From Tubulanus polymorphus (Eukaryota; Nemertea; Palaeonemertea; Tubulaniformes; Tubulanidae): a stretch of 64,000 nucleotides of DNA. Positions 1 through 64,000 of the stretch are shown piece after piece. The translations under genes and the position numbers were made by a program. How positions within the stretch are numbered: the stretch's first letter is position 1; the number at the start of each line of letters is the position of its first letter. The DNA is taken from NCBI RefSeq assembly GCF_964204645.1, contig NC_134027.1:3336485-3400484 (forward strand), written 5' to 3'. The notes beneath the pieces were generated by a model. The model was not told where the DNA came from and did not search any database. It saw only the letters and a program-made list of their open reading frames with translations.

Positions 1-104
1 ATATAATAGAGAGCTATAATCAGTATAACTAACAGAAGGAGGACACCTGCGACAATTGATACAATGATCACCCATTCTGGAATCCCATTAATACCGTTGC
101 TTCC
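1..104 (-). other. Transmembrane-helix exon of the mucin-like protein
   Basis: After an acceptor at 105, the minus strand encodes a short Gly/Asn-rich lead, then [20 protein letters not shown], a helix of about 22 hydrophobic residues followed by tyrosines. The preceding exon (243-471) is a Thr-rich stretch ending in a Gly-rich linker (GGGGG runs). This indicates a type I membrane protein. The exon has not ended at base 1, so the cytoplasmic part is missing. Confidence 0.85.
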
Positions 105-3100
105 CTTTAAAAAAGAAGATACAGACATTATTGAGAGTATTGATGATATTCTTCACAGGCACAAGACCGATTGCATTGATCATTATCATTAGTTTTGAAC
201 ATTAGCTTCAAATAATACCATGAATAAATACTAAATACTTACTGGTGTAGAACCTCCACCACCCCCTACACCACCGCCATTACCACCACCACCACCTACT
301 GATGATTTTGGAGTGGTTCTTGTTGGCAAGTGAGTTGTTACAGTAGTATTATCAACCACTGGTACAATAACACTATTTGCAGGATTCACGTAAGTGGTTA
401 GCAGAGCAGTGGTCGCTTTGCCAGTACTTGTTTTAATCGCTGTTTCAATATCAGTGGTCAGCAAAGCTTGTCTGTGAAGAAAGAAAAGGCGAATCTAACT
501 CAAACAAAAGAAACTTTAAAATGAAACCCAATCGCATAATAATTTGTTGATAAAAACTAACGTGGTTCTGTTGTGAAAGATATAAGCCACTTGTTGCGAA
601 CTGAGTTGATTTCCTGTGACTTGTCGCTTGCGTCTGCCAACACCATGAGACGAACGTGCCAACACGCATAATGGATTTGGATTCAAGGATTGTAATGAGA
701 ATAGAATAACTGTCCGTGGTCGATGATTGACCATTATGTCTAATGGTGTATTCGGATGTAACGTGACCAAGGACGCATTTGTAAATTCCATAGTTGAAGG
801 AGGTCTAAAATATGAAACATATTCATTTTCATCATACTACCAGGTAATGAAATACAAAACGTAAGAAAGACCGACACATGAACTTACTTATATGTGTTGA
901 GACCGAGTAGATTACAACAGTAACCAACTGTATATGCACTAAAACTACAGTAGTTGTTCAATGATTGCGAAAGAATAGTGGTTAATTGTGATCTCATGGC
1001 ATTCATCTGTAATAAAAATATGTTTCAGTTTTGTATAGATCTAAATACAACTGTATACTGATAATCTTCACATGAAAACAAGAATCGTACCTTCATTGAT
1101 GTTGTGCCTTTCAAATGCAATTCCACCATGGTCTGTTTTTGGGTGTTCGTAACTGAATGAGAAAATAACAGTTAATGATATTTTTCATTGCTGTGGCTAA
1201 ACCTTAATGTGCATAATTTTCTACTATGTAATCAGTAGGTTGACCATGAATGAATATAATCGATTAATCAACTGTTAAATGAATGGAAATCAATGACTTA
1301 CGATAACAGAGTTTTCCACAGGGTTGTATTTCAATCATGTTGCCAACGCACATATTTCCGTGTCCAGCCGGTGTTGGATTTGTGCATGAACGTTGCCGCT
1401 TACGACTGCCATTACCGCATGATGATGAACAACTTGTATAGGGTGACCAAGCAGTCCATCCTCCATCACGATCTGTTCATAGGTGAACCCACAAATTAGG
1501 GATTTGGTTAAGGAATATCTACTATTCTATTATATTTCTCACAAGGTACTCACCACTGCAAATGTTATCAGGGCCTATTCGGTATCCATTTAGACATGCA
1601 CAACGGAAAGATCCAATCGTATTGATGCAAGTTCCACGACCACTGATTGTATCACATGGAGGAATAGCAGATTTACATTCATCAACGTCTTTAATAGAAA
1701 TATTATATTTTCCGTGTATTCTGACCGTGTAAGACTAGAATCAAAAACCCAGTACGAAATAAACTCACCCACGCATTTGAAGCCGGAAGCGGTATAACCA
1801 TATGGGCACAGACAAGTATCACCGGATAATAACCTGGCACACTTCTTATGTTGACATTGATTGGTATAGACAGATGAACATGTGACAATGGCTGAAATTA
1901 TAGACAGCTTGTAATACAAGAATCTAACTGTATATCTTTAAATGAAATAGAGAACCATGGTAAATCATACTTACGCGCACAAGTTTTAATGGCATTTATC
2001 ACAGGTGCCCATCCAACAGCGCAGTCACATCGGTAAGAACCATCAGTATTGATACATTGATAGTCACAGCCGCCATTGTTTGTAGCACATTCATTTATAT
2101 CTACACAAAGAGCAGTACATTTCTAGATTTGTGGCAAGTAAACCAATTAACTAACCCTTAAATGATCATAACTACTGATATTCCTTACCTATACAAGAAT
2201 GCTTATCAGGAGATAGTTTGTAACCGGGTTGACATTTACAAACATACGATCCAACTGTATTCGTACACCAGCCTCGTTTTAAGTCTTTTTCACATTTATC
2301 AGTTCTCAAGGCGCACTCATTCACATCTAAAAACAAGTCAAACTGCGTTTATCACATGTATTTACATTGTTTATACATATATCAACTTCTCAAAGCAATG
2401 ATAGACTTATCCAACCAGGAAAGAGCGATGAATCAACCATTTCAAAACCAAAAATGTTACTTACCTTCGCAGTAATAACCACTTCCACTGTAACCTTGAT
2501 TACACTGACATTTGAAGCCAGGTGACAGATTAACACAATGAGCGGATTGACTACAATTGACAGCCTTCGAACCAGTAAGAGCACATTCATTTATATCTGT
2601 TAATGCGTAACAAAACACTCAGTTAAAATACCTTCTCATCGATTATTCACAATCATTTTTTGTTATTACAGAAGTACATATAACAGATTGAAATCTACCT
2701 ACCCGTGCAACTTTGGGAAGTGTATTGGTAACCCGAGGGGCAAGTTGTCGTACATGTGTATGAACCAACAGTATTTTTACATCCTTCTTTCGGCGTACAC
2801 TGGTTATTTTCAAGACATTCATTTATATCTATGGTAAATATAATATGCATTTACGTGTTAATCCTAAAACCAGTGATATCTGTTTACACTAATGACCGAC
2901 AATAAAATACGAGATTAACAGCCTGTGACTGAACTAGCGATCAAGTAATCTAGGAACATAATTTTCCGGTAGGCTACTTACCAATGCAATAATTATTGCT
3001 GTATCTTCTAAAACCTGGTAAACAGACACATTTACCATTCTTACACTCAACATTATTCTTTGTAGGACAAGCAGCCGGAATACACAAAGGGGTGACTGAA

Positions 3101-6100
3101 TTAAGAAGAAGAATAACTTAGCCTAAATCAGTTTTATGGCTTTGTATATTTGAGAAAACACAAGTACAGTACGTTTTAAGTACATACGCGAGCAAGTTCC
3201 ATCGCCTTTCAACAAAGCATCTGGGCAAAGACATGTATCAGTATTGCCTACCCCTACTGTAGCACAATCATAATGGCAACTTTTGCTAGCAGCACAATTG
3301 TCTGAAAAATACGAAAGACTGTACCTGAATAATGTCTTTATAAAGATCACTGCACACTGAATGATTAATAGATTTTACCTTTACACGAAAAACCTTTCCT
3401 TTCCGATGATTTGCCATAGAAAAGTGTGGTACTACTAGGACAGCCGCATTGATAACGTTCAATCACTTGCGATGTTGAATACGGATCTTTATTCGTACAT
3501 GAACCATCGCTATAACAATTATCACTTTTCAAAGCACACTCATCTACATCTACAACACAGCAATATAAAAATCATGTAGTACTGCATTGAGGTTTATACA
3601 TAATAATCATTCATATGAACGCTTTACCTTTACAAGTTGTACTGCCTGGTGCGGAGAGTTCATTTCCTGGATTACATGCACAGGCAAATGATCCGTAAGT
3701 GTTGATACAGTTCTGGCTGCAGGTGTTTAATAGACCATTACATTCGTTTTTATCTAAAAGCGTATTAAACAGTACATAAAGATACAAAATCACTTATATT
3801 GTCTAAATATAACAATTATGTAAAAGACTATTATGTTATTGAAGAAATAATGGTGATTTATTAACTGTGTAAACATACCAGCACAATAAGTGCCGTTCCC
3901 TTCAAAGCCAGTCGCACACTGATTACAGGTATAAAATGGTGGAGCGATCAGATTATCTGCACACACTCCATTCGGATCACATTTGTGCTGGATCAAAGCA
4001 TCTGCACATGGAGAACCAGGACCTGAAATATATAGATTCATGAATTTATGGGAGAGGATGAAATAATAAACTACAGGTACACGACTGTTGTAATGATCTC
4101 AGACGGCACGAAAAAAGTCCGCAATGTTGAAACTGGTTGAATTCGAGCACCTCAACAAGTCTCTAAAAAGATTTTTACAAAAGCATCAAAGATTAAATAG
4201 TTAATACTGTTGGAAATGCATTCTAATACAAGGACGAGGTGATAGCACACATAAAAACTTTTGGGAGGTGAATTCTAAACTTACCATGATCTGGTATACA
4301 TTTACCAGCAAGATTTGTAGGATCTGGTTTGAAGCCATCCTTACAAGCACAGACGTAACTACCTATTGTATTGATACATACTGTGTTTATACCTCGTTTG
4401 GCGAGACAATTTGTAACTGGTGCAGTTGTGCATTCATCAATATCTACAATATAATATAGATAGGGTTCATTTTCCATTATCGTAACAAATGCCATACCGG
4501 GGAATATCTATAAGAGTCTAAACAATATAAAAAGCATCAGTTACACTACTAATAAATGCCATAATCATAACATACCATTACAAAATGTTTTGTTTGCATT
4601 AATGATAAATCCTGGTTTACATGTGCACTGATACTGGCCACCTGGTAACGACTGGCATCCTGTCGATATCAACGACGGACAGAGATTTGGCGTAAGCTGA
4701 CACTTGGGTATTTCTGAAAAAAAGGACACCGTCATTCACACGATTCTATATTTTTGGTTTTAAGAGAACACAAAGTTTACCTCATCTACCAAACGAACAC
4801 AATGGTTTCAGCAATAAAGGAGTCCACTATAAAGGCTTAATTTCACAGCCATTACATGCATATACATTTGTACTACTGATGAGCTTACCGATGCAGCTTT
4901 TCTTCGTTGAGTCAAATACATATCCATATTTACACTGACATACGATCACCGATACATTATTGGTTAGTACTCGACAGTATGCCACATTTCCACCTCCTTG
5001 ACAGTTTGCAGCTAATTCAGCTGGGTTACATGACTTGTATGTGCTAGGATTTTGAGTCACTATAATAGAATTATTTAGATTCAAAGGTTATGAGTATCGC
5101 ATATGAGCCTTTGAGATAAGTGTAGTATGTAAATTCAACTTATTTCACAACATCATTTCTGGGGTAACAAACCTGAACATGTCTTTTGATCAGCATTCAA
5201 TGTAAAGCCATTGTAACAAGCGCATCTAAATTTACCGATTCCGACATTCTGACACAGCTGTTGACATTCATTGCCATAATAGTCACACAGTTTTGAGGCT
5301 ATATGTTAGAAGTTAGAAATAGAATGATTCAACTTGTGAATTCAACTTAAGAATTCTGTTCACAATTAGATTTCATTTCAACATTTTATTCCTGTGACCA
5401 TCGGTAAAGTTTGATAGTTCATTTTTAACATCACCAAAGTTGATGGTAGATACCTATGCATTTTCCAGTATTTTCTTCAGTCTCGAAATAATTCATGCAC
5501 ATACATTCATACGTGCCAGGCTTGTTAACGCAGACTGTCATGTTTGAACATTTTGCCTGTCCCGTCAAACATTCATCAACATCTGAAAATGATAATGATG
5601 ATGGCATAAAGTTAGTTTTAGCAATGCTTGCCACTAAAGAAATCCCATAAAAACCTCAATACACAGGATGTGTTCACCGGACATACATACCAATACAGTT
5701 TGCAGGATTATTAATATCCTTCGTGTAACCAGGTTTACAAGTGCATTCATAACTCCCAATAGTGTTCACACATACAGTATTTGGAGTCGAACATTTACCA
5801 GGGTTTGCACACTCATCTACGTCTTAAAATGAGAAGGTAGACAAAATGTGTTACTCAGTAATTCATTTCAATAGAGTAACTGTTCAATGTTATTGTTATA
5901 CCAAAATCAATTATTGCATGGTAAAAATTATCAACTTACCAATGCAATTCCGGTGATCAGGAGCACGAAGAAAGCCAACATTACACCCACATTCATATCC
6001 TCGTACCAAATTAATACACTTCTGAGGACAAATTGTTCGATTTTTCATACACTCGTTAGGATCTGTGAACAATTATTATTATATCATATTGTTAACCTTT

Positions 6101-9100
6101 GGAATATCTGTAAGGCTTTTACACTATATAGAAAATGCACATCGACTGTGTCAAGATTTGTCACAAGACAGCAATTCATTGAAAGGAATGCGCTCACCAT
6201 AACAATCAATTCCATTGCCTTCAAGACCACCAGGACATTCACCACACGAAAATGAACCATTTTTCAATGGGGTACATATAACTCCTGGGAAGCAAGGTCC
6301 GCTTTGACATGGATTTCTCGGAATTTCACAGAGGTCACCTTTATACTTTGATGAACAGTCACAAATTTTAATTGGTAAAAACAAACCATCACCAAACTCC
6401 CCTTTATAACAGTTACCATTATTCTGCAAATATGATATATCAAAGTTTACTCAATTTGATATAACACCTCGAACTAAACATGTTATTTATCAAGTTTGCA
6501 GATGCTTATCATTTAGATCTAATAAGAGAGTGAAAACAACACACAAAAAATATTTTAAATACTAGTACTCACTACACATAGAGCTAGGCAAAATTTTGCC
6601 TTCGATAACTTCAATGCGACTAATTGGGTTGGTGCTGCGGCTTCAACAACAATTTCCTTTTCAGTGGTGGTTCCTTTTACCGGTGTTGCTGTGAGGTAAT
6701 CATTGCTATCGAGTGCGAATGCTCCATCAGTCGGGATTGTTTTTAAAGTAATATTACTTTTAGCAATGGATGAATAGTACGGCAGTGCTGACTTAAAGGT
6801 TTGTCCAGAAACTAACGAGATATTCAAAACGTCAGGTCCAAATAGTTTAGGTACTGGGCTTACTACAAAGTAAAAAATCAAATTTTTGTTCTGTGTACTT
6901 CAAATCTAAGTTGTCAAATATGGTTCATAGATCACGCATTACTTACTTAATCCGATTGCATTCTTCATATGAGTATAAGCAGCATCAAACATTATCACTT
7001 TTTCTTTCACATTAAAATCATAATAACATTCACTCCAAGAAACGACCGGTTGTTTATCGCATGAACACAGAGTTTTTTGATTTGATGGCAATGTGTATGG
7101 GACATAGTTCGGATTCAAGAATGATTCATAAGTGCCGGTTCCAGTGTAGTAAAATACACTTTTACATTTTGCAACCACAACTAAAATAGAGGAATACATG
7201 TTTATACCACAACCATGTTTCAAAACTAAAATGTAATAATTTGACACATCTTGTGAATCACTTCAAAATGGAACTACATTTACCCAGTATACATACAGTA
7301 TTATAAATGTTTTACTTTATCATAATATCTAACACACAGATTCTTACATGTTGAGCTTGCAGTTAAGTATCCATCATTGTGTCGGTTATTATCATTGTTT
7401 CCCAGTAATCCTAAATTTTGAAAGAGAGAAAAAGCTAGCATCATTTTTAGAAACATCATCCTTAATACCAGTACTGAACTGTTAACTAAAGAGCATTTTA
7501 CCGACTAAATTTGTGAAGTCTCCTCGTTTAAAGAGCACTTGAACATCCATAACTTTGTCTTTTACTGTGACATATATCCAAATCTTTTTACTTTGGACAG
7601 TCAATTGAATTATTTGGTTTGAGAAAATTTTGAAAGGTGCAGGAACTTGCTTTACGATGAGGAATTTATCCAAATAGTCTTCACCTGAAAAATACAGTAC
7701 ATTTGTGTGTATTGACGAATCACATACATACAATGGGTCATACTTTCATTGTCTATAAACCTATAGGACTGCATGTTAATCACTGACGATTATGAAAAGT
7801 ACAACATGTGTAGAGGGTCTATTTACACCCCATCAATACACTAATACAATTCTCATGTTGAAGCTACGGTTTAACAATATCAATGAGATCTAAGCGGTCA
7901 AAAAAACATGATGTTACCAAAGGTTCCATCTGGTTTCAGAATAATCTGAACGCCTGTATTTGAAGCTACATCTAGGACTGCTACTCCTTTGATCAATGCA
8001 CCATTTTTACCAGTAATCGGATTCGGTACAACTCTGATCTGAATCACGAATACTCCCCGGAGTTCAACCAGTTGCTGATCCCCAACTTCCTTAAAGTTAA
8101 ACCTCGCACCATCGAATGTAAGGAAATGAGTAAATCCAAATGCAAATCCTGAAAATGAAGACAATAAAAAAAGTTTTACCAATGTACCGGTATTTTGTTG
8201 AATTCAAAAATGCTAGATTTATCTAGATGAGTTAAATAAGGACGAAAAACTGGACCACATTTCTTCAATTAGTTATCGGGATCACAATCATTTACCTCTG
8301 TCATATGCAGCAGCAAGTTCACATGAGCCAGGCGGCCTCTGTTTGACAAAACTCTCGCACAAATTCTGCGATGACAATTTCTTATCTACAACACCTTGTC
8401 CGCAACAATGACCAAAAACTGCAGGTAACCCTACATCTTTGTTATGAGTAGAAACAGCTTTCCCGGCAAGTAGAAATGGATCACTTAATATAGTATTTCT
8501 GTAATAACAGCAGAACATCTGTTTCCAGCCTTTAAAATTGTTTACTTCATAACACTGACCATATCCACTTTTTGAAGTATTCTTCTTATACTTAGTATTA
8601 TCAATAAATACCAGCATAACTATTTCAGATTCTGTGCAAGGACAGGTTTTGATATCATTCATATCAGTTGAACTTAGTTTATTATCAAGTAAGTATTTCG
8701 AACATACAACGCCATCAGCACTCGCAGTTGTAGACATCTTCAATGACATATACATGTTACCACTTATACCACTAACTCCACCAATATCAGTTGAGGCAAG
8801 GCTTTTAATAGCTTTATTGCTGAAAGACTTCAAAGGCGTTAAGTCACTAGTTCCCATGAGGTTACCATAGAAACCTGTCTGTACCAGCATGTTTGAGATT
8901 TTGGGGTAATTCAAACTATCCCAGTCACCCATAGCTCCATCAATCATCGTCACTTTTGCCAATGTATTTGAAAAGTCTGTTGCAATCACCAATTGGAAGG
9001 ACACAGTCTGAAAATAATTCACCCACAAAATTTGCTAGATATAAAACATCTTTTTGCATCATGAATCTTATTTCAATTGAATACAATTAGCTGAAAATTA

Positions 9101-11378
9101 CCTCCATAGGGTTACTCTCCGAGTATGCTGACATCATACTGTGCCACTGAACAACTAACGCCCACCTAGGACTAAATGTTTTAAGCAAATTTGCTGGTGC
9201 GCTCCCAGTTATCGGTTTAAGATAATAGGCTGGCAAGCTGTTCTGAAAATCACTAGCAATAGCCTTAAAAACGGGCGATGTAACATCAGTGATAACTGAG
9301 TAAATGACTCTTGAATTATTCTTTGCCTAGAAAAAATTATAGATATATAGTATAAATACATAAACCAAGAATGGCACCATTTGATATTTCATCAAAAACA
9401 AAATGATGGTATAACATGATAACATACAGGACTTTCCTTCAGTTTAGTAAAAAAGGCAAAAATAGCAGCTACATCCCTCTCAATGTGTGGTATTCCTGCT
9501 CCTGGAAATGGTAGTACCGGGTTTGCCTCAAGTGTATTTCTAAGAACTAAAAACACAGCTCCATGTTTGGATACCTGAAATCAAAATGAAGACTAAATTG
9601 AAAAAAAGTTGAGGAATAACCAAAAAGTATTGCAAGATCATCGTAACGCATAAAAAAAATGTAGGCTACAGGCAATCAAATATCGGACTTTTAACCATAC
9701 CACAAGTGAAGGCCATCCAGTTTCCAATGCCGGATTGAAAGCTACTGGTATCCATGCGGGGGCATCAATAACTTTTGAGAAATCAGAATTTCTCGGAAGT
9801 TCGATTACAATTTCACTTGACAAATCTAGGAATACTCCATCTAAAATTAATGTCAAACATTTTCAATTAAGGGGGCTATAATAAAACATTATATTGAGTG
9901 ATATATATAATGAACGACAGGGCTATGCTGAAGATAAACAAACTTACTATAACATAACTTCAGATTGACAGGATCATGAGCTGGGAGAGGATGATAATAA
10001 TTTGGCAAACAGTTGCATTCATAGTCATTCATCTTCGCTATATATTTACATGCTACAGTTGTGTTTATGCCAGGGCCATTACAAACATTATTTGGACATC
10101 CAGGGATGCCTAAATTCAAAAAGAAACACCAGGTAAAAAGTTAATAACCATACATCTCTGATCATATTTTACCAAAAATGGCTTTTCTCTGATCATACGT
10201 ACAAGCTATCGTATCAGATTGGGGATGTACAAATCCTTTCGCACAAATACATTCATAGCCTCCAAGTGTATTGATACACTGTTTCACTCCTGATTTAAGC
10301 TGTTTAGTCAATGGGTCATGACACCTTGACATGTTTGTAGCACATTCATTTATATCTGAAATAGAACATTTGGAAAGTATATGATTGGGTAACGATGAAA
10401 ATCCTTGTTCTATCAATAAACCCTATAATGCACGCGCTAAAACATCAAGATGGTTCTCAAATAGACAAGTCAAATGTGGAAACATTAGGAAATATGAAAA
10501 AAGTATACATACCCACACAAAACTTTCGATATGGCCCCATGTTATTTGAAGCTTGATATCCCTGAGCACAAACGCATTTGTAATCACCAAATTGGTCGGT
10601 TAGTACAGCAGCAATTTGCTGGACATTTGGGTTTGGGCTTCCAGGAAAACACGGATGCCGGTTGAAGGCACTGAAATATTTGTATGGGGTGAATGCAGCT
10701 GAAAAAAAAACAAATCAAACCACATTAATCGAATATTTCAACAGATGATTATCGCCAAAACTAAATGGAAATTGAATGGTTCTGATGTTACCAGGTGCAC
10801 ATGTTTGCGGACTTGACTGGTAGTTTGTCAAAGGGCACTGGCATTTCCCAGCTAAACATGCCATCATCCTGGTTGTAAATGTTGATGGTATGAGTGTAGT
10901 ACATGTTGTTGCATCTGCTTGACAGTATTTATTACCGAGATCTAAATTCAAGAAATATTTAGCTGTAGAAATAGATAGTCATTTCAAATGTTAAATCATG
11001 ATTGGAGCTAGTGAATACAAAGTGTATAGAATTCCTGTCATAATCATTGTCACATCCTTGTTTTTAGTATCATGTTGTAACCTACACAAGCGACAGACTC
11101 CATTATCATTGAAGTAATCCGGTTGGCACTGACACATCTGCGTTTTACTGTCACAGAAGGAGTGTAATTGTGTACAATGTTGCGTCACACCTATACATTG
11201 TCCAAGAGGTTTTTCAGGTTGTCCGAGACTGCAAATGTTTACTGAAATGTTTGGTTATTAAGATGATTAATACAACATTAAGTCGTGCACTGTAATTGAT
11301 ATCAATGATGATGAATGCTTACTTACCGGGTAAAATAATGAAAACTAATAGTAGCACAATTGATGCAAGATCATCCAT
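1..11378 (-). CDS. Mucin-4-like multidomain membrane protein (EGF/NIDO/AMOP/VWD/TSP1), 3' end off the window
   Basis: Large gene of about 40 exons read on the minus strand. The start at 11378 gives a hydrophobic signal peptide ([18 protein letters not shown]) followed by a GT donor at 11326. Domain order: N-terminal Cys-rich/EGF modules (exons near 11082-11241, 10792-10941, 10513-10698, 10173-10355 and 9947-10109, one with the DINEC calcium-binding start); a NIDO-like region (9701-9840, 9428-9574, 9102-9326, into 8296-9007); an AMOP-like Cys cluster at the end of the 8296-9007 exon; a VWD domain (7918-8148, 7502-7684, 7348-7410, with the GLLGN motif); linker exons 6947-7180 and 6573-6862; about 20 EGF modules, mostly one per exon, from 6423 down to 1554; one TSP1 repeat; a membrane-proximal stalk; and a transmembrane helix. 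NIDO-AMOP-VWD-EGF-TM is the core of vertebrate MUC4 and coral mucin-like matrix proteins. The ligand is unknown. Exon ends are hand-called from splice sites; the cytoplasmic tail is off the window. Confidence 0.85.
1302..1472 (-). other. Thrombospondin type-1 repeat exon of the mucin-like protein
   Basis: This exon encodes [20 protein letters not shown] followed by a basic RKRQRSC stretch and a PAGHG loop, with six cysteines in TSP1 spacing. The paired tryptophans and CSxSCG core are diagnostic. It lies between the last EGF exon (1554-1688) and the stalk exons, so it is the last recognised globular ectodomain module before the membrane. TSP1 repeats usually bind glycosaminoglycans or matrix proteins; the binding here is inferred. 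Confidence 0.85.
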
Positions 11379-12828
11379 CTAAAAATTGGGAATACCAGAT
11401 CTTGGATAATATCATCAAATCAATCGAATTTTGAGGGTAAATTCCCTGACTCAAGAATCTTAAACTGACATCACGGCGAAATGACCAGAGAACAGAAAGA
11501 TACAATATATAAACTTCTAATGCAAACGTTTGTAGATTCATTACTTATTCATTAACCTAACAAAATTATTCATAGTAAATTTCCAGTGTGGAACTATTTA
11601 ACTTTTGCCAGTTAACAGGAATTAGAGGTGTTTATTGGACCAATGAATTCATAAATCTGTTTCATTCCTAAAGCATTTTGAAACTTCCAACTAGATCATT
11701 CCAAGAGCGGACATGAGAGTATAATCTTATGCCATTTTAAGTAGTTTCTAACCCTTATTTGCAAATGACACTTGTGGATTGGCCCATAAACGTTTTTATG
11801 AAAAAACTTCTGGAATTTTCGTTCCACCGCATGCGAATATAGGCGTGCCTGTTTGGTGGAGTGCTTCTAACAATTGTTGAACATTAATAAAGATGTTTGA
11901 AGAGGTTATTCATTGAAGTAATCATAAGTCAGAATTAGGTTTGAGAAGTAAATACATTTTTTTCAAAGCTTATTCTTAGTTTTCATATCTTAGAATACGA
12001 TCAATAAGATTCAGATGAAACTGAAAGTAATTTCAATGAATGACTAAATATTATCAATCATCATATTTCATCAAAAGATTATCAACTATCAATAAAACCA
12101 AGAAACTCCAATTGAGAAATGTCTAGCCAAAACTAATGAATGGATATGTTTTTGAATCCATACAAACAACATAAGTCACACAACAATCTTTCTCCATGAG
12201 TTCCACTTAACATGTCTGATTTCAAAAAATCATCCAATTTTAACCAGTATTATTACTTTCAATATAAATATTACCTTAATTCATAACATATTTCACAATA
12301 ATCTTATGGAATTTTCAAAAATATCTTGTTTTATTTTTACATAATTTCTAACGCAGTCCTTACCTCCGATGCAGTAGATCCACACCTATTCACTCCAAAT
12401 TCTTATAAGGTAAATGAGCACAAAATGATCACAACCAAACATTTTGAACGAGGTCCTCCTTTAAGTTTTCAGCCAATCACCTTTTGATCTAACTCTCCGT
12501 GCATCGAGTACAAATAAAATCAGGACCCTTCATATTTTGCAAGACTATTGAGTCCGCTAGTTACCCAATAAACCTTCTAATTCACTTGAACAATGATTTA
12601 GGGAATATGAAGTCGACACCTCATGCAGGGTTCCGGCGAATCTTTTACTGTCGACTACCATTAAAAAATACTGACAATTTCGTAACAAGACTTTTATTCA
12701 ACACACTACCAATAATATATATTACAAGTGAAGTTCTACTAAGCAATTTTCGAAAATAATACATTTATGTATTCAATTTCCAAACCTTCCGGGAAACATT
12801 CTACGGTAGTTATCTAATGTTTTTGTTT
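11379..12828. other. Intergenic: 5' flank of mucin-like gene and 3' flank of NDUFS7
   Basis: I see no coding exon here. An NDUFS7 polyadenylation hexamer on the minus strand (TTTATT on plus, 12693-12698) lies about 130 bp past its stop. The rest is AT-rich sequence that probably contains the promoter and 5' UTR of the mucin-like gene. Confidence 0.5.
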
Positions 12829-14508
12829 CTATTTTCGATACCACATTTGAACATTATTCATGCGTTTGATTTTCTTTTGTAGTTGTAGGATACCATACAG
12901 AAGAGCTTCGGCCGATGGCGGGCATCCAGGTACATATATATCAACCGGTACAATTCTATCACATCCCCTGACAACTGAGTATGAGTAATGATAATATCCT
13001 CCACCATTGGCACAGCTACCCATGGATACAACCCAGCGCGGTTCTGGCATCTGATCATACACCTACAAAGATTAGAAATTTCCAGAATTCTTTGAAACAG
13101 TACAAAATTAAAACATATTTTCCTGGGCCGTGTACCTAGCATTTGGATGTTGGGGGGGGGGGGCAGAGAAAGGGCAGACTTTATAGGCCCTAACAAACGC
13201 TCTTGTAATCCTTTAACAAAATGCTTGTCAGTGCCGAGTGAAGGATTCTACATTTAATTTCTAACAATTATATTTGCAAAGAGGGTACTCGTCCAAAATT
13301 TTGGGGGGGAGGGGCCAACTGCCCCCTGCTCCCGCTATGTACGGCCTTTTTATTGTTTCTACAAAGGGAAATCATTAGTTATACCCTTGAATACAGAATT
13401 TGCGATCATTGGAGTCATAATGACTAATATTCTGATAAAGGGCGGTAGATTTTTTACATATGTAAAGTTTAAGTGTCATTGTAACATTTTCCAGGTAACT
13501 GCACAGTTCTAGATGAGCCTAATCGAACTAAATAATGTAAGGTGAAGTACATGCATCAAACACTACTGTCAGTCTAGTACCCGAGAAAAAATCTTTTATT
13601 GTGACTAGGGAATTTATTTAATCTTTGACTTTTACCTTAGAGTTGGAGTTTCCAATAGTTGACCACTAGGCCTACCTTCTATTTAAACGCTGTAAATATT
13701 CTTAGGTGCTGGTAGACCCTTTAAGGCCCTACGTACTCCGTATTTCACTGAATGAATATGATTCCAATGTACCGTAGGGTTGCTATTTTTGTTTTGAGTT
13801 TGTTTTTCATTTTATCAGCAGTTCAGTAGCCTGGTCTGAATAATAAATGACCATCAAGTTGATCGAAACTGCTACTAACTTTCACATTAGACTCCTTGAC
13901 CTTCAAAAAATTCTACCTTTTCGTATAATTCGGCAAAATATTTGAATAGCGTAGTTCAGGTAGTTGGAAACCCTCTTGAGATAGCGGGGCACTAACCTAA
14001 TAAGGTACTGGTAACATTCTAAAAAGTTGGAAATATCTCCTACCTTGCGGAATGCAGGCGCCATTTTGTTCGTCAATGTGCCGGCTACAATAATGCAATC
14101 AGCTTGTCTGGGGCTAGCTCGAAAAACAACTCCAAATCGATCCATATCGTAACGAGGTGCGGCCATGTGCATCATCTCTACCGCGCAACAAGCCAAGCCA
14201 AATGTTAAAGGCCAAAGGGAACTTTTTCTTGCCCAATTCAATAAATCATCAGCACGAGCGAGGGCATACTCTGCAACGTTACTCGTATTTTGGAACGGAG
14301 AGTAAGGCCTTTTCTTGGCGACTTCGGTACTTTTTTCTCTGTAAGGAACGAGGCAGCTTCGCGAACGATGTTTGTCGTCGGTAATCGCGCTATGTTCATG
14401 GAGCGATCTTGTTTGGATAACCAATCCACGAGCAGATGAGTTCAAACATGACCGTGTGCCGCCGAAACTAGCAGGAAGTCGGATCACTACTTTAAACATT
14501 TTATCCAT
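12829..14508 (-). CDS. NDUFS7: NADH:ubiquinone oxidoreductase core subunit S7 (PSST/NuoB, cluster N2)
   Basis: Two coding exons, 14044-14508 and 12829-13062, join in phase 0 to give 232 aa. The subunit carries iron-sulphur cluster N2 at the quinone end of the complex I Q-module in the mitochondrial matrix arm. The N-terminal ~75 residues are basic, Ser-rich and acid-poor, as expected for a mitochondrial presequence. Cluster ligands are visible in [12 protein letters not shown] (tandem Cys), GSCANGG and [11 protein letters not shown]; the last two are in the second exon. The start MDKMFK at 14508 follows a pyrimidine-rich acceptor, so an untranslated 5' exon lies upstream; a second Met three codons later is also possible. 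The ~980-bp intron holds poly-G and GGCCGT inverted sequences. Confidence 0.96.
13124..13350. repeat. Possible degenerate inverted-repeat element in the NDUFS7 intron
   Basis: The left edge near 13124 reads GGCCGTGTACCTAGC and continues into a 12-bp poly-G run. The right edge reads GCTATGTACGGCC near 13335-13347, the approximate reverse complement, and is preceded by a second G-rich tract. This resembles a decayed terminal-inverted-repeat insertion, but no target duplication was identified. Confidence 0.35.
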
Positions 14509-15703
14509 TCTCAAAAAAGCTGAAAAAAAAGAAAATAAACACGTGTAATTTTTTTCTAATTTTGCCACAATGTAATCATGCGCCCTAAATCATTAATCCT
14601 AAGGTGGCCCCCTTCAGCCTTTCCTTCCGATGCAGCAGCAGATAGTTACAGTTGACCACTTCCCAGCCCTCACTTCTAGTTCTCTCGACATCCAAAAAAT
14701 AGGATTTGACACAATAATAATACAGCATTTCTCTGCGGAGTCAGGCAGGGATCCCGGGACAAACTGCATTTCGATCCATGAAATTATCTTACATCGTAGA
14801 TCTGCAAGCACTTACCGACAATAACCCAGGGTCTAATAGTATTTAAAAACTAAGACAAGTCATCAGAAATGGTTATGAAATCAATCAAGTCAACACAGGG
14901 TCGGGAATAAAGTATAATTGGATTGAATTGAATGCTGTGATGTCGCATTTTAATGATTTTCATCGAGAAATAAAAACATATCCACATGATAAATATGCCT
15001 AGCATTAGAGTTTATATTTGGTAATATTAAGACCGATGTGTAGGTAAGATTTACCTGACTTGAACGGATAAACGGGATAAACTCGAAAAAACAGTAAAAG
15101 AAAACTCTATTTATTTGCTGAAACGTGGATTATTTTATTGAAAGCAAAATTTGAATTGATTATTCTATTTTTTACATGGGCTACGAAACAAATTTATTTT
15201 CTTTTAATATGATATTGACAATTCAATTCAATTCAATTTTGACAAGTTTGACAATTGAATTTCACCCGAGAGAGTAGGGGACATTTTGTACGGCAGTTAG
15301 TATTGAAGGTTGGTTTTAAATTTTTCCAACCCCATTATTCAACATTTACACACAGACCTGCAGACCTGGCCTGCTGGCACAAAAATGGAACTACAATGTA
15401 TATATGTTTGCTTATTTACTCGTTCGCTACTCAAATATTAGTTTGCCTGGCTTGAGAGGAGTCGAGAGCGTACGTAGAGGACTGGATATTATTGTATTGT
15501 GTGACATAGACTGATCACTGAATTCATCTTGATTTTTTAGAAGCAAAAGGCTGCATCAGTCAAGAGACGAAACTAAGGTGTTGCGCGATCCTCAACAGGC
15601 TCTGCTCTGCGACTCTTCACCACAGCCGGCCAATCAGAAATCCTGTTTTATTTTAACTTGGGTTTTCCCATGACATTGAGAGAGACATCCTAGATATTTC
15701 ACT
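14509..15703. other. Divergent intergenic region between NDUFS7 and TMEM203
   Basis: No supported coding exon. It should hold the NDUFS7 untranslated first exon and both promoters. Part of it is a run of CAATT-type simple sequence near 15215-15240. Short open frames here look random. Confidence 0.5.
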
Positions 15704-16114
15704 ATGTTGTTCACATTAAAAGAGTTGGTACGCTGGTTTGGAATGACTGCTCTAGAAATATTCATGCATCTCGTATCCGTATTCATCTTCACTATAGTCG
15801 CCGTTCTGAGGAACGAGGGAGTCATTACGAAAAGCTGGTGGTATGTTTTCATCCCGTTATTCATGTGCGACGGAGCCTGTGCTTATCTTTGTTTTATAAT
15901 ATTTGTGCGGACGTATAGAACGATGCCGCCGATGAGAGGACAAGGTGGAATTCGTTTTCTGTCGTCATTGATATGCATTACACTGACATTTGTATTCAAA
16001 GTTCTGCTGTGTCAGAGATTAACTGGTGAAAATCAACTAACATTTTCTGAAGTGTTGACACCGATATTCATACTGTTGCAGATATTAGTCGTTCACGGTT
16101 GTCGGACAAATTGA
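15704..16114 (+). CDS. TMEM203: Transmembrane protein 203
   Basis: Intronless 136-aa protein starting MLFTLKELVRWFGMTALEIF. It has four hydrophobic segments (about residues 10-35, 43-67, 82-103 and 112-131), the family SWWYVFIPLFMCDG motif, KVLLCQRL and a C-terminal VHGCRTN, matching human TMEM203 (MLFSLREL..., SWWNVFVPFFAADG..., ACRVN) in sequence, length and single-exon form. The vertebrate protein resides in the ER and lysosomal membranes and has been tied to calcium stores and STING signalling. An AATAAA at 16372-16377 serves its 3' end, within 20 bp of the opposing QNG1 stop codon. Confidence 0.96.
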   Translation: MLFTLKELVRWFGMTALEIFMHLVSVFIFTIVAVLRNEGVITKSWWYVFIPLFMCDGACAYLCFIIFVRTYRTMPPMRGQGGIRFLSSLICITLTFVFKVLLCQRLTGENQLTFSEVLTPIFILLQILVVHGCRTN

Positions 16115-16389
16115 ATTGCTTGACAGATATTCTAGATTAAATCTACAATTTTTATCTAAGTAGGTCATGGCAGATATCGACGAAGGGTTGTGCGAATATT
16201 CAGCGGGTTAATGAGCTCTAATATATTTAGAGTTGTACAGTTTTGAATTAAACCAACGGGTTCATTCAACCTATAGACGTATCTGTTCTGTTTGAACTGT
16301 TATTTGAACCAAGTGAGCATTTAAAACTTAATAATGAAATTGTTTTGAACTTGTCTATTTTATTATTTATGAATAAATATCACAAATAT

Positions 16390-18664
16390 CTAATAGTAAA
16401 TACACCTAATCTTATGGTAAGGAATGTGTCTTAGATCATTGCAGTGTTCACGTCTGTAGTCCCAAATATAATGGTCAATCATGACGGCGTTCATTGTTTT
16501 TCCGGGTCGTGCAATTCTCTTCATCTCCTTTGCCAGCAGCTACAAAAGGAAATAAAATGACTGAATTCAACTTGCATTGATGAACACTAGAATTACAAAT
16601 TTCAGATAGATAATTCACCTCGACTGCTTGAATACTGCTACCACGCAATTCTACTTCCAGTTGACTACCACTCACTAAAACCTCATCTGTAATTAGTTTC
16701 AAAGTGGATACAACAGTTCATTAAACACCAGGGCTGGGTTTCATAGTAGTGGAAGAAAAATAGTCCCCAGGAATGTTTTGAAATTCGTCAGTTATAACCA
16801 TGGTTTCTCATTGTAACTATGGTTGTTGTCACCAGAAATCGAGGATTTACCCCTAGGGATAACTTAGATACTCAGTCTATGAAACCGGGCCCAGATCAAT
16901 AAGTATACAGTAATGTCACATAATTTCCTGCTGTTCTTTTTTTTTATGCAAAAAATGTTTTCCACATTTATCGCTTACTTTTCTTCAGTTTATTCATTAA
17001 TTCTTCGGAATATTCCAGAACTTCAAAATAGGCAAGCACTTGAGGGATTCTGAAATATGTACAATATTTTGCTAAATTATACATACGTAGGTCAATGAAC
17101 TTTTAGGCATAAGTACTTTTTGTATAAAGCACTGTAGACCTACAATCATCGCTTAGACCTACCTATAATCAGCAAACATCGTAATGGTGTCAATATCGTG
17201 AAATTTTCCGAGCCCCTCTCCTTCAAAGCATGCCCAGATATCAGCGATGAGTATTTGTGCTCTCTTGTAGAAAGCAACTGAAATATAAATGGTCATAGGC
17301 TGGAAAATGTTGTCTGCCAAAAGACCAGCACTATGAAAATAATATTTTAAGATCTATTTTCATACCTTTATTTCCCTGATACGTCGCTGTATCGTTATAT
17401 GATTGGAACTCACTCGCTACTAATTTCATCAAATCTTGGGCGCTCTGTTCAGCTTTCTTCAGTACATTCACAAAACTACCATCATACTTCTGAAATGTCA
17501 AGCCAAGTGCCGACATAGAGAATTCACTAAATTCATCACCGATTTGAAATTACAATTCATTGTCACATTTTGGAATACCTGAACAAGCTTTTGACCAGCT
17601 TCATGTAGAACCTTTAACCTCTTGTCAAGTAAAGGTATTGAGTAGGGTGAATCAGATCTGAATATATGAGCCAGTTCATTCTCTGTTACTTGACAATAAA
17701 ATTTTGGATCAGTCATCGGAATTCCATCCTAGAAATGAAATTGATGATTCCTATACGAGGATTTACCTGGCTGTTGTATAAAACAAGATATGAAATAACC
17801 AATTCCACTCTTGACAAGATTTTTCAAAGGCTAAAAACAATTGATACCTGGTTTCTGATAAAGTTCATAGTTGACCCGGTTGGCCGCCTATCTACCATGT
17901 ACATTACTATTTTTAAATCATGATCAAGCTAACCATTACAGACCCGGTAGCTATAAAAGCGAACTAATCACAAACTTTATTGCATTTTACAGAATGACCT
18001 GGCCGATAGGAGAAACGAGGTTTCATTTGTCTAGCTTAGAGTAACCAAATTTTGTACTGGATTCTCATTCTACCAAAAATTCCTAATCCCCTCCATTGAA
18101 AATATGCAGCTACAGGTTTTACAAACGGTAAACTCATATACCTAAAACTTACATCTAATGCTCTGTTGATAACGGCACAAAGCGACCAATATCCTGTATA
18201 TCTCTGTCCTTTATATTCGATAACAAATCTTTTACTTTCATCCTCTGACCAAAAATTAAAATTCAATGTATCCACGACAAAAATCCTATAAAACATATAA
18301 GTATATTAATCAAATTAATGTACTCTTTGATGTAAAATGTTCTGCTTGGATCTCGTATACTTGAACTTGTCTCACAGATACACACCAGTCAACACTTGCT
18401 TCATTCATTACTTGTGGATTCAAAACGTGCGATTCTTTCCAAATTTTCATATTGTACCCAGTATCCTTCACCATATCAACCAACTAGAAATTCATTAGAT
18501 TTAACATTAGAAAAATAAGAAGAGGAAATTCCATAAATCAATATGAATATTCAGTTTACCTGTTCAGCTAGCTTTTGAACTCCTTTTTCATTAATTTTCA
18601 CATGCTGACTGTGCTGGGATATAAATTCCCCAGCAGCTCTCGGTAAGAGGAGTTCACCAGACAT
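16390..18664 (-). CDS. QNG1: Queuosine 5'-phosphate N-glycosylase/hydrolase (queuosine salvage, DUF2419)
   Basis: Nine exons: 18560-18664, 18386-18483, 18153-18285, 17579-17728, 17366-17489, 17163-17277, 16979-17049, 16619-16686 and 16390-16539. Joined, they give an unbroken 337-aa protein (human C9orf64/QNG1 is about 341). The enzyme releases queuine from queuosine 5'-monophosphate so that it can be reinserted at the tRNA wobble position. Family signatures: [36 protein letters not shown], the [15 protein letters not shown] stretch near the active site, and the C-terminal [12 protein letters not shown] and [10 protein letters not shown]. The start at 18664 encodes [16 protein letters not shown], like other animal orthologues. 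A minus-strand AATAAA (plus 16358-16363) lies 27 bp past the stop. The 16687-16978 intron contains an inverted-repeat insertion. Confidence 0.95.
16731..16892. repeat. Short TIR element, GGGCYSGGTTTYATAG family, copy 1 (QNG1 intron)
   Basis: The left terminus GGGCTGGGTTTCATAG (16731-16746) pairs with CTATGAAACCGGGCCC (16877-16892) at 14 of 16 positions. The ~162-bp insertion is wholly intronic and has an internal near-palindrome (ATAACCATGG...CCATGGTT-like around 16795-16830). A related element lies at 47783-47892. No transposase is encoded. Confidence 0.7.
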
Positions 18665-19372
18665 TTTCAGAAATTATATACTGAGATTTCAAGCTGTAAT
18701 AACGATGTGATAACCTTCTTGGGTTTGACCTACAAATCATAAGACTGAATACAATATTCGAGTATGTCCATAATGACCCGATCTAAGGGGCTTATCAAAT
18801 GTATTTGCATACTTAAATTTCTCCTTGAAACTTTAAGCCAAAAAGTCTCTCAAGGAGAAACATAGAATAATAATATATGAAAGTAATGAGGCCCTCTTTC
18901 AATGAGCCAAGTTTCAGTTCGGTTATTCTGGTGAAACTTTCTAAATACACATTAATTAGATACACATTGTCCATTATGACAAAACTCAAAGACGCACATT
19001 CATACATACATGAGTCTACGACTGCAGGTCATTGTTATATGGATATATCAATCGAAATATGGAACTTTTAATGTCATGATTATCTACACCAATATTAAAT
19101 CATAATCCGCTTGCACAGATGGGCTCAGTGATACGATTCCAGGCAAGTAAAGTAAGCTTATTAAATTAATACATAAATGTATGCAGTTATTAATACCATA
19201 CATATGTATTTTAGAAATGATTGATAAGAATAGAATTAGTACCAGGTAACCCTGTAATGACGAACGAAAGATTAGACCACTCAAAAACAACTGATTCCTT
19301 GAGCTTGAGTTATGGTTATGTCTCACTCTCATCCCGCCCCCACAGGGGCTTGTCACAATGTGATGGAGGATG

Positions 19373-19427
19373 GATGATACCAGTATCCCTATATAAAAAC
19401 ATTAATAATAGGGATACTGGTATCATC
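19373..19427. repeat. Perfect 20-bp inverted repeat with 15-nt loop
   Basis: Arm 1 at 19373-19392 begins GATGATACCAGTATCCC; arm 2 at 19408-19427 is its exact reverse complement. The 15-base spacer is A/T-rich. It lies directly beside the dispersed element at 19433 and may be another foldback insertion. Confidence 0.85.
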
Positions 19428-19432
19428 AAATT

Positions 19433-19548
19433 TAGTTAGTTACCTAATCGTTGGTGGTAAGCTTTTTATTATCGGATGGGCTTATACCAACATGTGGTTT
19501 GTGAAAATATCCGATCGTGAAACTAAACCACAGACAGGTTACTGACTA
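19433..19548. repeat. Dispersed 115-bp TIR element, copy 1
   Basis: Begins TAGTTAGTTACC and ends GGTTACTGACTA. It is identical to the copy at 34010-34124 apart from one extra G. The flanks show an imperfect 9-bp duplication (catcaaatt on the left, cattaaatt three bases beyond the right end). Non-coding. Confidence 0.85.
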
Positions 19549-20658
19549 CTACATTAAATTGTGATATATGTCATGTGCCCTCCCCATTTTATGGCATTTT
19601 CACAAAACGGCACTTGGTTTCTTTTATTCTGTAACATCACCAACACCGCTGCGTCACGATGTGATGTACAAGAGACCTCGAACTATTGCGGTGTGCAGTA
19701 GTCAGGTAGCTCCTCCGGGAGAGTCAACTTCGTTGGATGAATAAAGTTAATTGAAAGGCTAATTGAAATGGTCCACATGGACGTTCGAATCTCGCGGTAA
19801 GAAATAGGTGGCAATACCACCACATTTACCATAGTTTCTACTGTACGTTATTATATCCAGATTCGATTAATGAATTTTTGTTGCTAATTTCGTGTACCTA
19901 TCTACTCAAATTTGAACATTTTCACTGTATCTTTATCATTAGTTAATTACATTAAAATTTTAAGGTCCTATGAACATTTGAAATGTAAAAATAACTGCCG
20001 TACTATTAAGTATAGGGTATTGTATACAAATTAGTTCAGATTTGTCAATCACTTTTGAAATCGGGATTTCCCTTAAAAAATCTCTGATAATTACCGATCT
20101 GCAGTTGATCATCCGGAAAACAGCACTCGTATTGAATCATCACTCCGTTCTACATCATCACTAACTATTTGTTTAATTGCTAAGTACTGATTTGATCCGT
20201 ATTGTGCGTTGAAATATCCAATGTCGGTTGATTGTTATTGTTTACACCGTTTAATGGCGCCCAAGCACCTTCTTCACAAAGAAAAAATACCATCAGCCTA
20301 TCCGTTTCGATTAAGAGGACTGTTATCGCATAAGAAATTACAGCATCCCAAGAGTTTTTACATGAACAGTCCGTGCTAATAAGTGTGCTGCGTGACAAGT
20401 GAAACAATTTGTTTGCGAATTGTATAAAGAAACGGTCCGGAATTTCTTCGCTTCTCGATCTCCTCGAATCTCGGGAAGAAAATCATCATTGACTTGTTTC
20501 TCTCCGTCCAATTTTTGTTGCATTTCTCATACACTGTATTGTTAATAACATTACAAGTAACATTGAACTATCGAGAGGCAGCTTGTGGCCCGTGTTGCAG
20601 CAAGTAAAAATAGTTAATTAAGTTTAACTAAAATCGAACGTAACGAACATCATTGATC

Positions 20659-22472
20659 ATGAAGCTGTTAGAAAATTCTAAATTTGAGGCAATCAATTCT
20701 GCCTTGTGTATAGAAACTGGAGATTGTAAAATTGAAGGAAGGTAAATATTGAAAAAGTTTCAGTACGTTTTACTAACTAGTATTGGGTTAAACCTAAATC
20801 AAAATTGATTTAATTTTTCAGAATTGAGAGTTATTCGTGTAAGATGGCAGGAAATGATAAACGTCTATTCAAAATGATAAGCTCTGAGGGAGGACATGCT
20901 CCAAATGATCTTCAAGCTCTGTCTCCGCCGGAAAGTGCCATGTCTTTGAGTCCCAACAAGTAAGTTCTTTTAAAACATTTCGATCTTTTACTTTTTAACG
21001 TTTTATTTGTACATGTATTTAGTGGACTTTTGATTAAATTATTCACAGCGTCTTTATGTGGCTATCATACTGATAAGTGTATTGTTAATAAAATATTGGA
21101 TTTATTTTCTAGGTACAGCCGTAGTTTTTCTGATGGTGATAATGAAGGTCATCTGTGTGATACGATCAGTACTAAAACACTGTTCTATCTTGTCTCTACA
21201 CTAAACGCTTCGTTCAACCCTGATTACGATTTCAGTCACGCTAAAAGTGAAGAGTTTTCTAAGGAATCCAGTATTCAGGTATGAAAATGCTCATATTTGA
21301 GGTAACAGACTGATTTTATGTAGTCTTCAGCTATATGTGATTAGAAACTGATTTATTTCCAGTGGTCAATGAATTCCGCAGATAGTCAAATGGCGGCAAC
21401 AGCTGGGGAACAGTATAATGTCTTGCGCTCTCAGATCTGGTCTGTTATTGATGAAGAAATTAGTCTCACTGATTGTGATATCTACAGGTATGATGTTGTA
21501 CATTTTGCTGGTAACTCGCGTGGGACCATCATTACGTCGACGAATTATCCAAATGAAGACTTACACTTAGTTAATGAATTGCAAATAAATCGCATCTAAA
21601 AAAGCGATGACAAGTGACAACTAAGCAAGTTTGGCTGTAGTTATTGATGAAAAAGTGACAGTCCCTTGATGAGTCTAATTCTGAAGCACATATATTGTTA
21701 GTGCATTCTAAGTTGCCTGTAATTATGTTCACTTGTTTGATTAAAGCTATAATCCGGATTTAGCATCTGACCCGTACGGAGAAGAAGGATGTATCTGGTC
21801 TTTCAACTATTTCTTTTATAACAAGAAGATGAAGAGAATTGTGTTTTTCACGTGTCGAGCGACTAGGTAAGATATTGGATGATTATCTCTGCTGTTTGAA
21901 TCCTCGCTATAAGTATATATCTAGCCGCTTTGTTTGATGATTTCCTGGTTGCCGGTGCATGACAAACTCGTGGTTTAAATTTCTAGTGTATCCGCTCCCT
22001 ATGGTGATTCAGGTTTAGGAACTGATCTCAGTTTAGAGGATTCGTTGGATATGGATTATGATGAAGATGACAGGTAAAGTTTAGTTTCTCCTGGGATATA
22101 TCTTATAGGCAGGTTGAACTGGTAAAGGGATTGATATGGGAGTCCATTATCATTTAGGGGTCATTCATTTATTACGTACACATTAGGGGAGGGGGAGGGG
22201 TCAGTGCAATTGCATACTGTAATGCTTAATGTATATGAAAAAATGGCCAATTTTGCGTACAGAGGGGGAGGGGGTTTGAAAAATTCAAATTTTATGCATA
22301 CGTAATAAATGAATGACCCCTTACTGTTCTTAAATTTGAAATAATTTTCAAATGACTAACCAGAAGAAAATGTTTAACCAGAAGAAAAGCTACAAATTGA
22401 AGGGATATTAATGTGATGCTGATTAGAAAAAAATGTTTTTCTATTTTCAGGACAGTCCAATACGCTTATTGA
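20659..22472 (+). CDS. MAF1: MAF1 homologue, repressor of RNA polymerase III
   Basis: Seven exons: 20659-20741, 20822-20959, 21113-21278, 21363-21487, 21747-21866, 21987-22073 and 22451-22472, giving 246 aa. MAF1 binds the Pol III clamp and blocks recruitment to promoters when TOR signalling falls. The start [27 protein letters not shown], the [20 protein letters not shown] core, the DEEI..TDCDIYSYNPD stretch and the [18 protein letters not shown] motif match human MAF1 nearly residue for residue. An SP-rich linker ([12 protein letters not shown]) at residues ~64-75 corresponds to the phosphorylated linker of the family. The C-terminus is acidic and shorter than the human one, ending DEDDRTVQYAY. 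The last intron carries a MITE-like insertion (22157-22320). An AATAAA near 22765 is a likely 3' end. Confidence 0.97.
22157..22320. mobile_element. MITE with 22-bp terminal inverted repeats in MAF1 intron 6
   Basis: The left end GGGGTCATTCATTTATTACG continues to 22178 and is the exact reverse complement of 22299-22320. TTA flanks both ends, giving a 3-bp target duplication of TWA type, which suits PIF/Harbinger transposons. The interior contains two G-rich tracts and no open frame. Family assignment is inferred. Confidence 0.85.
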
Positions 22473-25400
22473 TTGTAACAACATCTATGCAGTTCACATA
22501 TTATGGATTGATAATGAGTCACTATTACTATTAATTAAACCAGGCTTTCATTCTGAGTTCAAAGAATATCTCAGTTTTTCTATTGACAGCTGTTGTACTA
22601 AACTGTATAGAGCCTGGGCCCTGGCACTTACCCTAGCTATTTGATTGATCAGTCTGTTGTGTACATATATTATCAATACATTGTATTTGAATGTTGTTCT
22701 ATTTCCAATTGTTGCTTAGTTATTCACTCAGTCATTCACTGCGACTTCATCTACATCATTTCTTAATAAAGTGCAATATAAAACCCCCCCATGTAAGAAG
22801 TTGCTTTGATTGGGGTTTTTTTGGTGCACTTCTCTTACTGCTGAATTTGGAATGTGATCATTAGGGGATGGTCTAATGTCAAACCACATATGGACTAGTA
22901 TCGGATACATATTATAGTAGTTTGCGGTATTGGTTTATGTGTGTATTACTTGACTTGATTATCTTATTACATGCACAAGCAGCAAAGTTATCATTTAGAC
23001 ATTCCAAACTTAGCTTCATGTAATATCTTTGATCCTAGTATTTTAGCTATTTATTTTAGTTGCGAAAATTGTTATACAGAAATATCTGTAGCTTTTAGAA
23101 TTATAATCTCAACGTAATATAGATACGCATGTATAACTAATTTGCTTATAATGGGTATATACCAGGTATGTGATAGTATTCCGATATTTTCAATATCCAC
23201 TGGTGAATTTGGTGTATCATCAATATTCTAATAACCGAAGGTAGATTTGGAGCTCATTGAACAAATAGTCTCTATATGGCATATTCCATGAAAAAAAATT
23301 ATTAAGCTATGTTTTCTTTATCAAAAAAGTAGCCAGCAGAAATACTTGATTTCGATTGACAAAAACATTACACCATATTATTCATGGTCGATCCATCCTC
23401 ATTACGTAAAGTTTAATTGTTGCGTATTCTTTGCTCCTGCACAGTAGGGGTGTTTGAGAAGAAAAATATTGTGCATTCCCATCGATAACCTAATTAGCTT
23501 CTGTATCTATCACTAGGTGACAGTAGTGTTGTAATCTGTACATATTGTTTTATGTTGCTGTAAAATAGTGTAATTTTTAAATATTAAAGGTTCTTTGTAC
23601 TCGATATTTTGTTCAGTGTTCGTTGATTCTTTGTCCTGCGCATTTCGAAATCTGAAGAAAACCTCGAGAAAGCTGCATCAGAGATGTGCGCATTAATGAG
23701 ACTAAACTATACGATTTAACTGCAAATGGGCTCGGCAGCTAAGTCGGTAGTCTCATGGACATGGGGCTAGGTCGGCCTTGTAAAATCATTTATTGATAAG
23801 GTGCTGCCGCTAGCGGGTTTTCATACACTAATATGAACCGACTGGTAATCAATCACGGACAACTCGATTGCTAGCTTTTCTTTATCAAATGTTTATTAAA
23901 ATATCAATCTAAAAGAAATTGACATTTTCATATCGTACAATTTCTTTGAGGATTTCTTAGCTGTCCTGGGCTTCGTGTTTCTATCGACTGTCTCTTTCCA
24001 ACTTGCGCCTCCATCGAGATATGTGATACAAAACTGCTGGTATTATCTTAGAACATATTCAACTTGTTGTGAGACTGAGGCACAGGGGACGGTGCCCTCA
24101 TGTCTAATGCACCAGCTCTTGAGATTGAATCGGGCAGGCCTACATTTTCCTCTTTAATCCCTCGTCAACGGGTCGGAACTACTTGAGCCTTACTACAACG
24201 GTGAAACCGATCATATCGCGATGTGTTCGCATTTAGACAACTTGAAAAACTCGGAGCCAACAGCAACTAAAACCTACATTATTTACCGATGATTCCCTGT
24301 TCATAACGTTTGAGAGATGTCCTCGTTGATCCCAAACCTGGATTGAAATAATAATATTTGAACAATAAACAGAAGGAGACAAAACGTCTCGAACTGGTGA
24401 CGTATGTAAATAATATCACGATTCATGTGGTGTTTACTTTCACATTTACGATATACAAAACTTTATTAATGGTTCCTTAAAAAACAATGTTTGACCGTGG
24501 GGAAATAATATCCTAGACCCTTCGTCAATAGCGATTCTCGGGTGAATGTGAACACGAGCGAGGTTGCCTCACCGGTCTAAACCACCACAAACCAATGAAT
24601 GAAAACGAGCAAGCAATTCGTACATCATATCGTGGACTCATGGATCATATACGTAGTAAAGAGTTGAACATTTTGAATAAATCTAATAACAAATCTTCTT
24701 TTGAAATTTTGTCCATCCCTGGCAATGTGGAGGTTAAAATCAGCAATCAAAGTTATTTACAAAAGGCCCTTCTTGAGTGGAGAAGTTGGTTGTATTTACG
24801 TCACCGATCTTGAGCGCGTTTCTTTCGACACCGATCTAGAAAAGTGGAAGTTTAGCGTTTTGATTACGGTACACTCATGTATGAATCTTTCTATATTTCT
24901 TCCGGTAATTCATTTTTGTTTAAATTATTGCCTTTTTATTTGTAGAACTGCTGTCAATCTTTGTGGTCAGTTGGGTTCGACATATTTAGTTCTAAAAACA
25001 TCTATTCGGTTTTGAATTTTTCCGATGCAGATCACACAGACCGGCCGCTAACGTCTTTAACTCGGCATTATAATCCATATTGTATAATATAATTATAAAC
25101 CAAATAACAGGTTTATTGTGTATATATTTTGACTGGACGATTGTGAAGTGCGGGACAGGCGGTCCACATGGTAAGCATTGGACTGGAATGATCCCGTCAA
25201 CACAACTATACAATTTGTCCCAGGGTCCCCTGAATACTTCAAAGACAGTTCGCGCCCATCTCAGGTTCTCGTCTGCGGCATGCTTTGACGATTCATAATC
25301 CGTCGATGATTAAACGTTACTAACCGAACGATCGCTGGCGATATTGTTGTCAAATCTGGTCGACTAATTAACTTGCACCCAACTGACCACAGCTTGACCC

Positions 25401-26930
25401 ATTCATAGGGGATTATGTCGAATTTCGGGCGTTTCCTTCAAAATTTGGAATTAATATCAGATATTTGCAATAAGGTCCGGTTCGCATACAAATACAGGAA
25501 ATATCGTTTAACATATGTATCCATCTCATTTACCAATACGAAAAGAAGTCATACACGTAGATCTTAAACTTTGCGAACTTCCTAAAACTGTCTAACAAAT
25601 ATATGATATATATTTGTCTAGACATTTTCTATAAACCAGGGGTTGTAGGTTTATGGCCCAGTGCACCCATTTCATTTAGTTCAAGGTTTGAGTAAATGTG
25701 CAAAAAGTAAAGGTTGAGAAAATGTGCAAAATCAATAGGAAAAGTTGACGAAGAGATTATAATGCATGATTTAATGCATGATTCGCGGTTTCTCTCGTTG
25801 ATATGAAATCAGCGTGATGCAAACCAGTTTTCTGGGAAATGCTTTTTAAAGAAAATGAAATAACAGGCTGGCAACTGAAATGATAAGTTAATTGTGGTTG
25901 GATGCCATTGGTGGTGACAGAATTGAACAATACCCTTTAGGTTATCGGAGAGGAAACTAAACCTTAAGCCCTATTCACGCTTTCGCGTAAAAGCGGAGGT
26001 GCTCTTTTTCGAAGCGACTATAGGCGGGCTCCTAAGGCAAAGCATGCACCCGATAAACTTATTTGGCTTTCGGTTACTTTTCTTTGATTTGAAGCGTCTT
26101 TACAAAGTACTATACCGTCTTGAATGGTAGATCCCGACGTCAAATACAGGTCACAGTGTAGCTCTAACCGTCAGATCGTTGCGGGCGGTCGCACGGAATA
26201 TAACGACAAAACAACTGAACGTGCGGCGTATTAAACATCAAATCTTCGTTATAAGTTGAAATCGCATCATTTATACATAAATGAACTGCACGTTAGGTAT
26301 GTATTAAAAACTTCTTGCAACTTTTGTTATTGGCACTCTCGAATTTGACAATATTTTCGTATTGTGCACCGTTTTTGATTTACAATTCTTTACGTACATT
26401 TTTAAACATCTTCGATATTTGATGAAAATAGATTATATAGACCAAACATATAGATTCATAGACTAATACTCCCAAACGTGTCTCAGTTTTTTTTCTCAAA
26501 ATATGTGTTTCTGAAGGGAAGTCTATGAAAATTCGATTCCTTTCCATTGGGTAGGCCCTATATTGTTTGTAAGTGTAGCCTGCGTTTGCAAAGAAATTAA
26601 CTTATTAATGGAAAATCAGGTATCGCTGTTAAGTCGGCGTTTTGCGGGCTGGTCATGGCCCGTGTTTATTATTCTATAAGCTAACAGTGACCAGGGCGGT
26701 GACACTGCCTTATATGGACGACGCGGACAGTAGTCAAAATATTCAAATAGTGACCTCATGCACATTGTGTATACCGCAGGAGTGACGAATGAAAATCTTT
26801 ATAATTATTTCAACCGCATGGTTTTATTTAATATGTTCGTTTGTCATGGCGTTTCACGGTTGTTTCTTAATAGCGTTTATATAAAAATGAAACATAATGT
26901 AGTTATGTGTATCGATGAACTATAAACAAC

Positions 26931-26936
26931 ATGGCG
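26931..26936 (+). other. Candidate six-base first coding exon (ATGGCG before a GTAAGT donor)
   Basis: AAC-ATGGCG in a good initiation context is followed at once by GTAAGT. Spliced to the acceptor at 29040, it would join in phase 0 to the frame that reads IASNKMKQIEV, extending the orphan protein by seven residues. This rests only on splice-site and frame compatibility. Confidence 0.25.
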
Positions 26937-28090
26937 GTAAGTAACTAAACTAAACCAACAATATCAACCTTTTTTCAAACCAATTTGAAATCTCCGAAAT
27001 CACTTTGAATTTATATTCTTATCTTCAGCAGTATTTGTATAGAATTCCAGTAATTTTTTGAATTACATGATTACCATTTCGTCTGTCAGTGCATAGAACT
27101 ATAACTAGTCCGTTATAGTTCTATGGTCAGTGTAATCAATTCGACCGCATGAAACCCCATTTTCAACTGGTCGAAATTATTTGGCAATCACGGGCCACTT
27201 GATTACATTAATAGATCTGTTTGTTGGGTTCATTCTGTCAACTCGTGTCTGTAATTTGATTGATGTTCGAGCGAGTTGTTCATTTGCGGTTCCTTCTTTG
27301 CACTCATCGCTTATAGGTGACCAGCAGGCTAGGGTCGTGTCCTTTTCAAATAAAATTACCTGGCGACCTTCGAAGAAAATCCTGCAGCCCACGCGCGTGT
27401 TTTCTTACGTCGTGTTTGTCGATTTCAAACTGCTCCAAGGCTGAAAATGAAATCTTGATGCGAAATTTGAAATAGAACATCTACATGTATAATGAGCTTT
27501 AATTTTTTCACCTTTGGGATTTATATACATCGGTTCCCATCCAAACGACAAACAAAAAAACACATTTTCACACAAATATTTCGACAGACCTTGGGAAATA
27601 GATATTGAATAAATACATATTTATTCGTTAAATCTTTGAGACGAACTATTTAAAAATCCAGAATATCATCAGATTCAATCTCATACGTATACGTACGATA
27701 ATATATATATTTATATATGTAATATAATATAATATGGTGATTTGATTACTTAGCCTTTGTTTTCAAGTTGCGTAGAATTCTATAACACCACCCACCTGAA
27801 AATCAGCCAGGCATTTGTTTATTCAAATAAAGAAAAAGGGCTGACTATATATAAATTGCTGATCTACACAAACCGTATTCATAACTTTATTACATAAGGA
27901 AAAGTTGGTAATAAATGCGCATTAAGCTGGTAATAAATCTACATTCATTCATAGTTTTATTGCATTGGTTGGTAAAAATCCCATGATTCAGTTATTCCAT
28001 AATACAAATTCCATCCCCTATCCCACGCGATCCTACAAAAACAATGTCAGACTTAATGGATAATGATTTTGAGTTTAACATTTATAAGGA

Positions 28091-28264
28091 TGAAATATGA
28101 GTCCCACAATCACAAGTTCGAAAGAGATTTTAAAACATCGAAACTATAGAGAATTTATTGAAACCTCGAATTTTCGGTTTTATCCTAAAACCCCTTCTCA
28201 TGGTTTTTAGGATAAAACCGAAAATTCGAGGTTTTAAACTTGTGATTGTTGGACTCATATTTCA
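28091..28264. repeat. Two-tier foldback (hairpin) element
   Basis: The inner arms, 28161-28190 and 28205-28234, are perfect 30-bp reverse complements around a 14-nt loop. The outer arms, 28091-28118 and 28237-28264, pair at 27 of 28 bases. The left side has 42 unpaired bases between the arms; the right side has two. A 13-bp direct repeat (ATTTATAAGGATG) occurs at 28080-28092 and 28303-28315. Non-coding; probably a non-autonomous transposon derivative. Confidence 0.85.
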
Positions 28265-29055
28265 TTCGTCTCTCGCGATTTATTGCGTAGTTTTATCACG
28301 TTATTTATAAGGATGTTCACGCAAATCCCTTATGATATTTCCTCAGGTGGGTGCAAAAGGATCGATATTATTGAATGATCGTCGTGGATGAAATATTTCA
28401 CAATATTTTCCGATCTCATATCAATAAAAACTGCAAATAAAACCCGACAGATTTGGCAATTTAAGTTAAATAAGAAAACCTGGTAAACAAATATTTAAGT
28501 TATTCCGTCTGTCCTGAGTAGGTGGTGAAGATATTTGTACTCGGTGTACATTTTAAAGGCTTATAGCAATTATACAGTGGGGAGTACTAGTCCTATTGCC
28601 AAACAAAAACGTTTATTAGTTGAATTATTTGTCGCACGCAGATAATGGCGTTTTATCCCCTTACAAAGATAAAAACAAGTTTTAAGAGATCTATAAACTG
28701 GTGTAACATGGAGAACATACATATCACTAGTCTATATCATTTTCTCACGGGAATGAATTGTATGTAGTTATCAGGTACAGCATAATATCAGGTATTAAGA
28801 GTTGTGTAGGAGCCGTATTGACGGTCTCTAATCAAAAAACGTCAAGATGAATAGTTATTTGAGCGAAGGTTAACTAGCGCTTTATTTGAACACGAATTCG
28901 TTTTAGCCACGATTTGGAGTATGAGCTGTAGCTACTATAGTGTATTGTAGCTACGAGCATAATTGCCCGTAGATTGTAGCTCCATCAGGTTATAAATGAG
29001 ATATTGTGGTTGATAATATTTCATATGCTTTTACTTATAGATTGCTAGTAATAAG

Positions 29056-30645
29056 ATGAAGCAAATAGAGGTTGCTGCAGATGAGGTCCACCCTACTGGT
29101 TCCAGACGAAGAAGACACAAACGCCAGCATATTACTCCTGCAGGTGTTAACGAGAACAATTCTACCAACCACATGGATCAACTTGTGCTTAAAATCGCAA
29201 AGATGGCCCAACTACAAAAACATAAGGAGATGGCAAAGTCTCAGAATCAAAACGGTGTCGAGAAAGATGTCGAGAATTTGAATCCATACGACGAAGTTCA
29301 AACTTTCCCAACCAGACGTGGCGAGGCGATGTGCGAATTCGACTCCGATTCAATCGTTACATGTGAGGGTGAAATAGACATTCTATTACACGATCCGATA
29401 TTACCTGTTGAAACTGGGGATGAGGAAGAGCCCTGTATCGACATGTACTCAGCATCCGAGGAGCGTTATTTCGTCAAAGAACCGGTCCATCAATATCATT
29501 ATAGCGGCTCAACTTACAGTCAAACAGCGTGGCCTGGACGGCGCAGTAGTGACATTCATAATCACAATCATAAACTACAAAAAGTTTCCAAAAATATGAG
29601 CGATATTATAACTGACCTAAACGAGCCGAAAAATACGAAAGCAAAAACTGCGAAAAATCGACGTTCGCGATCGTGGGATGATAAATCCGGTAAGCAGCGA
29701 CATAAAACTTCTTCACATCAACATAACATATATTTCAATCAATGCATAACTAATCACAGTCCGTTACCGTTCGAATCCGCTTACCATTCATCAACACTGG
29801 GCAGGAGTCAACGCCGTAAGAATACGCTGACAAAAAAATCATCCGAGGACAATCTGCGAAATAAACAGGAACCCGGTTACCATCCGAGGTATAAATATTA
29901 CGGTAGTTGTCGGTACGAGTTGTTACCATCGGATGATCACGTTTACGAGACAATTCCCGGGGATTATTACCAAATTCCCACAAATTCTGGAAACATACAT
30001 CTAATACCACCGCCCTTACCACCGAGACCCGGGTTTTTAATGCAATCCGTTCCCAATTTATTAGGACATGAATATTTGGAACTGTTACCGGACAGCGAAG
30101 ATGAAGTATTCGATGATAATCGAGATTCAGAATTGTTATCGACTTCGTGGAATTGTCGTAACGAAACTGTTCGTAATATCAGTGTATTTCGTGAACCGGA
30201 ATACGCGATGTACGGATCTAGGCGAAAATCTTCAAATAATCAATACGACGATTGCGTACGACATCAAATCAAACAGAAGAACCGGTGGATGTCTCCTTCA
30301 TCGTCCAGAGATGTGTCACCCGTAAAAACAAGCCGCAATCGTAAAAACAGTCCGTATAGTTCGTCGTCGCATTACGAAAAACCGATCAGTTCGAAAAAAG
30401 AGAAACATTTCGAGAAATCTAAATCCGAACGAGATTTGTCAAAACTACGAGTTTCGGTTTATCACCATTATACGGTCGACGATGTTCTAGAAAGTATACA
30501 ACGCGTCGAAGTTGGTGAAGATTTCGAAAATGCTAATAATAATAGTAATAATAATAAGACCTCCAGAAGATTGCGTTCCAATAGAAAAAGGTTGCCCCAA
30601 TTAACAGTAAACGTGGCGGGTGAACACAAAGAGACATTTTTCTAA
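29056..30645 (+). CDS. Unrecognised 529-aa basic, disordered protein; possible signalling adaptor
   Basis: A single long open exon, unlike its intron-rich neighbours, preceded by an acceptor-like ttttacttatag at 29040; an in-frame TAG overlaps that acceptor. I recognise no catalytic or globular domain. Visible: an N-terminal RRRRHKR cluster; an acidic stretch at about residues 93-135; RSRSW; a Tyr-rich stretch DDHVYETIPGDYYQIP at about 296-311; a class II SH3-ligand-like core PPPLPPRPG at about 318-326; acidic LLPDSEDEVFDD; SP-rich segments (SPSSSRDVSPVKTS); KSKSERDLSKL; a predicted helical patch VDDVLESIQRVE near residue 480; an Asn-rich run; and a C-terminus ETFF that fits a class I PDZ ligand (S/T-x-hydrophobic). 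Together these suggest a scaffold or adaptor near membranes or the cytoskeleton, but that is inference. AATAAA occurs at 30809-30814. Confidence 0.75.
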   Translation: MKQIEVAADEVHPTGSRRRRHKRQHITPAGVNENNSTNHMDQLVLKIAKMAQLQKHKEMAKSQNQNGVEKDVENLNPYDEVQTFPTRRGEAMCEFDSDSIVTCEGEIDILLHDPILPVETGDEEEPCIDMYSASEERYFVKEPVHQYHYSGSTYSQTAWPGRRSSDIHNHNHKLQKVSKNMSDIITDLNEPKNTKAKTAKNRRSRSWDDKSGKQRHKTSSHQHNIYFNQCITNHSPLPFESAYHSSTLGRSQRRKNTLTKKSSEDNLRNKQEPGYHPRYKYYGSCRYELLPSDDHVYETIPGDYYQIPTNSGNIHLIPPPLPPRPGFLMQSVPNLLGHEYLELLPDSEDEVFDDNRDSELLSTSWNCRNETVRNISVFREPEYAMYGSRRKSSNNQYDDCVRHQIKQKNRWMSPSSSRDVSPVKTSRNRKNSPYSSSSHYEKPISSKKEKHFEKSKSERDLSKLRVSVYHHYTVDDVLESIQRVEVGEDFENANNNSNNNKTSRRLRSNRKRLPQLTVNVAGEHKETFF

Positions 30646-31209
30646 ACGAAAATATAAAAGCATTTAACTGCGTGCACTAGTATTAATAAAGTCAACTACT
30701 ATTAATGTCGGTTTAAAAATGTATTTGTTGATAACTCTGAAGATTGTACCGTGGATCGAGTATGTTTTAATTCCAGATCAGTCATATTGGTGAATAATTT
30801 TTAAGATAAATAAAAAAAGTCCCAATCCTTATTGTTCAACTATGTTTTTTTTTTCCATTTTGTTCGTCGCTTTGATATTTCGGCGTATGAGAAGGAACTG
30901 AGGACGAGGCACAGGTCGGTATGTCTTCATTCTAATCTGCATTCACACGAAGGCAAAGTGCCGAGGCAATAACAATGTCCGTGCTGCCAACATCACCAGG
31001 CACCTTGATCCTTTTGGAAATCAAAAGCTGCATACACAGGAAGTCCTTACAAGAACAAGCAGCCATTAAAGCATGACAAACAAATAAATACCAGTATCTT
31101 TCGAAATTTATTCATGTACATGATGGTCAATAGTAATCTTCGATTTACTACTGTTCTTTCATATTATTACAACTGTACTAAATAACTCAGTTCATATAAA
31201 AACACAACA
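30646..31209. other. Convergent 3' flanks of the orphan gene and MRPL3
   Basis: Holds the orphan gene's 3' UTR with AATAAA near 30682 and at 30809-30814, then non-coding sequence into the MRPL3 3' UTR. No gene seen. Confidence 0.5.
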
Positions 31210-33571
31210 TCAGGCTTCCGCTTCCTCGTCAAATATCAAAGTATCGTCAGACATTTGAAACAGTTCCTCGTCGTAGATCTCCTCTGGTAGCGGTTCAGAT
31301 GAATCTTCAGGGAAATATGAAGGCATAGGCGGTGGTCTATTTCTAGCATTCAGTTCATCGATTCGATACAGTAATCTAGTATCGTATACTCGCATATAAC
31401 AATGATTAGGACCAGGCGCACGATATCCATTTACGTAAAGTACGTTATGTTTCGTGTCGATTTTCCATATCTGTAAAATACGGCGAAAACGAACCTCAAT
31501 ACACAGACGACTAGTTCGCCATCTAGCGGAAATTTACAACTATATTTACCTTTAGTCCGCGTAAGACGCACCACGACATTCCCATGTGTCCAGGCATTTT
31601 CTTGCCTTTCCATATTCCGGATTTATCCTAAATGAAATAAGACAGAATCAATGAACATACAGCTCAATAACTGTAATGCACAAGTGTCAGTGAATTGAAC
31701 TGGACTTACCCCTCCACCACCAGTTGATCCCATCTTTCTATGAAATTTAGTTGAACCATGAGATGCAGGTCCTCCTTTCATTCCCCATCGTTTCATAACT
31801 CCCTGAAATCCGTGACCAACCCTTTAAAGAAACGATACACACAAAATCAAAGTCAGCCACTCGATTTCCATGAATAATTTATACAAACTACACTCACGTT
31901 TTAGCCTGAACGTCAACGTAATCACCAACTTGAAAATGATTTACCGTTAGGGGTGTACCTGAAAATGTAAATACAGATATTTAGAACGGGTATCAATGTT
32001 TTACATTGGAGCAGCAGAATTTGTTTACAACCTTCATTTACCTGGTTTAATAGCAGCGTCCGGAGTGACTGCATAACGAGTTACCTGACGTTTAGGAGCT
32101 ACTCCCGCTTCAAGAAACTTCTGATAATATGATTTCGTGAACTGAAATACGATTACGATTTTTTGTCAACAATGAACATATCGAATATTGAAAATCACAG
32201 TGTTCTAAAACTTACCAAATGAGGTGAAGTACTCAGCGCACCAACCTCAACTACACCACGTTTACCATACCAAAATTGTTTCTTATAATACGGAGTTGGT
32301 GGAACATCTTCTGGAGCTGTATATTTAATAACATGATTATCTATTACCTGGAAAAAAACCAAGAATGCCAGTATATAGAATAGATACGATCATCTAAAGC
32401 GGGGCGTAGGTCGACGTGACGCGACGCGATCGTCGCATTGCGTCACAAGTGGCCGCGCAAGTCGGTTGCGACGCGATTGTCAGCAACTGAGTGCGACTAG
32501 TTGCTGCCGGTCACAACAGCACGCAGGTCGGTTGCAACGGTCGCGTCGCATCGCAGAAAGTAGAACATGTGCGACTCATTGCGACTGGCGTCGCTGGCAG
32601 TCGCAACCCGTCGCTGGCAGTCGCAAGGTAGCATAGGTCGGTGAGTCGTTGCGACAACAAACTAATGAATGATAGCAAGCAAAAAATCATGGACTAGTTG
32701 AATAGTTAGTCGGGTAGAACTAGTCGACTCTGCTTTCCTCAACATATCGAGCGACCAATAAATTCTTCCTGAGTCAAGTGAACTAGTTGTTATCTGAGTA
32801 ACTAGAGACTACTGTATTATCACAACTCATTTGAATCTACCTGAAGTAAAGTGCAGTAGAACTTCCGACCGCTTTTCGTCCATTGAGGAATAATTCCGAT
32901 TTTAACCGCGATCACTCCAGTTCGTTTAGTCCTAGTAGAAATAGATAAAGACAAATGATTGAAAAAAACACCAATGTAAAACTAAGGGTGAGTTAAGGTA
33001 ATAAATAAGGATACTGTAAAAATCTGGAAGTTGAAGTAGGCCTACATGAAACAGGAGAATGCTGACTTACTTTGGAGTCCACTGATGTCTTTCCCATGGC
33101 TCATCTATCAAGGGACTATTCTCGTGATTGTATCCACCCTGAAATCGATCTGCAACGACTTCCTTCAAAAATTCCTTATTTTCATCAGTAACGTCAGTAT
33201 TTCGAATTCCCGTTGTCCGCCTTGGTAACCATTCCCTTCGCCTTGACGTTCGTTTGCGATGTAGATCTCTTGTAAACTCAATCTGAGGTATTAAACTTAA
33301 AACAGAAATAAATGAGCAATAGGTAATAAGTGAAGCAAATATAATTTATTTACTTTGTATTAAATTTGATTGGTGCTAACCATGGTCATGATTGGATTGA
33401 TTTAACTTTTCTAAGACATTGACAGAAAATATTCTTATTTTGATGAGACATTAATTGAAGATGAATGTACTGAACGTGAAATATTTACCTTGTTAGTAAT
33501 TTTGATTGATTTATAAAGGAGTTTGTAGCTAATTTGACACCAACACCACATCGCAACAAATTCATTGCCAT
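31210..33571 (-). CDS. MRPL3: Mitochondrial large ribosomal subunit protein uL3m
   Basis: Nine exons: 33489-33571, 33071-33295, 32841-32931, 32216-32347, 32042-32141, 31898-31958, 31710-31821, 31550-31627 and 31210-31470, giving 380 aa in one frame. It is the mitochondrial L3 protein, which contacts 16S rRNA near the peptidyl-transferase centre. The L3 signature lies across exons 5-8: [20 protein letters not shown], then [29 protein letters not shown] and KMPGHMG. The N-terminus [16 protein letters not shown] is basic and acid-free, consistent with mitochondrial import. The C-terminal ~30 residues are acidic ([18 protein letters not shown]). The start codon is 299 bp from the divergent URI1 start. 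The large intron 32348-32840 contains a GC-rich repeat block. Confidence 0.96.
32401..32656. repeat. GC-rich GTCGC/GCGAC repeat block in an MRPL3 intron
   Basis: About 250 bp packed with GTCGC, GCGAC and GGTCGGTTGCRAC motifs on both strands; for example GGTCGGTTGC appears at about 32463 and 32527, and GTCGCTGGCAGTCGCAA recurs in tandem near 32588 and 32606. Base composition differs sharply from the surrounding AT-rich intron, suggesting an inserted CpG-rich element or degenerate satellite. Confidence 0.65.
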
Positions 33572-33870
33572 TTTACTTGATTTACTAAAGCCTCGACTAG
33601 ATAGCTGAAACAACGAACGTAATTTTATGGTAATGATACTTTTCATTTCATTCAGCATACTGAAAATGTTATTGGAACATTGTTTTATAATAGAAGTGTC
33701 TAAATAAACCTAACTCTCAAAATTATCACAATCAACTGTCAAAATATGATCTTTCGACGTTTCGTTCATTCTATTTGTAATTTAGAAAAACCAAGATGTC
33801 AGCGCCCTTGAACCGGCGCGGAAAATTTCAATTTTTAACTAGAATGCGATAATTCATTCATTACTGAAAC
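33572..33870. promoter_or_regulatory. Bidirectional promoter region, MRPL3/URI1
   Basis: Only 299 bp separates the two initiation codons on opposite strands. The URI1-proximal half contains a CpG-containing stretch GAACCGGCGCGGAAAATT (about 33809-33827). Neither start shows a nearby acceptor, so transcription must begin inside this interval for both genes. Shared control is inferred from spacing. Confidence 0.7.
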
Positions 33871-36733
33871 ATGGATGACTTAAAGTTCATTGATAGATTA
33901 GATGAAGTTCAGAAACAGGCGCTTCAAGACACTGAAACTCAACAAAAGCAATGGTAACTCATTTAAAACAAGGGCTAAAAAGGCTTCCGCTTGTCCACAC
34001 ACACCACTTTAGTTAGTTACCTAATCGTTGGTGGTAAGCTTTTTATTATCGGATGGCTTATACCAACATGTGGTTTGTGAAAATATCCGATCGTGAAACT
34101 AAACCACAGACAGGTTACTGACTAACACCACTTCTACTTTTACAGCCTCTAAAAATAATTACCTGCCGTGCATTACTTACTTATGAAAATCAGGGGCTGA
34201 TTCATGGGCAGACTTTGACAGGGGCTCAAAGAAATGAAAATGGCATGTAGCAGCCAAAACAAGGGTCTGAAAATTTTGAAATTTCAGTGCATTTTCATAA
34301 AATTTCCAAGCACTGGGACTTTTAAGAGAATATAAACTAAACATTGAGCTGTAGACTGCTGTCTTATTAGTTGCGGTGGAAAAATTGCCCTGAAAAATAT
34401 TGCCATAGTATTTCTGAAAATTTTTACTGAAAATTTACTTTCACTTTGGGCGCTCTATGTGTGTGTTCTCTCATTTCAGGAAAACTTTTGAATCTGACTA
34501 CATGGCTTTAAAAGACAGACTGAAAACTCTTCCCGACGAGATAACTCATGATGTCATGGTAAGGAACTTACGAAACGGGGTATCGGAATAGATGATTTCC
34601 TAAATTCAAATTAATTTCTGCATTATTACATCTATCTTTCTTAAGGTACCATTTGGACCTATTGCATTCATGCCAGGGAAGTTGGTGCACACTAATGAAG
34701 TGTTAGTGTTACTGGGTGATAACTGGTTTGTTGATCGATCTGCCAAACAGTCGTGCGAAATTATTGACCGAAGAATCAAAGGTAATTTCGAACATAAAAA
34801 TACGCGTCAAATTAAATTTATTCAAATAAGCGTCAATGACTAACATAAAACAGATTCTGGATCCATCCATCTTGCGATTTCAAAGATCAAATTACTGGTT
34901 TAGTTTTTCTATTAAATCTGAAGACTTTCATTTGCAGAAGTTCAAAAGAAATTATCTGTACTCGATCAACAGAGAACTTTATTACTCGGACGGTCTGAAT
35001 TTACTGAACAATTAAAATCAATTTCTGAGGTAAATTTCGCATTACCGTAATCGGCGATATTAATATCAAACATTTCTCTTCAAATAGTAAGCTGTGAAGA
35101 TAATCTTAGTGGAAAAGCTGTCATTTTAATTTCTAGGAAAAAGATAAATATGTTGAAATCAAAGAGGAATACAATGAAGAAGAGGAAAGAAAATGGAAAG
35201 GTAATCACATTGATTGAAAATTTTAAAACTATAGTGCTAATAATAAATATTTCATAATTTTGTAGTAACTAAGTATCCTAGCTATGTCCTATAAAATATT
35301 TAGCTCTTGGAACTTTTTTGAATTTGTTTTTCTCGTACTAATAGCCATATGTATTACAGAGAAACATCGCGAAAATGTAAGAAAATATCGACATGAAGAA
35401 ATGCTAGATTTGTCATTGTTGGATGAGCCAGTACTTAGTGAAGATGGCGAGGAATTTCAGGCGATAGAAAAGTTGGATGGAGCCGGTGAGGAACCAATAT
35501 TTGGTCGCACAGAAGAAGATGCTGAAATCTGGATGATTTTGGATCGACTTGAAAAACAAGAAGATGAAAATAGAGAGATGGAAAGGTAAATAGATTTAAA
35601 CAACTGCAGCTTCCCATCAATAAAATCAATCCAGTGTTTGTGGTATGTTTCATTTTCAAGTAATTAGGTCAGTATTTTTTTTAGACTATCAGATGCTGAA
35701 AGTGAAGAAAGGGATGAATATAAGAAATTAGAGTCTGAGGAGTTAAATGAAAATGCTGGTGATAAGAGAAATGATGATGATAATGACAGTGATGATCGAG
35801 ATGATGATGACAATGAAAGTATTCAGAGTGAAATTGATTCAGATGATTCAAAGTCCGTAACGTGGAAAGATTTCGAAGATGAAGAAAGAATAAAGCAACA
35901 CCGACCAAACAAGATTCATTTTTCTCATTCACCCGAATCCAGTGAGGTATGTTTAAACTATCGCAAACACGCTGTGACTTTTTATCCAGTTGTAAAATGT
36001 GTATTTAGAAATCGTGATTGATATTTGTAGGGAACAGATCTTGGAGAAGCTGAAGTTAAAAAGGATTTAAAATCAGTCATAGCCTCTCCGGGTGATATTT
36101 ATCGATGTTTTGCTCAACAGAAAGGACCGAAGTCGATATTAAAAACATCTAGTGGTACTTCTCCTCACTCTGCCCCTGAGCCACATAGGGACAAGATTGT
36201 ATCTACTGGATCAGTTGCGGTAGGTTGTTGATTTAATTTGCGTTCTATAATTACATTATATCGTCAGTCTAAATGATACTGTTTAACGACAAGGGAAAAG
36301 CTTTATACAAGTACAGCTACTGTATTTGTACTACTTATATCTAAAAATAACCAACTCGTTGGTTATTATCTATTTGGAGAGTTTTAATTGAGAGTTTCGC
36401 ACACCAATGCGATTCACTTATTCATTTCGCCTGATGATATATGAGTTGTTTATTCTTGATTCAATGGATTTTAACAGATGTGACCTGTTGAACAAATTCA
36501 ATGTTAACTTTTAAGAAATAGATGATATCGATTTTATTTTGAATAACTCTTAGGCATTTTCTGGAACAATAGTGGAACGGACTATATCGCAAGCAAAGGA
36601 TGAACAAAAGAAACCAGTTTCGCCATCTAAATTTCGTGGAGATAGACTTAAAAAAGTGCAGGATTCAAATAAAGAAAATGTGGACGCAAAACCGGTCTCA
36701 AAATTCAAAGCGCAAAGACAGACAAAGACATAG
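33871..36733 (+). CDS. URI1: Unconventional prefoldin RPB5 interactor
   Basis: Nine exons: 33871-33953, 34480-34558, 34646-34781, 34938-35029, 35137-35200, 35360-35585, 35685-35946, 36031-36219 and 36554-36733, giving 436 aa. URI is the scaffold of the R2TP/prefoldin-like complex that assembles RNA polymerases and binds RPB5. The N-terminal ~130 residues form a prefoldin alpha-type coiled coil with the VPFGPIAFMPGKLVHTNEVL hairpin region and LLGDNWFVDRSA. A charged middle follows, with an Asp-rich run (DDDNDSDDRDDDDNES) encoded by GAT repeats. The conserved C-terminal box reads AAFSGTIVERTI, after an SILKTSSG segment resembling the PP1-binding stretch. Intron 1 holds a dispersed element with a perfect target duplication. 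Confidence 0.95.
34010..34124. mobile_element. Dispersed 115-bp TIR element, copy 2, with 9-bp target duplication
   Basis: TAGTTAGTTACC... at the left and ...GGTTACTGACTA at the right form imperfect terminal inverted repeats. The element is flanked by exact 9-bp direct repeats ACACCACTT (34001-34009 and 34125-34133). It matches 19433-19548 apart from one base. The near-identity of the two copies implies recent movement. A 9-bp duplication with short TIRs fits Mutator-like (MULE) transposition; no transposase is present. Confidence 0.92.
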
Positions 36734-38229
36734 GAATAATGTGCATTAAAATGGAATAATAATACAGCGATACAAGTGCTATAAAATAACACGCGTGGAA
36801 TAAGAGTTGATCAAAGCTGTGATGACATTAGGATGTATTGCCCTCTATAAACACGAGAAAACATATACCGTGTGCGTTAAATAAGTGCTGTCTTCACGTT
36901 ATAATGTAAAAGGTCAGATTGAAATATACCCTGGTTAAATATTTGTAAGTATTTTTTCACTTTTGTTCGATATTTACTTCTCAATCAGGTCATTTCTAGT
37001 ACAGACCCGGGTTTGAGTACCAGTACATTTTAGCTGATGTATTGGTGCAAAATATATTTGCAAAAAAAAGTATTCTTCACATTTATTTAAGGCTTAAACT
37101 AACTATTCGATTCATTTAGTAGATTGAACAGAATATTTTTTATTTATTGATTTTTACGTTTAAGTGCCTAGATTATCCTCAGAATACCCACTGTTGCCTA
37201 TATAGTACAATATGATGACCTATTAGTGTATATTGAAATGCGTTACTCGGTATGATAATCATATCAACATTCGTTTGCTATGCGTGTGCCGGGTCAGGCA
37301 TCTAAATGGATCTGGTGACAAGCTTTTTAGAATAATTCATAGACCTGCACTGGTTATATAATATAATACTGGTAATTATATATACAACAGATTGTGTGAC
37401 TCTACATGTACTGGTATTTATATTTATATGCTTACATGTTTGTACTGTGTGGCCTATTTATGAGATTCTATCAAATACAGGTAAACTCTCATTCTCCACT
37501 GGTAAACTTAATTTCCACTTCATGTATCCGCGTTTTTCTGAGAGATCCAACTCGTTGAATTGGGAACTATATTGAAGATAAGATTACATGTATATGTTTT
37601 CATAGAATTTGATTTAAAGGGTCACCTTTATGTCTATCATCGGTAATTAAATGTATCAAGGTTCACCTATTTAGCATTGTATTTTTCAACTTTACCCCTG
37701 GATTTCACTTCAATACCAATTCATATGAGTTACATGAGTTGACAGTGTACATGTCAGTGGTTTATAAAACATTATTCCTAGAATTCAGAGATCATCATCA
37801 TAAAGGTAGTAATAATCTCACTGTTGCTATGTATATTCATTCTGAACTGGCAGTCAGTCACTCAGCTGACTACCAGTGTATTTTGTACTTGCTCGTAATG
37901 CACAAAAATTCAGCAGATCATCATGCTTCTCACAGTTTCATATAGTGTGCTACTTTAATTTGTAAAAGCAGCATTGGATGGTATGGTACGTATTCATGCT
38001 TCTAACTTGTTGATCTAGTAACATACAATATTCAGTATCTATGAAATCTTGTGTATGGTTCTGATTGTACATTGATCAAGTCAAATTGTTTTATGTTATG
38101 CCGTCTACCATTTTTGATCTAAATGAAGTATTCTATTGGTATTCATATCATTTTAGTTGATCAGATAATAACTAATTGTAAGAATAGATCTTGAAATTAT
38201 GAAGATTTCTTATAGGTGAATAAACCATC
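36734..38229. other. URI1 3' flank and DDO upstream region
   Basis: No coding exon. The sequence is AT-rich. A pyrimidine-rich acceptor just before the DDO start (near 38215) shows that DDO has an untranslated first exon somewhere in this stretch. Confidence 0.5.
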
Positions 38230-40420
38230 ATGTCGCACCAACGTCAAAAGATTGCAGTCATTGGTGCTGGTGTAATAGGTCTCACAACAGCTGTATGCTT
38301 ACAAGACACATACCCATCAGCTGATATAACTATCATAGCTGATAGATTTGGTACAGACACGGTCAGTACTATAGCTGCTGGACTATTACGAATAACGAAA
38401 ACCCATACACCAGGCACTCCAGCAGACGTACTTGGGTACGTATCATCGGTAGCATCCATTATTGATCTTAAGCTATTAATCAATCACTTGTATCTCATAG
38501 CTTTAAAAACCTCATTACAATGACACATGAATAGACTAGAAAATCTTATTCAAATCTTCTTTCAGGCGATGGAGTCGTGATTCATTTGAGTTTTTTGATA
38601 ATCTAGCCTACTCGGCCGAGTCCCCCCATTGTGGAATTGCACCGCAGTCTGTTACCCATGTGTTCTACGAAAAACCAGAGGTAATGAGGAATATTAGAAA
38701 CCAGTAGTTATGACATCGTGACCATTTCTGATCTTTCGTTACTTGCATTGATAAATGATTTACGTGTATATGGCAATATAATAATGCGTTGAAAGTCTAT
38801 GACGGCGGATGCTATGTGATGGTATTTTTATCGATATGAAGAATCAAAAGGCTTTATTTCACTATGGAAATACATTATTGATTACGAGTGGAGCGATTAT
38901 GCATTAGTTTCCGAACGTCTTATGAGATTTTTGTTTTGTAGGAGGAGCCATTTTATAAAAATTTTGTTCTTGGGTACAGAGAACTTTCTGAGAAAGAGCT
39001 GAAACACTTTCCTGGCTTTAAGTGAGTGGAATGTTGGAATAATTACGCGACTATATAAAATGTAGATAACATCTAGAGCAACTATTATTAATATTTTGGT
39101 ATTTGTGTTGTAGATTTGGTGTCAACATTCTTACAACTATAATGGAAGGAAATAAATTCTTGCCATGGCTTACCAACAAGTAAATGTTGACCAAAAAGAA
39201 ACGCTTAGTTTAATAAAAGATTATTCAGATTATCTCTGGTAAAAATGGGGCTGCTTGTTCCACAGTTAAGAAATAAGTGAACCATAAAAGGCAATTAGGT
39301 TGAACTGTTGCGTGACCTACATTTTAATAAACAGTAGAATTACATACCTTTTGATATCATACAGTACGTTGGTTGATTTGATTCTTTTAATGTATTATTG
39401 AGGCAGTATGTGTTATGTAGACTACAAATGATCGTATAATATCGATCTGATTTTTTATTCTCATAGGTTTAAATCGAGGGGTGGAAGAATTGAAGTTTGT
39501 AAACTGAGCTCCTTGGAACCATTAGTTGATAAATACGATGTTGCAGTTACATGTTGTGCGCTTGGAGCTCGAGAACTACTCAATGATAAATCTGTCTATC
39601 CAGTCAGAGGTCAAGTTATTCGTGTTGAAGCCCCATGGTTAAAATTTTCATTTTTTGCACAGAATGGAGTATATATTATAGTTGGGTCAGTAATTAGTTC
39701 CTAGATAATAGTGTAGAACTCACTTGATTCATCAGGTGACTATCGGACTGCACAGATTTGTCAAAATTAAGTAAAATCTGAATTATGAATAATTGTTCAA
39801 ATGTTTCCTGGTTAAATGTACCATAGTGAGAGACAATCCTGATTGAAAAATCCAAATTAAGTGAGTTCGACCGTGAATCAAAAGTTGCATAGAATCTGAA
39901 ATACTGACTGGAAATAATCTTAGAACTTTTGTTATAGGAAAAATTACACAACCGTGGGTGGTGTTCGTCAGGTGAATGATTGGAATTTGGAAGAAGATCC
40001 AAAAGATACAGAAATGATCTGGAAAAAAGCAGTTGAATTCATGCCATCACTGAGAGTAAGCTGCAACTACTGTCTTATCATAATCTCATTCATCAAAGGT
40101 ATCTGCTATTAGGACGTCATTTTCGTTTTCAGGATGCAAAGAGATTAGGCGTCTATGTTGGATTGCGACCCGCACGTAGACCAGTTCGGGTTGAAAAGGA
40201 AGTCATGAACTTTGGTTCAAAAACTCTTAAGGTACCGGTATATATCAAGCCTGAATAAATCTTGCACGAAAGAGAATTCTTATAATAACCTCAAATTCAT
40301 TTACCTTTTTAGGTTGTACACAATTATGGACATGGTGCTAATGGTGTTGGTCTCAGTTGGGGAACCGCAAAACACGCAACAGAACTAGTCGGTGAATTTC
40401 TCCAGAAATCAAAGCTATAG
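38230..40420 (+). CDS. DDO: D-aspartate oxidase (FAD-dependent D-amino-acid oxidase family), peroxisomal
   Basis: Eight exons: 38230-38435, 38566-38680, 38942-39021, 39114-39179, 39467-39685, 39938-40055, 40133-40231 and 40313-40420, giving 336 aa (human DDO is about 341). The enzyme oxidatively deaminates acidic D-amino acids to the 2-oxo acid, ammonia and hydrogen peroxide. The FAD-binding Rossmann motif IAVIGAGVIGLTTAVCL is at the N-terminus. VRGQVIRVEAPW, TTVGGVRQVNDWNLE, VGLRPARRPVR with the substrate-carboxylate Arg, and NYGHGANGVGLSWG close the fold. The C-terminus SKL is a canonical PTS1 signal. Distinguishing aspartate from neutral D-amino-acid oxidase by eye leans on DDO-like ELKHFPGF and DWNLE motifs; DAO is the alternative. 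Confidence 0.9.
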
Positions 40421-41333
40421 CTTGAAGCAATTCCATATCTTCTTTTGTGTATTTTTGGAGTCTATATTTTCATGTAGGTTTATATTCTTAAGCTATGAAA
40501 TGGATAGATGTACCTCTTACAGTGGAACCTCGTTAATCCACATCTTGAGGGCAAAAGTGAAATTGTTGTATTAAACGGGTTTTGTATCATCCAAATCTTG
40601 ATTGATATGAATATCTTAGCTGGAAATCATTGTAATAAACAGGTTTCATCTTCAACAGAATAGGTCTAACGAGGTCTAACTGTAATCGTTTTTTCCAGAA
40701 TTATATACCTCATACATGTATTGAAATGAACTAATGTGTAATAGTGTCGAGTGAATAGTTAACATTTGTAGTAGCAATACATGTCGTTATTTTCCATCCA
40801 AATTTCAATAAAAGTAATTTCCAGAAATTAAATTGTCTAGTTGTTACTAGTGCAAGGTTCGTACCATTTTCTGAGGTCACTAGCACTTTGTAGCTATTGG
40901 TAGTAGACGGATCATTAATTGTCTATAACTGGATTGCTTATAGACAAACTAATGGACTGTCAGAATAGTGTAAGAAATAAAGACCCTGATTTTCAAAAAG
41001 GATAATTATTTCTATAGTTAATTTTTTGACTATATCTGCTAACTTACATGTTTCAAACGCTTACTTATACATGTAGAAATAATTGACTTGATCACATCAA
41101 TGGATACACTATGACTGGATTTTATTCTAAAAGTGTCTAATATAGATATACATAGTACATGTTGCCCCACTTGTGATAGACATTACAATATCATAATAGA
41201 TGTAGTAAAAATATCATTTTACAAGCAATTAGGATTGCAACTGTTATATGTATGAAACGCACAAAATCATACAATGTATGAATGCTTTGCATAGGTAATC
41301 ACATGAGCTCAGGAACATATCAATATCTTCCTT
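40421..41333. other. Convergent 3' region of DDO and C19orf12
   Basis: Non-coding. It contains a TA-flanked inverted-repeat element (40520-40682) just after the DDO stop codon and otherwise AT-rich 3' UTR-like sequence. Confidence 0.5.
40520..40682 (+). mobile_element. TA-flanked MITE (CAGTGGAACC family), copy 1
   Basis: Starts CAGTGGAACCTCGTTAATCC after TA and ends GAGGTCTAACTG before TA. The interior (GGGCAAAAGTGAA, TATTAAACGGGTTTTG, CCAAATCTTGATTGATATG) matches the reverse complement of 48328-48485. TA duplication and CAGT termini suit Tc1/mariner/pogo-type movement; inference. Confidence 0.8.
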
Positions 41334-41891
41334 TTAATCTAAAATTTCCATTTTCATTGCTCCACTCACATATTTGATAACAACATCAATAAGTTCTTTT
41401 TTGATAAGAACATCGGCATTGATTAATGCAGCCAGCATTACTACATCTGTATAGTGTAGTTTATTGACAATGATTCGCGCATTATCATAAAGTTCACGTT
41501 TTTTGTCGGGTTCCATTTCCCAAAGTATTTGACTTAGAGGTTTGAATTTGCCATTTGCCATATAAGCTGCTGTACATCCACCAAATGCACCTCCTAAAAT
41601 AAGAGAATTGATAAAAAGAAAGTTCAGGACTCAAGTTTGGTTCTAGTTTTTGAAAATGATCTAAAATTGGTCCTAGCCCCTACCAGGCCTGGGTGGCCTG
41701 ACTCATGCTATATGAGTTGTTCAGTACTAACCTATAGCTAATCCAGGAGGACCAAGGAGTACTCCTCCGATTGCTGTACTCAATCCTGCTATTAATCCAC
41801 CTTTAACACTTTCCTTTACATTAACTCGCAGATTTGCTTCATCTGACAATGTTCCGAGGAGCTTCAATAAGTCTTCTACATCCACTGGCAT
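41334..41891 (-). CDS. C19orf12: C19orf12 homologue (mitochondria/ER-associated glycine-zipper protein)
   Basis: Two coding exons, 41732-41891 and 41334-41593, giving 139 aa (human about 141-152). It aligns with human C19orf12 along its length: VEDLLKLLGTLS, then a glycine-rich hydrophobic hairpin (GGLIAGLSTAIGGVLLGPPG, followed by LAIGGAFGG), GKFKPLSQILWEM, and a C-terminal helical domain (LYDNARIIVNKLHYTDVVML). Mutations of the human gene cause MPAN neurodegeneration; the protein associates with mitochondria, ER and their contact sites, and its biochemical activity is unsettled. The start at 41891 follows an acceptor at about 41910; an untranslated exon ends with a donor near 42303. Confidence 0.93.
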
Positions 41892-43178
41892 CGTATGGAT
41901 TCGGAAAGTCCTAAGAGAAAACGAAAGTTGTGTGCGTTAACAAGCTGGAGCTGTTGACAGCAGAGGGCGAGCAAGTCACCTGGTCACTGGGGCTAGCCAG
42001 AAGTATAGTCCAGGGTACTGGGGTTGGTAAATGATACTGGCTTTAAAATGTGAGACATGCCCATTAGCAAGTGGCGCTGGGAAAACAGGAAGCGCGTTTT
42101 TTCAATCAATCATCGCATATTGAATTTTATCGCACTTTTTGACACCTCCTCATCCAGTCGTGTCGTCAATGAGTCATCACACCACCTGGATGAGTGGATT
42201 CTATTACATAACACACACAATACAGCACGTACATACTCCAGGCACTCGTCGGTTGAGATGAATGAATAAAACGATAAGAAAGACTATAGAAACTACTTAA
42301 TACCTGTGGCACGCGTCCACTTCCGTACGCCAACTACTCAAATTACTTCCGGGTTGGTATAAAGGCCACGTGTCATGCGCAGTTTTGTTTACATCACGTG
42401 ACATCCAGCATTCCAAATATGGCAACTGATTAGATATGCCGTCCAATGAGCTAGCGCTATTATCAATGACGTCAGTGTATGTTTTGTTTGGGAAATTGCA
42501 TCCAGCAGAACAAGAATCCGTCAGAAAAGCATCTATTTTTCTTCGAATTTACAAAATCTAGAACTTTTTACAGCAACATATTTGAATCTGTGCATTCAGA
42601 TTTATCTCAGGTATTGTATGCATATCTATTTATAAAGAAATATGCGCTAGATTGTTCGAAAATAGACGTTTCATTGGTTATGTTTATAGTCATTCCGATG
42701 TCAACAACAACCAGCTGACCGAGCTGTCAAAATCGCTAGGATATAGATTTAGGTTTTTGAAGGTATTACGTTGGAAAATAAGTCGATTTCACTGAAGTAT
42801 TCATTTAATTTACCAAATGATGATGTAATGTAATAAATTTGATATGCTCATGGGTTTTTATAACCCAACTGAAACAGATTGTCAGACAATGTTTTTGTTA
42901 TGCTTTGTTTGGGTTGTTGAGGCTCCAAAAGGGACGCGAACTTTACAAAATAGGCTAACACTTTATCCTGCATCATCATCCTCGGATGGGATGAGGTTAT
43001 AGAACTTCATATAGCGACCGAGCAATAAGTGAACTAGACTCTAAACCTTGAATTGACCTTAGGTTTTATTAAGTAGCTTATAAAACATGGTTCGAACATT
43101 CATTCCTTTAATTACCTCAGTCTAGGGATCGGCTGGCTAATCCGAACATTTCACAACTTTATTCCCCAGGCAGCAATA
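41892..43178. other. Divergent intergenic region, C19orf12/TP53INP
   Basis: Contains untranslated first exons on both sides: a minus-strand donor near 42303, and a plus-strand acceptor at 43168-43169 just before the TP53INP start. Between them lies the motif cluster listed separately. Short open frames here are not supported. Confidence 0.6.
42367..42474. promoter_or_regulatory. Promoter motif cluster: two CACGTG E-boxes, CCAAT and full CRE
   Basis: CACGTG at 42367-42372, the 8-bp palindrome TCACGTGA (CLEAR/TFEB-like core) at 42394-42401, CCAAT at 42443-42447 and the perfect CRE TGACGTCA at 42467-42474. An ATGCGCA NRF1 half-site sits between the E-boxes. The cluster lies between divergent C19orf12 and TP53INP, which fits a shared promoter. 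Factor binding is inferred from motif matches only. Confidence 0.6.
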
Positions 43179-45029
43179 ATGTTGAGCGGAATTGCCAACT
43201 GGGTTTTTGGAGCTTCTGAAGATGGGACCGAAAATGCTGTTAATGAGATCAATCTCAAAACGACTGTCGTTGATGACGAATGGACCTTGGTTGATAAAGA
43301 AAGTGAGTATCTAAATTATTCATTATCTTAGTTAGAAACCTACAGTTGTTAATGATAATTAAATCATTTTTTTAGAAATAAGATAAAAGGGTTTCCAGAT
43401 ATTGACATATTAATCTATCAAATAATACCAAAAAAATCTGTAAGGAAGACATGGCCTAAAGCCCATGAATCTAACTTGATAGCAGTTAGCCTTCTGAACA
43501 CTTTCATCAAGTTGTGTGTGGTATGTTAGTTATGGTGACCCTGTAAATTTTCTGTGCTCTAGAATTGAAATTTTGGTTTAATATTCAATAATAGCTTTGT
43601 TAGAGCGTTAGAATTGCTTACTGGCCTTTATTAATGGACCTGGATGAACTTGCCATGACCTGTGAAGACTATCAATGACCCAAAATATTTTAATAAGTAA
43701 TGAATTGATGATTTTGTATTTGTCATTAATAAAGGTTCATGTGCATTTTATCTATGCCTAACAAAGCTACACTATAAAGCCTGTTAAAACCTTTAAAACC
43801 TATCCCGCCTGTTGTTTCTGTGTTTCACATGTCTTAAGTCTTATTAATGCTTGTTTCTGACTTTTGTTTGTTTTAGTTCAATATTTGCACCCATTTCATT
43901 TTCATAATTTGAATATATTGTGTGTCTTCCTATTATGTTTGTGGTGGAGTTTTACACTGTATTTATATGTGTGTGGTAGAAGTATCATTCATGTTTTAAG
44001 GTATATAGGTCTCTCTTGGTTTTCTCTCAATATCCAATTCTGTTCCTATTCTACAACCTTAATTTCATAAATAATTCATAAGGTTTCAAAATCTCTATGC
44101 CAACTGGGGTTACAGGAAAGATCGCATGATTATAAATAATCTCCTGTAATTCAGTTGAAGGACACAGGCCTAGGCTATAGCCGCGACAATCACACAAGAG
44201 CATTTTTGACCCGAGCTAAATTTTTCCCATGCCAGGGAGCCAACTGTGCACACTGGTGCCAAATGGACCCTTGTTTGTTTGGCATGAGCCTGATCAAAAA
44301 CGTTGGAACACACTCTCTAGGTACGGGCCATGTTTGGTCCGGGGAAATTCAACTCCGTGTGATTGAGGCTCTTAGATAGGCCTGAATTCATAGGTTAGAA
44401 AATATTCATGCCAACATTACTGAGGTTGCAGGAAAGATAGCATGATCTCCTGTCAGTCAGTTGAAGAATATGAACTATTTAACCAAGCAACATGAGTCCA
44501 AAGTTAGATAATGGGTGTAATAACATTTCTTTCAGATTGTATAGATTGTAACGATACTTCTCCTACACACAGTGTTCACTCCAACAATAGTGAGGACAGT
44601 TGGTTGGTAACTCCTCCCGCTTGTTTTACTGCAGGGCAGCAAAAACTTGAAACGAGCTCCATGGAAAATTTACTCATAGAACATCCTAGTATGTCAGTGT
44701 ATCATACGCGAGGCCGGCCGGGAAGCGCCGGTCTCGAAGAGTCTTCCTCAACCAGCAGTAACGATGCTGATGAAGCTGGTCCGAGTCGTCGCGCAGTAGT
44801 TACAGCTCCTCACCACCGTCCTAGAGCTTTAGCTCATAGCGCCGCCGGGTTACTGACGCAGCAACTAAATAAACCTATGCAACGCGCCACTCAGAAGATC
44901 GCCAAACGAAATATGAGCAAAAACAAGCTGAATCGCGTGAACAAAGTCCACGACTATCATCTTCGCTCAGGAAACAATTTACGTCGCAAGCAACACTTCG
45001 TCAACCAGCCTAACAAGAGGAAGTGCTAG
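43179..45029 (+). CDS. TP53INP: TP53INP-family protein (p53-inducible nuclear protein / DOR)
   Basis: Two coding exons, 43179-43302 and 44536-45029, giving 205 aa. TP53INP1/2 shuttle between the nucleus, where they co-activate transcription, and autophagosomes, where they bind ATG8 proteins. The first conserved box, DDEWTLVD, contains the LIR core W-x-x-V. The second, EDSWLVTPPACFTAG followed by TSSMENLLIEHPSMSVY, is the family hallmark. A Ser-rich linker and a basic C-terminus (KIAKRNMSKNKLNR...NKRKC) that could serve nuclear or nucleolar targeting follow. The start MLSGIANWVFGAS lies just after an acceptor. Invertebrates usually carry one gene corresponding to both vertebrate paralogues. 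Confidence 0.93.
44080..44475. repeat. Direct repeats flanking an inverted-repeat insert in the TP53INP intron
   Basis: Two related ~80-bp segments (about 44083-44163 and 44391-44470) share ATGCCAAC, CAGGAAAGAT-GCATGAT, TCTCCTGT and CAGTTGAAG. Between them lies ~225 bp whose ends pair approximately (CAGGCCTA and AATCACAC near 44166-44195 against GTGTGATT and TAGGCCTG near 44355-44385). It looks like a foldback element with duplicated flanks or a nested insertion. Confidence 0.55.
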
Positions 45030-47988
45030 AAATTACTGATTTTAGTCTGATTTTAAATTCAACGTTTTGTTGCTTTGTATTTGGTGTTTGTTTTAATTCT
45101 ACCGTGATAACTTTAAAAAAAATAATACTAGCATCGCTCGGAGTTTTTATGATATTACTTTCCATAAAATGTAAAGCCCTGTTACAATACGCATAGCCTA
45201 CGTTACATAAGAGTTTATTGAGTACGCAATATTTTCAACCAAAATAAAACGAAATAATTTTTTGTTCGGTGAAAAAAAATGTATTGAAATGAATTGCCCA
45301 ACTACCTCAGGGATGTGGACATCCTTAAAACTTCGTTTTTACATTTGAAATAGCTGTTGTAAAAATATTAAAGCAAATATTTTATTGAAACCTTACATCG
45401 TAAGTGATTAACCCGGTTGGCAAAATTCCGAGTTAAATGAACAAACCTCAGAAATCAGTTTTAAAGGTTCAATAAGACACAGTCCTATCTTAGTGCCATG
45501 TAAATCATTTGCATAATCTCTGAGTGTGATATATTACCATCAGTTTATCATCAATGAAATACGTGTCAAACAACGGTGCCGTCATCATGCAGCAATATTT
45601 AATAACAGGAAAAATAGGGTGAAAAAAAAATTGTGTATGTAAATTGTATAGATTTATGCCTTTGTTAGAATTCCATGTTGCAATATTAAATTATGTATAT
45701 CAAATGATTATATACATGAAAAAAAATTAGTATTTCTTCCTATCGAAGACTGCTTGTTAATTAATATTTATAATAATTAATCGATTATCACTTTCATACA
45801 ATAATCATACATTCAAGTTAATTGTTAATTATCAATGGGTAGATTATATGAATAGACCATGGGTGTTTATTATCAGGACTGATATATATGTGTAATCAAG
45901 GGAATGTATAATTAATGGATATTGCAAGCAAGCCACCATGTGCATTTTTTGTCATAAAATTGACAAGAAACATCGAATTGTTAATATCTGTGAGTGAATG
46001 GATCTTGAAGAATGATGTGATAATGTTGGCTTGATATAACTTTTGGGTTGAAAAGTTGATTTTCAAAATGTGATCAAAAATGATTTTAGGATTAGTTTAG
46101 GATGAATTTAGGATTATATAATTGATTCTGGTGGTAGTGGTTTTGTTTGTCTGATTATAATTGATGTCAAATCAAATATCATTTGTGATTTTTCATTTTT
46201 ATAGCATTCCCAGGCCCGTAGAAGGCTCCTGTAGAAAGTTAGCGCTGGATACTATTTCACAGTGAATAGTATTATTATAAGAATGTCTTGCTGGAAGGGG
46301 CAACAAAATGTTTAAACCTAGTTAGTGTCTGCAGGTTATGGGTAACACAATGCTTTTAATGGTTTTTTTTAGTTGATCACATTTTCAAATTCAGCTTCTA
46401 TACAATTTTCCAATGATCTCAACGCTAGAAACTGCTGCAGTTATACTGAAATATATCAGTACACGCAGTTTTTAGTGGTAAATCAATTTCTAAATTCCAT
46501 GGCAACTTTCAATCTAAATGCACAGATGCGTGCCTCAAAAACGTGTAACGGTACAACTACGTGAAATACCCTGGATATATTCACACAATAACTGAACTGA
46601 ACTATTACACGAGTCTCAAAAACACTGGAATATATGTGGTTTGTAAAATAGTCAACAGCGCACATGATACCAGCAAAATCCAGATATTGACCGAGCGAGG
46701 AATATTTTGACCTGTGATATAAATGAAATGATGGATAAGTAAGATAAGTAAGATCTCCATCACGCAGGGTTTGGACCTGTATAGTTCTCTAGTCAATCTG
46801 TCTACGTGAAATCTGAATTAAAGAATGTTACATCTATAAACATCTCCGCAAGGCAGCAATTAGCTTATATTGTGTGTATATAGGAACAATCGTTCACTGT
46901 ATGCGACCATTGTATGTGTTGTTTTATGTGACATTACTATCTGAAAGATAAAAGGCAGCCATTTTCCATCATAAGAAGTGTGTGAAACGCTATCAGTAAT
47001 TCATGTCATGTGAAAAATGTAACATCAAAAAACACACTAACCATACTGAGATTATCATCTTAAAATCAACATCACTGATATTCAAATTTCAGTCGAACCA
47101 TATAACATACTAGCTCGTTAACATCTGTTCAGTCAAAAGCAGATCCGATACTCTAGTTTTTCATGCCATTAGCTGATATCACTTTCATTTTTGGATTGGT
47201 GGAAACATGTTAATACATGTAACAAGATCACTGGTTGATGTTATCTTACCAGTATAAAATATGCACTGAATATGAATGATGGATCCAGACTTTTAAAAAG
47301 TGTTTAAATGTTTTGTGTAAGTGAGAGATTGATCACAGTCTGAGAATTTAAACTAGTTTTGATATTTTTGTTGTATGTGAAGTGATATTATATAAGTATA
47401 GCCTCGTATTAAACTGTGTTGTAAACTATTTCATTAATCAAATAACATGTTCCACACCTTGGTCTCTTAGTATAATCATTAATATTATACATAATATAAC
47501 CTGAATGTACATTACATTCATTTGTTATAAATACACTGAATTATGGTTGGTTCATATGTATTTGAATTGTACCCAGTAGTTTAAGAAAGCAAGGGGTTGA
47601 TAAGATCTAAAATAATGAGTGAATCAGTAGAAGAGAATGTTTGTATGTTACAAAAAAGGTGCAACAGAATAAATGGTTCTCTTGAACTCAAGACATTGGT
47701 TTTTCTTTAAGAACTTCTTTGGGTCGAAGCATCAAATAGGAATTGCCATCGAAGAATAAGCCTTTACATCTGTGAAATCCTCGGCCCGGTTTTATAGATT
47801 GGTACCATCTTTAACCCAGGGGTTAACTCGATTAAAAATGAAATGTGTTAACTCCCATGATAAAGATAATACCAGTCTATAAAACCAGCCCCTGCATACT
47901 ACTTGACTAACCTGAGGCAACGTGAAAGAATGAGAAGCAAAATCAATCATTATTCTTATAAGTTTATTCTTACCACATTAGCAGAATG
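45030..47988. other. Convergent 3' region of TP53INP and the BtpA gene
   Basis: About 3 kb of AT-rich sequence without a recognisable exon; it probably includes a long TP53INP 3' UTR. One TIR element (47783-47892) lies near the BtpA end. Confidence 0.5.
47783..47892. repeat. Short TIR element, GGGCYSGGTTTYATAG family, copy 2
   Basis: GGCCCGGTTTTATAGATTGG at 47783-47802 pairs with the reverse complement of 47870-47890 (TACCAGTCTATAAAACCAGCC) with few mismatches. The interior has a second palindromic pair (TTAACCCAGGGGTTAA). It shares termini with 16731-16892. Confidence 0.7.
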
Positions 47989-49943
47989 TCAACTAATCTC
48001 AGTAGTATTTGATGATCTTAATTTTCTAACTTTATCCATGAACTTATTCACTCTAACGCTATCTACTGGATTTAGCCAATTTCCATTTTCCTTGAAATGA
48101 GATCCAACTATAAGTCCATGAGCTTTGCTGTATAGTTCTATATTGTCCGAAGTGACGCCAGAACCGATCAATACCGGTAAATTACATTCATTTCTTGCAT
48201 CTGAAAACAAACCATGATATTATTTAATCGCGCTGTTATTCACTGATCCAGTGCAATTGATCCCAGTAATTAGCCCCTAAAAAGATTACACTTGTTTATT
48301 GAGTTGGTTATCCAGGGATTTCAATTACAGTTGAACTTTGTTAATTCTGTATAAGATGAAACCAATTTCTTACAATAATTTGCGGTATGTCCCAGCTAAC
48401 ATATCAATCCAGATTTGGATAATGCAAAACCCGTTTAATACGAACATTTGTTCACTTTTGCCCACAAGATTTGAGGTTCCTCTCTTATTGCAAAAAAGTT
48501 CAAGGATTTTCCCTTTTCCTAACTGCATTTGTTTCGAATGTGAAGAGCAGTGACTTCTATCTGATATAATGCAACAATAATAGCGAGGGTGTATAATTAC
48601 ATCCAAAACATCGGGTGATGGATGTCACTGACATTGAGGTAAATATAATGTATTGCCCTTGAAACACAGTATTTCACATAAATGTTCCATACTTTTAAGG
48701 GGTTAATAGAGAATATCTCACCTGTAAATTCATTGACATCAGTTACTGCACCAGTTGAAGTTCCTGTTAAAATCACTCCATCGCTTAGAAAGAATTCAGC
48801 AGCTTTTACTGTTTCAGTGATGCTTACATCAGAAGTTATAGCATGAGAACTAAAGCAGAAATTACCAAGTCGATCAAGTCATGATATCAATTAAATGCTG
48901 ACATAAGACAGTTAAATGCTCATGGTTCCCACAGTGTACCGGGAAATTGGGAATTGTAAAATAATATTTCCCCGTTTGGAAATATTTGGGAGATTTACAG
49001 TTTTTCCTTTTATCCTCTTATTTGGGAAAAGTATTTCCCAATTCATGTAGCATAGTTCAATTGCTTTCCCTAGGGCAACTTTGGAACAACTAGAGGGATT
49101 TTGAATTCATTGTGGGAACCATGTGTCTAATGTAAAGTTTAACAGTTTTACCTGTGTTTCTTTTTAACATCTGTGAACACGTGAATGTGTTCAGCTCCAA
49201 TTTGTCGACGATATCGTAAAACTTCAGCAGCGCATGAATTCATTAACCCTTCATCAGCGACATGCGCGAAAACAAAACCCTCAGCGCGAATGTAATCTAA
49301 CCCTGAAACGTGAAAAATGATTGCTCAATAATTCTAACATTAAATGATACATCTGAATACAGTTATAAATTATCTACCTGCAGCTAATGCCACTGCCAAA
49401 GCTTGATGATTTGCTCCCGCTAAAATCTGTATTCCTAGAGGAATATTGGGACACTGGTCACGGATTTTACAGCAAACAGCAGTCATGGAAGCAACTATTT
49501 CAGGTCCAACTTGAGATGTATGTTGATATGGTATGTCATGCATGTTTTCAATTAAAATACTATCCTGCAAATAAAAGTGATCAAAAGATTTATTTAAAAT
49601 ATGCCCCAGACTCAGAACACTCATGGAGGTCAGTCACACAGAAAACTAAACTTAAGAACCTTATTCTAATTTACCACATTAGCAGATTTATATATTTCAA
49701 CATCTTTCAGTGCCCGTTCTATTATCGCATCCATCTTATGTGTACATTTAGGTGTTCCTGTAAGTCAAAATATCAATAAAATAAATTTAAATTGAATTGA
49801 TGACCCGCGATCTTCACAAAAATTTGCTAAAACATAGCTTTTTATGACATGACAGTTTTACCTGGTAGTGCATCTACGTGAACCATGCCGATAACATTAA
49901 AAAGGGTTCTGCCAAATAATGTTTTAAACCGATTTAAAGCCAT
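47989..49943 (-). CDS. BtpA-family TIM-barrel protein, putative mitochondrial
   Basis: Six exons: 49862-49943, 49675-49757, 49378-49564, 49152-49302, 48722-48849 and 47989-48200, giving 280 aa. Motifs of the BtpA/SgcQ family are clear: NVIGMVHVDALPGTP near the N-terminus, SILIENMHDIPYQHTSQVGPE, GIQILAGANHQALAVALAAG, DYIRAEGFVFAHVADEG, then LPVLIGSGVTSDNIELYSKA and HGLIVGSHFKENGNW near the end, the phosphate-loop side of a (beta/alpha)8 barrel. In cyanobacteria BtpA affects photosystem I stability; animal members, such as worm F13E9.13, are annotated mitochondrial and have no assigned activity. The N-terminus MALNRFKTLFGRTLF is basic and hydrophobic, so mitochondrial import is plausible. Function is not known. 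Confidence 0.9.
48328..48485 (-). mobile_element. TA-flanked MITE (CAGTGGAACC family), copy 2, inverted
   Basis: The reverse complement aligns with 40520-40682 through GGGCAAAAGTGAA, TATTAAACGGGTTTTG, CCAAATC-GATTGATATG and GGTTTCATCTT. One terminus is shortened (GAGGTTCCTCTC), so this copy has decayed more. It lies in the intron between BtpA exons 5 and 6. Confidence 0.75.
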
Positions 49944-51226
49944 TTTGTGGATATTAGTGGAGAATTTTGCACAAGTTTGTAGATTTTTAAATGCGGAAGT
50001 AAACCGGAAACGGAAATGGTGGATTCAACTCTGAACTCAAAATCGACCAATCATAAAGCAGGAATCTAATAACAAGTATGGCGTCCATTCCCACCGCCCT
50101 CACATAAAACTTACCGCTTCAACATTACATTTTTCAGTGTCAGACTTATCGCAAATCCTAAAAGATAGTGAATATATTTTTTTCAAGTTGATTTCTTGCG
50201 ATTGTTATAACTTGTGATGTAAATGAAAATCAATTACGTTAGAAATAGTTCAAAAAACAATTCATGCAGACGCTTTTTCTTATGTTCGAAAAATGATTAA
50301 ATTGCCGCTTCGTAAATAATTGAATTAAGTATGAAAAAATGAAAATCATATCAGTTTTAAGCTAAAAACCATTAGAGGTTTGATAGTTATACATTTCTCT
50401 AAAATGAAAATAAGTTTTCATGGGCTATGAATCCAGCATTTCATAGTTGAAAAAACTTCCTTTGTCCGAAATTGACGCGAAAAAGCCGCCAAACTAATTG
50501 AATTTCGTACTTGAAATAATTCACTACTACTATTAGAATTAATTTCAAATATAGGCAAAACTGTAAAAGAAATATGATTCAAAGCCTTGATACATTTATT
50601 TTTAACTTTTAACACTTTTTATATGTTATTAAGTCTTAGGAAAAATTGCGCGAAATATCGGCGCGATGCGCGGACGCGATGCGTATTCGTTCTATTGGCG
50701 GGCCCCATTCTGATGTTCGCTGAGCTCGAAGGCGGTTGCAGGTTGGTAGTTCTTCTTCTTGATTATCTTCCATCACATGCGATCTTTGACAATTTTGTTA
50801 GGTTGATAACATATAACAAGGATTTAAGAATGGTTGTAAATAACTTGTAGCTTATTAATGGGTTGTTTTATTCGGGAAAGTCGATGAACATTTGATGATG
50901 ATCACTCGCGGTAGTTAGTCTGTTCACCCTTCTTTTTCTGGTTCTTTGGTTTCTGTATTTTATGATCATGATTGAATTCCGATATCGTTAGAATGGTGAT
51001 ATAGGGCTATGCTTTAAGATATTTATTAGTTATTTTGGAAATTAATAACTTGAAATAAAGTAGTTTCTCATTCTTTGACTTGTTAGAAAGCATGGTCCAA
51101 GGCTCACACCACCACCCACCCAGCTGATGCCATGCATCCACCAGCCAGGAATTCTTCAAATTTTGTCAACTAATCAATGTCTTTATATCATTCTAGGTTT
51201 ATGATCATTTTGAAATTGTGATTTAT
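49944..51226. other. Divergent intergenic region, BtpA gene/cyclin E
   Basis: No coding exon. It includes a CpG-rich stretch with an E2F-type site (about 50640-50750), probable cyclin E untranslated first exon with a donor-like CAG/GTTGGT near 50740, and an acceptor near 51196 before the cyclin E start exon. A short upstream ORF (ATG at 51201, seven codons counting the stop) precedes the main start. Confidence 0.55.
50648..50655 (-). promoter_or_regulatory. E2F-type site upstream of cyclin E
   Basis: GCGCGAAA on plus is TTTCGCGC on minus, an exact TTTSSCGC match, embedded in the palindrome-like TTGCGCGAAA within a CpG-rich island of AT-rich DNA. A near match (ACGCGAAAAA) lies about 170 bp upstream. 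Vertebrate and fly cyclin E are E2F targets; binding here is inferred. Confidence 0.6.
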
Positions 51227-54200
51227 ATGATGCCTAGAAAAAGGTAGGTTTTTCCATATGGATACTTCTCATACGATACTTAAGCTTTTAAAAGAAAAAA
51301 GGCATTACCATCATGATTTTCCATTCTCATGGACTGCATCAACAACCATGTTTATACCTCTCATTTCAGTATCCGTATCCAGAGTCAGAAATCGTCTAGT
51401 TCGTCTCTGAAGTCTTCAAATTCTGCTAATATCAAGGCAGTACCAATAATCCTCAACCGAAAGAGAAAAGCTGAAGAGGTACATTCATTTATGATTCCGT
51501 TTGCAAATTTTTTAACCTCAAAGAAACTCCATCCTAGATATTTTGGTGATTGATAGTAATGATAATGATTATATTGATTATTTTTACAGGATCCGGAAGG
51601 CATGTCACTGGAAAAAAGAAGGCATTTGAGTGAGGTAAGGAAACTCATTAATTTCTTCTAAGATTTTGGCTACACTACACCTGGTTTAACAAGAGAGATT
51701 TGTCATTTGATTTGTTAAGGTTAACTTTGGTTTTGCATATCAAATCTTGACTGTGTCTTGTAAGTTAAACTCTACCGTAAGAGGCGGGCTCGTTGATAGG
51801 TGATAATGAGCTCAGGAGTAAAAACCTCAGGATTATCGATTGACAAATTACTCTTATTTAGGCGTTTAAAGAACCTTTTCTTATCTAAGTCCGTGTTGAG
51901 CAAAGATCTGACTTAGAAAAAGTTTAGTTCATTTTGATAAGTCATTCATACCTGGTAGTTAATGAGTTGTGATGCTTAAGTGCTAATCGATTCACTAAGC
52001 GTTTTAAGATTTTATTAAAATATCGGAATTTGCACTGAAAAAAATGTTGGAATTAGCGCTATATTTGTTAGATACCAGTATGTCAGAAAATATCGCTGTC
52101 GAGTTGACATCTACCTGAAGATCAGCTGATGAGTTAAAAGGATGGTGACCTATAAAATGTGTTTCTATGGGTGTCCCGGGACCGGGTTGTCTATTGTATG
52201 ACTGGCTGTTCTATAGAGTTGCTATGTATTGCTCGGAATAAATCTTCCATGAGGCACGAATTACCCTGGCGTGTTTCTATAGGAATGTGTTTTGATCGGT
52301 GGGCTTGAATTCATGAAAACTGGTTTTCTTTCGAGTGAACCCTTGGTAACTTTAATGATATATAGATTCACAATGGTCGTTTTGTTTATAGAGTATAAAT
52401 ATACCAGTGTAGTCTTGGTTTAACCCTGACGCCTGCCTGGAATGTTTCTGGCTGTCTAAAAATAGATAATCCAGACATCTGCACTTCGCAACATGTGTTA
52501 AGGTGAAAATGTATCTTAATTTGGAAATATCAGCCATACTTATATTTATACCAATTACAAGATATCAGATGTTTATAAATTCATCTCTCGGTCAACTCCC
52601 TGAGAGATGAATTTGATTAGACTCATATCTTCTCCCATCATATGTCATATTTCACATATAATCAGTTATAGTGGCTCGTGCTGTGTGCCTATATAATATT
52701 TAGTGCTAATTGTTTTCTGTGAAGTACATTTCTTCAGATACCTTCAATTGATATTATAAAAGTACAGGAATTATTAATACGGGGCATGGCACGCGTCTAC
52801 ATGTGGCACGCGTTTCGGCAGATGTTTTGATTGTTTGTCGTCGTTTTCATGTTAATGCTTCATTATGACTCGGAAAGAAAAGGCGCTTTTCACCGCAATT
52901 TTTGTCGGTTATTGTATTTTTATGGAGAGCGCGGACGTGTGCCAAAATGATTGCATTTCAAATTCATATAGCACAATAGCTTCTTAATGTGCTGGAATGA
53001 CTAGATTCTATAGATGGAGATATTGTTCAAGGGTCATATAGGCAGCTGCAGTCAACTCAGAATCTGAAAATCACCTGGTATTATCAAAGATTGTGCTGGT
53101 TCATCTGGCTTCATTCAGTTTGCCATCTGCTTCCACATGCCTATACACAATATTAATAGTTAGATGCCATTTTTAGAGACTCGATGATTGGAATCCCTCA
53201 TCTTCCTTATTTTCAGTCAGTTTTGTTTGGTTTGTTTAATTACTGATAGTTTGAGATCAGTCATTGTGTCTCTAGATACATAATTAACTCTAACTAACTG
53301 TCTGCCACTTAGCTGGCTAATTGACTGAGAAATTAAATACTTGGCTTGCGATACTAATTACCATTTCATCATCACCATCTTAGTGGCTATTGAGTTTTCA
53401 AATCATGATGACTGAAAAGGTTTTTTCTCAATGCATAATTAGTTTGTAAGAAGAATAGTTTAATCTGGATAGAAATGTTAAAGGTAGTAATCTGTAGGAT
53501 TTGGGCATAATTGTTTGTAGTTTGTGAAGTGTAAATGAGACATGTTAAACTAGGTCAGTGTATGAATGGGCATTGGGCTTGATGAGTCGTCTATGTACTC
53601 ACTGCCCAGTCTATTGTTTGGTGATGTAATCAGTTGGTCAGGGTTCTTGTAGAGTGTTATTATAGGTTAATACCAGGTGCTCAATGTGTTATAGCCTTAA
53701 CTTTAAACAGAGGAATTAACACACATAAATCTTGCTTGTAACATGGATGTTTGTGATGGTGAAGTCATTGTAAGTTAAGAATTGTGTTTAAATGATTAAA
53801 TATTTGGTTTCCTCACTTAATCAATGCGTTGTCTATGAGAATTTTGAATATAGCTGTTAACCAAACCAATTCAGTTTTGAGGTGTGGATGCCGATTTGAA
53901 ATTTGAATTTTAAGAAGGAAATTCTCATGAACGATTGAATGATGTTTATATGGTATATAAATGGGTGAAACTCTGTTTAGAAATGAGTGTATGATGAAGA
54001 AAAGTTTTCAATGAAGTTTTTTTCTCATTTCAGAATCAATGGGTCCCCATATCCGTTGACACATCTGTTTATGGAGGTGCAATAAAACCTAGCCGACCGG
54101 TACCGGTAGATATGGTCGTGAGTCAGAAATTACCCATCGATGAATTTGCTTCACAGTTTCGATTTTCGGACTACTTCACAACACCGTCTCATCTACGACC

Positions 54201-55791
54201 GTGTCCGCTGCCTCGACTTGACTGGGCTGATTCTAAGGAGGTTTGGCAAGTGATGCTGAAAAAAGATGAACTATACATTCGTAATCCACAAATGTTGGAT
54301 GATCATCCACAGTTACAAATGAAAATGAGGACTATTCTCTTAGATTGGTTGGTTGAGGTTAGTTTTTCTATTAAACATAATTGACATAATTGGTTTCTGT
54401 CTATCTTTATGTTAGAGAAAAACTCTCAGTAGAAAGATTGATCTTAATGTTTCAACACAATTGCTACACATCATCTTCATAACTGAAGATACGAAAATGC
54501 CCGTAGCAATAAAGTTAATACATAAGGCATTAAGATAACTTAAATACTGTTATGCTTTCGATGATCAGTTTTTCTCTAATAAATAGACATTAATTCTTGA
54601 TAATGTGCGATGTTTTGTAGATGCTAAATTGTTTGTTTTATTGTGTATGACAGGTCTGTGAAGTGTATCGATTAACGAGAGACACTTATTATCTGGCTGT
54701 CGATTTCATCGATCGTTATTTATCGGCTGCTAAAAACGTTGGCAAAGAAAAACTGCAACTGTTAGGCATTTCGGCCTTATTCATCTCATCGAAAACCGAG
54801 GAAATTTATCCACCGAAATTGGCGGATTTTGCTTACGTAACAGATGGCGCTTGTTCTGAAGAGGAAATATTGGCTATGGAATTAATTATGTTGAAGGTAA
54901 ATATAGTGATCATTACTGATTTTCTCGTCTTAACCACTATAATAATCATATCTGCTTTGAGCGATAAAAGGTAACATTCTCTTATGCTTATTTCAGACTC
55001 TGAAGTGGGATCTGTGTCCTATGACATCAATTCAATGGATGAATCTGTTCCTGCAGTTGATGAATACAGAGGAAGAAGATATGGAAACCGATAATGGCTT
55101 ACTGTTACCTCAGTATTCCTCACATTTTTACGTTCAATTAGCTAGGGTAAGAATCAGAGTTAGTGAAATCATTCCACATATACTGAAGCTTTTGAATCAT
55201 ACGTTTTAAAAGTGATTTTGTAAATTTTATTTATTTCAGTTATTGGATCTAGTAACATTGGATGCCGAATCATTACAATTTACATATGGTGTGTTAGCTG
55301 CCTCAGCATTTTGTCATTTGATATCCGAACAAGTCGCTATGTCTGTATCTGGTAGGTACTTGTCGAATTCTCTCACTCTCCTTATCACATTATATTTCTA
55401 TATGATGGAAAAATTAATGAATTTTGTCATTATAGGTTTTAAATGGATTGATTTGGCTCCATGCGTTGAATGGATGTTACCTTATGCGTTAACTGTGGAA
55501 GAGCTGGGACATGTCGAGATGAAATATTACAGTAATGTCAGTCCAGAAATGGCTCATTTCATACAAACACATGTGATTGAGTTAGGAATACTAGTAAGTA
55601 TTGACTACTGGTTAGGTCGTTTCATTATCTGTATTGGCGGCAATCTTTAACATTTGAATTTGTCTTTGCAGGAAAGTGTAAAGAATAAGAAATTTGAATT
55701 GACATCATCGCGAGCTAGTCCTGATGTTGATATGCAGCAGGATACCGGGTTACTGACTCCACCACAGAGTAGCAAAAAATGTGATGGCTGA
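51227..55791 (+). CDS. CCNE1: G1/S-specific cyclin E
   Basis: Nine coding exons: 51227-51243, 51370-51478, 51590-51634, 54034-54357, 54654-54896, 54997-55146, 55240-55351, 55436-55593 and 55672-55791, giving 425 aa. Cyclin E activates CDK2 at S-phase entry. The N-terminus has a basic nuclear signal ([19 protein letters not shown]). The cyclin box carries [40 protein letters not shown] and [20 protein letters not shown]. The MRAIL hydrophobic-patch Ala is Thr here. The C-terminal Fbw7 phosphodegron, GLLTPPQS, is intact. The start uses tandem ATG codons in a 17-nt coding exon; the next exon joins in frame to [15 protein letters not shown]. The longest intron (51635-54033) shows no gene. Confidence 0.96.
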
Positions 55792-58367
55792 ATCCATTCT
55801 TCGATGAAAATAAGTTGTGTTTGTGTTAGCTGCTGAGACTGTGATCAAATATAAGAAATTGATGATGATCCATTTAATGGATTATTTGCAGAGAGAAATG
55901 CTTGTCAGCATTTTGATTAAGGATGCAACTATGATTCTAGTTATTTTGAATGAAAATATGCAGTTTGAAAGTTTCACTTGAATTTGCAATTGTTCACAAT
56001 CTTTAGTTTATCATATTGTATCTTCATCTGTGATGCATGTTTCTACCATAGTTGCATTTATTTTTAGTTATGGTTGTGTATTCATAATCAAATCAAGAGA
56101 TACCACAATTGTCTCTTGATTACGTGCAGCATTTTGACGGGCATTTCAATTGTTTTAAGGAGAAATAAATCACAGGTCAATATGTTTCTGTTAGCTCGAG
56201 ATCTGGTGAAAAGGTGCCATTTTAAAAACCATGTGTATGTGCTCAATTACTGTTAAACATCAAACTTCAAGGATATGTTTCCTTTGGATTCATTTGTGTA
56301 GAATCTGCTAGTTATTGTATTGCTCAAATATGTACGCTCTGAAGTGAGAGTTTCTCTTGGCAGGGTCATATGTATAGTTGGTTAAATAAGTTAACCATAT
56401 CTGGGAGAATAATATTTAAGCTAGCATTTTGATTTATTTCATTTTTAGATGCAAATCAACCGCTTTTATCTATTGAAACTTGGCATTGCTTTTTATTACA
56501 CTCCGATTATTTAAGTACTGAATTCAGTCTCTAAATTTCTGTAGATGAAGAATGAACTATTTATTTTGCATGCACAGCTTAGGTTTTAGATAAATTTTGT
56601 TCGATTGTAATTAATACTGAATTATTTAAACATTTTATAGAATCACAGGAAGTACTACAGTGGAACCTTGTTGCAATGCACTTCCGGGGATCTGTCTGTT
56701 CGTTATAACCAAGTATGGTTATATCAAGTATGAAGAAACTGTCCTGTTTGGAATGAAATTTTAGGTTTAAAATAACTGATAAATTGTTATATCTGAGGTC
56801 GTCGAAACGAGGTCCACTGTATTCATCTTTTGTGAACTTCATTCAATATTGATTGTCTTAACAGATTGATTTTGTTTTAGCCTAGTTTTTTTTCTTTATT
56901 TATTGATTATTAATTGATGAGTGATTGTAATTTAAACTGATGAATTGCACTTGGTGAGTTAAATCTCAGGTTTATGAATGAGTTGATTGAAAAAACGAAA
57001 TGATTTCAATGTGCAATTAATTATGAAACGATAGCTTAGAAATAGGTCTTTCACATTCGGCTGTAAAGGGTTGCTGTATGTTTGGAGAGCAGTTTTAATG
57101 ATAGATTTTAAAGAGCATTTGATGGAGAAAATTGTCAACATGACTGATTGATATGCATTATGTTCAATGCAAATTGCCTTACTTCATGAAATTTCAGTAC
57201 TGTTCCAGTATCGTAAAAAAGTATGAAATATGTATTTTTCTAAAGCAATAACTTGAGGATATATTATGTACAGAAATATATTTTATAATGGTTTGTAAAA
57301 ATGCATGTGTACAGTTAACAGAATATGTGTATAATAAATGATTTTTATATATTATTCAGTTTCATATTATTCATTTAGTTTCTGCCGGAAGATATGTTAA
57401 AAATCATGCTCCTTAAACCTCCTGGATAATTCTTAGTACATGTATTCCGAACGGTGGTTCGTATCCTCCTTATACACAGGCTGTTGCAGTTGGATCATCT
57501 CACAATTTAAAGACTCGACTGATGTTAAGATCAACGATCATGAAAACAGTTATAATTTATTTGATCAATTTACAACTTAACAAATAGAATATAAAGAACA
57601 AACCAACTCGGATAACGATAAACGTTTCATAGAAACACATCCTAAATTAACGTGGAAATTATGTGACACTATGAAAAAATAATCACAAGTTTCTTTAATA
57701 ATGAAAAACAGTTGTGTTTGACTATTGATGCATACGGGACAAACCTCTTAATTCATTTTTGTAATGATGATAGATTATTAAATTTAAATTGCGAAAACTG
57801 AATAAGGCAATGAATAAATATTCAACACAGATTTCTGGCCAAGGTAATGTATAGTTTTTGAGCTCTATAAATTATACTGGTTGCTTGCATAGTTATCAGA
57901 ATGTGGAACTGAATCATACAGTATGCACATATAATGCTTATTTTCTTCACCTAAAATTTGCTCCGAGTTAAGTCCGTCATCAAAGTAAAGATGACCATTT
58001 CTGAACAGTTTCTAATCAAGCAAATGCTGTCTACACTATTGAATACTTGTTCCGAAATGAGTAAGTTACTAGTCAGCTTTATTAGATAATAGATATGGGT
58101 GCGATCTTAGAATGTTGTTTCAGGAACAACGGCTAGGTAGGCCTACTATAGACTGATTAATTTTCATATATCCTGCAGATATAGTATTAGGCACACAACA
58201 ATCAATGACAGACATGTATATAAGCCACCACACTCTGATCCCAGGGAGGTGGTCACCTCAATAGTTATCTTATATCATCTACATATTTACACTAGATGTT
58301 GATAAGTTTATGCAACTTTTGGTCGACTTTGTTCAAACCTAATAGTATCACAGTAACTGCATAATAA
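55792..58367. other. Convergent 3' region of cyclin E and CLCN7
   Basis: No coding exon; AT-rich 3' UTR-like sequence with one TA-flanked inverted-repeat element (56658-56819). Confidence 0.5.
56658..56819. mobile_element. TA-flanked MITE with CAGTGGA termini (different interior)
   Basis: TA/CAGTGGAACCTTGTTGC at the left and GAAACGAGGTCCACTG/TA at the right give TIRs of about 15 bp with a TA duplication, 162 bp in all. The termini match the 40520 and 48328 elements while the interior differs, so it is a second subfamily. Tc1/mariner-type by TSD and termini. Confidence 0.8.
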
Positions 58368-61300
58368 TCATGTATCAATTATACTCAGCTGTTCTAATAA
58401 CAATGATAAACGTTTGCTCTGCATTCGGAATCGTGCTAAATCCTTCCTTGTGACCATTCCCAAAACCTGCAACGATATAAAGATGTCCGTCTTGACTTTG
58501 GATTTCTTAATCAAAGTTTTTCTGATCAAACCAAAGCCCTAGATATTTGGTTAATTTCAAACTTACATTGTTATCGTCATCAGTGACAACTATGTGCCGG
58601 AGTCCAAGACCACGAAACAGTTTAAAAACGCGAGGTAAAGATACATACTGAAATATAGTCATAAATAAACCATCTCTTAATACATAATTATTCACACAAA
58701 AATTAGGTCTGGATTCATGACTATACCTGATTAACAGTGTATGGTACTGGATTCATGTAAGGTCTCAGATCCAATGTACAATTTTTCTCTTCTTCACTTA
58801 TATCTAGATCCTGAAATGAACCATAATATCATCAAGTTAAATAACATAACATGCACTAAGCACTTGTATCACAGCGTACATGTTCATATTTCTTTCAACT
58901 ATTTTGCTGAATCATTCATACCTGCAACACTGAAGACATATTCTACAATGATCATAAACATAACTATTCAATCAACATCTAAACAACATGAAAATGATTT
59001 CTACAAATACAAACAAAGCAACATCAAAGTGCACAGTTAAATGAATATCTAAGGTAAATGAATATCTACGTTTGAAGAACATGCAAAAACTGAAAAATCG
59101 CACAAACACAAAGTTTGTAGACGGTATACTAAATGACAATAATGATATAACGATTTAAGGAAATAATGTCCGGAAATGAATATATACATAGGTCATAGTT
59201 CTCTACATCATAGTTTAAGTGCACTAAATCTACACTAAGTTTGAGTGAGGGTGACATAATCTTAGAAATATACGATACCTTCACTGGAATGAATCGAGGG
59301 TATGAATCACGGAAATCTTTTGGTCTTAACAACTGAGTTTGAACACCAGGTCGATCAAATGCCTGCATGGAAACTTTGTGGATAACATGGTTTTCTACAA
59401 ATCTAATAACGTTTCTATCTCGATGTAGACTTTACCTTTTTCCTAAGTATCAAAGCTAATTGAGATCGAAGAATAAGTCCAGTCATTTTTCCGAATGTTG
59501 TCATATCCATCTGCAGAATAAAGATATTCCATTTTAGATTCAATCTTAGCTTTACTTACTTTCTTATCAGTAGTATATCTACGGCAAAGTAATTTACTAA
59601 CCACTTCAGGATGAAAGTTTTCAACTACAGGGAAGCCATTATGTTTGACAGTTCTTAGAATTTCAATGATGTTACCAACTTTCTCAATGGGTTCCAAAGT
59701 AACAACAGGAGTATTCATTATTTTACTGCAAGTAAAAATATGACTGATTACAGATCTTATCTTTATCAGTAGATGAAAACAGAGCCCAGTTCATCTTTGA
59801 AAAAGTTGAAATGGGCCAAATAGCTAAATACGTCCGATAAGCCATGGTAACTTACTCAGCAGTTATATTTGTGGAAAGTTCTGGTGGTTCCCATGGCAAA
59901 AATGGCATCCCATTTAGCTCGATAAGTAAATCATAGATACCCTGAAAATGATATTCAAGTAATAACTTGTATTCAAAATTCGGTTAATACTTAGAAACTT
60001 ATACTGAATGTTGAACTTACTGAATTAAAGAAATCTCCTACATATTTTGCAATTATGATGACAAGCACTAATGGCGGACCAAATGTAATATCTCCAGTAC
60101 ATTCAATAAGCATCACAGTAAGACTTATCGTCATACGAGTAACACCTCCTAGGCTACATGCGGCACCAATTAATGCATATTTCCCGACATTATGCTCCTG
60201 GTTTGTAAATAAAGTAGATATGATTACTTCATTTTTTTTTATTATTTAATAGACATTATTAATTTCTTCATAAAAATAAAGATATAGTGAGTCATATCCA
60301 GAGCAAGAAGGATAGAAGAATGAAATCTGTAAGAATATCATATATTTATAGGTGAACTATTGTGTAATATCAGAGAGATAGAAGAATCGTCATCGAATGC
60401 TACATTGCCTATCATAATTCCTTGTCAACAGTGAACACTAAAAACATACCATGCAATTAAACATAAACCTAGTACAAACAAGAGATGATACATATATACC
60501 TTCATTTTGCTATCTTTACTGAAAGACTGTAAATAAAAATTTTGATTAGAATAATTATTTAGAAGTAAAAGGTGATGTAAATACATGCCAATTGCCGGTG
60601 AAATGATACTAATATACGCAATATGTATTCAGATACTATGAATGCTTGCTAAATATACATGCCGAACAGTACAATTCATGTTAACCCTAAACTAGAAGCA
60701 ATAATTGTAGCATTTTGTAAAAGGTTAACAATAATTTGAATTAAAATATCAATTTAAACATCATGTATCCCGATTAATATGTTGACATTGATAGTTTAAT
60801 TCAAAGGTTGGTACTAAAAGCTGCACAAATATAATTACTAATGTACCATATTTAATGAATCATCATGCAACAATTAAGCATGAGATAAAAAATAGCTTAC
60901 CATGCTTGGGAATGCATTGATAACACCGATTCCTACCAATCGACCCCAGATGGCACCGCTGAGCAAGGACGGAATAAAGATACCGGTAGATGCAGACACT
61001 CCGCATGACCAGCATGCAAAGAAATAATACAATATACTGTACATTGCTAATGACATAGTACCAAAGCCATCTGAAAGTAGAAAAATTAATAACCACGTAT
61101 ACCACCACACTGCCGGTAATGCATATGCATAAAATGTTTATGTGCGGTCATTTCTAATAACTTACTGGGAGACTCATGTAGTAATAATTTCAGCTGCCCT
61201 TCTGGTGTTTTGAATAACAACTTTGTCAATGTATTGTATTCACCGTCTTTGCAGAACATCTTAGAATTCGAAATTGAAAAGAATATTTAAACGAATAGAT

Positions 61301-62924
61301 TAATCGTAATGTTATATCGTTCATCAAATAAAAAGCAGATTATGCAGAAATATCATCGTACCTGAGTTTCATGCCCTTCATAATGATGTTCCTTATTATT
61401 TGCAGGTACCTTACAATCATCAATAGCGTATATAAGGATGAAGAATGAAATACCAATAGTTCCAGCTATAAGAAGAGTTTCCATAAATCTGAACAACTTC
61501 TTTTTCACATATCTGTGATATAGATAAAACGTAGATATAACGAAGGCCAACTGAAGAATACCTGTTATATGTCTTAACTACCAACACTATCAGATTCATA
61601 TGTATTTATACCTTTTTCTAAACAATGTTAATTTGTAATTGAGAAAGACGAAGAAAGCACCAGAAAGTCCACCGAATATTCCCATTGCTATAAATATTGG
61701 CAATTCCACAAGATGATAAGATATGTCCTGTAATAGAAAAACAAATTGGATGTGGAAAACTTTTAGATTTTTGAGATTATAGATAACACAGTGGTTTTTT
61801 TCAGGGTACCCACAGGAAAATAGCCTAAACTGATTAGACCAGGATTAGAAAGATCACCCGAATGACCATGGATGGCGCTTAGAAATACATTCACAGAAAA
61901 TGTAGCGATCATCGATGAAAAAACCTGAAACACACACAACATTTACAATTGGTCATTTATTAGCATGTCTTAATTAAAACATTCTAGAATTTTCCAGATA
62001 AATGTGGTGGTAAATATATGGATGACATGATAAATCCAGTCACTCACAATTCTCCATGTCAATGTTTGGTTCCAGAAGCTTGCGCCTTCCTCGAGAGCGA
62101 AGAGCACACCACCTAGAGATATTATAGATGAACACATGGAATATTAAAGCAACTATTTACTAAGCATGCCGGGCTTGTTGGCAATTTCTTCACAGCCAGT
62201 TGTCAGGGATGGTTATACCTCTAATTGACTCTGAAGAAAACAATGAAGCGTGGGCTTACATTATTCATATTGACTAATCATTTGAAAAAAAAAATTAAGC
62301 TAGAAAGAGCCCATGTCAGACTACAGGTTCCCTACAACCCGCAGTTATTTCAGATTGATTAAACGAAAAAGTGTGTACAATCATTCATGTTGATTGTCTG
62401 GATTCAGCATCAATAAGCTTAGTGATTCATTTAAGGGTGGTGATTACAGGAGATCGATACAAAACGCAATAATGAAATTCATTGAGGCCAAATTTTCTGC
62501 TTCATTTGTGGTAATCATGGTAGTCTGAGCATGACAGACACACAGCAACATCGCAAACACCCATCTCAAATTGCTGTTGTCATTAGTGGCCAGATTAACC
62601 GGGGCAAGTAGTGGTTCTTCCTGCTGCTGAATATTCCAATCGATTGGTCCAGCAAGTCTCGATATGTTCACATAGATGATACCAAAATACGATGAATGGT
62701 ATTACCAATAGTTCATTGATAAAATGATGAAGCGTTCCTGTATTATTGCAAATAAATCTACAGTTGATTCTGGCATAGAACAGGTCTATGATGGTTTTCA
62801 GCTTGTCAAGGGTCGATCTGATTTACATACCCACGGGAGCGCCAAATGCAGCTGCTACACCTGCTGCTGCACCACCTGAGACAAAATCCCGACGTTCATG
62901 GTCTGATCTAAATGATTCAAATAT
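58368..62924 (-). CDS. CLCN7: Lysosomal chloride/proton exchanger ClC-7, C-terminal ~545 residues (5' exons off the window)
   Basis: Sixteen exons in frame: 62831-62924, 62048-62112, 61814-61924, 61612-61727, 61362-61512, 61166-61259, 60901-61070, 60500-60526, 60021-60197, 59856-59941, 59602-59725, 59436-59510, 59279-59362, 58727-58810, 58567-58647 and 58368-58466. ClC-7 exchanges 2 Cl- for H+ in lysosomes with OSTM1. Visible: [31 protein letters not shown] with the proton glutamate; CSCG-type pore segment [39 protein letters not shown]; then two CBS domains ([16 protein letters not shown]... and [19 protein letters not shown]...), ending [34 protein letters not shown] and [13 protein letters not shown] are ClC-7-specific compared with ClC-6 and ClC-3. 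The exon with the gating-glutamate GKEGP motif lies upstream, beyond 64 kb. Confidence 0.95.
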
Positions 62925-64000
62925 CTGTAAAAATAATTATATACTTCATCAGAAAGCAATCTCTCCTAACTGCGATCTATTCATCTAGTTCATTTTATCT
63001 TAAATTGTTAATCAAGACAATCAGGCATCACTTTCAAGTGGCATCATTCTATCCATTACCAATGCACTGCACGTCTCCTCTCTGAACTCGGAAAAAAATC
63101 TAATTGACTTAGATAAAAGAAAACTCAAGGAAAATTGGCACCAAGAAGGAATCCTAATAGAGTAAACCTTGCCTAACTCTGAAAAATTGATACCAGTAGA
63201 ATTGGTTAGAGTTAAGCGAAATTGAAATTTAGGATCAGAGAATAATTTTGTTTTTTGTCTGAGTTAGTGAAAAGTCTAAGTTGGCTATATACGTCCACGT
63301 GTATAAGTTTTCTTAAGAAATGGTGAGTCTGAGGAATAGCTATATGCCGCCATTGTTCTTGATGTCAAATGATGTCATTTTTTAAAGCAACTTGAAATTC
63401 TAGCGCGATCAATATTCATTACCTTTAAACGAGGAAGAGACGATAACGTCACATTGATATTGATTTTGAAATGTATCTATGCATCCAGGCACAAAGCCAT
63501 CAGGACATCATTGTTACTGATCAATTTTCTACGGCATTTTTATTCATAAACATGAACACTATATGTCAGTTAAAAATCAGATAATTCCCCTGTCATCACA
63601 AACATTCACCAAGCTACACTGAGATATACAAGTTACAGGAATGAGCTGATTTTCTCAGGAACAATATTCTGCCTTAGCGCAACAATCAATCAAATACAAA
63701 CAGATGACCATATGAAAGGAGGACTCTACACATAGTTCTCTCGAGAAAAGTCATAGAAGAAGAGATTCATTTACTTATCCCCAATACATTTCTATCTCTA
63801 TCTATAAGGAAATCAAATCAAGGACAAACATCGATGTTAAGCCACACCTCCACTGTTCCAGATAGATGGAAATTATCAACTAATGAATATCATTTATGAC
63901 TTCATTTGACATATTCAATTCATTCACGCACTGATGCAATTTAAACATATGAAGTAAATCTAATACTCATGGGAGACCACCAGATTAATCAATTGAGAAA
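62925..64000. other. CLCN7 intron extending off the window
   Basis: More than 1 kb of non-coding sequence upstream (on minus) of the first visible CLCN7 exon. I searched for the preceding GKEGP-encoding exon and did not see it, so this should be intron. Confidence 0.6.

Follow-up and report, generated by a model that had tools for sequence, protein, structure and literature searches.

Conserved bilaterian microsyntenic blocks made up of non-paralogous genes were reportedly described by Irimia and colleagues in 2012. Such blocks hold unrelated single genes close together with few genes between them, and a high gene density is typical of those retained in protostomes (Robert et al. 2022, PMC8851819). 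Genomic regulatory blocks of the Wnt7-Atxn10 type also keep functionally unrelated neighbours together; they have a developmental target gene, low gene density and long non-coding spans, with enhancers of the target lying in or beyond its neighbours, such that rearrangements are selected against. The two cyclin E genes of human, CCNE1 and CCNE2, presumably originated in the vertebrate whole-genome duplications. At human 19q12, C19ORF12 (30,190-206 kb), CCNE1 (30,303-315 kb) and C19ORF2/URI (30,433-507 kb) lie in an amplicon region that reads POP4-PLEKHF1-C19orf12-CCNE1-URI1, which bears out the order given in the original prediction (PMC3446387). At human 8q22.1, TP53INP1 adjoins CCNE2 in a gene list comprising INTS8, CCNE2, TP53INP1, ... 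PLEKHF2 (PMC11476383), and the CCNE2/TP53INP1 locus at 8q22.1 is also described in PMC7955030.

The window analysed here is a stretch of 64,000 nucleotides of the Tubulanus polymorphus genome (C3:3336485-3400484; NC_134027.1), C3 being a chromosome of 27.8 Mb in an assembly of 268 Mb. Exons were obtained from six-frame translation, confirmed with Pfam and assembled into spliced models with GT-AG junctions and without internal stops. Six intact spliced genes, corresponding to URI1, DDO, C19orf12, TP53INP, a BtpA-family gene and cyclin E, were identified at 33,871-55,791 (Table 1), with gaps of about 0.9-3.0 kb from coding region to coding region. The trio of URI1, C19orf12 and cyclin E that had been predicted to lie within about 22 kb is therefore present there on both Pfam and spliced-model evidence, and the start and end coordinates assigned in the original prediction are matched by the gene models. 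An assembly artefact was considered as the source of the linkage and rejected, there being zero N across the 244 kb around the block.

Table 1. Genes and divergent gaps of the cyclin E block, the adjoining MRPL3 gene, and further human neighbours located on the same chromosome. Positions are window coordinates unless given for C3; gap lengths are between start codons.
Feature	Position	Strand	Details
MRPL3	31213-33709	-	identified by C-terminal exon; start codon estimated
URI1	33871-36733	+	9 coding exons, 441 aa; Pfam Prefoldin 5.7e-13
DDO	38230-40420	+	6-exon model; Pfam DAO 1.4e-24
C19orf12	41334-41891	-	2 coding exons, 139 aa; PF20721 1.6e-27
C19orf12/TP53INP divergent gap	41892-43178		1,287 bp; CpG o/e 0.89
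TP53INP (DOR family)	43179-45029	+	2 coding exons, 205 aa; DOR PF14839 5.8e-31
BtpA-family gene	47989-49943	-	6 exons; PF03437 2.3e-61
BtpA/cyclin E divergent gap	49944-51229		1,286 bp; CpG o/e 1.13
Cyclin E	51230-55791	+	9 coding exons, 424 aa; Cyclin_N 6.7e-45, plus Cyclin_C
PDCD5	C3, 3.95 Mb		short match, 2.1e-5
UQCRFS1	C3, 9.56 Mb		
INTS8	C3, 23.74 Mb		
POP4	C3, 26.91 Mb		

The cyclin was typed as E by its best PDB match, human cyclin E1 (5.8e-98, against 1.4e-30 for cyclin A), and its gene carries one intron of 2.4 kb. The oxidase is closer to D-aspartate oxidase (PDB 6rkf, 2.7e-46) than to D-amino-acid oxidase (1.1e-35), and an exon at 38.7-39.4 kb may have been missed in its model. The protein named URI1 has a prefoldin-alpha domain, an acidic middle and the C-terminal stretch AFSGTIVER...VSKFKAQR, which is presumably the URI C-terminus; its C-terminal exon lies at 36554-36733. 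In the PDB it is matched best by prefoldin alpha-type subunits, with no closer solved relative, and the name is a putative assignment based on the domain, the acidic middle and the C-terminal stretch. C19orf12, TP53INP and the BtpA-family gene each gave one matching place in a genome-wide search and are thus single-copy. By class, the six genes are cell-cycle, chaperone, mitochondrial/lipid, autophagy/stress, oxidase and BtpA (Pfam). BtpA proteins are familiar chiefly from the biogenesis of photosystem I in cyanobacteria; the family is represented here by a spliced single-copy animal gene. Between 30 and 60 kb of the window, no repeats of at least 40 bp were found. Two similar short translated stretches with LNGFCIIQI-ID occur in opposite orientation at 40508-40660 (+) and 48373-48624 (-), which suggests that a short repeat is dispersed through the block's non-coding sequence. 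Left of MRPL3, an open frame of 534 codons with charged and proline-rich stretches (29041-30642, +) has no Pfam match.

The single block in this nemertean corresponds to two human neighbourhoods, 19q12 (C19orf12-CCNE1-URI1) and 8q22.1 (CCNE2-TP53INP1), each of which includes one cyclin E gene along with its own subset of the members. TP53INP occupies one place here. It is thus an unduplicated region with its genes split over two paralogous vertebrate regions (double-conserved synteny), and the matching of one block to two human ones is the pattern left when a duplicated region loses genes reciprocally. TP53INP had originally been listed with DDO and BtpA as an interleaved gene; this description holds for DDO, which is not a CCNE neighbour in human, and for BtpA, but not for TP53INP, whose human relative adjoins CCNE2 and which is therefore a fourth member of the linkage.

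The locus shares with 19q12 the linkage of C19orf12, CCNE and URI1 and the divergent orientation of C19orf12 and the cyclin E gene, the human strands being presumed. TP53INP, DDO and BtpA are absent from 19q12, where the genes are spaced at about 100 kb in contrast to six genes in 22 kb here. URI1 keeps the orientation relative to CCNE that it has in human but is found at the other end, preceding C19orf12, whereas in human it lies past CCNE1. With 8q22.1 the locus shares the position of TP53INP next to cyclin E, upstream and on the same strand, as is presumably the case for TP53INP1 and CCNE2; unlike the present block, the human copy lacks C19orf12 and URI1, and in the nemertean INTS8 lies 20.3 Mb off and PLEKHF on another chromosome. 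The order C19orf12 (-), TP53INP (+), CCNE (+) agrees with both human copies, if the human strands are as presumed.

With the position of CCNE fixed and the named genes falling within 22 kb of it, the chance of finding the trio within +-22 kb genome-wide is 2.7e-8, which becomes 5e-4 on correction for 20,000 human neighbourhoods; for the quartet including TP53INP the values are 4.4e-12 and 9e-8. Coincidence is thus not tenable. Independent assembly in this lineage and in vertebrates, whether by convergence or by chance, is very improbable, both on account of these values and because the correspondence with the human neighbourhoods extends beyond the local linkage to the level of the chromosome. 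The block therefore brings together at least three non-paralogous orthologues that are separated by few other genes both here and in the distant human genome, at a proximity exceeding chance, and is similar to the published bilaterian microsyntenic blocks in joining unrelated single genes at close range and high density; it differs from them in that the searched texts do not mention the quartet (PMC8851819). Literature searches for its microsynteny in open texts likewise gave no description of the block, which may nevertheless be included in the supplementary lists of published microsyntenies. Retention of an ancestral linkage, as proposed in the original prediction, is very likely from the two genomes compared, and the support is stronger than was claimed, now that TP53INP is a fourth member.

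Correspondence at the chromosome scale was examined through further neighbours of the human loci. Four of six such genes from human 19q12-13 or 8q22.1 are located on C3, which makes up 10.4% of the genome (P = 0.0015); since the six were the analyst's choice, with human distances that reach about 3 Mb for some of them, this enrichment lends support but does not amount to a formal test. PDCD5, UQCRFS1, INTS8 and POP4 share the chromosome of the block at distances of 0.6-23.5 Mb from it. PLEKHF was located on C11 and DPY19L on C1 and C10, and NDUFAF6 gave no match in the genome through its SQS_PSY domain, which does not imply absence of the gene; the wider neighbourhood has thus been kept only in part. 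A PLEKHF gene near the block was also considered, but the FYVE hit that lies about 150 kb left of URI1 (C3:3224055) belongs to an FGD-type RhoGEF gene, the PLEKHF-like gene being that on C11. An ancestral linkage group is therefore recognisable, in which most of the tested members are dispersed within the chromosome and the quartet is not. Under full shuffling, the scan probability that the quartet would stay together while its chromosome-mates dispersed over 24 Mb is about 1e-7. Shuffling need not be complete, and the intact quartet amid such dispersal leaves room for selection.

What holds the quartet together may be considered in this light. Embedded regulatory DNA had been suggested as the cause, with enhancers of cyclin E or TP53INP lying in or beyond neighbouring genes and rearrangements selected against. 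The persistence of the quartet within 22 kb while PDCD5, UQCRFS1, INTS8 and POP4 shifted along C3 would suit this suggestion, and the non-coding gaps together with the 2.4-kb cyclin E intron could house regulatory elements. However, none of the six genes is a developmental regulator or developmental transcription factor, unrelated genes sit within the block, and its density and short gaps are opposite to the low density, long non-coding spans and gene deserts of regulatory blocks of the Wnt7-Atxn10 type; the human set, in turn, is divided between chromosomes 19 and 8, with the 19q12 members about 100 kb apart, and the moving away of the four chromosome-mates itself speaks against such a cause. 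The human CCNE1 enhancer showed no long-range interaction in Hi-C (PMC9998086) and thus gives no help to the suggestion. A regulatory cause finds no support in so compact a block without a developmental regulator, and is considered quite unlikely.

Shared divergent promoters could alternatively lock C19orf12 to TP53INP, BtpA to cyclin E and MRPL3 to URI1, with co-transcription keeping the block. There are indeed three head-to-head pairs, the start codons of MRPL3 and URI1 being only about 0.2 kb apart (gap CpG o/e 1.55), and CpG o/e is 0.89-1.55 in the three divergent gaps against 0.6-0.64 in the other gaps, that is, the former are less CpG-depleted. The MRPL3/URI1 gap is a probable bidirectional promoter, judged from its length and CpG content; the gaps of the other two pairs exceed 1 kb and need not equal a single promoter. 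The BtpA/cyclin E gap contains one E2F-like site (GCGCGAAA at 50648), which could be due to chance. The pair partners differ from those in human, and all that the two species share is that C19orf12 and CCNE are divergently oriented, so that divergent promoters, which could hold pairs, are unable by themselves to hold the quartet together, and this explanation is unlikely. It is similarly doubtful that selection has kept the quartet together across numerous bilaterian phyla, as a block of genes for the cell cycle, stress and mitochondria with shared regulation, while the rest of the neighbourhood dispersed.

The preferred reading, to which a probability of about three in four is given, is that the quartet is a remnant of an ancestral bilaterian gene order that was duplicated in vertebrates and has been retained mainly passively. 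In the ancestral neighbourhood, C19orf12, TP53INP, cyclin E and URI1 would have stood together, in an order that is itself reconstructed. Whole-genome duplication in vertebrates would have doubled this neighbourhood, and different members would then have been lost from each of the two regions now seen in human, 19q12 keeping C19orf12, CCNE1 and URI1 and 8q22.1 keeping TP53INP1 and CCNE2. In Tubulanus polymorphus the neighbourhood would have stayed single and compact, with DDO and BtpA inside and URI1 on the opposite side as compared with human. Its persistence most likely reflects the rarity of rearrangement breaks in short, gene-dense segments, perhaps helped by the harm that breaks within divergent promoters would do, rather than joint function of the genes or enhancers of one gene inside another. 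That the cause was mainly passive is rather likely, as suggested by the short gaps of the block and by the movement of four chromosome-mates over 0.6-23.5 Mb. No sign of a special mechanism behind the linkage was seen, and the block appears to be a surviving fragment of an ancestral animal chromosome. A second conserved divergent pair lies close by in the left flank, where RNMT (-) and FAM210A (+) are head to head at window coordinates of about -5.5 to -1.7 kb, an arrangement that is presumably divergent in human as well. The two genes are neighbours in human too, at 18p11.21 (PMC6113773), and conserved pairs are thus not special to the cyclin E block.

The likely neighbourhood of cyclin E before the duplication can be reconstructed from this locus, with CCNE1 beside C19orf12 and URI1 (together amplified in cancer) and CCNE2 beside TP53INP1 as complementary leftovers of one block. 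This suggests that the co-amplified genes of 19q12 are old neighbours, and that the reason for their proximity is probably historical and not functional. Should the linkage of the quartet prove to hold in several phyla, the reasons for the persistence of gene order could be tested well on it.

Two further features were observed in the flanks. A gene for the insulator protein CTCF lies to the right at window coordinates 93007-96919, about 37 kb past cyclin E; as CTCF is not known outside bilaterians, it points to a bilaterian host, whereas a search for COX1 as a species marker gave no match. To the left, a single reading frame of 13 kb with mucin-like repeats (TESTTQAAGSASTAGGTPSVSG) extends over window coordinates -51176 to -37827, and the opposite strand is also open for more than 12 kb.
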